The notes below the pieces were generated by a model. That model saw only the letters and a list, made by a program, of their open reading frames with translations. It searched no databases and was not told where the DNA came from. The position numbers and the translations under genes are program-made. A DNA stretch of 64,000 nt, taken from Cladocopium goreaui. Its lineage: Eukaryota; Sar; Dinophyceae; Suessiales; Symbiodiniaceae. The stretch is taken from positions 629,949 through 693,948 of the forward strand of contig CAMXCT020001780.1 of assembly GCA_947184155.2 (NCBI GenBank), given 5' to 3'. Shown here piece by piece: positions 1 through 64,000 of the stretch; position 1 is the stretch's first letter; every line of letters starts with the position of its first letter.

Positions 1-115
1 TGGGGTGTCATCTGGAAGATAAGTATGTCTTTTGGACAGAACGCGTGTTGTCCTTCAATGTTTTCTTTGACTCACTTCCTCTCCCTCTCCCAGCACCTCT
101 CAAACCCATCGTTTA

Positions 116-337
116 TCATAATTTGTTTGGTATGCCTCCATTTTCCGACAAAGTAATCATTTCGACTAAGTAATCATTTGAATTCATTTGATATGTCTTG
201 ATAGACATGCCATACCCAGCCGTTTCCAGCACCGCTCTGCAGTTCTGCCTTTCCTTGTCGCCATATGCGCCTCCTTGCTGTCGTTCCTTGGCGGACCATG
301 GATGTGAAATGTAGGTGTCCACCAGGCGGAACCTCAT
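116..337 (-). other. Possible coding exon, unidentified
   Basis: A 73-codon open stretch on the minus strand with mixed, non-repetitive composition (around the middle it reads SAKERQQGGAYGDKERQNC). I recognise no family. No splice junction could be tested because no neighbouring exon was identified. It could equally be a chance ORF. Confidence 0.15.
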
Positions 338-3300
338 AATCTCTCCCAGTTTTCTCTAGAATATTTCTATGTGCCACATTGTTGGATTCAACGATTCAAA
401 ATTATGGATGTTCGGATGTTCCTAAGCAATGCTGCACCTGGTTGCACCACCTTCCCCGACTCAGGCTTCGTGTGGTGCAACAGTTGGGCATCTCAGCAGT
501 TGGCTATCATTGGTCAACATACGCCATGGATAAGTGCGAGAGGACGTAACCGGTGCTCAGCAGAGTGGGATGTCAGCACTTAGTCAACGGACACCTTTCG
601 CTGTCGATGTCATGTCGTGCTATCCTCCTTTGTGGATGTGACAGTGGAATCATAAATGACGTTTCCAATACATACATAATCATACATATATATATATATG
701 GCAAATCCACCTGGCCGGTGAATCCATGTTGCAACATCACTGTTCCACCCCAAACGCTTGACATGCCCAGATGTTTCTTGGCTTTGACCGCACCCGTGCA
801 ACCATCCCCTCGTTTTTCTGCGGTGCCTCGTCACAAAGAGTCCGGATCCGGTGGAAATTTGAGAATTCAGCTGGGCACTGGAATCTGATTGGTTGTCCAG
901 ATAGACCACAAGGGAAGTTGTGACATGGATCGTATCTTGTTTCTACCTGAGTTCCCCTGTGACAGCAAGTGGCCTTGGCCTCTGCGTTAAGGTGAAAGCC
1001 GGAGAGATGGGCTCCATGGATCTCATGGAAGGTGCACCAAGTCTCGTCTTTGATTGGTTACTGTTGGTTAATTGTTCCCATGTTCGAGTCATTTAGTAGT
1101 TTCTGCCTTTCCGATCATTTGCTTTTTCCGCCTTTCCATTGGAAATATGGTGCTTTTATCTTCATCCATCAATGGCCGGCATGATTTCTCACAGGTGACT
1201 TCGCCAGTGGATCTCTGTTGGCCGGAGCTGAAGTTCCTTCTTTGGAAGGCGCACGTGAGGTGAACGTTACCTGGCCATGCAAGTGCTTGGGATCAGTTTG
1301 GGGCTTTGGCTCAAGGATTTCCGATGGTCTGCAGAATGGAAAAGTTGAGTCAAGAAATGTGATTCGAATGGATGCTAAAGACCATGGGATGACGGATAGG
1401 TATGTTCACCAGATATGTTTTTTTTTGTGCAGATTACAAAGGCTGAGCCTGGTGGAACGGTGGCTGCCAGAGACCGTCATTCCACTGTTGCGCCCAGTCG
1501 TCAGGACCCATAGTGCCGAGAGCCGTGTATGCTGAGGTTGCCATGTTCAACAAGAAGCGCACCAAAAGAGGCCGCGGAGCGGGGTAACTCCGCCTGGTAC
1601 AACAAACATGCCCCGTGTTAGCAAGTCTTCATGAATCCAGAACGTTCCCAGGTAAATTGCGATAACTTTGAAGTGGAACTGTTAATTTACTGTTCTCTAC
1701 CATTTTCAAATAATTGTGGCATTTGCTCTGTTCGTGTTGATCCTGAGAGATGTCAGCAAATTTGCATAGTGGAACATGACAAATTGCACTGGGATTAGAG
1801 AGGTGAATAAGTTGTGGAGTAGTTGCGGGTGAAATGTTGCACAGCTACATGCTACGAATGGTCTTTGGCAACAGAGCTCTAGTATCACAAGTGGCTCTAT
1901 CGCAGCAAGTTCTAGTGCTGACATTTCCACAAATTCGTTACAGGATGTCCTTAAGCATAGGGGGTATTTTTTCAAGGTAAAGTCAGAAGGTTGGATATCC
2001 TCCTACGGCCTCTGACCAGATCGAAGCGAGGGCTGGACCAAGCGTAAGAAGTTTCGCACCTGCACGGAGCCCCGGTATCGATTCGCATTCAGCAGGCTGG
2101 TTCGATGTCAAGCTGAAGCTCACGGGTCTAGATGTCTTGATAGCATGGATTTGCCACCGTGTCTTCTAGACGCATGAGGTAGCAGCATTTGCTTCACCTG
2201 CGACACAGACACATTCAGTTCTTCAGTTTTAGAGTGATCTTCAAATGGATCGCGCTCAAGACCTGAAGGAAACATCCAAAATCATCAAAATCCTTGTATG
2301 TTTGAGGAATTTGGGGTCCCAGCTTTCTTGTCAGTGAAGGGGGGATGCCCAGCTTGCCATTGTGGGACATGGGAAAACCCAAGGCACTTAGGATGGGCAA
2401 CCGACCCAGACGCCGTTGCTGAGGCTCCCTGTTGGCTCGCGCTGCCACCCGGAAGGGCCGCAAGGTGTGTGGATCAACGTCCCGGATCTATCCGACTATC
2501 AATCAAATTGGCCTAGCCACTTCCAATGACCAAGATCATTTCTGAATTGACCTGTCTCTGCAAAACCTTACTGGTAATGTTGAAGACATTTCTGAATCAA
2601 GCCATGAAAGAATCAAACCTGTTGAGGCACCATTATCCACAATCCCTTGCTGCGCCCAGATTTTGCAGAGAAAGATGCGACGTGGCAAGCACGAGTTGGC
2701 GCCTGGGGACTACTGCAACTACAAGATGCGCAAGGTAGGAAGGAGCATGGGATGGGGCGTCCAGTGTGAAACCCTGGATGCTGAAGATGCCACTTCTGTC
2801 CAGGGGCGAACAAAAAGATGTTGAGTTCTGTTGGAAGATTGAGTGTGCCTAGCTCGAGGTGTGTATAGCCTAGCAGACAAAGGCCATTTCCTCATCTTTT
2901 TCGCACGCCATGCCATTCAAATCTTGGGATCTAAAACCAAAAGCAGATATTTCTGGATAATTTGCAGCGACCTTGGACCTAGATCGACCAAGCCCCATAA
3001 ATGGTGCGCTGCACACCAGGTCAAGTCCCTGCGCTGAGGCGGGGAAGTGACACCTGGTAAAGGATCGTTCGGGGAAGATTCTCATGGGAAAGTGGGGATT
3101 TGTCTATTTTTCACCTTGGGACATTTTAACAGCTGCTGCAATTTGAAGTGCTACTTACTGATTTTCTGATTTGCCTTGGGGCTGAAGTTCGCAACCTGAT
3201 TTGCAAGAAAATTGCATCCCCTCAGCTCCACGGGTCTACAAGGGTTCCCAGGGAGGGATCCAAAGTTGATCCGCGGCCCAAGGAGGCGCTCCAGAAGGGG

Positions 3301-3806
3301 TCCAGGCGGGTGTGGAATGGTCAGAACTGGATTAGACCATGGTGAATTCCAATGTGCTTAGTGGGGGGCTTTTGATTTGGCAATGGGCCCTAAAAAGAAA
3401 GAAATGTCAGCTATTGTGGAAGAGGAGTTGTCAGTTCATTCTGTGTGATGTTGATAGATGTGATTGATCTTTGCTGGCGCAATCATATGGAGGAAATTTA
3501 TCATTTGTTTTGCGCAATCATGCACACACTTTCCGGTTTTGAATTGTTGCCGTGGTGCACAGGTTCTGAGATGCCATTTGTTAGAGCAAGCTAGAAGAGG
3601 ATCTCCAAATTCATGAATAGTTTTGTTTTTCACGGTCCAGTTTTAAGGCGCGTTTATTTACGACACTTCCAGTGGGTTGTCAGTATCAACAAAAGAATAA
3701 ATTGGAGAACCTGGTCCCGAAAAAGATTTCCGGTACGAAATTATCCGCGCTGGCGTACGCCGCAAAAAAATAAAAAACACATGAAATAACATTCAAATTG
3801 AAAATA
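338..3806. other. No supported gene
   Basis: About 3.4 kb of unique-looking sequence with only short overlapping ORFs on both strands. I see no recognisable domain, RNA gene or clear repeat family here. The composition becomes AT-rich in the last 150 bases before the assembly gap. Confidence 0.4.
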
Positions 3807-4467
3807 NNNNNNNNNNNNNNNNNNNNNNNNNNNNNNNNNNNNNNNNNNNNNNNNNNNNNNNNNNNNNNNNNNNNNNNNNNNNNNNNNNNNNNNNNNNNNN
3901 NNNNNNNNNNNNNNNNNNNNNNNNNNNNNNNNNNNNNNNNNNNNNNNNNNNNNNNNNNNNNNNNNNNNNNNNNNNNNNNNNNNNNNNNNNNNNNNNNNNN
4001 NNNNNNNNNNNNNNNNNNNNNNNNNNNNNNNNNNNNNNNNNNNNNNNNNNNNNNNNNNNNNNNNNNNNNNNNNNNNNNNNNNNNNNNNNNNNNNNNNNNN
4101 NNNNNNNNNNNNNNNNNNNNNNNNNNNNNNNNNNNNNNNNNNNNNNNNNNNNNNNNNNNNNNNNNNNNNNNNNNNNNNNNNNNNNNNNNNNNNNNNNNNN
4201 NNNNNNNNNNNNNNNNNNNNNNNNNNNNNNNNNNNNNNNNNNNNNNNNNNNNNNNNNNNNNNNNNNNNNNNNNNNNNNNNNNNNNNNNNNNNNNNNNNNN
4301 NNNNNNNNNNNNNNNNNNNNNNNNNNNNNNNNNNNNNNNNNNNNNNNNNNNNNNNNNNNNNNNNNNNNNNNNNNNNNNNNNNNNNNNNNNNNNNNNNNNN
4401 NNNNNNNNNNNNNNNNNNNNNNNNNNNNNNNNNNNNNNNNNNNNNNNNNNNNNNNNNNNNNNNNNNN
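3807..4467. other. Assembly gap (661 N)
   Basis: An unbroken run of N. Open frames that cross it are artefacts. Sequence on both sides is AT-rich, so the gap probably covers low-complexity sequence that could not be assembled, or a scaffold join. Confidence 0.99.
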
Positions 4468-5415
4468 CCAAACCATAATTATATAATAAATAATTTAATA
4501 TTAAAAATATATAAAAAAATATATATATATATCTAAAAATATTTAAAATATAAAAAAAATATATAATAAATAAATAAATATCAAAAAATTAAAAAAATAA
4601 CATATATATTTTAAAAAATAAAATAGAATTATATTTTTATATATAAATATATTTATATAAATAAATATAAATTATATATAATAATATTTTTATATAAACC
4701 AATAACAAAATTATAAAATTATATATTTATATATATTTATATTTTTTTAAATATTATTATTTTTCAATTAAAATTAATATTTTAAAAAATATATATATAT
4801 TATTTTATTATAAATAAATTTAAATCCAATTATCTAAATTAAATATCTAATCTATATAAATCCGGCATTATAAATATATAAAAACAAATATATTTTTAAT
4901 TTTATAATTTTATAAAAATTTTAATTCGAATAATATGTTTTTTCCTATAAACATATAATAAAATTAATTTCTTATTAAAATAATTAATATTTTTCCATAT
5001 TAAATATTTTTTTTTTCCTCAAATAATATATAAAAATTACATATTAATTATTATTATTAATATATTTTTTTATATTATTCCATTTAAACCAATACCCGTC
5101 TAAATTCAAAAAAAAATAAAATATAAAAATTCGTAATTTTTAAATTAATAATTTTAATTAAACAAAATATAATAAAATATATAATTTTAAAAAAATAATA
5201 ATTTTCAAATTATAGATATTATATAAATAAATATATATTTATTATACATAATAATTTATTTATATATATAATTAATATCAAAATTATATATATTTTAATT
5301 TTATTATTAAATTTATATTTCAATAATTTATAATATAATTAATTTTTAATATAAATATAAATTATATAAATATAACCTTGAATTTATAATATTTTAATTT
5401 TGCAAAATAAAAATA
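4468..5415. repeat. Extremely AT-rich low-complexity block
   Basis: Almost only A and T for about 950 bases, with homopolymer and TA/TAA runs and scattered single C. It contains no usable ORF. It differs sharply from the rest of the window, which has ordinary base composition outside simple repeats. It directly abuts the gap, so a foreign or organellar contig joined here is possible. Confidence 0.85.
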
Positions 5416-5639
5416 ATTTCGAATCGTCGGCCCGAGAAAAAGGGGGAAGATACAATAGGGCACGGTGCCTAAATAGGAATATCTATATCGGGGTTAGAAG
5501 ATCACCTCTGTAGCCCTTCCAGCAATTACGTTATTGAATATTACTGACAAAAAGAATGGATAAGGACTTCATTATGATATTTAAATCCGAATTTTCATTT
5601 GAGTAATGAATACCTTTCCGGTCACCGCGTAATTTGAAA

Positions 5640-5785
5640 ACTAAAATAGTGGATTTAGAAATTATAATAGTGAATTTGAAATTATGATTTGGAAATTATA
5701 AGAAATGATTTGGAAACTATGATTTGGAAATTATAAGTTGGAAATTGGGAACAACGGATTCGGAAACTATTATTTGGAAACCTCA
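5640..5785. repeat. Degenerate tandem repeat, unit like GATTTGGAAATTATA
   Basis: About eight degenerate copies of a 15-17-base unit (GATTTGGAAATTATA / GATTTGGAAACTAT). The unit is the reverse complement of the core of the array at 5990-6465, so the two arrays face each other across about 200 bases. Confidence 0.75.
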
Positions 5786-5989
5786 CCCCATTCACCATCA
5801 TGTTGGCGTGCAAGTACCAAGGAATCCCAGCCCAGCATACCAGCGTGCCTTGCACAACATCGAAGTACACAATCGCAAAAATTAACAACCCTTTCAGGGC
5901 GGCGAGTCAGCCGATAGCCAAAAAAAACACAAATAGTCTCACCCTTAAGTATGAACGTGTGGTCCATGATTTTGAAACCGTAGGTTATG

Positions 5990-6465
5990 AGTCGCACGAA
6001 AGAGTTTCCTAATCGTAGTTTTTAAATCGCACGCAATAGTTTCCTAATAGTAGTTTCTGAATCGTACGCAATAGTTTCCTAATCGTAGTTTCTTAATCGT
6101 ACGCAATAGTTTCCTAATCGTAGTTTCCTAATCGTACGCAATAGTTTCCTAATCGTAGTTCCTTAATCGTGCGCAATAGTTTCCTAATCGCAGTTTCTGA
6201 ATCGCACGGAAACAGTTTCCTAATCGTAGTTTCCTAATCGTAGTTTCCTAATCGTACGCAATAGTTTCCTAATCGTAGTTTCCTAATCGCACGCAATAGT
6301 GTCCTAATTGTAGTTTCTGAATCGCACGTAATTAATTAATATAGTTTTCTAATCGTAGTTTCCTAATCGCACGTATTAGTTTCTGAATCGCGCGGAATAG
6401 TTTCCTAATCGTAGTCTCTGAATCGTAGTTTCTAAATCGCGTATAGTTTCTGAATCGGGCAATGA
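5990..6465. repeat. Tandem array, units like AGTTTCCTAATCGTACGCAAT
   Basis: About 20 copies of AGTTTCCTAATCG / AGTTTCTGAATCG, alternating with TA(C)GCAAT or GCACG spacers, giving a higher-order period near 35 bases. The copies are degenerate and contiguous with no unique spacers, so this is a minisatellite. Confidence 0.9.
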
Positions 6466-6896
6466 TCATATCGGTCTCTCTGAAAGCATATAGGGCAACA
6501 GAAAATACATTATTTTGGATGGCCAGTATGCCTTTAAAGAAACATAATTTGTCATAATTTGTCATATTATAAAAATGTGCTTTTCTTTGGTGGTTCGGAT
6601 GGTTCCGGACATTTGCTCTCTCCAGCTGGGATTCAGCTGAGCACCTACTCGTACTTGTCGTCACTCCTTGGCATTGTCGAGCAGTGGGAGTGTCAAGCGA
6701 TGCAGATCGGACTGCGAAGCTTTGGTCCCAAGATGCCCCAAGGCTTGGAACAAGGATTGCATACGGATTGCATACGGGATTGCAAAATACATGGCTAGTT
6801 CAAGATTCCCAATGACGACGTTTGTAGCTAGGTGAACTGTCTCCTGCCTTGCCTCCAGTAGGTGTCATGGTGATTATAATTTCAAAGATGAATCAA

Positions 6897-7042
6897 GATG
6901 AAGAAGAAGAAGAAGAAGAAGAAAATGACGATCATGGTGATCATGATGGTCTTGATGATCATGGTGATCTTGATGAACTTGATAACCATGATGCCATTGA
7001 TGATCATGACGATATTGATGATCATGGTGATCTTGATGAACT

Positions 7043-7079
<37 letters not shown>

Positions 7080-7500
7080 GATGATGATGATTGATGACCG
7101 TGATGGTCTTGATGATGCTGACGATGATTATGTTAATGATGGTGATGATGATCTTGATGATCATGGTGATCTTGATGATCAACATGATCATGATAATCTT
7201 AATGATCTTGATAATCTGGATGATCATGATGATCTTGATGATCAACATGATCATGATAATCTTAATGACCTTGATAATCTTAACGATCATGATGATCTTG
7301 ATGATCATCATGATCTTGATGATCATGATGATCTTGATGATCATTGTGATCTTGATGATCAGAATGATCTTGATGATCATGAAAATCTTGATGACCATGA
7401 TGATCTTCATGATCGTGGCGATCTTCATGATCATGACTAATGCTCAGGATTTTTAATGTTTTGATGATCATGATGAATTTGAAGATGAACATGAAAATGA
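6897..7500. repeat. GAT/ATC triplet tract
   Basis: Imperfect (GAT)n with GATCTTGATGATCATGATG higher-order units, about 600 bases. It leaves long open frames on both strands (Asp/His-rich one way, Met/Ile-rich the other). These are repeat artefacts rather than genes. Confidence 0.93.
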
Positions 7501-7961
7501 AGATGATGCTGGTGGTAGGAGAATATCATCCTTGAACTCGGTTGAAACATGTTGAAACTGGTTTCCAATCTTCGCAAATATGGTTTGCCGTGGTTGTAAA
7601 TTGTGCTGAGGGGGCGACTTTCCAGTCAGTTTGCTGTGAGTGAATTCCATGCACCTCAGTTTTGCGTCAAACCCTTACTACTCAACCACCACAAGAAAAA
7701 TCCATCACCCTCCGTGACTGCTCAACAGCTGCAATTTTTCGTCAGAACTTGACAAAAAATGAGCCACCACGAGAGCACATAAAACTCGGCAATTATGTGC
7801 AAGTTGCGATAAGTTTCTACTGGGCGCATTCAATCACAGATGAATCTGAAGGTGTCTGGAGTCTTTAGATTGGTCCAGTGTGCAAAAAAGTGATGTTGGA
7901 TTCTATTTCTAAGATCGAAACATCAGTCTCGCTTTGTATGATTTTGTTGGAATGTCGGGAC

Positions 7962-8077
7962 CTACAGAGCTACTGCAAAAGCCTGAGCCCCAAGCCGAAT
8001 CATCAAGAGCGCTGCAATGAAGACGGCAGCAAGGCTGCCACACGCAATGAGGATCACGAAGAGCCCTGCGGCTCATG
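7962..8077 (-). other. Possible terminal exon with a membrane segment
   Basis: On the minus strand a frame reads AAGLFVILIACGSLAAVF and continues with AALLMIRLG and a stop codon at 7964-7962. The strongly hydrophobic run is typical of a transmembrane helix. No upstream exon was found, so this is only a hint of a gene end. Confidence 0.2.
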
Positions 8078-9299
8078 ACTCAACTGAATGCCTTTGTGCC
8101 TCTGACTGTCTTTATGCCTCACATCCTCCATACTAACCCAAATACGCAGAAGGAAGACCGAAACAACCAAATGCCTTTGATACAAGCAAGTCAGTTTGAT
8201 GATACATCTGACTGGATGCCCTTGACTCCAATTACATCGCAGAAAGAAACCAAGTTTTATTCAATTTTCATGTCCCTTACCCTGCTCTGCCTGATGGCTT
8301 TCCTGGCGCGGCAGTTCGGCAGTTCGGGTTTGCCAACTCAAGCCCCAACGCCACTTTGTTGACTGGTAACCAAAGATGTGCTGCCCTGCCATTCTGTATC
8401 ATTTTTATCATTTATTACAGTATACCTGTCCTTTTGCGATCTTTTGCGCAAACCCGATGGGCGATCCAGTTTGGCATGATGCGGCTTCATCAAACATGCT
8501 AGACGCACAAAGGACCAAAAAGGGCTAATGCATGCTCATAAATATTCTGAGCATTCTTGGCGCAAACATATTCTAATTAGATTATATCTAATATCTAATT
8601 ATTATTAGCATATGAATGCATATGGCATATCAATAAACTAATTCTAATGATCATAATAAATACATATAAATACAAACTGCAACAATCTGCCTGCCATGGT
8701 CAGAGCTGCCTGGTGGACCTGAACCTTGAGCTCTGGCAGCGGCAACCCATAGCCTCAAGACGATACAAGGGTGACCTGCCGGAAGATTTTAGTAACCCGC
8801 ACAAAGGTGATTATCTGTGACAATTTGCAGTGATGATTTGACTTTCTTATCTTTGCTGGGGCAATTATAATGGATGTCATTCTTGCAATGGTTTTTGAGG
8901 AAGCAAGGACAACTGTGAGAACGGCCGCGCATCGGGGAGAACTCTCAACTTGAGGTAAGATAAGGAGATACAAGAAATAAGGAGATCAGCAACTAGACGA
9001 TCAGGGCTTCAACATTCTATTGAATTTCATTGAAGCATGTTGAATGTTGAAACATATCTTGGTGGGCACAAATCTGGCCAAGCTCTGGGCAGAAAGCATA
9101 TTGCTCGGTGGCTCATCACCTGGTCAGAAAACGAGGCAAGCTGCTTCGTGATTCGGCAAGCTACATGTGATGCAAGGAACAGTTCTTGGTCAATCTTGGT
9201 TGCATGGGGTAGGCTCATGACCCATTGAACATCCTTCAACATCGTTCAACTATATAGTTAATTCTGCAGGTGACATTCGACATCTGAACAGCTAACTAG

Positions 9300-11153
9300 T
9301 CATTTTCTCTTTTTCAATCCAATGAGATCCTTAGAATATCTGGAATGACGGTCCAAGTTGGTAGCAGCCCTTTTCTTCAACAGTTCCACGTGCAGTATGT
9401 AGCCGTTGTTGGTCGCGATTCTCACGTTGAAATCCGTTCTGCTCTTGGCTCCAAAAGTGGTCACAGCTGAGGCCTCGCCGTCCGCCATTTGAATTGGCAA
9501 CTGCCCAATAAAGGGGCTTGAGCTTTCATTGCTACGGCACATGTTGCGCCACATGCAATACCACACAGCATGAAACAGCCAAAGCATGAACATGTTAGCA
9601 ATAGAATGCCCCTGCCCAACACGGGCAGTGATGGCGGTGGCTTTCAATAAAATTAATGTCTCAGAGTTGGCATATGGTAGGGAGCAAAACAGTGGTTGCA
9701 CTGCACAGTGATTTTGCGCCTGAACAGCCGTGAAACTCCTGGTATCTTTTGGTATAATTCCTTTACTTTTTTTTTCCGTCTTTCCCCTGTCACTGTTCCA
9801 CAGAAAGCCGACGACGCATTTTGACTAGATGAGCGGCCACTGATAGTGATTCTTTCGTTTGACATGTTTCTTCAGTGTGTTCCCCGCACAGAGCTCTTCT
9901 TTACTAAGACTTTCTGGCCCTGCTTGAAGACTCAAGTCTCAGGTGAGACAAGATGCATCTGTGGGCTGCAAGGATGTGCCAGCTTCCAGATCCATGCAGA
10001 ATCATTCCCTTGCCCTCCTCTAACTCCAAAGCCAGCGGCTTAAGCTATCTTAAGCTATGTAGTCAGGTGGGCCAAAAGAAGTTCATTGATGAGAAGTTGC
10101 TGGGCTGATCTGTGCTGCAGCATGCCCGCAGCGCTCGCATAGATTACAGCATAACTGGCTTTGAATGAAGTCAGGCATGGATCAGAACTTTGACTGGCAA
10201 AACCACTTTTGCTAAGACACTTGGCATATCGCCGCAGCAGTGCCAGCATATGTACAACGGAAACTATGCTCACTTTTGCCTGCCAAGTCTTAGCCCCTGC
10301 CTCGCAAGTGCAAAGAGCAACATGACAGAACCATCGCTGTTTGAAGAAAGACAAGAACTCAGCACGTGCTCTAGGCACATTTTCTGGTATGGGAACTCTC
10401 ATCAAAATTGGCTCACTAGGGTGCAATTATGACAGCAAACCCTCATGAGCTGGAAAGGCAGGAGCTCAGACAAACAGATTGAAGAACGGCTGCTTATATA
10501 CCCTCTCTAGTCAGGGTCCGGCAACATGTGCAAATGTTCACCTATATATGCCTTTCGACTGTCCTAATGTACAGAACCCGAAGATGTACAGCCGGTAGCT
10601 AGGAGCAAGTGTGCGACCACAATGGCTAACAATGCCAAAAGTGGAATCTAGAATACCCGCCCCAACCAAAACTGACTGCCAACCTGCCTTTCAGCATCTC
10701 CTTGGAGGGAGGATGTTGGAGAATCTGTCGCTCTATTTGCCAAACCCCTGGAATCTTTCAAGAATTTCTCTCGTGTTGCCCCAAACGTCTTTGTTAAAAA
10801 TTGCAGTATTTTTCTGTAGCTTGCTTCATTGCCAAGGTTCGTAAACCCTGGCAGCGTACTGCAGCACAATGGCATCTCCCGCTGGCCCACGAATGCCTTG
10901 ACCTTGGTGCGCGGATGGATCGGATGGTTTCATGGTCCACTAAGTTTATATCGCTCCACAGAATGTGAAGCATAAGGCCTGCAAAGTCCTGGATGAGTCC
11001 TGGGAAGACCCAGGCCTTGCCTAAAACAACGACGTTTAGGAACCTTCGGACCTTCTGCCCTCCTGAGCCTTCCGGGCACTTGTTGCACCGCTGCCTTCGT
11101 GGAAAGTTTACGTTGCCTCGGAGATGGCTGAGGAGAGGCAGATTGAAATTCAA
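9300..11153 (-). CDS. Tentative multi-exon host gene, unidentified
   Basis: Four minus-strand open blocks of normal protein composition lie in one orientation: 11153-10930 (contains KVRRFLNVVVLGKAWVF and LMLHILWSDINLVDHE), 10840-10660 (YRKILQFLTKTFGATREKF), 10426-10055 (RARAEFLSFFKQRWF) and 9701-9300 (ADGEASAVTTFGAKSRTDF). Dinoflagellate genes are intron-rich, so a string of such blocks is what a gene would look like. I could not fix splice sites and recognise no family. The boundaries given are the outer limits of the open frames, not exon ends. Confidence 0.3.
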
Positions 11154-11394
11154 GAGATTTGAGACATTGGCACAAACATCAAATAGGGATATTCATAAGG
11201 AATGACGGAATGACCTGAAGCTCTCGTATGCTCTCGTGTTGCTGGCACTGACCGAAGCATGAGGAATGATCAGCTGTCTGTGCTCAAGGGATCCCAAGGG
11301 ATCTCAAGGGGTCATACGGTCCGGGGACGGGGGTGCAGCCTTGCACACATACAAGCAGCGGCGTATCATCGCGCGAGGGAAGATTTGGGCTCTC

Positions 11395-11740
11395 TAGTGC
11401 GCAAATCCCTGTTTTCATACTACCTAATTCCAAACTCTATTTCGTTTTCTATTACCTATTCTAATACAGTACCTATTCCTGTATTATATACCTAATTCCG
11501 ATCACCTGTGTTTTCTCAGGTAAACGGCGCTCAGGCGTTTGCAAAAAAGAAAAGATTATCATAGATTAGCATTCTTTCTGTTTACGTTTTTGAACGCATG
11601 AATGGACGGAGCAGACCCACTTTTGACCGTAAAAACACAGGTAATCGGAATTAGGTAATAGGAATAGGTAATAGAATAGGTCATCGACAAGGAAATAGAG
11701 TTTGGAATTAGGTCATATGAAAACACAGGGATTTGTGCTA
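11395..11740. mobile_element. Foldback element, arms ~115 bp
   Basis: The left arm (from CGCAAATCCCTGTTTTCATA) and the right arm (ending TATGAAAACACAGGGATTTG) are imperfect inverted copies. They share the inner motifs CCTAATTCCAAACTCTATTT and CCTATTCTA/TTACCTATTCC. The spacer is about 105 bases of unrelated sequence. No transposase is present, so it would be non-autonomous. Confidence 0.7.
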
Positions 11741-11799
11741 CTATTGGCTGGCAAGGCTCGGGTCTGTGGTGCGGCGCATTTTTCCCCCGTGATCTAGCT

Positions 11800-12050
11800 G
11801 CAAGCTGATGAAAACGAAGTATACGTGCGAGACTTCCTTCAAAACATGCAAGTTGAAGTTGTGCAAAGATTGCAAAGGAAGCTTTGGTGTGAGCCTCCTT
11901 CAAAATCTGCAAGTTGAAGGTGTGAAATGGAAGCTTTCGTGCGAACTTCCTTGAAGATGTGAAAACGAAGCTTTGGTGCGAGACTTCCTTCAGAATCTGC
12001 AAGTTGAAGATGTGAAAACGAGGCTTTCGGGCGAGACTTCCTTCCAAAAC
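11800..12050. repeat. Tandem repeat, ~55-base unit, ~4 copies
   Basis: Degenerate units of the form GCGAGACTTCCTTCAAAAT, CTGCAAGTTGAAGATGTGAA, AACGAAGCTTTGGT. The array leaves a minus-strand open frame of 162 codons, which I read as a consequence of the repeat. Confidence 0.75.
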
Positions 12051-12262
12051 TGCTCTTTGCAGTGACGGTTCTTTGGAGTCATTGCTTCATTGCAGTCATT
12101 GTTTTCTTGACCCCTACCCCTATAGAGGGGGAGGGCGGGGGGGGGGACAAAACCAAGCTGTCGAATTCCATTTTTTTTGCTTTGAAACCCTGGGGTAGTG
12201 ATCCAACCCCTCAAATGGAATTGTAAAGTAACATTTCTTAACAAGCCTTGGGCACTGGTTAG

Positions 12263-12392
12263 AAAATACTTGCGCTTAGCTCCGCGCAAGTATGATGACG
12301 GCGGCGCAATTTTTGGAGGGATGCCATCCCTACATATGTGCTGCTTCAGTCTGACATGTGCTTAGCTCCTCCGGAGCTAAGCGCAAGTATTT
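12263..12392. mobile_element. Small foldback element (~130 bp)
   Basis: AAATACTTGCGCTTAGCTCC at the left end is repeated inverted as GGAGCTAAGCGCAAGTATTT at the right end, an essentially perfect 20-base terminal inverted repeat. A short internal palindrome AGCTCCTCCGGAGCT adjoins the right arm. Confidence 0.65.
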
Positions 12393-12539
12393 AATTTTCA
12401 TGTGCTTGCCAATGACATGGAATGATGAGGAATATTGATCATTGAGAAAGCATGATTGCAAAAATGAAATTTTAAAATGAAATTTCAGTACGACTCCCCC
12501 CCTCAAATTCCATTTTTAACAGGGTAGGGATTTTTCTTG

Positions 12540-12675
12540 CAGTCATCTTTCTTTGCGGTCATTCTTTTTTGCGGCCATTCTTCTTTGCAGTTGTTGTTCT
12601 TTGCAGTTCTCGTGCTTTGCAGTCATTGTGCTTGACAGTCATGGTTCTTTGCGGTCATGGTTTCTTGCAGTGTTG
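12540..12675. repeat. Short tandem repeat TTCTTTGCAGTCATTG
   Basis: About seven degenerate copies of a ~20-base unit (TTCTTTGCGGTCATT and variants). Related copies occur just upstream at 12045-12105. Confidence 0.7.
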
Positions 12676-13598
12676 GAAGCCGATGCATCGACTAGATCAG
12701 CAGAAAGACCTTTGTAAGTAGGAAATATATATAGACATGGGACAGTAGATGGACAAAAAGATCGAACCCTACAAACGCCTACCAAGTAAACCACCAGGCC
12801 CCAAACTTCAATGTTGCACAAAGCTTAATATAGTTTCTTCTGCGTTAGGGTTTGATTTTTTTGTCCACCGGCCCCAAGCGCGCAGCCCAAAGGCAACATT
12901 GAAATTTGGGGATGCAGGGGCGACAACAATCCAGCAGGGGTTTGATTTCATCGTCCATCTACGGTATGACCCAAAACCACCGCATGGATCTTCGCTTCAT
13001 TCCACCACCAAGGCGCCGCAGTGGTCGCAGCGCCAATTACCATCCTGCCAAGCTCGCGATACTAGAAGGATTATGAAGGATTCTAGTAACCTAGAGTAAT
13101 ATATTGAAATATATTGAATGTAATTTGAACGTAATTTGAATATACAGCAAGCCAGGAGAGTTCAAATTAACATAACAAATCATGACGGAAGGGATGTGAA
13201 ATGGAGCGTGGGAAATATTCTTTCAAACCATTTGGAAAAAGGCAAGAGCCTATGAAATCATTGGAATCAATCGCTGCCGCCAAGCGCACAATCCTCTCTG
13301 TGGCAAGGAACACGTTGGGCCACGCAAGACCTTTTTTTCTGCCTTTCGCTTGTGAATCTTTGGCCGCTGAAGGCTGGATGTCTCAATCAAGCACTTTTTG
13401 CGGGTCCTTTAAAACTGACCCCTTGCGACTCGCAAACACTTCCTCGCCTTTCCCAGATGCTCAAAAAATAATGCTCCAATGTGGCTTCGAAATGGGTCTT
13501 TGTCCTACAGTCACTACTCACTACTCTTGACACGAGCAGGTTCCAAACAAATCCAAACAATGCACTATCACTTGAACATATTAGAACATTGTATATAA

Positions 13599-13630
<32 letters not shown>

Positions 13631-14654
13631 ATATATATATATGTAAAATTATATAACCCCATCCCCCCAGCTTGACCCATGTTGCACGTAACGATCATGC
13701 ACCCATCCAGTTCCATCCAGTTCCTGGTTTCATCCAAGCAGCCGGACTGCCGGGGAGCCCGGCTCTCACTGCTACACAGCTAGGCCGTGGCTTCCATCCG
13801 ACAGCCTGCCATGCGGTTCATGGTTTACTCAGTTTATGTTGAGGTCAGGCCTCAGTGGGGGAAGGCTCCGCATGGCTCCACTAGTTGGCTTCGCTTGGCA
13901 GATCTTGGCGGCAAATCTTTTTTTCCGCACTTCGCTTCGTGCTGTGTGGGATGACCGCAAGCTAGAAAGAAGCTCTCAGTTTTAAAAGATTTATATTAAA
14001 TAATTTGATCTGCGGCCAATTTGAAAACAAGCCAGAAAACGATGCCCCATACATGTCTCACAAGTGCCATGATCCACACAACCCAATGCAACTCTCAAGT
14101 GTTGGTGTGCACTACTTGTACTTGGCGATGTTCTGACCAAACATCATGCTACAATGGAACCTCCGCGATTCTGCTTGAAACATCCCGAGACATGTCGAGA
14201 GGTGGGGCGTCCAAATTTTGGCAGTCAGAGTCAGGCTGTCAGCAGATGTCTTGGACATGGCTAACGCATTGACCAAGTTCATTAACGGGCATTGACCAAG
14301 TTCAGCTATTCTTCACGGGCCCCAACGAACCTGTTTTTGTGACTGGCCGCCCTTTGCTTTGGTCACTCGATCTCTTCAGGGACTTTTTCGCTTGCACGAG
14401 GGTCACCCTTGACTCTTCCGAGTGTCGACTGCCCAGGAACTTACCTCGGGAGTGACATCCTGCGCTTCGCGACCCCTTTGTTTGTCACTGTTCGTCGTCC
14501 CAACTCTATCCCGTTTAGCTCCAAAAGGGATCTGAACAAAAAATGAAAAGAAGTGTTGAGTAGTACTTCCGTGTTCTTCCATTTGCGTGCAGTCATATCG
14601 TATCTGTCTTTGGGACTGGCATGGCCAGAAGTAGGCGCTAGCGGGTGTTGGTTG

Positions 14655-14885
14655 GATCGGCGCAGCTGGATCGGAATCTACATTGGTTGGATCGGGACGG
14701 TTTGGATCGGGACGGTATGGGACGATATAGATGGCAACTTTGCGCGCTACCCCGACCCTCCGACCATCATCGACCATCCCGACCATGACGACCGTCCCTA
14801 AAGAAACCCTCATCCCGACCATCCGGACCATCCGGACCATCGCGACCCTCCCAACCGTCCCGACATGTCCCGACCATCCCAACCT
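14655..14885. repeat. Low-complexity GGATCGGGACGG / CCGACCATCC tracts
   Basis: A G-rich tract (TTGGATCGGGACGG repeated) is followed by a C-rich tract (CCCGACCATCC repeated) of roughly complementary sequence. Together they can form a long imperfect hairpin. The rest of 12.7-15.1 kb shows no supportable gene. Confidence 0.55.
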
Positions 14886-15108
14886 TTTATAGACGATGTT
14901 GATGTTGATCCAGGATCGTTTTTGACGCTGATTCTGCGACGCTGATTCGAACGTTTGGATGTTGATTCCGGTGACGCTGATTCGACTCAATAGTTTCTGA
15001 TCCGGAATTTACTCGCATAGAATCAGCTACATGTGCAATATGGCAATGTGACAATGTGAATTAAAATGGTTGGATGCGTTACGTGTGAGCTGGGGTTGGA
15101 TATGAATT

Positions 15109-16105
15109 GCTGGGGGCGATGGGAGCCAACGTCTTGACACATATCAAGAACATGCGACAATGATATACAGTATATAATGCACTTAAATACTCAGTTGCAT
15201 TTGCATGCATTTGTGACAGTTAAATAGTGTGTACTGCTTCTTTTCCCTGACACCCTTCCATCATCTTCCATCCCCCGTAGCAGCCAACAGTGGCTGAAGT
15301 GGTTGCGGCGGCGGGCGGCGGCGGCGGCTGCTGCTGCTGCTGCTGCTGCTGCCACCATCCAATCGGTAATATTCTGCAGGATGTGCAACTAGCATGGTAT
15401 AGATTGGATTTGGCAAATCCAACCTTCTTAGATAACTCGCTAACGGTAGTAAATTAAATTGGGAAAAATCACAAAATAAACCTGCTTAGATCACTCACTA
15501 GCAGCTAGCGGTAGTGACTTGAGAAATTTGGCAAATCAAACCTCCTTAGATCACTCGCTAGCGGGTATCTAAGGAGGTTTGATTTGCCAAATTTCCCAAT
15601 TCAGTACCGCTAACGGGTGATGTAAGGAGGTTTGATTTGCCAAATGTCTCAATTCATCACTGCTAGCGAGTGATCTAAGGAGGTTTGATTTGCCAAATTT
15701 CTCAAGTCACTACCGCTAGCTGCTAGTGAGTGATCTAAGCAGGTTTATTTTGTGATTTTTCCCAATTTAATTTACTACCGTTAGCGAGTTATCTAAGAAG
15801 GTTGGATTTGCCAAATCCAATCTATACCATGCTAGTTGCACATCCTGCAGAATATTACCGATTGGATGGTGGCAGCAGCAGCAGCAGCAGCAGCCACTGC
15901 AGCCACTGCAACCCCTTCAGCCACTGTTGGCTGCTACAGGGGATGGAAGATGATGGAAGGGTGTCAGGGAAAAGAAGCAGTACACACTATTTAACTGTCA
16001 CAAATGCATGCAAATGCAACTGAGTATTTAAGCGCATTATATACTGTATATCATTGTCGCATGTTCTTGATATGTGTCAAGACGTTGGCTCCCATCGCTC
16101 CCAGC
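15109..16105. mobile_element. Large foldback element (~1 kb), arms nearly 500 bp
   Basis: The left terminus GCTGGGGGCGATGGGAGCC matches the right terminus GGCTCCCATCGCTCCCAGC in inverse orientation, and the two halves mirror each other almost to the centre near 15560. The centre holds three direct copies of a ~70-base unit containing GATCTAAGGAGGTTTGATTT. The arms carry a (GCG)/(GCT)n run on the left and a (GCA)n run on the right, which have drifted to different lengths. No protein is encoded. This fits a Foldback-type or long-TIR non-autonomous element, or a segmental inverted duplication. Confidence 0.88.
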
Positions 16106-16389
16106 AGTTCCACTATTTAACTATCATAAATGCAGCTCAGTGAATTGTATGCGACCGATTATATATATATATGATATATATATATATATATATGCATTAC
16201 ATTACACTATAAATCATTATAATATACAAGTTGTACCTGGGCCGGCCGGGGGCGGGAATTTAGTAGATAAAAACTGGTAGGGCAAAAGAAAGAATGATAA
16301 AGAATCAAGAATGTGCCCTAATGAATGTGTGTCAAAACACCTGTGCTTTGGGAAGGCTGGTCCCTCTGCGCAATTCCGCTGATGATCCC

Positions 16390-16725
16390 CGTTGTATAGT
16401 TGCTCTTCTTTTCTCTTTGACATGTTTGCTCTCGACCCCCTTTACTCTGGATCTGCTGATTCACCTTTTCCAAGTTCTTCACTTTGTTCTTCCAGCAACC
16501 TGCTCATACTCCACTCTTCTCTTTACTCTACGTTCCTTTCCCTACTCTTCTTTTGCTTTTCCTCTACTCTTCCCATCTTTGTTTCTACTCTTCTCTGCTC
16601 TTCTCATCTTCACTCTCCTCTACCTTTCCCTCTCTTCTCTCCTCTAGACTCTACTCTTCATTGCTCTTCTTGTATTTTGTTCATTCTCTCCACACTTGTC
16701 TATGCCCCAATCTTCTGCAAATCAT
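16390..16725. repeat. Pyrimidine-rich tract (CTCTTC)n
   Basis: About 330 bases dominated by C and T on the plus strand. It gives Phe/Leu/Ser-rich open frames in all three plus-strand registers, which are not genes. A (TA)n run lies just upstream at 16155-16195. Confidence 0.75.
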
Positions 16726-17522
16726 CTTGGCGGTTTTGAAATGCATCTTATAGAATCTTATAGATTTCGCTGCGCTATAATGAATGAAAGACATGATTTA
16801 TGATCTCTAAAAATTAGGAGGATCTCTATTTATTGATAATACCAGTAAATGACATTGATATCACTGATAAATGACATTGATATCCACTACCGTTCTTTTG
16901 TTGTCACCGTTTCTTGCCGGCCACGCTCAGTAGATCTCGGTAGTGTTGCCTTGATGCAGATCAGTTGCTCGTTTCACCCCCTTGCGCCGGGCACGTTTTT
17001 CCTCAGCTGTCTCGATGTCGTCTCCAAAACCAAGACGGCCACAGAACCTTTGAAGCTGCCGTTGGCTCATCCATTGAGGCCACCATGACCCCTTGGAAAT
17101 AGGTGGAAATAGCGCATTTACATGCACCAGTACTTTAAAAGAAAAGGGGGACAAATGCAAACAACGCTCTACATTCACAGACAGGAAACCCCACTGTATA
17201 GATCAGGAATGTCACACCTGAGCAGCCAGCAAGGCAACAATAAACGATTAAAAACGAAAACATCAAAAACGGATAAGGATAGGGTGGTCACACGAGGGAC
17301 CCGAGATGACATTCATTAACCAGCTGCATTCCCATCCACGATGTTCCAACCCTCAGATACCGAGCACACGGGTGCAGTATGGTGTGCTGACTTGACCTAT
17401 CACCAATACAAATAAGGATGCTTAAATAATTTACACACACATGTAATGCATATATATAAATATAAATATAAATAATTAATAAAAATCGATAAATAAATAT
17501 ATAATTAAATAAATTATTGTAT

Positions 17523-18581
17523 CTATTTGTCTGTCAAAATCTGATCCCAGTGGCCACACAAAGACGCCGCGAAGGCGAACGGTGCTAAGGGGTCCAAAGT
17601 GAAGAGCCAAATTCCAACAGCACCCGCTGCCGCACCGCCAAACGCTTCGGCATTTCTGCAAATGACCTGCAGACTCAGAAATGTCGTCGAATTTCCCATC
17701 GAGTAGAACGTGTTCATGTCGTTGATCCACTTTGAAGCATATACCTTGCTTCATGTTGATGGCAACACATGGGGAAGCCAACGTAAGTAAACAAGAAGTG
17801 GGGCAAGTGAAAACGAAGAATAACCCAAGACTCAAGACAGTACAGTATCGAATCACATCCATTTGGTCCATTTCGCATCCCTCTTCTATTGGGGATTTCA
17901 TGTGGGTATGGGTGCCCCCACATCATCCAAGGGGTCCTGATGAGGAATGCCTGCCATATGTATTACATTATTATCGTTCTGAGCAGTTCTTATCGGGGAT
18001 GAGAAATGAACTAAGCACCCCCTCGCGTCGTACTAACTGTGCAGCTGATTTGTTGCGCCAAAATACAAAGGTGGTGCCCATCAAGACCTGCGCCACAATC
18101 GCAACAGCCAAGACCGGACAGCACAGTCCAATGTGGAAGATCACCCAAGTAGCTAAGGCGAAACTCAGGTAGTAGGGCTGAGACATGATGTTGTGGAAAA
18201 AACGCCGCAAACAACCCGCTTCATCTCGGTTGTACCTGCTGCCAATTAAAACTGGAATCACTTGCATGGAGACTGCGGCCATCAAATCCCCTGCTGTCTG
18301 AGCGACACCTGCCAATTTTGCCTTAGATTGAGATGTGTTTTGACCCGTGAAGCTCTTCCATGAATCTTAATACCCTTCGTACCCCAAGAAGAAACGCCGT
18401 GAAATTCACTCACAAAGTGCCCCAAAGAAATCATGGTTGGGGTTGTCAAGAACTACTACATATCCAAGCGGCTTCGTTCCATTTGTGCACCTGCTTGAAG
18501 TAGATGGCAAAAGTTGCAAACTCAATAGCGTAGGCCGTGAGGTTGCAACCAGCACACAGTGCTAGTAAGAGTGCCGGCAAC
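17523..18581 (-). CDS. Multi-pass membrane protein, 3' exons (transporter-like)
   Basis: Three minus-strand exons can be joined. Exon A (18581-18460) encodes LPALLLALCAGCNLTAYAIE and ends NEAAWI. A GT intron follows, then exon B from 18308 (CVAQTAGDLMAAVSMQVIPV), joined in phase. Exon B holds two further hydrophobic segments (YYLSFALATWVIFHIGLC, VLAVAIVAQVLMGTTFVFW). Exon C, from about 17745 to the stop at 17523, holds MNTFYSMGNSTTFLSLQVI and a last hydrophobic stretch. Four or more membrane segments indicate an integral membrane protein. The layout recalls the C-terminal half of a major-facilitator-type transporter, but that is inference. The exon B/C junction and any 5' exons upstream of 18581 were not resolved. 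Confidence 0.6.
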
Positions 18582-18879
18582 CTTGAGCCAACACCCAAAA
18601 TGAGATTATATATAAACATGAATATCGTTTTTTGCCTAAAAAACAATTCCCTAAAAGAAGCGCCCACCTATACAGCCTATACCTACCTACATCCTTTGTC
18701 AGGGACCCAATGTTTGCTCAATCTGACATTAAAGGACCGGAAAACCCCACATGTCAATTTCTTCCAATAAGCAGCCAAAGAAGGGTGAAGATGGGATGGG
18801 AAAGGCAGGAAAGAGAAAAGAGATGGTGGAGGATCGGTGTTTGCAAGAAATGCGTGTCGAAGTGAGGTGTGCAAAAGAG

Positions 18880-19160
18880 TTCCGTGTAATTAATTAATTA
18901 AAAGTGCTGTTGGTGAAAGAAGTGTGTGTAAAGGTGTGGTGTAAAAGTGGTGTGTGTGAAAGAGTCATGTGTGAAAGTGCTGTGGGTGAATGAGTGGTGT
19001 GGACAGGAGTGGGTGTAAAAGTGTTGTGTGTCCAAGACATGCGTGGTAAAGTGTGTGTCAAAGAATTGTGTGCGAAAGAGTTGTGTGGGACAGAAGTGTG
19101 TGCAAAGGTGTGGTGTAAGAACGTAGTGTGAATTAAAGTGTTGTATGTCTACAAATGTTG
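18880..19160. repeat. GT-rich degenerate repeat
   Basis: Units like GTGTGAAAGAG(T)GTGTGTG, imperfectly repeated. A related tract, (GTGTGTATGAGTAAGTT)n, lies at 20150-20325. The two tracts bracket the longer-period repeat at 19380-20150. Confidence 0.75.
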
Positions 19161-19379
19161 TAGATTGTAGATAAGTGGCGGGTGATCATATGTTATGTAG
19201 CCATAACCGACGTGCCAACACCATGAACAGAGGTGAATGGCAACCATTTGTCTTGGCAGCATGCGCAATGTGGCCGAGCAGCCCACGCAGACCGTCATGA
19301 GAGCGGACGGCTTGCAACAGGTTCTTGGCGGACGCAGAAGGTTGCCTCTTCGCACGGTGCGTCAAGTAAATGGTTGATG

Positions 19380-20150
19380 TCGCCAAGTGCCACACCTTCC
19401 ACACAGAATGGAGGTCGATGCTTCCAAATTCCAAATGCCACGCTTGCCACACAAACAGCCGCGGGCCCACGGCAACAACCGGGAACCAAGCGCGCCACCA
19501 GAGCCAGCCCAGTGCCATGAGTGCCACACCTGCCACACAAAGCGAAGGTCGATGTCGCCAAGTGCCACACCTTCCACACAGAGTGGAGATCGATGTCGCC
19601 AAGCGCCACACCTCCCACAAAAACAGCGCCACCAGAGCCAGCACAGTTCCACAAGTGTCACGCCTGCCACACAAAGTGAAGGTCGATGTCGCCAAGTGCC
19701 ACGCTTGCCAAACAGAATGGAGGTCGATGCTTCCAAATGCGACGCGTGCCACACAAACCGCACGGCGACAATGGCGACAAACGGAAACCAAGCGCGCCAC
19801 CAGAGCCAGCCCAGTGCCATAAGTGCCACGCCTGCCACGCAAAGTGAAGGTCGATGTCGCCAAGTGGCCTGCCATACAAAGTGGAAGTCGATATTGCCAA
19901 GTGCCACGGCTGCCAACAAACGGGAACCAAGCACACCACCAGAGCCAGCCCAGTGCCATAATAAGTGTCACGCATGCCACACAAAGTGAAGGTCGGAATG
20001 GAGGTCGATGCTTCCAAATGCCACACCTGCCAGACAAACAGCCGCGGCGCCCACGGCGGCAAACGGGAACCAAGCGCGCCACCAGAGCCACGCCGGCCGC
20101 ACAAAGTGAAGGTCGATGTTGCCAAGTGCCACGCCTGCCATGCAAAGTGA
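19380..20150. repeat. Higher-order tandem repeat around GTCGATGTCGCCAAGTGCCA
   Basis: Repeated motifs CACAAAGTGAAGGTCGATG, TCGCCAAGTGCCAC and GCGCCACCAGAGCCAGCC recur in partly shuffled order, with an apparent higher-order period of 150-300 bases. The array stays open in several frames, including a 405-codon minus frame that extends past it. The peptide simply repeats the DNA unit (LCGRRGTW, HRPSLCVAG), so I treat it as a minisatellite. Confidence 0.8.
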
Positions 20151-21289
20151 AGGTTTGTGTGTATGAGAGAGTTGTGTGTGAGGGAGTTGTGTTTATGTGA
20201 GCTGTGTGTGAGTAAGTTGTGTGTGTATGAGTTCCGTGTGAGTAAGTTGCGTGTGTATGACTTGTGTGTGTGAGTAAGTTGTGTGTGTATGACTTGTGTG
20301 TGAGTAAGTTGTGTGGTTGTGTGTGAGTCGGCGCGAGGCAGGAGGCGGGAGGCAGGAGGCCGGAGGAGCGGACGGGAGCGCACAACCAAAACAAGAACCC
20401 CACACAAAGATGTGGGGAACAAAAATCCTAAGAGATGCTGTGACGGTCCGGATAAATCTGGGAATCACGTTGGTACTGTAGATTCTTATTTACCTGATAG
20501 AAGACTGTCTCCCTTCCGTACTGGCACTGGTTCAAACAATGTCAGGGGTTCTCGGCAGACCACCAAATAGATCAACCCAAAGTTTGGACCACTGAAAGAA
20601 ACTAATAAAATTATTCGCACCAAAGACACCTCGTATTCTTCGGAATTGCACTTAGGCCAGCCCTCACGGGCTTCTGCGCAGTGCCATCTGCATCTTCAAG
20701 TTGGGTTCGCCTGAGAAGGTGTGAGAGCGGCAGCGCGACAAATTGAACCCCGCTAAAAATTCCACAGCACATCCAGTATAAGGTCTCATGGCGGGTAAGC
20801 ACTCAATCCCATTACACCTGGTGGAAGACCATAATTTAATATAATTTATGCATAATCACTTAGTCATAATTAATCACATTTAATCAATACTCAATTTTCT
20901 GCGGTGCTACCAGGCTGCTGGTGAGCAAGAACCTTCTTAAAAGGGTAAGAAACCCTGCCCACAAGAGGAAGTCAAGATTTTGGGGACCCACGATTGCCCC
21001 ATGCACAAAGAAAGACAGCAAAGGCGTTCTTCGCAGGTGAACTCCTCAATCAATTTTCCACCACCACAAAACCCCAATGTTTCTTTTTTTGGCTGGGGCT
21101 TCCAACGATTTGCCTTCCAGCTGCAAATTTACAGCATGAAGAAGTTGATCAAATCCTTATGTTTTGGACGGTGTTCACATTTCTGGAGGTCCATACACCC
21201 TGTTTCCAGGGGCACTAGCATGTCCTGATGTTCGATGGTTCTGCTATTTAATGAATTGTGAATGTCCCCAGTTCTTGTTTAGAATTGAT

Positions 21290-21343
21290 TCATGTATGTA
21301 TGTATGTATGTATGTATGTATGTATGTATGTATGTATGTATGA
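21290..21343. repeat. (TATG)n microsatellite
   Basis: About 13 copies of TATG. The same unit forms the much longer tract at 22618-22912. Confidence 0.95.
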
Positions 21344-21559
21344 ATGTGCGAGTCAAAAATCGGGTATGGATCGCTCCGCGGTGATCCGTACTATGGATCG
21401 GGAGTGCTTACGTAAGGTGCCTGATCCGTGCCCTTTCGTAAGGGCTCATCATGGCATACAAACCGTGCTGATACTCCTACTATCTCTTACTTGCTATTAC
21501 TTCTCCTCCTGCTACTGTTGCTGCTAAAACTGCTACCACTTCTAGTAGAGGGAGCAGTA

Positions 21560-21890
21560 AAAAAAAACCAGCACCAGCAGCAGTAGTGGCAATAGAAGGA
21601 GGAGATGCAGTAGCAGTAGAAATAGCAGTAGCAGTACCAGTAGTACTAGTAAAAGCCACAGTAATAATAGTAATTTAATGGAAGAAGCAGCAGCAGCTGC
21701 AGTTGTACTAGGAGTAGGAGGAGTAGTAGTAGTAGTAGTGATAGTAGTATTAGTAGTAGTAGTAGTAGTAGTGGTTGTAGTAGTAGTAGTGGTAGTAGTA
21801 GTAGCAGTAGTAGTAGTAGAAGTAGAAGTAGAAGTAGCAGCAGCAGCAGCAGTAGAAGTAGCAATAGAATCGGACATTCATATTGGCATT
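21560..21890. repeat. (AGT/AGC)n triplet tract
   Basis: Imperfect TAG/CAG triplets for about 330 bases. The open frames here (poly-Val, poly-Leu, poly-Thr) are repeat artefacts. Confidence 0.9.
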
Positions 21891-22204
21891 TGTTGTGGCG
21901 TGACTGGGTTCGGGTATGGAACGGGTATGGATCGGGGTATGGATCGGGACACGCTATCTGGGTCGGCTTTCCCGCTATGGCTGCGAAGGAAGAGAGCGGG
22001 GTATTTCTAGTCTGGTCTAGTTCTACACGTGCCAGGCAAAGCAGAAACAAAAGGAATTGTAATCTTAGCGCCACTATAGAAGTACAAGAAGCACCTAGTG
22101 GAACTAGAACCGGTCTTACTAGCGTCCAAGGTGCACTTGCAGTATTGCTAGTAGCTAGTCAGCTATAGTTGCATTTGTCCAACTACCAGAAGCACACGGA
22201 GGAA

Positions 22205-22400
22205 GTGAATCAGCACCAGCAGCGGGAGCAGGACCAGCAGGAGCAGCAGCAGAAGCGACAGCAGTAGCAGCAGCTCCTGAGAGGAAGATGACTAGTAGTG
22301 GCAGCAGCAGCAGCAGCACGGAGGCAGCGGAGGCAGCGAGCGGAGGCAGCGAGCGGAGGCAGCGGAGGCAGCAGTAGAAACAACGGTAGTAGCAACGGGA
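22205..22400. repeat. GCA/GGAGGCAGC repeat
   Basis: Imperfect CAG triplets grading into GGAGGCAGCGAGC units. No gene is supported. Confidence 0.7.
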
Positions 22401-22617
22401 GTAGCAGTACGATGACCAGAAGCAGTATTAGGATAAAAAGCAGCATTAGGGCCAGCATCAGTCTTTCTTCAACGAGAAAGGGGTACGGATCAGGGGTATG
22501 GATCAAGGGCATGGATCATGCAGTATCATGGGGTATGGATCAAGGTATGGATCGGGGGGTATGGATCGTGTGTGGGTCCGGGGCCTTGATCCATACCTTG
22601 TATTTTGACTCGTACCC

Positions 22618-22912
22618 TGTATGTATGTATGTATGTATGTATGTATGTATGTATGTATGTATGTATGTATGTATGTATGTATGTATGTATGTATGTATGT
22701 ATGTATGTATGTATGTATGTATGTATGTATGTATGTATGTATGTATGTATGTATGTATGTATGTATGTATGTATGTATGTATGTATGTATGTATGTATGT
22801 ATGTATGTATGTATGTATGTATGTATGTATGTATGTATGTATGTATGTATGTATGTATGTATGTATGCATGCATGCATGCATGTATGTATGTATGTATGT
22901 GTGCATGTATAT
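22618..22912. repeat. Long (TATG)n microsatellite
   Basis: About 60 uninterrupted TATG units, then a short (GCAT)n variant and more TATG. The period of four keeps all six frames open (MYVC one way, HTYI the other), producing spurious ORFs up to 258 codons. Confidence 0.97.
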
Positions 22913-23135
22913 ATATATATATATTATATATATATATTTATTAGAACTAATCCTGACCATCAATCATCATCAACCCATGTCTGGGTCGACTCGGCACAGA
23001 ACCTGCACGACTTCAACTGGCACAAAGCGTTACAAACACGAATTTTGATAAGACATTACAAGACACTAAATTAAATCCGCCCAAAAATCAAAAGAAAAGA
23101 TGGTGGTATGAACCAACCATTGTGGATTTCAATCG

Positions 23136-23384
23136 TCAGCGGTTTGTCATCAATGCTGGCTTAGGCCATATAAGATCATATAGTGTCCGGCTGTGCCGCA
23201 GCGAAGTTTCGAAAATGATTAGTGGCTTATTACAGTACAGGAAACTACTAGGGAACGGCGCTGAGAGGCGCCTGGTGGTTTTAAGGGTCTCTGTGTCCAA
23301 TTCCCCTTGTAACTGCGCATCGAGGTCTGCAGCCCATTTTTTCCCTTTCCAAAAACTACTTCTAGCAATGAAGGCTGAAATCAT
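23136..23384 (-). other. Exon-like open block, unidentified
   Basis: A minus-strand frame of 82 codons with ordinary protein composition (SSFWKGKKWAADLDAQLQG, ELDTETLKTTRRL). It lies in the same orientation as open blocks at 23739-23975, 24161-24478 and 24664-24900 and may belong with them. No family was recognised. Confidence 0.25.
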
Positions 23385-23554
23385 TTGCTCATGGTAGCCA
23401 ACTTATGTGAATTGTTTCCTCCCATGTTTGTTCTGCGCCACATCCATGGCCATATCCTTTGCTCCAGTCGAATCATTCGAAGGTGAGCCGATTTCAAAGC
23501 CTCCGCATGAGTATATTATATCTCACACAACAACACACATCCAAAAAACATAAA

Positions 23555-23690
23555 TCACCAACATAACATCATCAACGCAACATAATCAACGTAACATCAT
23601 CAGCGTAACATTATCAATGTAACATGTACATGAACGTCAACATCCCACCCCACCACCCCTGAACATCATCACCGTAACATGAAACGTAAA
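23555..23690. repeat. Short tandem repeat AACATCATCAACGTAACAT
   Basis: Six to seven degenerate copies of a 16-17-base unit. Confidence 0.7.
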
Positions 23691-24160
23691 ACCAAAAAAA
23701 CAACACAACACCCAGGTGCCCTGCAGCGACGTTGGCAACTACTTGCCTACTCTACTGGAAGGCTTGCTGATCACACAGGTGTTTGGAGGAGTGAATGACT
23801 GCACGGCTACATATGGCTCCATGATGAAATCATTGACTGGTGAATGCAAAACTGTGTGATTGAACGACCAACGACCAAATGGCTGGCTGAATGCCGCAGA
23901 AGACTGCATTCGCCGCGTTCCCATCGTAGCATCAAGTGCAAATGTGAGTGCAGCAAGCCATCCAAACATATCCAAACAATCTTCAAAATCGAAAGCCCTT
24001 ACAAAGAAGACAGATCAACCGGCTCAGCAACGACAAAGTTGCAAGCCACCCTTCCACCACAATATCAAACCCAAAATGGAAATTAGGATCTTGGGGGGAT
24101 CTTGGGGGTAGCTTTCCTTTTTCATGTCTGCTGACACCTTCAAAATCGGGCTGTTTTTCC

Positions 24161-24478
24161 TCATTGATCTGAACAGAACTCTTGTTCTAATCTTCTGCCC
24201 AGTTGCATCACAGCCTGTTGTCCAGTGGCTCCCACAATCTCCGGTAGCAAAGCTGTGCTCGTTCCAAAGTGGTGACGGAAGTTTTCTCCTGCTTGAGACA
24301 GTGCCGTCATCTTTGACAAAGCGCTAAAGCCGGTGCGCATGGTTTGCCTCCGGCGATCGATTTCATCCATGTGTTCCTGGGAGCCTGCTATTTTCTGGCT
24401 TTTCAAGAAAAGGTAGTCCCAGTGAGCCCGTGATGTACCATTATCTGCCCCATTACCCAGTACAAGAGAAGCCTTCAA
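24161..24478 (-). CDS. Exon-like block, hypothetical protein
   Basis: A 105-codon minus-strand frame of normal composition ending in a stop at 24161. It reads HMDEIDRRRQTMRTGFSAL and TGQQAVMQLGRRLEQEF. I recognise no domain. It lies about 190 bases downstream of the open block at 24900-24664 and could be its second exon. No junction was proven. Confidence 0.35.
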   Translation of the reverse strand: MKASLVLGNGADNGTSRAHWDYLFLKSQKIAGSQEHMDEIDRRRQTMRTGFSALSKMTALSQAGENFRHHFGTSTALLPEIVGATGQQAVMQLGRRLEQEFCSDQ

Positions 24479-24663
24479 ACCACAACTTCACTGAGGTTTG
24501 CATTTTTATAGTGGGTTGTGAAGTTAGGCTTGTCCTGAGATTGTTAGCCAGTCTGAGGCCAAGTGCTGATGCATCTCATCGTAGTTGATATTGATATAGT
24601 TAAATGATGTCAGAGTGACAGTTAAGAAGCGTGCAAACAACCCAGTAAAAACTGGTCCATTGA

Positions 24664-24900
24664 TCACGAGGTTTGCCCCGCGGGTTGGCCTCGTGATAGC
24701 AGAGAATCCACTGTGCCCACTTTGAATAGTTTGGTGGCTTTGAACCGTGCGACGACCTGAACGACCTGACCGCTCACTGTGGCGGACGGTGCGGCGGGCT
24801 GGAACAAGATTCGACGCAACGCTGGGGCGAGCCGTGAGGTTTGACGGAGCATCGCCAACGGTGGAGTCCGGAGGGTTGTCGCCGGGACAAGCCTAGGCAT
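24664..24900 (-). CDS. Possible first exon with a mitochondrial-type presequence
   Basis: This frame starts at an ATG (24900) and encodes about 78 residues, or fewer if spliced. The first 40 residues are rich in Arg, Ala, Leu and Thr with no Asp or Glu (TTLRTPPLAMLRQTSRLAPA), the usual makeup of a mitochondrial targeting peptide. After it comes VVQVVARFKATKLFKVGTVD. I do not recognise the mature protein. A plausible continuation is the open block at 24478-24161. The start call rests on this being the only in-frame ATG before the presequence-like stretch. Confidence 0.35.
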   Translation of the reverse strand: MPRLVPATTLRTPPLAMLRQTSRLAPALRRILFQPAAPSATVSGQVVQVVARFKATKLFKVGTVDSLLSRGQPAGQTS

Positions 24901-25094
24901 GGTGAGGAATCAATGACTTGGATTGACTTGGAAGGTGTCTCGCATCTCGTTTTGGGGCCCAACCTTAACTCACCGCAAATATGGGGCATGAGGGGGCGCG
25001 GCAATATGCACGCCGGACTCACGGTGACACGCAATTGGCATGCCATCGCACGCCTATTGAAAGAATAGAGCCGCGCCTCCAATAACGCGCATCA

Positions 25095-25260
25095 ACATAT
25101 ATATATATACAGTATATAAACGATATAAATATTACTATATTATTGTTTTTATCACCATTATCGTTTTTATAATTACTATTATTATGATTACAATTATTAT
25201 TGTTATTATAATATTATTATTATGTATTATTATTATTATCATTATTATTATTATGACATC
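25095..25260. repeat. (ATT)n / TA-rich tract
   Basis: Imperfect TTA/ATT triplets, preceded by a short (TA)n. It produces poly-Ile frames, which are not genes. Confidence 0.85.
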
Positions 25261-25264
25261 AACA

Positions 25265-25510
25265 TTATTCCTGATTGTGCTTACTTCCTGGGCTACTGTA
25301 TTCACCCGATTCATCTGCAGTAATCCCGGTTTGAGGAGATTTTGCCGCCGGAAGCTGCAGAACCAACTCAGTAGCTGCAAGGCGAACTGACTGAAACACA
25401 ACCCCAAACACCCCCAAATGTTCCAATGTGCCCAAAGTTCCGCAAATGCCCCTCGTGTACCAAGTAAAACCGGGCACCATGGGAACACCGGACACCTGAG
25501 CAGCTCCCAT
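25265..25510 (-). other. Exon-like open block, unidentified
   Basis: An 81-codon minus-strand frame with non-repetitive composition (GVFGVVFQSVRLAATELVLQ). It could be an exon. A second frame over the same bases is also open, so support is weak. Confidence 0.2.
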
Positions 25511-26517
25511 TGTGCCCAGGAACGGAGGTTGCCTTCTGGTCTGGTTTCGACCTCGGACTTAAAACACAACAAAAAATGACGCAATACAATGCATAATACA
25601 ATGCATTGCATGACAAAACGTCCTTATTTCCCGCGCAATTCTAAACATGTCGAAACATGTGCGCACTCATCCTGCCTACCCCTGACATGTTGAGAGGAGG
25701 AGCAACATGGCAAAAGAAGCACAAGTGGTTTTGCCTTTTGCCATGTTTTGCCTTTGTTTTTGCGACGAATGTGCCACTGGGTCCGACTTCGCTAGGATAT
25801 TGCATGATATTGCCCTGACCCCGGTTCGTGTTTCTCTTTTGCGTCCCACTATTCCGATCAACCATGCAGCGAGCATGAATGGCCGAATCGTTGCATTAAA
25901 ATTCATTAAACACCCCCCAGGTGAACATCCTACATTGGGAAGATTTCGTTTTGCAAGTTTGCTACGGCGCCCACGGGTTCTATATTTTAAATTCATTCAG
26001 GCATATTCACGCATTGGGTGTTCACGGCAAATGTAGCACTGCTGGTGAAATATAATTTGCATTAATTTGCTACAGCTACAAGAGCATACAAAAGTAACCT
26101 TCGGGGTAACCAGGGTGAATCACTAAGTAGTGGGGTGCCCAGGACGGTGACTCAAAAATTCCAAAACGGATTCATCCACCTGAGAGGTCGGGCGAAGCCA
26201 CGGCAAATATCACAGCTGACTTGGTTCTGACTTGTAGGTACGGAGCGTATTTGAATGTATTTAAATGTTTCTAATGCAAAATATATGAACAGTCGTAAGT
26301 ATTTGGAGGTTTGCGCCAACGTATTCTGACATATATTTCGCATTTATTTCGCCATAAAATCTGTATAGTGGAGGGAGCGCCAGCGCGATTCAACCGACTG
26401 CAAGAAGAGAAGAAACTCACAATATACTCCCCTGACAGGTGGGGGAAGACCATAAACATAAGAAAAGCACCCCAAGAGCCACCAAGAGCCACCAAGGCAC
26501 AACAGCCAAACAAATTC

Positions 26518-26658
26518 TGTAGAAACGGGTTAGAAACCGCTAAGTGCCACAATAATAACAGATACTACACCCTGCACGCAGTGCACATTTCTTGAGCCAG
26601 TGCAACACAGTATGGAGGGGTGAAAAGCTAGTGCATACATTACTACTGTGCAACAACA
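26518..26658 (-). repeat. Candidate 3' LTR
   Basis: In sense orientation it starts TGTTGTTGCACAGTAGTA and ends GTTTCTACA, giving the usual TG...CA ends and a length of 141 bases. It shares its first 18 bases (one mismatch), a TTTTCACC block, TGGCTCAAGAAAT and the terminal GTTTCTACA with the sequence upstream of ORF1. The middle is much more diverged than expected for an intact element. Confidence 0.55.
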
Positions 26659-26664
26659 CCCCCC
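26659..26664 (-). other. Candidate polypurine tract (G6)
   Basis: Six G in the sense strand lie immediately before the TGTTG start of the candidate 3' LTR. This is where plus-strand priming occurs in LTR elements. The tract is short but positioned exactly. Confidence 0.4.
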
Positions 26665-26925
26665 GTGCAGTGTAATTACCGCTACGGGAGATGAAGCTGC
26701 AAATTAGGCTATGTACAGTCAGTAAGGGATGCCGTTAGTTAACCAATTAGGGAAACAGACAACAAAACCCCAAACCCGACCACCGCCTATCCTTCGGTAA
26801 TGCTTTTGTGCTTTCACCTCAGTGTTGCAAAGGTTGACAAACAAGAGCAAAAGTGACAATGCATAACGTTCGGCGCAACTTCAAGTATTAAGGCCAACGG
26901 ATGCAGTGAACATCAATTCGGTCGA

Positions 26926-27237
26926 ATGCAGCAGTATCAAGTTTTGGGCTCTACCGGGCTTGCGGTCGAACATGCACAGTGGAAAAAGGACTTGGCCCGT
27001 TACATAGGCCTGCGTTTCCACGCGGCATCAAAAGTTCTTGTGGACGCCCGGGAGCTTGCCAAAGCAAAGCTTTATGAATTAAAGCAAAATGCTGAATTCG
27101 GTTTCGATGTGAACCCGCAGGGAAGCTTTCAGAAATGCTTCAAAGATGCCTTAACTTCGCAAGGCAAGAGCTTCCGCTCTGCGGTTCATGCAACTACCAG
27201 CCGTGTGCTATGCAAGGAGGAATCATGGCAAGAATAA
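26926..27237 (+). CDS. Antisense ORF in the 3' region of the copia element
   Basis: A 103-codon ORF on the strand opposite to the element, between ORF2 and the 3' LTR. Composition is ordinary for a protein, with a Lys/Ala-rich amphipathic stretch (VLVDARELAKAKLYELKQNA). No domain was recognised. Some plant LTR elements carry antisense ORFs in this position, so it could be a passenger gene. It could also be an unrelated host exon if the true 3' end of the element lies before 27237. Confidence 0.35.
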   Translation: MQQYQVLGSTGLAVEHAQWKKDLARYIGLRFHAASKVLVDARELAKAKLYELKQNAEFGFDVNPQGSFQKCFKDALTSQGKSFRSAVHATTSRVLCKEESWQE

Positions 27238-27515
27238 GATGAGTGCCAAATGCCTGCTTCAAATTATATGCATTCAAAGCATTAATGGAACTTTTGTGAA
27301 CTTGACTAGGTTGGCAAAAATTCCGACTTAGCACACTTGTGTTGGAAATGATGGTGGAATCGCTCACCCACCTGTGCAAATGAAGCTAATCGCCTAATCG
27401 AATTAAATCCGAAAAGGCAACAGCTTCCGCTGTGCGACACCGTGCAATGAGAGGAAAAAGCCCCGCCTCAGATGAAGATAAATCCACCAGGCGAGAGGTT
27501 CCCCTCCGCGGTGCC

Positions 27516-30500
27516 TCAGCGATAGCCCGACCAACGTCGATCCCGATATTGATGGCCTTGGTTTCGACGGCGCCACTCTTCCCACTCGTGGTCAGTCCAC
27601 TGATTGTAGTAGTCATTCCATTCCTGCTGACTGTAGCCATGAGTGGGCCCCTGATGAGAACCGTAGCCAGGACGCGAGGACCTGGTGACATCTGGGTTCT
27701 GCTGCTTCGTTGCAGGCAGGGGTCGGCTTCCGCCTTCCGTGTCCTTGGCCTCCGTGAGGGGGCGCAAGATGTCATCGACATAGCTGAGAATGTCGGCATA
27801 CACATCCTGCTTGGACAACGCAAGGGATTGGAACGTCGTGTTGGCGACGCTCAAGACCTCGAAACGCTCGGCCACCGGAATCAAGGCATAGGCGGCCGCG
27901 AACTGGTTGGCTCTGTAAAAGCGGTTCTTGTACCAGATGAGGACATGATCATCCACAATGATCGTCTTCATCTGTTCCTCCTCGTATGCGACCATGCACA
28001 TACGCGCTTTGTACTGCCGAATCTTTCCAGTTCGGATCTCCTCTCGCGTGCGCTTGATGGAGGGAAGCACCACATTGCCCAAAACTGTAATCCAATGCAT
28101 ACACCGAGGTGTAAGGTCCTGGACCGCACAATTAAAGGCGTAATGGGCGTCCGTTCCCAGACGCTGTAGCAAGGTCAGTCCAGCTTTTCTCGCCTGTTTC
28201 ATATATGAACGGGCGTGATTTTTGAGGACTGCCGCAACAGATCTGATCTGCTTGGCACCTTGGGTGGTGCCTGCTACGTCGTCGTCGCCCAGAAGGTCCA
28301 ACGTCAGCTCGAAGCCCAGCTTCTCCGCCAACTCTTCCAAGCGAAACACCTGGCACGCACGGCGCATGTCGGACATAGTCGCCAGCGACAAGCCGCACGC
28401 AAGGCACACCAACATCCCCTCAGGAAAGATCTTCCTGCACCGGGGGCGTGTCAATTCTGGCATAGCCAACATTGAGACATACCGCCAGCGCGTGAGGTTC
28501 CCCTCCGCGGAAGGGTCAAATGCCTCCTGATCGAAGCGATCAGAACGGCGTTCCCGCGCGTTGTCAGGGGCGATGTCGAAGCCAGCAGCAGTTGCCGTCG
28601 GCTTGCGTGCCACACAAAGGAGATTGGTGAAGTTGAGCGGCCTTTGCTTGAACTTCGGGAGCAACTCATCGACGACAGGATATGGTGTCGGAACTTCCTT
28701 GTAAATGAGCGGACGTCGCAAGGTGATGACATCCTTCCACTGGTCGTACTCATTCACGAACATGTTCTTCAACACCTCCAGGTCCGAAACCTCGTACCTT
28801 TCAAGTTCGTCGTAGTTGGGAGTGCCCTTCCGAGCCTCGTTCTCCTGCCAAGTGAGGGCGTTCTCGGAGGCCTTGTCCCGAAGGTACTTCTTCACGCCGT
28901 TGTAGCCATGATTCGCCCAAAGGTATTGCGACTTCTCGCAATCGAATGCGTAGATGAGGCAATGATTGGGCACCCAGTCCTCAGTGATGAGTGCACCGGC
29001 CAAGGTTTCCACCAGGCGAAGACCATAGTGCAGAGCACAATCGGTGTCGATCGCGATGCACAGCGGTCTGTTCGTTCTGACGCCTGGATCCTTGCCTTCG
29101 ATTTCCCAAGGCGCATGGCGGGTCATATAAGCATGACCCTTGCATGAAGTGGCCCCTGGAAAAATCCCCGTGCAAATGATCTGCTGGAGGGAGTCCCATG
29201 AAGTGTAATGGTAAATAACCTTAAACTCTTCTGGGACCTCGGCTTCCGCCAGGTGAGGATAAATGGGGACCCTGGGGTAGAATCCCTTCTTCAAGTCCTC
29301 GACCGTGAACTGGTAGTCAAGCGAGATGATTTGCTTAACCAATGGAGCCGTCCCCACCTTGTCAATGAGCGACTGGTCATGGCCTTGGCAGGCCTTCACG
29401 TGGGTGATGCGGTATGGCATGTCCATGGTTGTCAGTTCCCCGACAATTCCAGCCTGAATACGGCACATGAACCTGTCCTGAGTTCGAAGAATCAGGTACA
29501 AGTCCTGTCGCGAAAGCTGAGCACGATGCCGCTTTCGGAGGTACGTGTACATGGACTCAAAGTTCACGTACAGCTCCTCATCAAATTCAGGAGGAATATG
29601 GCGATGGTGCGCCTCGAGGAATTTGTGATCATACCCACGGAGAAGCCCGGTCACCCTCTTCGAAAATTTGAAATCATCATGATTGAGTCTTCCAAGGTCC
29701 CTCAGGCCCGGCAGGTCGGTACATCGAACGATGAATTCCCTGCGCTCGCCCGTTCCCGGGGAGTAGAAGTACCACTTAGGGTATCCCTCTGGTCGCAAGG
29801 GCGGTTCAGCCGGAGGCTGAGGTCCACCCGTTCCCGGGGGAGGAGCACTGGCCATAGGCGGCTCCTTCTTGGCCATCTTCGGGGCAGGCTCCGACGAAGA
29901 CGTAGCTGCAGGCGCCGATGACTTCTGTGGAGGTGCCCTCGGTGAGGTTGTTGTCAACGTTGCAGGCGGTGCCTTGAAAGGCAAAGCTTTGGGCATAGGA
30001 TGGTCCGCAGCTTCCGCTGGGAGTGCAGGTGGCTCCGGCTTGGGGGATCCAGTTGCACTCTTCGGAGTCGGTGGCGGACTGGGCTTTGGGGACGCCATGG
30101 GAGACGTTCCCGTCGCCGTTGAAACCTTTGGGAGCCGCGGGGCAGGCTTGGGCTGAATCATGGTAGCCTGATCCCTCATCTTGGGTTTGATGAACTGGCT
30201 GACAGTGTCCCCGATCACCTGTGCGATGCCGCTCGAAGATGATGCCGCTTCGGGTGAGGAAGCCGCCTTCGACTTGGCCTTCGACACGATCTGGACAGTG
30301 GCAGCAGGGTCACCCGCGCGAAGTTTCTCCTCGGCGGTTTTGGGCTCCTCAAAGATCTCCCGTTCCATCTGACGATGCTTCTCCTCATCCGTCAGGTCAA
30401 AGCGACGAATGATGATTGTACCATCTTCGGTCTGCTGCATGGATTCCTGCCGAAGTTCAAGCTTGGCAGGGTCACGTGTGACGTCGGTGTCCAAGATGTT

Positions 30501-33500
30501 CACTACGCCAGAACCATCCAATCTGAAGTCCACAGCATGGATCTTGTTCATCAGATGGGAGCGCAGCTTCCGCTGGCTAAACATTGATGCTGAGCCGCCG
30601 ACGATGGGTTCTCTGAAGACAATCTCCTCGTCAGCATCCGGCTCGTCAATGTCACGCTCGTCGGAAACACCCGGCAACCGATCCAAAAAGGGCTTGAGGA
30701 TGGCGTCGATGAGCTCACCATCCATCTCCGGCTCTTTGACCTCATGCGGTTCAAAGTGCTCGGGTTCCCCCGGCAGTGCAGCATCCACGGACTCCAAAAG
30801 CTGCCAGTTTGATGAGGCCACAGTGGCATCATCCTGCACCGTAGGAGCCTGTGCGACTTGGGCACGTGCGGGGTCAACTTCATTGGGAAGCCGTTGCCCT
30901 TTGGGTCGGGTCTCCTTCACATAGATTTCCCAACCGTCCACGTCCATGGAGACCAACACTTCTTCCATCTCTTCCCATTGAGGGTTGTTTTCAGGTTGAG
31001 GGTTGGCCAGCGATTCCTCGCGGCGCTTCTTCATCTCAGCCATCTCAATCAATGGCTTGCACGACCGAAGTCGAAAAAGATGATAGCCGAGAGCGCCAGC
31101 TTCGGAATAGAAGCGAATGCACTGGAGACGGTTGTGCTCCGAATTCTCCATGTGCTGGCCGTCGTATCGTGTAGTACACTTGATAAGCGACGTGGCATCG
31201 AGGACGCAGAGTCCACGTTTCCTCAAAGCCTCAGCTTCGCGAATCATTTGACGGTCAAAATCGGGGTGCAACCCATACCCCCTGCCGTACCATGGCATGA
31301 TGAGGACGATGTTCCCAACGTCGGCACGTGTCGTCAGCTTAACGAGGTCGTTCAAAGCGGAGAAATGGGTATTGACCCTTTCCTCCATGAGATCGTTTGC
31401 TGCGTCACGGCGCTTTTGGGAGTAGCATGCCATCTCCTTGTCAAGCCAATCACAGTGAAGGAAGCCGTAGTTCCCAAAAATATCGTTGCCAGCATAAGAG
31501 ATGACAATGACAGATGGGCGAGAGGTTCCCCTCCGCTGCAAACATTCAAGAGAGTGCTCGACGCCCTTGATGATGTCAGGCAGCCCACGACCCCATTTGA
31601 GATCGTGCCAGACCGTCTTGCGGCCTGGTGGGAGGAGGTCCGGCTTCTCCTTGATGTACTCGCCGATGTTCCTGCGCGTAGAAGCGTAACCGTCGACCAT
31701 GTCCACAAGTGCCATCGAAGAATCTCCGGCAAAGATGAAGTTGGCCTCAGGTTCCCCTGGGCATACCATGCCTCTCAGCGAGAAGCTGGAAACGCCGTCG
31801 AGGAGCTTCGCGTCTTCTGGGCTGACGTCGCGGAGGTAGCCTTTGGCCAACAGCGAATGGTCAGTGTTCCCCATGATGGATGTCAAATCCGAAATCACAT
31901 CAGCTTCGTTTACCACACGACACTGCGTGACAGAGCCAAAAATGCTCCCAGTCAACGCATACCACGCCTTTCCATTGGGCCCCAGAGTCGAATCATCTTC
32001 AGTGGACTCCGGTTCCCCGGGTCGAATGCCAGCAGCATCCGCAGCAGCGGAATAGTCTGCCTCCTCGACCTCTGCTTGTGGAAAGCGACGAAAGTAAGCC
32101 ATGGTAGGTGATGTAGAAAGCGAAACAGCGCAGAGTGCAATAGAAGTCGTCGGTTCGGGTTTTGAGCTGGTCGCTGCAATGAAAGCTCGATGGATCATGT
32201 CCGTCATCTGAAAGGAATACGATTCAGTTTCCTTCAAGTCATGACCTCTGCCTTGAACGTGGTTATGACTACCATCACATGACAATCCATCAAAAGCAGT
32301 GACAATTGAATCACAATCGGTTAAAATAGCCCATGGTTTCTTTATAGACTCACCTTCTTTGTTGACAATACCAACCATGCATCCATCAAATGTGACTCTA
32401 ATGAGCTGGTGTTTTCCACAAAACTTTTCAACTCGGTCAAACTTCCAGTAGATGCAATGGGCTGGCCATTCAATTGCAATCTTGGGACTCAAATGACGAA
32501 TAAGATTGAGAAAATCGACCATTGATGACCATATCTTTTCAAAAACATGTCGATGATATTCAACCTTAAGTTTGGCTGATTCATGTTGCAAGTTCACATA
32601 TGACCATGTTGTGCCACCAGCGCAAGGGATGCTAATCCAAATCAAAACTGGACAAGGTTGTACTGTTGAACTCTCAATTGCTTGAACAACTTCATTCCGA
32701 ATGTCCATTCTGTTGGATCTAGATGTAACATCTCTTTCCTCTGTGCATCTGACGACATAACAATCTCTTGAATGCTTCCTTGAACGATCACCAAGCTTTG
32801 AATCAGGTCCACAACAAAATTCAATAAGTACCCTGCTATGAGACGCCACTGAAGGGCAAGCAGGTTCCCCTGCGCGTTGCTGAGATCCCGACACTGTTGA
32901 AGGTGCAGGTTCCCCTGCGCAGGCTTTCATCTTCTGTGGCTCCTTCCGTGGAAGGGGCTGTGATGAAATACCCATCAATCGCAGAGCTGATTCCCACTTC
33001 TCGGAGTTGGTAAAAGGCTTGGTGAGGATGTCTGCCGCTTGAAGCGATGAACCAACATAGACAAGTCTGAAATGTTTTCGTTTGAACTGTTCAGACAACC
33101 ATGACAAATTCAATCTTTGGGTTTTGTCAGTGTGCCTAAATGACGGTGACCTACCACTCTCAAGGATACGAATGGTCGCTTGGTTGTCCTCAAGGAAAAT
33201 GACCTCAAGACTACCGGGTCCTGCCATGTACACACTCTCATCCCCCCGCTTTTCAGATCCCGTGTACTTAAAATCAGTTAATGCAGATCTGATTTCCCGT
33301 GACTCAACCCCATAATCAACTTCGTTTGGTCCAGGTATCCTGAAAACAGTTTTCCCCGTCCATTCGAAATCATAGATCATGTCAGCATCAGGAGTCGTCC
33401 AGTCCCATGTCAAATCAAATTCAACACCACCAGTTTTAGTTTTCATGATAGTGTACCTTTGCCTTGCCAATCCCTGAGGGTTCACTGGACAATCCGAATC

Positions 33501-34121
33501 AATTGGGTTATACAGTTTATTTCGTGGTTTGACATGAACTCTGGTAACTTGGTTGGTGAATGGACTGTGCTCCCAATAATCCTCTTTGGGGTTTTTGGCA
33601 CGAGTTTCCACTCTGCGGGACGGCTTTTGTTGAGTGCTATCTCCCCCCGCGTGACGTATGACTGACCACAGGCAGGAGGAAGGTAATCCAACAGCACGCA
33701 ACGCAAGGTTTGCCGCCGTGACTTCAGCCTCTGTCGATGACATAGCCGTTGAAGTCTGCTTCTTTGAAAAAGCTGTGAGTGGGTAAAACGTGTTTGGTCC
33801 TACCAAAGCGAGGAGGCAACCACTTGTAGATCTGTTGTCATGTTCCCCAGCATGATCTGAATCTGCAAACAACCATGTTTTGCAAGCCTCAGGTGGGTCC
33901 CCAACGAAACCAACCATTGTACGATCAAGGGTTGTGTGTATGTAACACATTAATCGGTGAAGACTCTTGTCGCAATCAGGTGACCATTTTGTAACCCTAC
34001 TTGCTAAACCCTGAGTAGCACGGAGAAGATCAAACCTAGCCATTCGTGCTGCGAACAGCACCTTCATTAGCACACGTGATGCTATGGGCTGGAGTTCCCC
34101 CCGAGCTTCTGCTTCGTCCAT
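27516..34121 (-). CDS. Copia ORF2: RNase H plus MTase-, SGNH- and Tpt1-like domains (2201 aa)
   Basis: Residues 20-370 are the copia RNase H: FADSDHAG (Asp87), SSTEAE (Glu131), EDNQATI (Asp312) and ADILTKPF. An unusual ~170-residue stretch separates the second and third acidic residues. Residues 430-650 resemble a cytosine-5 methyltransferase fold: IEFCCGPDSKLG, SIPCAGGTTWS with Cys500, IAIEWP. Residues 790-1020 look like an SGNH hydrolase: GDSS (Ser801), YAGNDIFGN (Asn879) and DGQH (Asp987, His990). A Pro/Ala/Ser linker (1270-1450) leads to a Tpt1/KptA-like domain (1486-1730): FSKRVTGLLRG, VKACQGHD, YHYTSWDSL, GALITED. The last ~470 residues are unassigned. The start is the ATG inside TAATG, overlapping the ORF1 stop. 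Domain functions are inferred from motifs only. Confidence 0.88.
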   Translation of the reverse strand: MDEAEARGELQPIASRVLMKVLFAARMARFDLLRATQGLASRVTKWSPDCDKSLHRLMCYIHTTLDRTMVGFVGDPPEACKTWLFADSDHAGEHDNRSTSGCLLALVGPNTFYPLTAFSKKQTSTAMSSTEAEVTAANLALRAVGLPSSCLWSVIRHAGGDSTQQKPSRRVETRAKNPKEDYWEHSPFTNQVTRVHVKPRNKLYNPIDSDCPVNPQGLARQRYTIMKTKTGGVEFDLTWDWTTPDADMIYDFEWTGKTVFRIPGPNEVDYGVESREIRSALTDFKYTGSEKRGDESVYMAGPGSLEVIFLEDNQATIRILESGRSPSFRHTDKTQRLNLSWLSEQFKRKHFRLVYVGSSLQAADILTKPFTNSEKWESALRLMGISSQPLPRKEPQKMKACAGEPAPSTVSGSQQRAGEPACPSVASHSRVLIEFCCGPDSKLGDRSRKHSRDCYVVRCTEERDVTSRSNRMDIRNEVVQAIESSTVQPCPVLIWISIPCAGGTTWSYVNLQHESAKLKVEYHRHVFEKIWSSMVDFLNLIRHLSPKIAIEWPAHCIYWKFDRVEKFCGKHQLIRVTFDGCMVGIVNKEGESIKKPWAILTDCDSIVTAFDGLSCDGSHNHVQGRGHDLKETESYSFQMTDMIHRAFIAATSSKPEPTTSIALCAVSLSTSPTMAYFRRFPQAEVEEADYSAAADAAGIRPGEPESTEDDSTLGPNGKAWYALTGSIFGSVTQCRVVNEADVISDLTSIMGNTDHSLLAKGYLRDVSPEDAKLLDGVSSFSLRGMVCPGEPEANFIFAGDSSMALVDMVDGYASTRRNIGEYIKEKPDLLPPGRKTVWHDLKWGRGLPDIIKGVEHSLECLQRRGTSRPSVIVISYAGNDIFGNYGFLHCDWLDKEMACYSQKRRDAANDLMEERVNTHFSALNDLVKLTTRADVGNIVLIMPWYGRGYGLHPDFDRQMIREAEALRKRGLCVLDATSLIKCTTRYDGQHMENSEHNRLQCIRFYSEAGALGYHLFRLRSCKPLIEMAEMKKRREESLANPQPENNPQWEEMEEVLVSMDVDGWEIYVKETRPKGQRLPNEVDPARAQVAQAPTVQDDATVASSNWQLLESVDAALPGEPEHFEPHEVKEPEMDGELIDAILKPFLDRLPGVSDERDIDEPDADEEIVFREPIVGGSASMFSQRKLRSHLMNKIHAVDFRLDGSGVVNILDTDVTRDPAKLELRQESMQQTEDGTIIIRRFDLTDEEKHRQMEREIFEEPKTAEEKLRAGDPAATVQIVSKAKSKAASSPEAASSSSGIAQVIGDTVSQFIKPKMRDQATMIQPKPAPRLPKVSTATGTSPMASPKPSPPPTPKSATGSPKPEPPALPAEAADHPMPKALPFKAPPATLTTTSPRAPPQKSSAPAATSSSEPAPKMAKKEPPMASAPPPGTGGPQPPAEPPLRPEGYPKWYFYSPGTGERREFIVRCTDLPGLRDLGRLNHDDFKFSKRVTGLLRGYDHKFLEAHHRHIPPEFDEELYVNFESMYTYLRKRHRAQLSRQDLYLILRTQDRFMCRIQAGIVGELTTMDMPYRITHVKACQGHDQSLIDKVGTAPLVKQIISLDYQFTVEDLKKGFYPRVPIYPHLAEAEVPEEFKVIYHYTSWDSLQQIICTGIFPGATSCKGHAYMTRHAPWEIEGKDPGVRTNRPLCIAIDTDCALHYGLRLVETLAGALITEDWVPNHCLIYAFDCEKSQYLWANHGYNGVKKYLRDKASENALTWQENEARKGTPNYDELERYEVSDLEVLKNMFVNEYDQWKDVITLRRPLIYKEVPTPYPVVDELLPKFKQRPLNFTNLLCVARKPTATAAGFDIAPDNARERRSDRFDQEAFDPSAEGNLTRWRYVSMLAMPELTRPRCRKIFPEGMLVCLACGLSLATMSDMRRACQVFRLEELAEKLGFELTLDLLGDDDVAGTTQGAKQIRSVAAVLKNHARSYMKQARKAGLTLLQRLGTDAHYAFNCAVQDLTPRCMHWITVLGNVVLPSIKRTREEIRTGKIRQYKARMCMVAYEEEQMKTIIVDDHVLIWYKNRFYRANQFAAAYALIPVAERFEVLSVANTTFQSLALSKQDVYADILSYVDDILRPLTEAKDTEGGSRPLPATKQQNPDVTRSSRPGYGSHQGPTHGYSQQEWNDYYNQWTDHEWEEWRRRNQGHQYRDRRWSGYR

Positions 34122-34123
34122 TA
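34119..34123 (-). promoter_or_regulatory. TAATG stop-start overlap between copia ORF1 and ORF2
   Basis: The TAA of ORF1 (34123-34121) and the ATG of ORF2 (34121-34119) share one A. Pol homology is collinear across the junction (RT before, RNase H after), so this is where one polyprotein is split. UAAUG coupling by termination-reinitiation is known from the silkworm LINE SART1. A frameshift is the alternative. Confidence 0.75.
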
Positions 34124-37100
34124 TGGGACGTGCAATTTTGTCATCTGGGAAGGAGTTGACACTTTCTTGAACTTAACGTTTGGTCCTGCTAGTTCAACGT
34201 AGCGGTCAAGACATTGTTGTAAGAATTGTCGCATATCATATTCGACCGTGTTGACATTCTTTGTCATGCACTTGGATTTATGTTGCTCAAGCTCATCAAG
34301 AAAAGTAAATCCTTGTGCCCTAGCCGCTTTCTTTGCTCCTGACTTGTCTCTTGTCTTCTTAGCTGCTGCCAAAACTTTTGATGGTTCTTTGATGGATTCG
34401 TCCACGAAGTAGGTTGATCCCGTCCACCAAAATGGAAGTCCAGTTGGGTTTTGAGATCCCATATCATGAACATATTCTTTGAGTTCATCTTGGGTTTGGC
34501 AAGGCTCACACACGGTTAGCCGGTGCGTTCCCGCCCGGAAGGATGTATTGTCCTTCGGCTTGTCCTGGAACTTCTTGCGAGGTTGCAGGTGATGATGAAC
34601 ACAAACTCCAAGCTCTGGCATGTGCTCCCAGTAGTCCTTTGTTCGGCGGGCCGGACTGGCTGGCTTACTAGAAGGATCTGGGATGCTAGCATCGAAGACA
34701 TGAGCAAATGGATGAGCACTTACATCAAGCTTGACATTCTGTTTGAATACATGTTCACATCCAAGGTATCTGCCGGCATCTTCTGGGGTATCCATGTCGA
34801 TCTGAGAAGAAATCAACTTCCACCCTTCGTCAATGTTTTTGGAAGGTCCTGACATCTTGAAGTCATCAACATATACTCCAAGCAACAACTTCAATTTCGG
34901 ATGCCAAAACATTGAAGGCCAACATTCAGGATAGAGTGGGTGAAATCCAACTGCATAAAGGGCTTTCTCACAGTGACGTTGCCATAGACCCCCCGAATCA
35001 GGGTGACCATACAATGCCAAAATAAGAAGAACAACTGGATCCTTAAACACACCAATCCATTCCTTCGGCCATCGGTTCCTTGGCAATCTGATCCAAGTTA
35101 AAATTCCTTGCATCAACGCTTGGGTGTAAGCTTGCTTACCATCACCTTGTGATGTCCGGTTCCCCGGCATGGAGCCATAAGCATCCAATGCTTTTCCTGC
35201 CTCCATATTGGCCGGTGAACTTCCGAGCTCCGCGAACAAAGCAACATCAGCCGCCTCGTCCTTCACGTTGTTTCCATGGAAAACGGTGCGACCCTTAAAC
35301 TTGCGCATGGGGTCACCCTGCGGTAGCTCACTTCCCTTCTCGACACAAATCTCGAAGATCTTGCCTACGTGAACTTTGGTCTTGTTCTTGATGGCTTCCC
35401 TTGAAACATCATCCCATTCCCTTACAGTGGAATAATCCCATGCACCCTTACTTGTAAGGTTATTCCATTCCTTATCGAGTGCAGCTTGGGCAGCCGGAGT
35501 GTTATTGATCTCCTTCTGTCCAACGGGTCTTGCCACAAGTGCATTGGAAAAATGAAAGCACATGAGCTCTGACTGATCCTTAAGCTTGTCTCTGTGGCAA
35601 TGGTTTCCACCATGCGAGCCCCCCGGATTATAGGTGACTGGCATTGCGGGAATGAAATCATCTGATGGTTCGGCATTCTTGGATTCTTTGACAGCTGAAT
35701 TGGCAAAACGTTCTATGACCCTGTTGTACTTACGTTCTTTGGCAACTGCAGCATCATGTTTTTCAGCTGCCTCTTTCAACAAGGCTTCACGTTTAGCCCT
35801 TTCTCTAGCCGCTTTAGAGGCCCCCCGCCAAAGAAATGTTGGAATGTCCTTGGGTTTGGAGGAACCTTTATATCGTCTACCCTTAAAACCACTAGCGTCG
35901 TAGTATGAAGGGTCATCCTTTGAGATAAATTCTGATTTTCCAGTTTTGGGGTCAATCACTTCGATGTCATCAGACTCAAGTCCAGCTTCACGCATCAATT
36001 GTTCAAACTCCTCTTCGCCCTCCACCGGTCCTGGCTCAACAGCTTTCCTTGGGGCAACCAAGTCTTCAATTGTTTGAGCGTCCATCTTCTTTGGATCTGG
36101 TGGAGCATCAAGGCTAAGAGAATCGTATAAACCTTCCCTAATGGCCTTATACCTACCTTTCAAAGGGAAAACAAAGGGTCCATCAGGTACAGTGAGTTGA
36201 TTGACACGAACAACTTGGACAGATTCGTTGAAATCCTTCTCCATAAGGTCCTTCAATGATGCTACAAGAAATTCATTTCTCCAAACGAAACCTGGTTGCA
36301 TGGCATATCCCAAAAAGACACCTGGATTCGAAGTTGGGTCAAAACGCAAATCTTTCTTGGGTTTAAGTTTCGGCCCAGTCCAGTAGTCAATGCGAGCCCC
36401 AAAAGGAATGTTGGGTCCCTTGAACTTTTCCCCAAAACGAAGCTCCCAAGGAGATAAGATTTCAGGGTGGTCCTGGATATTGTGTGCCATACACCAATGT
36501 CGTGCAGCATAACTCCAATAGGAGTGGTGAAGCCCTGCCTGTTCAAGGTTTACTCTAGTCCCTTCAAGTACGGACCTGAGATTCCTCTCGGCGACTGCGT
36601 TCGACTTAGAGACATAAGCAACACTAGTGTTCTGTCTCCACCCAACTTCCCGACAAGCGAGCTTGATGGATGGCGCTGCATCGGAATAAAACACTCCGAC
36701 TTCTTCACCAGGTGCAATGAAATGCCTAAAAGCTAAAACACAATCCTTGGCATGACTTCTAGCTGAAGGATAGATCCAACGAAAATTCGTAGCGACATCT
36801 TTCATGACCATTGCAACTCTATCACCATCGATTGATTGTTCGTTGGCATCCCTAGTCACGAGATGATCCCCAGTGATGTGATCCCCAAATTTGTTGGATT
36901 CCACAGTCAAAGATTCCCCTTTGCTACGTTTGGTAGGTTTGTACATCTTTGCACATTTGCACGTTTCACAAAAAGGATTCTTCGGGGTGTGTGTCATGTT
37001 GTGCCTAAGGGTCCTGGCCTCATCTCGAAGTGCAGCTTCACCGCGATCAACTGGTTTTGGTTCAGGCAATTGAAGTCGACCGTCAACTGGTTCTTCAGGA

Positions 37101-40100
37101 GCTTCGGCTTCATCTTCCGAACCTTCGACAACGTCTGGTGTCATTGCTGCTGGCGGCCCGGGTGCAAGTTCACCAGGAAAGAATTCTTCGAGGTCGTCGA
37201 TAGCTTGTCCGGGAATTTCATCGTCATCAGCGATGGAAGCCTCGTAAGGTACTTCGACCTCCTCGACTTCATCATCGGACTCGGCACCGACGGCTGACAT
37301 GCGAGACCTTCGAACATGTGAGATGATGGGCTTGCCGTTCCCGGCAGCGGAGTTCCATGAAAACGGAATCCCTACTGCAGCGGGTACCTGGCCATCTCTG
37401 GATGGTAGATAAGGAACAAAATCTTTAACTTCAAGTTTGATCTTAGTTCCATCTTTCTTCTTGAAATAAGGGCGACTAAAGCTCTTCCAAACAAAATCCC
37501 ATCCATCTTGAATACATCTCATCCCTACCGATATTACAGCCGGGGTATCAGGAAGAACATATGGATGAACTTCTTTGTCGATGCAATCAATGTGAACAGA
37601 AGCTTGTTGGTCAGCTGATTGGGAACCATTTGCAGTGATTAATTCAAGGGGTTCATGAGAGTGATACACGATATCATCGGGAATCATCTTACTGCAAACT
37701 AAGTCCTGTGCACTACCAGTGTCAGCAATCCATGCTATCTCAGCGGAAGCGTTACGCTGCTGGGACGGCATATGTCCTGGCAGGGCATTCAGGTCGGAAC
37801 GGATGCAGTGGCGACAGCCGATATCACTGTCACATTCAAAGCTGCATTTGCAAAGCTTACCATGCAACTCCCGAAAGACAGCTGATTGCAACATCTGTGC
37901 TGCAAGTATGGCATCACTTTCACGTGCTTCGATCGTATCTTTACGAGTACGATCGTCCTTGGTGATGCGAACTGGATTGAAAGTTCTTTGTTTGGCTTGG
38001 CACGGATATAAATTACAATTTTGCTCGATGGGAACTTCGAAGATTTCATCGTTGCCCCCAAATGAAACAGTGCGATTGGGTGTAACTGGCATAGCAAAAT
38101 GCTGGTTGAAACAATGCGGAGAGGCGATGCCTTCCGGCACGCGATGAGTGCTGGTCGAAGGGTTAACGACTGCGACCATCATCAGAGCGCGCATCAGGCA
38201 TACTGCAGCTGAGCCAGAGGAAGATGGTTTTCCCCCTTTGTCCTTGAGACTCTGAGAACCTCTCGAGGAATTGGAACCTCTGCTCGACGATCTTGAGCGA
38301 TCGCCCTTCTTCTTTCTGTTCTTCTTCTTCTTTTTCTGGCTCTTTCCACGCTTGTCATCTTTTGTAGATGCAGCTGCAGGCTTTGGTGGGTGTTGGAAAG
38401 CACAGTCATTACCTCGCTGACATTTCCCTGCCTTCCAAAACTTGCACACCTGGTTCCTAGATCCTGGAGACAATGAACGACCATCGCCCCTTGACTTGGA
38501 TCTGGACTTGCCTTTCTTACCTCCGCCTTTGCCTTTGTCTGCCTTTTCATGTCGGTATCGGCAATCCTTTCCCCTGGTACACTTGCCAGCCTGGAAGTCG
38601 TAGCAAATGCCAGTGGGCTTTCCCGTGGATGTAGGCCTCGTGGGTGCTGGCGTTGCGTCTCTTTTGCCTGAAACAGACTTCTTGGTGGCCTGGCGCATCT
38701 TTTCAAGACGTCTCCTCTCAAGGTAGTCCCTTGCAGCTTTCACGAGAAAATCATAAGAGCGGTTGGATTCCCCCTCCGGTGTGCGATCATACACAGCCAG
38801 ATCATGAGAGAGAGGCTTGAAGTTCTTGATGGCGTTGTGAAAGTAGGCTTGCTTCCACATCATGTCAGGCTCGGAAGTCATTCCAGCGATCACAGCGTCC
38901 CATCGGGTGATGAAACCTCTGAGATCATCATTGACCAAGGTAACAGCCATGAGGTCCTCAATGTCGTACACAGCACCATGCTTCCTACTTGTGCTAAAGT
39001 GTTTATGAATCATGAGCAATGCTTGACGTCCCCTAGCTGGTGTCCCTGACTTGGCTTGTTCTTCTTTAAAGATGTCAAGTTGCCGTGCAAAGTCCCCTTC
39101 GCAGATGTTGGTGAGCGAAGACATGAGCTTTGCGTCCAGGGTCACGAATTTACCTGAGTCCTTCAAGGCATCGACAGACTGATCTGTCCTGAACACTTCC
39201 TCCACCCATTGAAAGGCTAGGTCGGGTTTAGCAGAAGCAGCAATTATGGCATCCCTTACTCGGATTCTCCAATTCCTATAATTTTCGGGTTGTGGGAATT
39301 TAGGTACAAGGATCCTATCAGACTCTTTGGCCTTAGTATCACTAGTCCTAGAACGCTCCAAGGCCCTTTTGACCTTACGTGCAAAGGAACTCTCAGAACC
39401 CGAACTTGATGTCGTAGGGGATGTCGATGATGAAGAAGGTGAGGATGAAGGATCTCTTCGCCGTCGTCGTCGCGAGCGGCCACGACTAGCTTTGCGGTCC
39501 TTCTTCTTGTCTTTCTTGTCTTTGCGACCTCTCTTGTCGTCATAGTCATCATCACCATCGTCATCTCCTGGAGGTCCACCGCTGGGAAGTCCCGGTGGCT
39601 TCAAAGGTTCTGCCTGAAAATGTTCGTCGTCAGCATCTGATGAATGCTGAGGCTTCTTGCTTCCCGAAGCTAACTCTACAATGGTTGGACCCTTGGGCTT
39701 CGAGGATTGTGGAATGGGTTTACCTGAACCATAGTGAATCATAAGTCCAGGAGTTCCCTCCAGAGGTTGAGACTTTAAATTCCGGATGAGCTCTCTCTGC
39801 TCCTTCCGAAGCTTCTCAATCTCCGCCTCGAAGTCCTTCTTCTGAGATTCGGCCAGCTTATGCATGTTCAAAGCGTGTTGATTCATTGCATCAATCTGAG
39901 TGCGGTACTCCGCAAGTTCTGAACGTGCTTCCAGCAGATCAGCGTTGGACTTCTCCGCAGACGATGTCAAAACACCTGCACTGTTGACCACATGAGTCAG
40001 TTCGGCACTCAGTTCCCTGATGCGATGATCCTGCGCTGTGACTTGCAGTTGAGCAGACTTCTGCTCACTCATCGCCTGGGCGGCCTGCTCGTTCAACAAA

Positions 40101-40564
40101 AGGTTTTTCCTGGATATTTCTTCGGCTGCTTGTTGTTCGATGCTTGCAAGTTGATCTCGAGCTTCACTCACAAGCTCCATGCGTTGACGTTCCATGACCT
40201 CAGAGTGGCGCACGTTTGCCTCACTCTGCAATGCCTGCTGTTGAGCAGCCATAAGTTGGTTCGCCAGGCTCGGATCAATACCCTGTTGTACCACTGCCAA
40301 ATTGGCGGTACGCTGATCAACATTGTTAAAGTTGATGGTATTGAGTTGACTAATTTCAACACTTGATTCAACGACACCTGGCATGTTCCTGCGTGGATCT
40401 TGGCGGCATGGGTCAAACTCTTCATCCAAGTAACTCATATCACCTTCCGTCGTCGTAGCCGCACCTGAGTGGATCACCATTTCCTCCGGTTGTGATGTGT
40501 TCGCCAATGCTAAAGCAGCCGTGGCGTTCCCGCCCGGGGCAGGCAACGCAGGGGGATTTGACAT
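34121..40564 (-). CDS. Copia ORF1: Gag-like, protease, integrase, reverse transcriptase (2147 aa)
   Basis: Residues 105-265 are a Gln/Glu/Ala-rich likely coiled coil. A basic/Ser stretch (340-395) resembles a nuclear signal. Residues 395-625 are Gag-like. Two CCCH fingers follow: C654-x7-C662-x5-C668-x3-H672 and C707-x7-C715-x5-C721-x3-H725. Protease is AWIADTGSAQD (Asp948). Integrase has an HHCC zinc site (H1188, H1192, C1199, C1202) and acidic residues in GDHITGDH, FYSDAAPS (Asp1295) and AVAERNLRS (Glu1326). Reverse transcriptase spans about 1690-1940, with DGKQAYTQ (Asp1808) and YVDD (1898-1901). The C-terminal ~200 residues lead into RNase H, which is in ORF2. The start is the first ATG after the leader, with none in frame upstream. 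No stop or frameshift interrupts the frame. Confidence 0.93.
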   Translation of the reverse strand: MSNPPALPAPGGNATAALALANTSQPEEMVIHSGAATTTEGDMSYLDEEFDPCRQDPRRNMPGVVESSVEISQLNTINFNNVDQRTANLAVVQQGIDPSLANQLMAAQQQALQSEANVRHSEVMERQRMELVSEARDQLASIEQQAAEEISRKNLLLNEQAAQAMSEQKSAQLQVTAQDHRIRELSAELTHVVNSAGVLTSSAEKSNADLLEARSELAEYRTQIDAMNQHALNMHKLAESQKKDFEAEIEKLRKEQRELIRNLKSQPLEGTPGLMIHYGSGKPIPQSSKPKGPTIVELASGSKKPQHSSDADDEHFQAEPLKPPGLPSGGPPGDDDGDDDYDDKRGRKDKKDKKKDRKASRGRSRRRRRRDPSSSPSSSSTSPTTSSSGSESSFARKVKRALERSRTSDTKAKESDRILVPKFPQPENYRNWRIRVRDAIIAASAKPDLAFQWVEEVFRTDQSVDALKDSGKFVTLDAKLMSSLTNICEGDFARQLDIFKEEQAKSGTPARGRQALLMIHKHFSTSRKHGAVYDIEDLMAVTLVNDDLRGFITRWDAVIAGMTSEPDMMWKQAYFHNAIKNFKPLSHDLAVYDRTPEGESNRSYDFLVKAARDYLERRRLEKMRQATKKSVSGKRDATPAPTRPTSTGKPTGICYDFQAGKCTRGKDCRYRHEKADKGKGGGKKGKSRSKSRGDGRSLSPGSRNQVCKFWKAGKCQRGNDCAFQHPPKPAAASTKDDKRGKSQKKKKKNRKKKGDRSRSSSRGSNSSRGSQSLKDKGGKPSSSGSAAVCLMRALMMVAVVNPSTSTHRVPEGIASPHCFNQHFAMPVTPNRTVSFGGNDEIFEVPIEQNCNLYPCQAKQRTFNPVRITKDDRTRKDTIEARESDAILAAQMLQSAVFRELHGKLCKCSFECDSDIGCRHCIRSDLNALPGHMPSQQRNASAEIAWIADTGSAQDLVCSKMIPDDIVYHSHEPLELITANGSQSADQQASVHIDCIDKEVHPYVLPDTPAVISVGMRCIQDGWDFVWKSFSRPYFKKKDGTKIKLEVKDFVPYLPSRDGQVPAAVGIPFSWNSAAGNGKPIISHVRRSRMSAVGAESDDEVEEVEVPYEASIADDDEIPGQAIDDLEEFFPGELAPGPPAAMTPDVVEGSEDEAEAPEEPVDGRLQLPEPKPVDRGEAALRDEARTLRHNMTHTPKNPFCETCKCAKMYKPTKRSKGESLTVESNKFGDHITGDHLVTRDANEQSIDGDRVAMVMKDVATNFRWIYPSARSHAKDCVLAFRHFIAPGEEVGVFYSDAAPSIKLACREVGWRQNTSVAYVSKSNAVAERNLRSVLEGTRVNLEQAGLHHSYWSYAARHWCMAHNIQDHPEILSPWELRFGEKFKGPNIPFGARIDYWTGPKLKPKKDLRFDPTSNPGVFLGYAMQPGFVWRNEFLVASLKDLMEKDFNESVQVVRVNQLTVPDGPFVFPLKGRYKAIREGLYDSLSLDAPPDPKKMDAQTIEDLVAPRKAVEPGPVEGEEEFEQLMREAGLESDDIEVIDPKTGKSEFISKDDPSYYDASGFKGRRYKGSSKPKDIPTFLWRGASKAARERAKREALLKEAAEKHDAAVAKERKYNRVIERFANSAVKESKNAEPSDDFIPAMPVTYNPGGSHGGNHCHRDKLKDQSELMCFHFSNALVARPVGQKEINNTPAAQAALDKEWNNLTSKGAWDYSTVREWDDVSREAIKNKTKVHVGKIFEICVEKGSELPQGDPMRKFKGRTVFHGNNVKDEAADVALFAELGSSPANMEAGKALDAYGSMPGNRTSQGDGKQAYTQALMQGILTWIRLPRNRWPKEWIGVFKDPVVLLILALYGHPDSGGLWQRHCEKALYAVGFHPLYPECWPSMFWHPKLKLLLGVYVDDFKMSGPSKNIDEGWKLISSQIDMDTPEDAGRYLGCEHVFKQNVKLDVSAHPFAHVFDASIPDPSSKPASPARRTKDYWEHMPELGVCVHHHLQPRKKFQDKPKDNTSFRAGTHRLTVCEPCQTQDELKEYVHDMGSQNPTGLPFWWTGSTYFVDESIKEPSKVLAAAKKTRDKSGAKKAARAQGFTFLDELEQHKSKCMTKNVNTVEYDMRQFLQQCLDRYVELAGPNVKFKKVSTPSQMTKLHVP

Positions 40565-40642
40565 GGCGAAAACCTAGAGGAGACAGAACGAAAAGTGCAA
40601 GATAAGGAAACCAGCGATCGCTTCGCGATACGGCTGATAACC
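40565..40642 (-). other. Copia leader with primer-binding-like site
   Basis: Directly after the LTR end the sense strand reads GGTTATCAGCCG (40642-40631), similar to the GGTATCAG primer-binding sites of plant copia elements that use the initiator tRNA. It is not an exact match, so the primer is uncertain. Just downstream, ATCGC TTC GCGAT (40617-40629) can fold into a 5-bp hairpin. Confidence 0.45.
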
Positions 40643-40774
40643 TGTAGAAACAAGTGATCAACCACAACAGACCACAAAACACAGCTACGGTATTCGCACT
40701 ATTTCTTGAGCCATGAGCACGCCGATATGTAAAGGTGAAAATAGTGATACGTGGGATACTACTGTGCATCAACA
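40643..40774 (-). repeat. Candidate 5' LTR
   Basis: 132 bases in sense orientation, starting TGTTGATGCACAGTAGTA and ending TTGTTTCTACA. It matches the candidate 3' LTR at both ends and in the block TGGCTCAAGAAAT (40713-40701), with a diverged middle. The position directly before a primer-binding-like site supports the call. A (TA)n run adjoins its outer edge. Confidence 0.6.
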
Positions 40775-41354
40775 TATATTATATATATATATATATATAT
40801 GATCGGTGAATAATCGTGACCCCCATGTTTACCATACATAGGTAATCATGAATTAAAATGATGTAATTGATGTAAATAAATCATGCAATTATTGAGCAAA
40901 TTGGATTACAAATGTTTGATTTACTTAATGAATGGAGTTCTGAGTGATGCAATCTTATTCATGGAGGACTACTACCTACCCAATGTCTGATAATACGGGT
41001 GATTCTTTTAAGTTTTCATTGAATGCACAAGGACCCCCAGTTAGATGGGACCCCTATTCCCATCCAATGATTTAATGGCGGCTTGGAAGACATATGTAAG
41101 GGACCGCAGAAAGGGAGCGTGACTTCCATTAATTTCACATGGGTCCATCAAATCTTGACTTCCGATACACCAAGCAGGGGAAGCAGGGCCTGCTACAGTC
41201 GATATCCAACCACCTTCCACCCAAGCAAGCTGACACCGCTCAGCCCAAGAGTAAGAACTAGCAAACACGCACATTTGATGCAAAAAACATCAACTGTCCC
41301 ACCTTAGCCTACAAGTTCCGAATGAAATGTTGAAGGGTTAGATCTCATCAAAAT

Positions 41355-41530
41355 ATCAACATATATGAGCCATGGTCAATACTCACTATATGGTTGATGG
41401 TCATCCCATCCATAATAAGGATCCTTATAATGGTTATTATATGTTATTATAAATCTCTATGAACCATTGGATGACTAGCCCCTATTAATGGTTATTAACC
41501 ATGAGTATTGACCATAGCTCATATCAACCT
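41355..41530. mobile_element. Small foldback element (~175 bp)
   Basis: ATGAGCCATGGTCAATACTC near the left end is matched in inverse by GAGTATTGACCATAGCTCAT near the right end, within longer imperfect arms that include ATATCAAC. The interior is AT-rich and non-coding. Confidence 0.6.
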
Positions 41531-41590
41531 ATGTTAACCCCACTGGCCATCCATTCTCTTGGTGAAGAATCCATGCTGACCAGGCCTGAC

Positions 41591-44500
41591 CGTTGGGGAA
41601 ATCCGGCGCTTCCCAGGTGGGCAATCGGCACAGCGCCCAGGCGAGGTTCGTCAGGCTATGCCAAGAGTCAGTGCCTTGCACCTGGCTCTGACAAGTTCAC
41701 GGCAGTTAATGGGATTTTAATGAGATTTTAATGGGATTTTAATGGGATTTTAATGGGATTTCCATGGTTAATCATGGTTCATCATGGTTAATCATGGTTA
41801 ATGATGAGTCAAAACATGGGATCTGCTTGGTGGTGCAATGTGCACCATCTTGAAAAATGATGGAGTGAAAGTCAATGGGGTTGGGATGACATCCCATATA
41901 CTATGGGATTTGGCATACCTTCTGGTAATGACTGACATAGCTATTGAAAATGGCGATAGAAATAGTTGATGAAAGCCATTCAACATGGTGATGTTCCATA
42001 GTTATGTTAGTTTACCAGAGGGTAGGTCATCGAACTAGGAGTCATGACTTCCAGTCAACTGCGAATTACTGGAGGCTAACGTCCCAGTGGTTTTTCCCCA
42101 CATCAATTCCCCTATTGTTCATTGTGCCATCAGTTCCCCTATTATTCAATAATGTTGAGACAAACTCTTACCCTCTGGTAATGACTAACATAGCTATTGA
42201 AAATTGTCATTTTTCCCCACATGAAATACCATTTATAGTTGATTTACCCATTAAAAATGGTGAGTCATGACTAAATCCCCATGAAAAATCACCATGGTAT
42301 TCCCAGCAATTCTGCGGGCACCAACTCTCCACTGCAGCGTGACAACAGCTGCGACATCGTTGCGGCCGTTGCGGCGCAATCGCCTGGAGCTTGGCTCCGG
42401 TGCTGCGAATGGATCAGATATTGAAAAAAGAATGGATTAATGGGATAATATCATGAAAAATTATGATACCCTCTGGTTCTGACTAACATAGCCATGGAAA
42501 ATTGCACATAGAAATAGATGGTTCACCGGGGTTTACCTATCAAAAATGGTGCTTTTCCATGGCTATGTTAAATAGCCAGATGATAAATGAGATGTAAATG
42601 ATGCTAACAATCACCCAATCCTATGGATTAATTCATGGCATTTGACTGCTTGAAGTCTAGTTTTTGCCCCAAAATACATGGGTGTCCCAATGCTTTTTTG
42701 CCTTCAACCAAGCTCCATTAATATTGCAGCTAGTTCTCCAGATGTGACCTTCGAGGGCCTTTGGGGATCAGAGATTCGGGGCCGCCAGCCACAAAAAGGC
42801 CGCCTTGGCCACTGGCGTCCATCATCTTTGCAATGCGACCCAGGGAAACCACAACCTCAAGGCAGCTGTGACCGAGGTTAAAAGATGTGAAGCGAAACAA
42901 AGTCAAGTTTGATGGTTTGGCTGATCTACGGCAAGGTTATCGTTTCGATGATATGTTTGATACCTCAAACACTCAAACACGTTTTTGAACCAAATCAAAC
43001 CTATGGTTCGCTCTCATCCAATCTATTGCCCATGGGTTTAATCGATTTGGCTCAATTCATCCCATCTTTGATGTCTTGAAAAACGTCAACTCCACGACAG
43101 GAGACGTTTGGCAGGTCCATCTCCGGAGCTTGCGCTTTGGCCAGCTCCTTGGGGCCGCTAACGGGATTGGATTTTGAGGCAGTGGATGCCTTCTTTGCCG
43201 CAAGGAGATCCAGATCTGAGTATGTATCACACACACACATGTATGAGCATGATGCACATGCAAATAATTCATGTATGTGATTGTATACCGTATATGTATA
43301 TCATTTATACATAGCCCCATAGAGTCGCCCCTGGCAGCAGATTTACAGGATTCAAGGATGATACCGACAAAACCCTGCATGACTCGCAAGAATTCTTGAA
43401 GATATTAACATGCAATAACATACGCTAACCTTGAACATAGAGGTCCAATCCTGATGTTTGTAAATATGTCCCAATGCTCTTCAGCAATCTCTCGGATCTG
43501 GAAATGTCCATTCCACAATTCAGGGACCTGTCTATTATCTGAGATTTGCTTAGGTCTAGGTATGTGTAAATTTCCAACTCCTTTCTGTTGAGTGTGGGAT
43601 ATCAATATAGCTCGAAAATGCCTTGGACAACCTTGCACGCTTAGGTGATCTTGGGCATGGTATGCTTGAAGTGGTTGGTAACTCTGGTTAGATCTGGTTA
43701 GTAAGTCCCCCGATGCGTGGAAGATCCCAATGATAAATGGGTGAACGAGCCCCAGTTACTAACCCCTTACGAGTCGGTCATGCTCCAGGAACTGAATCTC
43801 ACATCCAGACCAAGGCTGACACTAAGAACTCTTCTCGCCCTGCTTGGCGCAGCTTTCTGTTGAGTTTCGCCTGTCAAAAAAAAATGAAAGCGACGGGCTA
43901 GGCGATTCGCAGCAGCTGTGCCTGTTGGTTTAACACCAAACGTCCCGTGTAGAAATTGGTCAGTCAGCCTCTCTTGCTTTTGAAGGTGCGAATGATCCGG
44001 ATGACACCACATCATCACAATTTCCAGAAAACAATGTGTGTATATACATATGAGCGTGCGTGTGCATGTGATACGTGTGTGGCTATTGTATAAACAAAGA
44101 AGTCATTCAATGAATTACATGTAAAATTTAAATACATGTATATATTGCGGGTTGTTTTAAATTCTGGTCTACCTTAGGTGTTGAAATTGACATCTATACA
44201 TGTGGAGGTTTCCTAAAATAGGGGGACTCCTAGATATCATTCATTTGGGATACCACCATTTATGTAAACCCCTGGAAGTCATGGTAACGCCACCTCATGG
44301 TAACGCCACCTGTGTGATCAGGCTGCAACGCACCTGCTGCGTGCCGAAGCAGCGGCCAAGCATGGGCCAGCGCCTGCTGCCCCAGAAACAGCATCCGGTG
44401 GCTATCATTTACCGAAAAAGGTCCAAGCAGCCCTGAAAAACATGGATGGTTTCAGGGTAGAAAGTTGATTTCAGGAAATGTGAAAGACATGCTGGTCTTT

Positions 44501-44770
44501 GTCGTTGATGGTCAAAGGTTGAAAGGTTCTGGAAACCGTTAGCTCCAGGATATGATTCTATGTCTATCTATCTATCTATCTATCTATCTAATCTAATCTA
44601 ATCTAATCTAATCTATCTATCTATCTACTCTAATCTAAACTAATCTAATTTAATCTTAATCTAATCTAATCTAATCTAATCTATCTGTCTGTCTCTCTAT
44701 TCCTCTATCTATCTATCTATCTAATCTATTCTAATCTCATCTAATCTAAATCTAAATCTAATCTAATCTA

Positions 44771-44818
<48 letters not shown>

Positions 44819-47800
44819 CTCTCTTCTTCTGAAATTCTGGTGCTCACAGTTGATGGTTGATCGTTATTCAAGTTGTTTTCTGGACATGTTGCAGGGAGTT
44901 TGAGAAAGGCTCCGCTGGGGCTAAGGGTTTGAGTTACTTGTTGCCTTCGGCTCCATTTCAAAGCAACATCCACAAGAAGACTGATAGGTTTTTGATTGAC
45001 ATTTCTTTGGCCAATAGCAAAACACACGCAGGTGTACAACAAATGATGCGGAATGAAAATCATGAACAGAATGGAATTAATGAACCTTTGATTGTTCAAA
45101 CACCAAAGTATGGTGTAGTCATAAGTGCATGTGGCACGGCTACCAGCCGTAAAAGTTGGAAATCTGGACAGCATAAGGTTTTCACATCAGTCATGATACC
45201 TTGGAACAGTTGCCCTGTGGGGGACCCGTCTTTGCGCTTTAGATAGCTTGATTCTAATCATGTATCCCAGGGTAAATTAACAGTTCGATATGGACAATCA
45301 CCGATTTCTAAAGGCTTTTCCAAACGGCAAACTAATTATAGGTTTTCCACACCTTTTCGTATGTTTACCCTAGTGTGCATACATATATATATATATATTT
45401 CACGTATTATAATATATATATATATACGTATATATGTGTGTGTGTAATCATTTACCCTAGTGTGTATCTACATTGTAGAAGCAATATCAAACCACCAAAC
45501 CACGGGAACATACCTCCATGTCCTTCCAAGCGCAACGGCAACGGCCGGTTGCCATGGTCGCGCCAAGAGGCTCATGGGCCATGGCCGAGGTATCCCAAGT
45601 GGCAGTCTTACGATACAACTAATGCAACTATATAATATTATACTATACTATATAATATAATATTATATTATATTATAAAATATATACTCTCATACACTCC
45701 TGGTACATCCTCTTTTTTTTTCATGCGCAGTTTGACTTGAAAAAGCGAGTTGTAGCGATTCTTGTTGCGATCCCTTGAGGCCAGTTGGCGGCATTCTTGC
45801 CATCCAATTGAGATCATTTTTTGAAGGGAATATCCCCACAAAATATGGCCTTATATGGTACAGTACCTCCATTTTAGGATCCTGAAATTCCCATGGATAA
45901 TTGAAGGGAACATAGCATGGTTATTTTCGTATCGTTTACCATTGCATTCGTATCTCATTTATGACACCCAAAAAAAAATTGAGTCGGACTGGATCATCCA
46001 TCCATGGAATTTCCCAAACGTTTCTTACGCTCAAAAAACCAGCCATGTGGCTGATGATCTCTCCATAAACCATGTGCACCAAAAATAGGAAAATGCCATA
46101 GGAGCTGACTCCGGATTCACCCACCGCTGACTTACCCTCTGGTTATGACTAACAGTTCGCCATGGTTTGTTGATGGCCCATAGAATTAGATGGTATATAG
46201 ATGGTTTACCATTCTTAAAAATGGGTGGATCTTTCCATGGCGAACTGTTAAATAACCAGAGGGTATATACTTATATATATATATATATTACCATAAATTA
46301 TCATATGTTTTAACGAGTTCTGAATGCAATGTTCATATTAATCATCAATAATATCATTCATCCTCCAGAATTCACAATCCATAAACAATTAAATTATATA
46401 TAACCACTACTACTATGGATGTGAAGCACTAATGGGCAAAATATAATAATTCAATAACCTGAAATAAGACCATATTGGGATGATTCCCCTTACTAACCAT
46501 TATTCCAGTGAGGTCGCAGTAAGTCGTTATTATTTACACAGACTACGGTGGATGGTTGCGAAATCCTGCACCACCAAAAGGATGGTTGGAACCCCAACAA
46601 AATAATGGGATGTTTACCACCATGGCTATGTTAAATAACCAGAGGGTATCATATTTCACTAACCTGAATTGTTGGGCCATGAATGGGGATGATTTCCCAC
46701 AATCTAACCATGATTCCAAGCTCCGATCCCCCGTCAATTGTCGAGCCAGGTGCACCACCATGGCACTCGTGCCCTGGCCAAGCCTCAGGAGTGTTGGTAT
46801 TTATCCAATGTTTTAATGGTGTTTTACCCTCTGGTAAATTAACATAGACCCTGGCAGATAGGGGTTGGAAGACTAGCTTCCATTAAAACTAGGCTATTTT
46901 CAGGGTCTATGTTTATTTACCAGAGGGTATCCTATGTTTTTATCGGTTTCCGAAGTATTTTTCCCAGAACCAATCCGTAATGGTGATGGAATACGTGTCA
47001 GCCGCGCTGCGTGGTAAATTCAAGTGATATGATGATGTATGATACGTGGTATGATCAATGGCCATTTCAGGATCCTGGATTGGAGGTACCTACAGTACCA
47101 TATACAGTATAATGCCTATGTAAGGGAATATCCCCACAAAATATGGCCTTATATGGTACAGTACCTCCATTTTAGGATCCTGGAATTCCCATTGATATGA
47201 AGTAGTAAATATATGTAAATATCATATGATGATCTAGAAATACATACATCATAATACCATCACATATCATAGTAATGATGATGTATGATGATATATGATC
47301 TAGAAATGGTTCAGTGGTTCTACTTGTTCTATCTCTGCTTGGTGTAACTATAGACATTGCCGTTGTATACGAGTATGAATGTATGATCTATGTGGTTCAC
47401 AATGGTGCGTCACCATTAACCCATGGATAAACTCAGTCACTGGGAAGTTCCTGGTTGACTGGGGCATCGAAATTGCAACTGGAGAAGCAGCCATGTCCAT
47501 GTCCATGGAACTAGTGGCAACGAAATGCGAGCGCGTGAGCCGCACGAGTATTCAAAATCCTTGTTGCATAATCATTGCTACTTAGCATGGTTGGAGAATA
47601 ACACACATTTGATACCTGGTTGGTGGTTTCAACCCCGAAAAATGTTAGTCAGTTGGGATGATTTTTCCCAATATGGAAAGTCATGAAATTCCATGGTTCC
47701 AAACCACCAACCAGAATACCTATTACTATGATAAAGCTGGAACTGCCCACCAAAAAGAGAACCACGGCCCAATCATCTGCAGAAAATATCTCCCAGCCTG

Positions 47801-47960
47801 GAATTTCTGGCGTTTGACCCCTGGAAAATTTCCACATGTTTCCACATTTTCCGTCCGTTGAGTCGTCTGGAGCCCCTGAGTCGTCGGCTTGCAAATCCTC
47901 TCCAAATCTTCTAACCCCAGCACCTATGGACAGATACCCAGGACCGGCCCAAGGTATGGA
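41591..47960 (-). CDS. Exon-like islands of an unidentified minus-strand gene
   Basis: Short open blocks with plausible AG acceptors and GT/GA donors lie in one orientation between repeats. At 41681-41591 is a block with SWHSLTNLAWALCRLPTWEA. At about 42880-42740: GRIAKMMDASGQGGLFVAGG. At about 43215-43050: YSDLDLLAAKKASTASKSNP. At about 43380-43310: GFVGIILESCKSAARGDSM. At about 43500-43450: IREIAEEHWDIFTNI. At about 43870-43790: AKLNRKLRQAGREEFLVSAL. At about 46790-46700: LRLGQGTSAMVVHLARQL. The NLAWAL motif resembles repeats of RAP/FAST-type organellar RNA-binding proteins. They may form one gene or several; I could not prove the joins. The outer coordinates enclose all blocks. Confidence 0.35.
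41700..41805. repeat. Tandem TGGGATTTTAA and CATGGTTAAT repeats
   Basis: Four to five copies of AT(G)GGATTTTA are followed by four copies of TCATGGTTAA(T). Simple minisatellite between exon-like blocks. Confidence 0.8.
41916..42024. mobile_element. MITE-like inverted-repeat element, copy 1
   Basis: About 109 bases, ends TACCTTCTGGTAATGACT and TTAGTTTACCAGAGGGTA. The family consensus end is TACCCTCTGGTNATNTAACATAGCNATGGAAAAT, inverted at the other side. The left end has drifted. Confidence 0.75.
42169..42262. mobile_element. MITE-like element, truncated copy 2
   Basis: The left end is intact (TACCCTCTGGTAATGACTAA), and the centre is present up to TTACCCATTAAAAATGGTGA. The right inverted end is missing, so this copy is broken. 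Confidence 0.65.
42467..42585. mobile_element. MITE-like element, copy 3
   Basis: 119 bases from TACCCTCTGGTTCTGACTAA to CTATGTTAAATAGCCAGATG plus ATA. Both arms are present, and the right end has mutated. Confidence 0.75.
44556..44822. repeat. (TCTA)n / (TCTAA)n microsatellite
   Basis: Alternating blocks of TCTA and TCTAA units over about 265 bases. Confidence 0.95.
45824..45894. repeat. Dispersed repeat, second copy at 47122-47192
   Basis: Seventy-one bases starting AAGGGAATATCCCCACAAAA are repeated almost identically at 47122-47192 as the right arm of a foldback element. Here only that arm is present. Confidence 0.85.
46133..46265. mobile_element. MITE-like element, copy 4
   Basis: 133 bases with perfect outer ends TACCCTCTGGTTAT / ATAACCAGAGGGTA. 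The inner arms carry a variant, ACAGTTCGCCATGG, matched on the other side by CCATGGCGAACTGT. The paired change on both arms shows this copy belongs to a subfamily. Confidence 0.85.
46606..46648. mobile_element. MITE-like element, right half only
   Basis: TTTACCACCATGGCTATGTT followed by AAATAACCAGAGGGTA is the right arm of the family, without a left arm. Confidence 0.6.
46825..46929. mobile_element. MITE-like element, copy 5
   Basis: 105 bases, ends TACCCTCTGGTAAATTAACA and TGTTTATTTACCAGAGGGTA. The inner arms read TAGACCCTG / CAGGGTCTA, again a matched variant on both sides. Confidence 0.85.
47051..47199. mobile_element. Foldback element (~150 bp)
   Basis: The left arm contains CAGGATCCTGGATTGGAGGT and the right arm carries its inverted form ACCTCCATTTTAGGATCCTG. 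Both arms extend to ATCAATG / CATTGAT. The right arm is the repeat also found at 45824-45894. Confidence 0.65.
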
Positions 47961-48419
47961 GCGAGGTTGCCGAAAAATGATGGTTTCATGTGTGATCCTA
48001 AATCCATCATGCGATCTTATCAGCTTGGTGGTGCAATAACCATCTTGAAAAATATGAAAGTCAATGGGAAGGATGACATCCCATATATTATGGAAAATAA
48101 AACATGGTCCAAACCACCGACCAGTTATCATAATCAAAAAGGCTGAGTCACATATTGTTAATAAACAAACCACAAGCATTGGACAAGCAATGTATGGCAA
48201 TTGGCCTGCATCGGCAAACTAATATCATACATATTCTAATTCAAAACGATGGTGAAGAACAAAAACAGCACCCCTTAAATTCCGGCCATCAAAAGTTAAC
48301 CACTTCCTCTCTCTCTCTCTCTCTCCCCACTGCCGTCCCTGTGGGGAGCGAATCCATCCATCTCTCAAATGTTGGGTATCCATTCAGCTCGATGATTTTC
48401 CATTGGAAACTGCGAAAAA

Positions 48420-48620
48420 AAGAACTCCATTTATAGATTATTTCCCCATTAAATCCCTCATTAAAATAGATGGATTCAAAAACATTAATAGAATTTAATA
48501 TAGAGGGATTTGCCCATTAAATGGAGGGTTTAAACACTAATGACTAATACCCATTATAAACATTAACCTATTAAACATTAATAGATGATTTTCCCATTAA
48601 ACCCTCCATTTATGATATTT
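48420..48620. repeat. AT-rich degenerate inverted/direct repeats
   Basis: Multiple CCCATTAAA and ACATTAATAGA motifs, including CATTAAATGGAGGGTTTAA facing TTAAACCCTCCATTTATG. It may be a decayed foldback element. No gene was seen in 48.0-50.1 kb beyond weak open blocks. Confidence 0.5.
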
Positions 48621-50184
48621 ATGACATCATTTCCCAATTGCCAAATAAATAGACCACAAAATCGGCTGCCTCCAAATCCGCACTTGAGGAGCCAGAGGTG
48701 AAAGCCTGAGATTCAGAGCCAGCGGGTCACTGGGAATTCACGTTATTAAGCGTGTAATTATGTATATTTTACTACAAACATATATTGGTATCATTTAGTG
48801 TATATATATATATTTATCTTCCTGCAAAATGTTCTCCTTCACCAAATATGCCGAGCCTGAAAATTGTTTGAGTCTCAGAGCTATTATCTTGGGAGAAAAA
48901 TAGATGTATTGTCAAACCCTCAGTTTGCGCTGGGAGATTCATGGTCGCCGGCAGATTTTCCCTTGAAACCTTTCCATTGAAACTGGTGGTTCATCATCCT
49001 AAGAACCTGAGCTGAAAATCAGAAATAATGAAACAAACCATCACAAAACCATAAAACGATGGGAACAAGAAGGAAGAGAAGGACAAAAAAACCTGGCGCG
49101 AAAGTGCAAGCACAGCAAAGAGCCAAGGTAGGGGGGATTGCACCACGGCAACTGAACCACGCTCTTTTTCAGATACGTGATAGAGAAAGGTCCGCCGTCT
49201 TTAACATGACCTTTCATCCGTTGATGGCCGCTCCGTCGGAAGAAATCAAGGGGCAAGGGCACTACAACCATCGTGAATGGCAACATCATCTTCTGGCATG
49301 AAATTATTCATGTATGTCATGTGAAACCAACAAGTGGATACCCAAAAATGTCATGATTAAAATAATTTAAATTGATTTGGGCCACGGTCAATATTTGGTA
49401 TATAGCTCCAAGTCATCAATTTTTGAAGAGTGTATTATCGTTTTTTAGGTTTTGGTATATAAGCAAATGTGATTGTTTTTTGAAGAGTGTATGATCGTTT
49501 TTCAAGCCCCAGCTCCATTTCAAAAAAATAAAGATGTCTCGAATACTACTCTACTCTCCATTCACCTAAATTTTGGCTGTAGCTCATTTAGCCAAACAAT
49601 GTCCTGAAATCCGTGGTTTGCCAGTTGAAAAAAGTGAGGCCATCTTGCCCCATCTTGCACCGCGTTCCTGTCTGGGCCCTTCAAATCCAGGCCTCAATTT
49701 GGACCCTGGTTTGACGCCCAACTCAGCTGGAAACCCCAAAAAATGGAGCAAAACCCCTTCAATTGTCCTTGATCTATCTTGATCCACACATGAGAAATCC
49801 GTCCTTTCTGAATGCCATTTTGGGGAGTCCAGCAGTTTTGCTGTGGACATCTTGTCTCATAGCATGTACCTCATACTGTACTCGCATCCAAAGATCCCAA
49901 GCTGACAAACCCAACAATACACCATCCCCATTTCTTCAAAAGTGGAACCATCTGGTGCGTTTCCGTATTGTTCCCCCTTCACAGTACCGGACATACATAC
50001 ATAAATTACTCAACTACTATCATGCCCATTTGTAGTTGATTTCTCTATTAAAACTGGTGATTTTCCCGTTCGCTATGTTACCTGAGGCTTTCATCCATTG
50101 CATATATATATATATATATACTATCACAAATGCTAAACAGTATACATCAGTATACTATCATAAATTGCATCGGAAATCTTCGGA

Positions 50185-53100
50185 TCATTTGTAGTTCAGA
50201 ATTTGGAGCAGGTTCTGCAACCAGCGCTTTGTGGCTTGGTCCTCCTCCAAGCTCTGGCGGATGCTCTCAGGAAGTCTCTGCAAGGAGGGGTCCGACGCCA
50301 GGGCGTCAGGCAGACTTTGTCGCAAGACTTCCTACCGGGACCGTTGAGCCGTTGAGGCAGGGGCAATCAACGGGGTCTCTTGGAAAACAATGGATTTTTG
50401 GGTGAGAAATGCATGGTGGTTTTTCATGATGCTAAAGTTGCTAAATTTCAAAAGTCACGAGTTTTAAGGGAAAGTTCACTTTAAAAAAGTGTCCTAATCA
50501 TCGAAAAAATCACTATCCCAGACTTTCACTCATTTGCTCTTAACTGTTTGTATAATTATCTCAACACCACAGCGGTTTCCCATATGAGTCGCCCAGCTAA
50601 GCTTCTGACTGGGCTGGATCTTTCATGTTTCATGCAACTGCCACTTCAGTTTGTTGATAAAGATTGGATTACATGACATGTCAAAAGACCCTGAATCGAT
50701 TTCATTTCTTGGCCCATTCTGTGTCCCAGGTTGACTTTCGCGACTTTCACAGGGTTTTTTCGGGCCCGTGATGGGGCCCTTTTTTCCCTGAACTCACCTG
50801 GACAAAAACGGCCCCAGCTGTTTTGCAGACCTTTCCCTACAAGGATCATCCCACTTGCTAACTGCTTCATAACCCTATAGTTAGTACAAGTAAGTCCCTT
50901 AAGTGGGGTTCTCCTTTCTAAAAAGAACACCAAGTGGCTCAAAAAACCCTACCAAAAAACCACCTGGAAATCCTCGGGATCCCCATCTGCCTTGGCCAGT
51001 CGGTTGTCACACAAGCGCAGGTAGCAGCGGACCACGTGGCGCAATAAACGGATGGAAGGAAACTCCACCAAGACGTCCACCATCTTGGCCAAGACTTTGG
51101 CCACAGCATAGAAGCGTTCCGGGGTCTGACAGACCTGGGTGAAAAGTTTTCGGACAGTCCTAACGGGGATACAAGGGGAATATAAATCGTTGTTATCATT
51201 ATCATCATCCCTATCATCATTACGAGTATCATATATATATATGGGAATATGATAGACTTGTCATGATTTAAGTGTCAAAAATAATGATTAACAGGAATAA
51301 TATGGACTTATTATGATTTCACCATCAAAATAGATGAGAATACAATCGACCTCTGATGATTTCACTATCAACAATGATGGGATACAATGGATTTATAATG
51401 ATTTAACTGATATTAACCATCAAAAAATATGATTATACAATGGGCGTGCGATGATTGTACATATGTGGCGAATAAACAATATATACAACGGACATCTAAA
51501 ATATATATATATATATCACCAACGTGAGATTTAGGTATATCTCGAAATGTGTATATATATATAACCCCAAAATCATCCCTGAAGAAAATGATGATAGAAT
51601 TATAAACAATAGGATATTGATTGATTTGCGGTGCTCGATTTTCAGAAAATCGTATTTTTGCAGCCGGAGGAGGAAGCATGGCTTCAACCCATAATTTGGA
51701 GGATGGTTTGCTGTTCTATTTGCTAGGGGGGCAAAAAGGTACGTGATAATTATATACATAGTCCTGTTTGCTGAGTAAGTCTCAATCACGCCATTCCCCG
51801 CCCCTAGCGACATGGTGTTCATGCACATCACAAGTCATTGAAAATAAGCAACGTCCCTGAAAGTGTCCGTACGTTGCCCTGTATCCAAATGAATCTCCAG
51901 CCATCTAACATCATCTAACATAGACTCATAGAATTTCATAGATATTAGAAACAAAATGAAACAAAGAAAAACGCAGTTAAATTACCCTCTGGTGAACTAA
52001 CATAGGTATTGAAAATGGCCATTTATAGTGAGTTTTCCCATTGAAAATTGTGATTTTCCATAGTTATGTTAGTTTACCAGAGGGTATAGATCATGTTCCG
52101 ACCTGGACCACCAACATGGTTTCCCGCCACCCCGTTGCGGGTCGGTCGTCCCTGAGCCCCGGCGCCCGGCTGCCGTCGCGGTCAAGGTACAAAGCAGAGG
52201 CCTGCCTCGTCCAACAACAACTTCTGCACGATAAATGTGGCCACCGTTTTGGAAAGTTCACTTCCTCAAGTAGGGAAGTGTTGGGAACTTACTTAAAAAG
52301 CATGAAAAAGCAGAAAACATAGGTCAACGTCAAACATCGTCAAACAGTCAAACATGTGATTTTTTTTCTCAAATCACGACTTGAGGGACACAAGTGGGGA
52401 AAGCTGGCTGTTTCAGCTGCGACCAAACATTTTTGTGCGAAGGATTTGAATGTGAAATGATGTTCGTCTCCCCAAAAAGACAGGTTTGTTGATCCATCAC
52501 CAAGCGGAGGCGCCTCTCAAAAATCCGGCAAAACAAATATGGAGGCATTGAGCAATTTTCGAAAACAAATAGGGGAGGGGTACATCGCATATCGAGCTGG
52601 AACTCGCTGACAGAAGGCAACATGACATCCATTCCTAGCCATGGAAGTAGACCAGCTTCGACTCTTTGGCAATTTCCAGCTGCTCTAGTTCAAAATATCT
52701 GTTGGCCTCTGGTAAACTAACATAGCGAACTGGAAAATCACAATCTTTAATAGGTAAATCAACGAACTAAAATGTGCCATTTGCAATAGCCATGTTAGTC
52801 ATTACCAGATGGCATATAGATTTCCACAGCTTCCCGTAGATGCCATAGATTCCCTAGCTTTTTTTTGGCAACTCCCCTGGAATCTTCACCGAAAACCTGA
52901 TCCTGGCGCCAGGCAGCCATTCTCCATAATCCTCAAGCACAATGGGACAATCTCTGTGTTGAGCAGGAAATTCGTGACCGACCTGTTTTTCGTTGTTTGC
53001 GCGGAACTGAGGCTAATAGGAGAAAACTCAGCATGTTGATTGGATATGCAAATGGATATATCCCTGTTGTATGTAACATATATATATATAATGTGTATAT

Positions 53101-53778
53101 ACATGTATATATATATATATAGTATATATATAATTATATATATATATATATATGTGTGTGTGTATGTGTAATGAAAATAACACGTGTATAGATAGGCCCA
53201 AACGGTGATCTTCCGACCAGGCTACCCCTATCGCCCTCAGACAGCTAACATGGAACTTCCAAAATGGATTTGGCAATGAAGGCAACTATAGTGTGGTTGG
53301 GAAACTCTGTTTGGATCCCCATTTAGATCATTTAGTAGGGAATATGGATACAACCATAGCTGCCATAGCTCCTTAGTTCCCTCCCAACCACCTCAGTTGT
53401 CGTCCAAGCATCTGATCATCCACTTTGACCAACGCTCCAATGACTCCCAGGGAAGTGAGCCGCAAGTACTCAAAGGGTCTGTCTGTGCTCGAGGTGTTCC
53501 TGGCCGATTTGCTGCGCCACAGCTATAAGCTCTGAAAATTCGGTGAACGAGGCGTTACCCAGTACCCACTTATTTATCAACAAACTAGTAGACATGTCAT
53601 GTAATACCTCAATAATCCTAGCAGTCTGCCTAGACTGCCTGAAGGTCTTGCAAGCAAGGCGCAGAAATGGAAATAGCAACCTCAATGCTGCGCCAGTGCT
53701 GATACCCTCTGAGGAATACAATCTTTGATATGAACATCATCCATCACTGGACATACATATGATATACATATACATATG

Positions 53779-53836
<58 letters not shown>

Positions 53837-56800
53837 TATATATACATACATATACATCTATACATATACATATATATATACATACATATATATACATATA
53901 CATATATATATACATATATATACATATACATATATATATATATATACGTATACATACATATATATATATACATAGACATTATATATATACATATAGACAT
54001 TATATATATATGTATAATACACACATATATATATAGTACATATTAATTTAATATTTATATGCATTATGCATTATCGTGCTGTATATGCATAAATACAGCA
54101 ACCGCCTTTTTAAGATAGAACATCCTACAGGTGCTTCCACGGCTTCCCAGTAGAACCACCAATGATTCGTGAAACAAATCAAGATGGTTGGCACAACTGC
54201 AACAAAAATTTAAATTTATATAACATTATGTTTAATTACCATCAATCATCGCGATTTAAGCTTAAATTATGCAATCATCAAAGGGATTTCATGGGAAAAC
54301 CAATTTGATATGATACTTGGGTGCGTCAGAAAATGGAGCATACCTCCAAATTTACGGCTGCTTGATGATAATATGGCACTATATGATGCAAAATGATGAT
54401 TAACCAGTGGATTTGGGGGCACCCTATTTCACGAAGAATCCAATATTGCTTCAAGTTCTACATCACTTTTATGAAGATACAATATCTATCAATATCTAAT
54501 TATAGATGAGCCTTCAGCTTCATGAAGAATCTATGTTGGCTACCTTGGCATATCGACAGCTATCCTATTTTTCTGAGGCTCTCGTTTTTTTAATGCCTGC
54601 AGGCGGAGCCTGCCATAAAATGCTGGCCTTTGGAGGGTTCAGGGGCTCCTTTCCCATTCGAATTCATAGATTTACCCTCTGGTTATTTAACATAGCCATG
54701 GAAAATGGCCCATTTATAGATGGTTTACCTATTAAACATGGCGATTTTCCATGGCTATGTTAAATAACCAGAGGGTAAATGGGGATGCCCAAAACTCAGG
54801 GTACCCCTAAATCCAATGTTTGATGATGGCAATGCCAATTTTTCGAACAAACGTAGAATGATAAACCATTGCCAATGCGGGGCTCTTTTGATGCGTTCTA
54901 CCCCCCAAATCGCCGCTGATTGGGTTTGACTGAAAATAGGCTACCCCAAGATGTGATGGTTAATAATCAAGTTCCCCAGCACGATAGCCATTTTCAGGTA
55001 TCCCCGACTTTCAAACAGACCCATTGGGGGTCTATTGTTAATACCATTCACCCCCATCCCATGTCCCAAATACGCAGAGGTTTTCTAAAATGATCTAACC
55101 GCCAAATCATCCAAGTCATCAGACCATGACTTAGGAAACAACAATGTTGACTTGGGTAGATGTTCCATTTCAAGAAACCTTTGTTTTGTGAAAATCCCTT
55201 ATTTCACATGATTTAGCCATGGTTTCTTGGGGCGTTTGGGGCGTCTTCAAGGGCATAAAACCACGAGGCTGCCGAGTTGCAGCGGAAGTCGAGCCCTCAG
55301 GAAGAGGGGCCGCGTGTCGGGATGCGATGCCACACCTGGAGATCTCATTGGCTAAGGGCGAGTTGTTGAACCAATGACCTTGTGGTAATTACACCTTATT
55401 GGGTTAATCGATTTGAATGGATCTTAATGGGTTTCAATGGGATCTTTAACAATGACAAACCGCCCAGTTAATGGGATTTCAATGTGGGTAAAACAATGTC
55501 ATCTGCACCACCCATAACTGGGAATGGTAAGTTGATACCACCTACAAAAATGGTGATTTTCCTGGAGGATATTACACCAATATGTCTACAATCTTCTCTC
55601 TCCATGTTTTTTTTTGCTAACTTGCAGGATGAAGTTGGCAAATCTTGGGAAACTCAAAAATCTCCCCGGGGCTCCCCCATGTTCATTTGGAAGGTTGAAA
55701 AAAATCTCGATATAGATCCCAGATATGGCTCCGAAGATGCCATAGGATGCCAAAAATTTGCCATCTCAATAGTTCTTGATGGGAAAAACAGAAAAACCTC
55801 TGACTCAGAGCATTGTTTCTATCATTGGATTGGTTTTGTTGGGAAAATCTACAGGAAACCATGGTTTTTACCATCAAATCTAGGGCTTTCCTGTAAATTT
55901 TCCCATCATCCAATTCTATGTTTCTACAGCTAACCATCAGACAATATCAAATATGCTGCCAGAAGACACTGTAGCAAAGCCAAGGAATTACAGACCCGGT
56001 TCGAGGCATTTGGGGTTAGATCCGCAGCATTGGCGTTTGAAGTGAGGTAGGGATAGATCTCAACGATCTCCTGCAGGGACCGGTCGACCCAGGCAGGACG
56101 GAAAACCTCGACATTTCACTGGCTTTGGCGTCATCAAGGACCAAAAATAACAGAATTTACTTGATTTAAGAAAAAAGAACATTGGGATTTAGATTGATTT
56201 AGTCATCACTGTAAGAATCTAGTTTTCAGGAGGGGATAGCCCACAATCAATGATCTCATGTTGGAGAAATGAAACCAGAAACCTGTGTTTTTTTCCTGAG
56301 GTTTGAACGTAAAACTATGGATATCCTGCAAACGGATCCACACTCTTGGAATTCACTTCGTGAGCATCGTCTTACCTAGCACAATGGTTGTGTTGAACGC
56401 ATATGAATGAAGAGTGCGCGCACACACACACATACACACACAGATATATATATATATATAATATTATAAAATTACCATATAATTTTAAATTAATTCTATA
56501 TAAACACATGTTAATCGAGGACATAAAAATAGACACTGGAAATGACCCATTTGTAGATTCTATAATTAGATGATTCACCTACAGTAGGCTATTTCTTGGG
56601 AGTTGTCCATTTCCAATATGTGTGAGCACCACAACTATGACGGATTTATTGCACTAGGAGAAACCAGTCTCCTGAATCAGCACTGAGATGGTGCCACAGG
56701 AATGCCATAAGAGTGGTGCTAAATCATGTACGAACTCTCGTCGCTTGGAAAGCTCAAGGAGGGCATTTTCACCTGAGGACGTGAGCCCTTGCCATGAGCA

Positions 56801-57204
56801 ACGAGTGGTGATGAGTGGTGAGGTTTCAGCCCTTTGATTTACACATGCAATGGTTCTGCGAAAAGGTGATCTAAGTTCAACCCCCTTCTTACACCGTGCA
56901 AAAGCAGCCACCCTCCCAATCCTCCCAACTTCTGATCCAAGTGACGCACCACATCACTGTGTTCATCTCCAAGTTGCAGGTCTTCCACATAACCCAGGAC
57001 CTGTTCATCAATCTGCGTCCCCGGCTGTCCAGGGGGCGGTCCATGTCCATGCTGTCCATGGTGCGGGTGTCCGGGATGCCCTTGGGGGTGTCCCCCATGG
57101 CCCAGGTGCGGCACGTTGTTCACGGGGCGGCCATAGCCATGCGCATGGTGGCCGTGAGCGCCGTGAGCCACACCCGGTGCTGGGCCGTGGGGATAGTAAT
57201 CCAT
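50185..57204 (-). CDS. CNOT9: CCR4-NOT subunit 9 (CNOT9 / RCD1 / CAF40), ten exons
   Basis: CNOT9 is the armadillo-like subunit of the CCR4-NOT deadenylase complex, which shortens mRNA poly(A) tails and recruits repressors. Exons: 57204-56946, 56772-56672, 56070-55968, 55335-55281, 53680-53639, 53478-53413, 52982-52918, 52264-52191, 51134-50964, 50331-50185 (TGA). They total 1083 nt, an intact frame of 360 residues. Conserved blocks run in family order: [115 protein letters not shown] His/Gly/Pro-rich extension of ~60 residues precedes the core; human CNOT9 is 299 residues. Intron donors in order are GT, GA, GT, GC, GC, GA, GC, GT, GT; all acceptors are AG. Introns carry MITE copies and microsatellites. 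Confidence 0.93.
51983..52086. mobile_element. MITE-like element, copy 6 (CNOT9 intron 8)
   Basis: 104 bases, TACCCTCTGGTGAACTAACA to TGTTAGTTTACCAGAGGGTA, in the intron between exons 8 and 9. Confidence 0.88.
52703..52814. mobile_element. MITE-like element, diverged copy 7 (CNOT9 intron 7)
   Basis: About 112 bases, ends TGGCCTCTGGTAAACTAACA and TGTTAGTCATTACCAGATGG plus CA. Inverted arms are recognisable but degenerate, so this is an older insertion. Confidence 0.7.
53077..53165. repeat. (TA)n / (GT)n microsatellite in CNOT9 intron 6
   Basis: Alternating TA and TG dinucleotide runs between exons 6 and 7. Confidence 0.85.
53757..54045. repeat. (TACATA)n microsatellite in CNOT9 intron 4
   Basis: Nearly 290 bases of TACATA/TATATA units, immediately upstream of the 42-base exon 5. 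It yields spurious Tyr/Ile/His frames on both strands. Confidence 0.93.
54673..54777. mobile_element. MITE-like element, copy 8 (CNOT9 intron 4)
   Basis: 105 bases, the best-preserved copy: TACCCTCTGGTTATTTAACA to TGTTAAATAACCAGAGGGTA, with arms pairing through CATAGCCATGGAAAAT / ATTTTCCATGGCTATG. The flanks TT...AA extend the palindrome. Confidence 0.9.
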
Positions 57205-57621
57205 CGAGGGTTAGCAGGATTAGCCGGATCGGCCGGAGCGAAAAGTCTGAGCCGAGCAGCTAAACCAGCTGAGGATGAAGAATTCTCATGAATTTTGTGG
57301 CCATCTGCCAAGGGGGATGAAAAGCTCGGGGAGCTCTGCTGAAACCGTGCACTGGTGGATTGCTATATAGTTGGGTTTGACAAGAATTGCTCAATATATT
57401 CCATACATTCAATATATTCATATATATTGTATGATGCTGAGATGCATTTTCGAGTCATGCCGTTGAAATTTTCAACACACACCACCACGACGGTGCCACC
57501 AGCTGGGACGATGCCACCCCTGGGGTCATTTCCGACTACCACTGGACAGGTCGAATTCCAGGCGTACAGGAACCGGTCAAAACTCCACCCCGAATAGGGA
57601 ATTTCTATGGGGAATGGTGAG

Positions 57622-57725
57622 TACCCTCTGGTAATTTAACATAACTATGGAAAATCACCATTTTAAATAGGAAAATCCACTATAAATGGTCATTTTCAAC
57701 AGCTATGTTAAATTACCAGAGGGTA
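57622..57725. mobile_element. MITE-like element, copy 9 (upstream of CNOT9)
   Basis: 104 bases, TACCCTCTGGTAATTTAACA to TGTTAAATTACCAGAGGGTA. It lies about 420 bases upstream of the CNOT9 start codon. Confidence 0.9.
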
Positions 57726-58274
57726 AATCCATTTCTATGGAATCCATTTCTATGGAATCCGATGTTGGGAATCCGTGACTTTCGAAACCATTGGATTTTA
57801 ACGGTGGCTTTCTCAACATTGCCAGACAAACCCATTGGCATTTCTCACAATCCCTTTTCATGGTTGCTGGGAACAGGGATTGCCACATGTATTAGGGTCC
57901 GTCAACGATCCCTGATAAAGATCATCGACCACCCACGATTTATCGATTCTACCGTAAACATTTGTTTCATGATTGCAAATTGTTCAATCCCTATGATTGC
58001 TAAATCTGATTAAATTCTTTTGAATTAGGTGATTAATCCTCCCCATTGTTCATTGGCAAAACATGTTAACACCAAATTGATCATGGTTAAAACATGTTTA
58101 GGCCAAATTGTTCGCTGTGAAGCCATTGCGAAACCGTGTCAAAACCATGTGAAAACCCCATTGTTCATTGCTAAACCTTGTCCAAATTTGTTTTTTTTCC
58201 ATGGTTAAGACATGTTAAGACCATGTTAAAACCATGTTCAAACCATATTTTTCAACATCGAAACCATCATCTTT

Positions 58275-58370
58275 TGAACTCCAAAGCACCGTTCCGGCTT
58301 CGCCAAGGCACGCTGCCAGGCACCGAGGGCACACTTCCGGGCGGCATCAATGGCAGGGCCCTGGAGATTG
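58275..58370 (-). other. Exon-like open block, unidentified
   Basis: A minus-strand block reading AIDAARKCALGAWQRALAKP, then ERCFGV, with normal protein composition. It lies upstream of CNOT9 and downstream of the LINE. It may be the remains of a neighbouring gene. No family was recognised and no junction was found. Confidence 0.25.
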
Positions 58371-58997
58371 ATGGATTTCCCATGGTTTACCATTGGTGAA
58401 TCCCTACCATTGATCCATTGATAGATCATGATATCTGGGAAAAATTAGAAGTCACTTATTGGTGAATACTATTGGAATAAGATCCAGTACCTTGCTGAAT
58501 CCCTCAGGAAAAAATATGAGTCACTGATCTGAAAAAGTTCAGGCTGAGCTATTGTTGGCGATTGGGATGATTCCCCGCTAGCCGCATGGTTTCACTGAGG
58601 TGGCAGTGAGGTCGTGATCAAATTCACCCAGATTTATGGAGTTCGGGAAGTTTCAGCCCTTCAGACATCGGATTGAAGGGGCAATTTTATGCTTGAAAAA
58701 GGTTGAGAACGTATAGTGTTTCCACTCCAAATTTCCAGAGCTGTCCATGCTGACTTTTCCTTCAATTCTGGTAGTTCTGGAGGGGCAAGTTGGTTTACAA
58801 CTAGGTGAACGATTGGATTTATGGCGGCTAGTTACAGTTGGATTGGTTTATAAACCAGTTTAAAACAGCGGAAGGGGCTCATCCTGACACCATCTGCAGG
58901 CTATATATCTGGACGTTGTTGTTGTTGGTATCGGACGTCAACCTGCTCCTCACGGAAGTGAAGTAGTTAAGACGCCATAAATCCCAAAGTCGGGAGA

Positions 58998-61900
58998 TCA
59001 AGCCCTCAAATCCAACAGAGCGTTCCAAAAACGCTTCGTGTTGGCCACCTGACAATGGAACGCATGGATGGACCATGCCACAGCCTCTGAGTGTTTCGCC
59101 AAGGTCGCATCAAAAGCATCTTTGAAATGACCAGTCACCGACACCGCAGCTTCATCAGCCCGAGCGTTGAGCTCACGGCATGTGGCTGCTGATAAACCAG
59201 GAGGAGGTTGCCAATTTGCCCGTTTCCCATGCGACGGCACCCAAAAAATCGAAGAACCCGGGACAACCAAGTTTCGAATCAAATGCCAAAAAGGAGATAA
59301 ATCGCCAGCCCAGTAATCCGATGCAATGCCTCGAGAAAACCGGAGATAAACAGCTTCGTTGTCACACAAAATCAGAATAGGTTTATTAGCTGCCTTGGCA
59401 GCCAAACAAGCATGTAATAAAGCCGTTCTTTCACCTGCATGCGGGGTCTGCTCGACCCCTAAAACCAGTCCACAAAAAGTAGCACCATCGGAAGACGCAA
59501 TGCCCCAGCTAGCCCGTTGCCAGAAATCGCGGCCGGGAGGAGCCTGGAGACAACTGCCATCAATAGCCAAAACTGGGATTGGTGAAGAGCTGTTGTAAAT
59601 GCAGTCAACCAAACCCGCGTCAGCGCAAGCAGAAGCAAAAAGATTGAAAGGTGCCTGAGGCACCAACGCCACCAAGAGTCTTCGTTCATCCAACGTACGC
59701 AAAGGCAAGGACCAGCGATGAGAAGGACAATAAAACGTGAGATGCTCTCTGGATGGAACCTCTTCACCACAATGACATGGTAAGGGGGGACCCAACCTCC
59801 CAAGCAACCTAGCATCCACGGCTGCGCCAGTTACAACCCGGCGCTCGTAAGTATCAAGTTCACCCACAGCATGTTGCTGAAAATGCAAAAGAGGAGTGAA
59901 ATCACCTAGCTGCACTGAAGTTTTGGAGTCTTCATTCCACAAATTGCGGAGCCACGCTTGCTTGGCGATCTTGACAAAATGTTTTGAAGAGCACCAGCCC
60001 ACTGGGCAAGATCCTTCAGGTGTAGTCCAGATGCCATCTGCAGAAATCGACCAGTTCCAAGCCTGTAGCACAGAATCCACCCTGGGCCCGCGCTTGCCGA
60101 CCACTGGCTCACCACACTTCAAGCGACATTGCCGCCGCCACTCAGCCTTGATAGTAGAAAACTGGAGCGCAAAAAGAGGATGAATCTCAGGAGTGCCCAG
60201 AGAGTTCCAAAAAAGAAAACGCGACCGACCTGAAGCAGGCTGCTTTCCCCACACCGCTGTTTCAATTAGCATGGACCAATGATTAAGCACCGCTTTTGTG
60301 TATCTGTGCCAAGATCCAGTCCACGCAAATAACGACACCACAAGTTGCCGGAGCAAAATCCGTCTCGCGAACAAGCTTCGAGCAGCCAACCGAATTTTCC
60401 GAGTTCTTTCTCGAATTACCTGAGTCAAAGAAGCAGCATCCACGCACATACCCTGGCGGAAGAGGTTGTAGTGAATTCCAAGCAAAGTGAAAGTAGAGGA
60501 AGGAGACCCTAAAACACTTTCAACTTGCTGCAAGCCGGCCAACATACTTTTCTTCGTTGTGAAGCACGAAGTTTTGTGGGGGTGGAGTTGCCAACCCAGA
60601 CAGGAGTCGATGAAACTACCAGCTTCCATTGCATTGGTGACAACCGTGATGGCTTTGGCCCCAACGCTCCACAAAGTTCTGTCATCCAGAAAAATGGCAC
60701 TTCTGATTTGAGGAACCTGAGTTTTGACATAGCGCAACCACAGTGTCATTAACCCGTTCAGAAGCGCCGGGGAAGCGGGACACCCCTGAAGGAGCCCGCG
60801 AGAAGCTGATACAGGTTCAGGGTGAAAGAAACCATGCCATGAGAACCAACGGAGCTGACCTGAATAGAAAGCTGAAATCACATTCACAAGTTGACTGGGA
60901 GCGCCCAGCCATTTCCAGACTTCTAAAGCCGCCGCCACGCACACAGAGTCAAAACATTTCTGAATATCTGCCTTGCATCCCACTACTGTTTGATTTCGCC
61001 TTTTCGCATCAGCGATCTCAAAATGAAGCAGGTCATGAACGTCGCCGATTCCTTTTGCAGGTAAGCCACCAAAAAGATCTGAATCTGCCCAGCTTTTGAT
61101 CCAGGGACGCAACTTGCGAAGAGAAGCGCTCATACAAATTCGCCAAAGAACTGAAGCTACAGCCAAAGGACGAACACCGCCAGAGCTTTTTGGCATGAGC
61201 GCAATACGCACATGCTTCCACCCAACTGGGACAACGCCTTTGTTGCAGCAAACTGTCCACAAATCCGCCACCACGTTCCAAAATGGACTCGGTAAAAGGG
61301 ACAAATTGTCAGCAGTCCAACCATCGATGCCAGAAGCCTTTGCACGGGCCTTTTTAGCAACATCTAAAAGGTCGGAGCCAGAAAAGGAGAGACAATCTTC
61401 ATTCGCAACCGTTGCAGATGGGCCCAAAAGACCACAAATATCACGCACTTGCTGCAGGTCAGGAAGGGACGCAGGATTCCACCACTCTTTCCAAAAAGCT
61501 GCCTCCTTGCCTGCTAAACTTTCAGGGTGTGGAGAAGAAGACAAATCCTCAGCGACCTGAGGTTGGGGTGGGGTACGTTGCACCCATTTGCCTAATTTGA
61601 CCACATCATCCTGCATTGTCGCCTTCCAAGCTTGAACACGACGACGAGAAGCTTGTTGCGCCTCAATGTCTGCCAATTGCACAGCTGCAGCCAGAAGGGC
61701 TGGGTCTCTAATGTCAAAGCTACCCAAATGAGCATCTAAAACCATGGCATCCCTGCGAATTTTCATAGCCAGCGTTTTGTCACACTGCGTCTGAAACTCA
61801 TTGACCCGTCTGGCAAAACGCCGAAGTCGACGTTCGCGAAGTGTCTGAAAAGACGGCGCTTTGGTCGAAGGTGGGCTTGCAATTTGTTGCGGACCCTGTC

Positions 61901-62813
61901 TGTCAGCTCGACCCGTCTTGCCAGTAGTTCCTAGGAGTACTTCCACGCAGTTGCTGAGAAGCCGCCACGCCAAATCAACATTGCCATCAGTTAAAGCACC
62001 ACAAAACGAAGGTTGCACACCATCCCACTGTCTGATCCAAGCATCCAAAGAAACCGCAGAAGAAGATAAAGTAGGACAAGGAGGTAACTTCCAAGGATGA
62101 GAATCAGCACCATCAATAAGAATGTCATAGGAAACTCCATCATGGTCAGCTAAACCAACAAATTGAGATCTACCGCAAATAATCACACCAGGAGACGCTA
62201 AACCAAAATCAATGACCCTGCCAGTGTACTGACCTTTGAAATTGCGAACAGTGCCGTAACTCCTGTTATCACCTAAAATAGCATCATCACAATCTCTCCA
62301 ACGGCCGCTAGCCAACGCCGCCGAAATAGGCCAATTGTATGATTCCAAATTGAAGTCACCAACAATCATGGCATCCTCGCCTGTAGCAGCGATCCATTCA
62401 AAAATGCTATCCAAACATTGACCAGCATGAGTGGAATTGCTAGCATGCAGATAAACGTTAACTAGAAGCAAAGGCCGCTGGCCCGGACGATGCAATTTGA
62501 TAGCCATAGCCCGGGAATGCCATTGGACGGTCTCCGGGATCCGCACCAACTGCGCCGGCCACTTGGAAAAAACCAAAGTGCCGCCTGAAACAGAACCAGC
62601 AGAATCCAAATTTTGAACACCTGGAAAAGTTTGCCAACCCAACTTTTTGGCAGCCATTGTGATAGCACTCCAACTATCGTGATTGACTCGTGTCTCTTGC
62701 AAGCAAACAACATCAATGGATTGCTTTGCTGCCAAATCAAAGACGCCACCCAAGCGGCCTGAAAGCGACCGCACATTCATGGTACCCACCCTCAAATTGG
62801 TGGAAACTTGCAT
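58998..62813 (-). CDS. LINE ORF2: APE endonuclease, reverse transcriptase, RNase H (1271 aa)
   Basis: I start it at the ATG within TGATG (62813). An open frame extends 45 codons further upstream but overlaps ORF1. Numbering below is from that upstream ATG at 62948. Endonuclease (50-280): RVGTMNVRSLSG, VVCLQETR, MIVGDFNLE, GRVIDFGLAS, LADHDGVSYD. Reverse transcriptase (about 575-860): GCKADIQKCFDS, GLLQGCPASPALLN and FLDD (754-757, in the YADD position). A zinc knuckle C1058-x-C1060-x8-H1069-x4-C1074 comes next. RNase H (1126-1275) has LAIDGS (Asp1130), GERTALL (Glu1173), LCDNEAV (Asp1196) and WVPSHGK (His1240). All catalytic positions appear filled, so the protein could be active. In this element RNase H lies after the knuckle, at the C terminus. 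Confidence 0.94.
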   Translation of the reverse strand: MQVSTNLRVGTMNVRSLSGRLGGVFDLAAKQSIDVVCLQETRVNHDSWSAITMAAKKLGWQTFPGVQNLDSAGSVSGGTLVFSKWPAQLVRIPETVQWHSRAMAIKLHRPGQRPLLLVNVYLHASNSTHAGQCLDSIFEWIAATGEDAMIVGDFNLESYNWPISAALASGRWRDCDDAILGDNRSYGTVRNFKGQYTGRVIDFGLASPGVIICGRSQFVGLADHDGVSYDILIDGADSHPWKLPPCPTLSSSAVSLDAWIRQWDGVQPSFCGALTDGNVDLAWRLLSNCVEVLLGTTGKTGRADRQGPQQIASPPSTKAPSFQTLRERRLRRFARRVNEFQTQCDKTLAMKIRRDAMVLDAHLGSFDIRDPALLAAAVQLADIEAQQASRRRVQAWKATMQDDVVKLGKWVQRTPPQPQVAEDLSSSPHPESLAGKEAAFWKEWWNPASLPDLQQVRDICGLLGPSATVANEDCLSFSGSDLLDVAKKARAKASGIDGWTADNLSLLPSPFWNVVADLWTVCCNKGVVPVGWKHVRIALMPKSSGGVRPLAVASVLWRICMSASLRKLRPWIKSWADSDLFGGLPAKGIGDVHDLLHFEIADAKRRNQTVVGCKADIQKCFDSVCVAAALEVWKWLGAPSQLVNVISAFYSGQLRWFSWHGFFHPEPVSASRGLLQGCPASPALLNGLMTLWLRYVKTQVPQIRSAIFLDDRTLWSVGAKAITVVTNAMEAGSFIDSCLGWQLHPHKTSCFTTKKSMLAGLQQVESVLGSPSSTFTLLGIHYNLFRQGMCVDAASLTQVIRERTRKIRLAARSLFARRILLRQLVVSLFAWTGSWHRYTKAVLNHWSMLIETAVWGKQPASGRSRFLFWNSLGTPEIHPLFALQFSTIKAEWRRQCRLKCGEPVVGKRGPRVDSVLQAWNWSISADGIWTTPEGSCPVGWCSSKHFVKIAKQAWLRNLWNEDSKTSVQLGDFTPLLHFQQHAVGELDTYERRVVTGAAVDARLLGRLGPPLPCHCGEEVPSREHLTFYCPSHRWSLPLRTLDERRLLVALVPQAPFNLFASACADAGLVDCIYNSSSPIPVLAIDGSCLQAPPGRDFWQRASWGIASSDGATFCGLVLGVEQTPHAGERTALLHACLAAKAANKPILILCDNEAVYLRFSRGIASDYWAGDLSPFWHLIRNLVVPGSSIFWVPSHGKRANWQPPPGLSAATCRELNARADEAAVSVTGHFKDAFDATLAKHSEAVAWSIHAFHCQVANTKRFWNALLDLRA

Positions 62814-62815
62814 CA
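62811..62815 (-). promoter_or_regulatory. TGATG stop-start overlap between LINE ORF1 and ORF2
   Basis: The TGA of ORF1 (62815-62813) shares its A with the ATG of ORF2 (62813-62811). The endonuclease begins within a few residues of this ATG, which supports it as the true start. The geometry is the same as at the copia junction. Confidence 0.75.
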
Positions 62816-64000
62816 GGAGGAGGACAATGCGCCGTCCTCCATTGCCAAAGCTTCCAATGCGCGCTGAGCAGCACGCTGCATGGCACCTGGCTTTCCATTG
62901 GAAATCTCTTTGAGCTGCTGCTGATAGCCGCGGCGTTTGTTGTTCCAAGCCACAACTTTGTCACATGCCACACGCTTGAAGTCCCATTCCCTGGAGCAAA
63001 GCCTGCGGCAACCAGTGCAAACAAATTTCACCGTACTGTCAATTGGCCACACAATGGCCTCGACATGGTGGTCCTTGTTCTCGGGATCTGCAGCAAGTGA
63101 AGCCTGCTGGGTGATGCTGATCACTTGCTGGCACCCTTGCTTGAGTCGTTCATCCACATCATCTGAGTCCAATGCAGCTTGCAAACGTCGGATCAGTTCC
63201 TTTCGCTGTGGGCCTCGCGAGAAGCCAAACTGCTGACAAGGCATCTTGGCGAGCAACTTGAAGGAGCTTTCCAAGCTGGCACACTTTTTGCAAATGACTT
63301 TGGTCATGTTGCGCTTCTTCTTGCCTTTCCCGGTTGAAGGAAGAGTAACAATCACAGGGTTGTGAGGCCCCGCTTCACCCTTCTTCAAACCCAACAATCG
63401 TCGGGCGACACCAGCTGCGCGAACTTTTTGAGTAGCTTTGGCAGCATTTGCTGCCCAGAGAGGCCGAAAGTCACCGCAGAACGCTTTGAAATCAGTATCG
63501 GGATGGCATTCTGCATGGTGCTTCTTCTTCATCTTATATCTTTGGTCACGATTTGCAGTTGAATCCGCAGGGATGGCCAATTCGCAATGAGGACATTGCC
63601 AAAGAACCTTTTCACCTGATTTTGGAACTGCAAGAGTACGCAGTCTCCCCTGAGGAATATTGAAAGCTTTGCGATCCTCAGGGTGCCACGCGCGAATATG
63701 GGCAGATTTCTTCTGAGGCCACAATTTGGTTTTCCCAGTCGAAAAATCACACTTCGGGCAATTCCATTCCTGAAGCTTGGGATGCCCAAGCTTGCGTTTC
63801 TTTGTTTCGTTTTCAAGCACAGCGACCTTTTGCTTGTCACCAATGTCGCTGTCTAAGTCTAAGTGATCATCAAAAGCAACGCTGGAGCATTCCTCTGTCG
63901 CACCCCGACCCACTGAAGCAGACGTGACATGGGCGTTGCCACGCTGCTCTGATGAAGAAGAGCCGGGCAAGGGTTTGGCAGAAGAATTGGTTGCAGCATT
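62813..64000 (-). CDS. LINE ORF1, zinc-finger protein, 5' end outside window
   Basis: The frame is open from the window edge to TGA at 62813 (at least 395 codons). Probable zinc sites, numbered from 63970: C71-x2-C74 with H91-x4-H96, C126-x2-C129 with His at 151/152 and 156, C227-x2-C230, and C318-x2-C321-x3-C325. Basic stretches such as GKGKKKRNMTK separate them. The C terminus is a predicted helix rich in Ala/Arg (MQRAAQRALEALAM). LINE ORF1 proteins bind the element RNA; several paired Cys/His fingers fit that role, though they are unlike the single CCHC knuckles of many families. The real start lies beyond the window. Confidence 0.8.
   Translation of the reverse strand, partial: NAATNSSAKPLPGSSSSEQRGNAHVTSASVGRGATEECSSVAFDDHLDLDSDIGDKQKVAVLENETKKRKLGHPKLQEWNCPKCDFSTGKTKLWPQKKSAHIRAWHPEDRKAFNIPQGRLRTLAVPKSGEKVLWQCPHCELAIPADSTANRDQRYKMKKKHHAECHPDTDFKAFCGDFRPLWAANAAKATQKVRAAGVARRLLGLKKGEAGPHNPVIVTLPSTGKGKKKRNMTKVICKKCASLESSFKLLAKMPCQQFGFSRGPQRKELIRRLQAALDSDDVDERLKQGCQQVISITQQASLAADPENKDHHVEAIVWPIDSTVKFVCTGCRRLCSREWDFKRVACDKVVAWNNKRRGYQQQLKEISNGKPGAMQRAAQRALEALAMEDGALSSS

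Follow-up and report, generated by a model that had tools for sequence, protein, structure and literature searches.

Reading frames and domains of the copia-type element

The 64-kb window (the whole stretch of DNA analysed) carries on its minus strand a dinoflagellate copia-type element, with a genomic RNA of roughly 14 kb. Its proteins are encoded in two long stop-to-stop frames, ORF2 not being in the frame of ORF1 in the window copy:

34121..40573 (-): ORF1; Gag with CCCH fingers, integrase, reverse transcriptase
38546..38608 (-): first CCCH zinc finger of Gag, at approximately residues 656-676 of ORF1
38384..38449 (-): second CCCH zinc finger of Gag, at approximately residues 709-730 of ORF1
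27516..34172 (-): ORF2; RNase H and SGNH-like block (both labels assigned by eye), followed by a weak match to PF01885 (Tpt1/KptA)

This layout fits a copia-type element, with the integrase 5' of an RVT_2-type reverse transcriptase and a Gag that carries fingers. The CCCH fingers exceed Pfam's cut-off and the RVT_2 match (E = 5e-4) lies under it; an AERN motif was recognized by eye upstream of YVDD in ORF1, and several homologs have PF07727. Searching for long terminal repeats retrieved just a match of 40696-40774 with 26583-26658, at 75.6% across 82 columns. Two scans of viral contigs gave no relative. Among genome contigs there were two distant copia pieces in bacterial MAG records (L001, 3.6 kb; L002, 3.0 kb; identity 48-49%), neither of which had a GGAA hairpin of the bulged form described below, their best covariance-model match being not better than E = 0.08.

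One hairpin shape repeated along the sense RNA

The sense RNA of the element contains about 25-32 small hairpins of one fixed shape. We defined the strict form as four Watson-Crick inner pairs capped by a GGAA loop, a one-nucleotide bulge in the 3' arm, and three Watson-Crick outer pairs. There are 21 such hairpins, all on the minus strand within 27019-40530, and 25 if G-U pairs are allowed, so that the same-polarity series described in the original prediction is real. The limits given for it were 27491..40533, and the strict hairpins at 27428, 27175 and 27019 fall below 27491. The sites are listed here in sense order (s, strict scan; c, covariance model; g, scan allowing G-U; a, copy alignment; k, copy comparison):

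40519..40537 (-): strict, near Gag start, frame residues 13-19 (s, c)
40005..40023 (-): strict, in Gag (s, c)
39746..39764 (-): one G-U pair (c, g)
38124..38142 (-): strict, downstream of CCCH fingers (s, c)
37330..37348 (-): strict, upstream of integrase (s, c)
36574..36592 (-): one G-U pair, encodes integrase motif AERNLRS (c, g)
35597..35615 (-): strict, between integrase and reverse transcriptase (s, c)
35152..35170 (-): strict, site 35163, conserved gap-free reverse-transcriptase block (s, c)
33598..33616 (-): strict, RNase H region (s, c)
32005..32023 (-): strict, one pair becomes G-U in copy L058 (s, c, a)
31744..31762 (-): strict, site 31755, immediately before SGNH-like block, deepest conserved site
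31518..31536 (-): strict, site 31529 (k)
31006..31024 (-): strict (s, c, a)
30757..30775 (-): strict (s, c, a)
30560..30578 (-): strict (s, c)
30004..30022 (-): strict (s, c)
29823..29841 (-): strict (s, c)
29745..29763 (-): strict, one pair lost in diverged copies L058 and L059 alike
29236..29254 (-): site 29247, one G-U pair, in L058 a G-C pair replaced by A-T with pairing kept (compensatory)
28820..28838 (-): one G-U pair, fully Watson-Crick in L058
28490..28508 (-): strict, site 28501, in L058 a C-G pair replaced by T-A with pairing kept (compensatory)
27491..27509 (-): strict, site 27502, past ORF2 stop
27417..27435 (-): strict, site 27428, past ORF2 stop
27164..27182 (-): strict, site 27175, past ORF2 stop
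27008..27026 (-): strict, site 27019, past ORF2 stop
28144..38781 (-): span of seven weaker matches (c; E 0.0015 to 0.5), at 28144-28167, 28996-29020, 30097-30120, 32853-32878, 32900-32923, 34517-34541 and 38757-38781

Within 27491-40533 the GGAA tetranucleotide itself occurs 114 times on the minus (sense) strand versus 56 times on the plus strand. As noted originally, no such set exists elsewhere in the window: the strict GGAA form is absent from the plus strand and from everything outside the element in the 64 kb, and 20 further 10-kb stretches of the genome lack it too. Apart from GGAA, the loops that recur to a notable extent in this geometry are ATAT and TATA alone. The proposed frequency check was carried out in an adapted form, with genuine genomic sequence and the antisense direction as controls, and the finding survives it. 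With G-U pairs allowed, 25/118 GGAA of the sense element form the hairpin, against 0/308 on the plus strand of the window, 1/269 on the remainder of the minus strand and 0/2119 across 20 further 10-kb regions of this genome. A covariance model gave 32 matches with E<1, all in the sense direction and all at 27005-40540; it was built on the 21 strict hairpins, which are therefore recovered by construction, and 11 matches are additional. No curated Rfam covariance model matched 26000-41500 with E up to 1.

We also performed an open scan, which accepted stems without any defect as well as those with a 1x1 mismatch or with the bulge in the 5' arm. Among the 27 GGAA stems of at least 6 pairs that it listed, 22 had the 3' bulge, close to the 22 of 28 originally counted; four had a 1x1 mismatch and one a 5' bulge. 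The bulge base of the strict hairpins is A in 8, T in 8, C in 3 and G in 2, the base of the stem reads GC...GC in 13/21, and a C follows directly in 20/21. Stem sequences mostly differ, with sites 31529, 28501 and 27502 sharing nearly one stem. The loops fall in all three codon phases, as had been claimed (9, 7 and 5 of 21 coding sites), and 4/21 strict hairpins lie past the ORF2 stop, in what we take as the 3' UTR. Density is greater toward the 3' end (16/25 hairpins in 5.1 kb), and a test for regular spacing found none (CV 0.82, P = 0.24). By eye, many of the coding sites lie in poorly conserved protein linkers.

Conservation between copies and families

The aligned stretches of copies L058 (17% diverged) and L059 each take in 16 of the 21 strict sites. 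Changed bases in L058 amount to 4/224 in paired positions, 0/64 in loops and 3/16 in bulges, versus 301/1760 in the flanks; the corresponding values for L059 are 2/224, 0/64, 1/16 and 151/1826. At third codon positions, stems and loops differ in 3/72 positions in L058 and 1/78 in L059, versus 882/2477 and 543/2760 outside, while constraint at codon positions 1 and 2 is not significant, except for position 1 in L058. Past the stop the hairpins are unchanged (0/72 in L058, 0/54 in L059), versus 62/527 and 39/404 changes in the rest. Orthologous hairpins hold their position between copies, and compensatory changes occurred at sites 28501 and 29247 in L058 and at site 31755 between families. The proposed comparison of related copies thus bears out conservation of structure rather than of stem sequence, with paired and loop bases kept and pairing compensated. 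The hairpins are under purifying selection as RNA structure, the bulge base being free to vary; at 31518..31536, complete in 8/10 mid-diverged pieces, it is T, A or G. Eight window sites depart from Watson-Crick pairing at exactly one pair, which is G-U in four of them and A-C in none (one A-C case was seen, in copy L047). A DNA palindrome is disfavoured by these G-U but not A-C exceptions, and by the fixed bulge side and strand.

Site 31755 is kept in a second family, B, where protein identity is 30%, with two pairs flipped (CAGG/CCTG in the window element, CACC/GGTG in family B). The same shape occurs in both family B (loops GGAA/GGGA) and a third family, C (loops GCAA/GCGA), each with fewer hairpins than the window element, in agreement with the assignment of the loop to the GNRA class. 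Hairpins with the GC base have GNRA loops in 14/16, 9/9 and 4/6 cases in the sense direction (window element, B and C, respectively) and in 0/2, 0/1 and 0/1 in antisense. The module is a GNRA-capped bulged hairpin, present in three copia families of one genome. The second loop base of these GNRA hairpins is G in 13/14 in the window element and in 9/9 in family B, and C in 4/4 in family C; the window exception, 29105, has only 5 Watson-Crick pairs.

Candidate readers of the hairpins

To our knowledge, it is poorly understood how LTR retrotransposons distinguish their own RNA from that of the host and of rivals. By analogy with viral packaging signals we suggest, with a probability of about one half, that the CCCH-finger Gag of the element recognises these dispersed hairpins in the course of packaging. 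Each hairpin would be a putative binding site, the reader would most likely be the Gag with its two CCCH fingers, and many sites together may let this RNA-binding protein select and condense the genomic RNA. Like packaging signals, the hairpins are many sites with a common motif, conserved beyond the surrounding sequence. Human parechovirus 1, in the account of its packaging signals in PMC5431903, similarly has many degenerate stem-loops dispersed genome-wide, with a loop motif in common and conserved between strains; the present case differs in being a retrotransposon with a GNRA loop, a single 4 + bulge + 3 geometry and putative protein binding. The core-protein packaging stem-loops of HBV, as presented in PMC7612645, are likewise dispersed in a reverse-transcribing genome and differ in their loop, which has the motif RGAG. 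HIV-1 Psi SL3, whose GGAG tetraloop is described in PMC7599994 as bound by nucleocapsid zinc knuckles, is also a short hairpin whose tetraloop is rich in purines, and it belongs to a retroelement with a zinc-finger Gag. An SL3-type signal was rejected here: SL3 is one leader hairpin with a GGAG loop, not a GNRA one, whereas the copia element has 25-32 hairpins with GGAA, spread over coding sequence and the past-stop stretch rather than the 5' leader. The HIV-1 nucleocapsid knuckles are CCHC, versus the CCCH fingers of the copia Gag. Phage MS2/PP7 operators and lambda boxB are bulged or GNRA-like hairpins recognised by shape; MS2/PP7 have the bulge in the 5' arm and loops that are not GNRA, and boxB has a pentaloop. 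An MS2-type coat operator was rejected on the side of the bulge in the stems listed above.

The second loop base, which is G in the window family and in B but C in family C, may serve as a family-specific address. As a tentative extension, this base might be matched by each family's own Gag fingers, such that lineages sharing a nucleus would each package no RNA but their own; if this is true, we know of no earlier self-recognition system of a dispersed, shape-based kind in an LTR retrotransposon. A small defined module, with 25-32 copies per element and a family-dependent loop base, makes the question of RNA choice directly testable.

Predicted folding in context counts against recognition sites, as do the smaller hairpin sets of families B and C, the lack of the GGAA form in L001 and L002, and the codon positions 1 and 2, where constraint is not significant apart from position 1 in L058. 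The mean predicted probability of the inner stem falls from 0.99 with 5-nt flanks to 0.88 (15 nt), 0.63 (30 nt) and 0.27 (60 nt), and at 60 nt the value is higher when sites exchange their flanks (0.51, against 0.27 with own flanks; permutation p = 0.0008), with no difference at 30 nt (p = 0.30). The predicted equilibrium fold thus does not favour display of every hairpin, and with their own 60-nt flanks hairpins often differ from it. A search of the flanks for a constant alternative partner found none.

A host RNA-binding protein acting in mRNA stability, translation, export or silencing might instead read the hairpins, which we consider somewhat improbable. Sites in coding sequence and past the stop alike, in the sense direction only, would suit such a reader, as would a geometry common to three families of one host and the GC...GC base of 5/7 family B GGAA hairpins when the base is left unrestricted. 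A second loop base that is near-constant within a family and different between families is hard to reconcile with one host reader, and in 20 other 10-kb stretches GC-base GNRA hairpins number three, all within copia copy L023. It is unlikely that the hairpins act in reverse transcription or in dimerisation of the RNA, through strand transfer, pausing or kissing: the many copies along the genomic RNA are denser at the 3' end, where minus-strand synthesis starts, but the mostly unlike stems provide no shared duplex for strand transfer, and GNRA loops are not self-complementary. Translation-pausing hairpins at polyprotein domain borders are less probable still; the linker positions noted by eye would fit, but pausing needs neither a fixed loop nor a fixed bulge, four hairpins lie past the stop and one is within the reverse transcriptase. 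We rejected the suggestion of tiny mobile hairpins, inserted singly, as very improbable: three sites do share nearly one stem and some lie in gapped protein linkers, but site 35163 is gap-free in every homolog row shown, to 31% identity, and orthologous sites, one of them across families, are filled in the copies, on a single strand and with compensated stems.

The hairpins also left a trace in the encoded proteins. Counted over 121 homolog proteins, some of them near-identical, PEG occurs 181 and GEP 97 times, versus 43-66 for the other four residue orders. That the hairpins are a by-product of such a repeated peptide is refuted by the past-stop hairpins and third-position constraint, together with the three codon phases, and we give it hardly any credence; the PEG/GEP excess is better read as a consequence of the hairpins. 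The homolog proteins alone, ahead of the DNA, indicated that a re-paired stem was possible at site 31755. Across 32 ungapped rows with 1-3 changed residues (gapped, missing and more-changed rows dropped), 17 homolog peptides are fully hairpin-compatible versus 5.5 expected under changes at random residues, the rows not being independent; at 37330..37348 this holds for 5/5 ungapped rows with 1-2 changes. Back-translated homologs gave a weak result, with 0.63 GGAA loops with a 3' bulge per sampling versus 0.33 in shuffles, GGAA ranking second of 256 loops by difference and GATG first. Hairpin-coded residues are kept somewhat better than their 25-residue flanks in the close homologs P0003 (49/56 versus 286/384) and P0086 (83/84 versus 529/569), but not in every distant homolog (P0015, 12/35 versus 121/250). 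The RNA structure is strong enough to mould the encoded protein, PEG and GEP being swapped for each other at one site, and its imprint is detectable from protein databases alone.

Sense-strand hairpins of the copia element

The original prediction held that at least 28 sense hairpins with GGAA loops lie along the copia-type retrotransposon on the minus strand, at 27491-40533. A mechanical scan of the window for a strict form (four Watson-Crick inner pairs, GGAA loop, one-nucleotide 3' bulge, three Watson-Crick outer pairs) found 21 hairpins at 27019-40530, all on the minus strand, with none on the plus strand and none in the rest of the window. The only other tetraloops that recurred notably in this geometry were ATAT and TATA. 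With G-U pairs allowed, 25 of the 118 GGAA in the sense element formed a hairpin; the frequency control was real sequence (the opposite strand and other genome stretches), and the corresponding values were 1/577 in the rest of the window (0/308 plus, 1/269 minus) and, elsewhere in the genome, 0/2119 over 20 stretches of 10 kb each (0/2124 for the strict form). When the 21 strict hairpins were used to build a covariance model, it gave 32 matches with E<1, and the 11 that lay outside the building set were all in sense orientation and within the element. Rfam families gave no match to 26000-41500. One 19-base hairpin sequence has 159 exact copies genome-wide (1.17 Gb, 6202 contigs), and its reversed control has 0.

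The hairpins are spread over an element with the following features:

34121-40573, minus strand: ORF1, with two CCCH fingers, an integrase and an RVT_2-like reverse transcriptase
27516-34172, minus strand: ORF2, carrying RNase H followed by an SGNH-like block (both assigned by eye)
28980-29516, in ORF2: weak match to Tpt1/KptA RNA 2'-phosphotransferase (PF01885, E 0.003, which misses the curated cut-off)
40696-40774 and 26583-26658: sole match between the upstream and downstream flanks that by eye resembled terminal repeats (75.6% over 82 columns)

Both flank segments contain GGCTCAAG, which we take to resemble the terminal bases of the dinoflagellate spliced leader. The window copy switches frame from ORF1 to ORF2 (34121-34172), and 8 of the 23 other copies listed have a single open frame of 4351-4422 residues. 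The PF01885 match lies in a retrotransposon polyprotein, and many listed homologs also carry this label; several homologs have Symbiodinium source names. Outside the element, diverged tandem repeats occupy 19364-20154 and 5976-6457 of the window, and GC content at 4001-6000 is only 14%. Passages of a 2018 retrotransposon paper name LTR Copia as the most abundant superfamily in Symbiodinium, and a text search of its main text returned neither "hairpin" nor "RNA structure" (PMC5890265). A search of open-licence papers for hairpins or tetraloops in elements of dinoflagellates or Symbiodinium, and for dispersed packaging hairpins in retrotransposons, turned up nothing relevant.

Structural selection between copies

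Two diverged copies, L058 (82.8% identity with the window across 8.4 kb, covering 16 of the 21 strict sites) and L059 (90.8% identical), were compared with the window using 60-base flanks. Pairing was conserved between copies, as had been predicted: in L058 changes affected 4/224 paired, 0/64 loop and 3/16 bulge positions vs 301/1760 in the flanks, and in L059 2/224, 0/64 and 1/16 vs 151/1826. The bulge changes at the flank rate (4/32 vs 452/3586 for both copies, Fisher p 1.0) and is an internal control.

Changed positions in stems plus loops and outside them
Copy and position	Stems and loops	Outside	p
L058, first codon position	0/72	255/2479	9.5e-4
L058, second codon position	1/72	126/2479	0.26
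L058, third codon position	3/72	882/2477	5.5e-10
L058, 3' of stop	0/72	62/527	3.2e-4
L059, third codon position	1/78	543/2760	1.4e-6
L059, 3' of stop	0/54	39/404	0.009
L059, first and second codon positions	not significant

Compensatory change, which the original prediction had proposed to look for, was found at 28501, where C-G became T-A in L058; this accounts for two of its four paired changes, the others creating a G-U at 32016 and breaking a pair at 29756 that is broken in L059 too. At the G-U site 29247 one G-C became A-T in L058, and the weaker, non-strict sites 30110 and 34531 were kept less well, being changed or partly missing in L058/L059. The hairpin is a sense-RNA module present in many copies per element and under strong structural selection.

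Recurrence in other copia families

The hairpin at 31755 (31744-31762) encodes CPGEPEA directly upstream of the SGNH-like block. Homolog peptides at this site (CPGEPEA, CPPEGEA, CPPEGEV, RPPEGEV, SRPEGLV, CRSEDLV and APLEPAV) could encode the full hairpin in 10 of 11 cases with G-U allowed, the exception being APLEPAV; of the 435 combinations of position and frame in this alignment, no other had more than two hairpin-compatible peptides. These peptides leave the loop unfixed, as seven other loops fit equally. In family B, another copia family with 30% protein identity in this block, the window's GCC CAGG GGAA CCTG A GGC is re-paired as GCC CACC GGAA GGTG A GGC, and the re-paired hairpin was present in 11/11 pieces fetched. 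Among ten mid-diverged pieces (L038-L047), the complete 31755 hairpin appeared in eight (A-C mismatch in L047, no hairpin in L042), as did that at 31529 (C-C mismatch in L046, only five pairs in L045). Protein sequence at 31744-31762 and in its homologs seems to be driven by RNA structure. A GEP to PEG swap is seen at this site, and PEG and GEP exceed other residue orders in homolog proteins. Back-translation of many homolog proteins gave only a weak hairpin signal.

We also counted loops without fixing their sequence, either demanding GC at the base plus seven pairs with G-U tolerated (GC-base test), or making no base demand and requiring at least six Watson-Crick pairs (looser test). Family B was represented by one copy (15 kb), and family C, a further copia family, by 13.4 kb with 86% protein identity to the homolog P0048.

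GNRA loops among all hairpins found
Sequence	GC-base test	Looser test
Window element, sense	14/16 (13 GGAA, 1 GAAA)	25/30
Window element, antisense	0/2	0/9
Family B, sense	9/9 (5 GGAA, 4 GGGA)	8/11
Family B, antisense	0/1	1/5
Family C, sense	4/6 (3 GCAA, 1 GCGA; others CGTG, ATGC)	5/11
Family C, antisense	0/1	0/7
20 other stretches (400 kb of strands)	3/19 (all GCAA)	9/264

All three GCAA hairpins of the other stretches lie in one copia copy, L023. Between L023 and L060 of family C, two shared hairpins showed changes at 0/28 paired, 0/8 loop, 1/2 bulge and 17/240 flank positions, a result repeated by L062 (family C) at the same two sites; a third (L060 2167) has one pair broken in L023. GNRA loops thus recur across the window family and families B and C, and therefore the conserved entity is the GNRA-capped bulged hairpin. 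The ATGC-loop hairpin, with the same geometry and GC base, was found in both L060 and L062. The sense strands of L001 and L002, copia pieces of 3.6 and 3.0 kb with 48-49% identity, had zero GC-base hairpins. These are dinoflagellate-related fragments in records labelled bacterial MAGs (Chitinophagia, Kiritimatiellae), a placement that is probably contamination.

Predicted folding and a candidate reader

Results from structure prediction, like the weak back-translation signal above, weigh against reading the hairpins as recognition sites. Predicted folding (ViennaRNA) gave a mean inner-stem probability of 0.88 with 15-base flanks and 0.27 with 60-base flanks, the latter vs 0.51 when flanks were swapped among sites (p 0.0008). 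In predicted folds across 27005-40540, the hairpins meet stronger competition from their own flanks than from swapped ones, at 60 nt and also at 100 nt. Excess structure over dinucleotide shuffles was modest on the sense strand, where windows with hairpins had a mean z of -1.43 and the remaining windows -0.70; the corresponding antisense values were -0.61 and -0.50. Given the weak predicted folding with long own flanks and the modest z, display of the hairpins may need protein, co-transcriptional folding or translation.

We infer that the hairpin is a candidate recognition site. A free bulge, a variable stem and a fixed loop would suit a reader that contacts the loop and the helix shape. At the second loop position the window family and family B have G, and family C has C. 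This dependence of the loop letter on the family makes the element's own Gag, which carries two CCCH fingers, the leading candidate for the putative reader; a host factor is a possible alternative. For Gag, passages of PMC7599994 offer a likeness in HIV-1, whose nucleocapsid binds a GGAG loop, indicating that Gag fingers are able to read such loops; the same review states, however, that packaging was not significantly changed when the loop was replaced. Many sites, dense toward the 3' part, would suit packaging or condensation of genomic RNA, by analogy with the dispersed sites described for human parechovirus in passages of PMC5431903. Site density in the window element is indeed higher toward its 3' part, with 16 of 25 sites within 5.1 kb.
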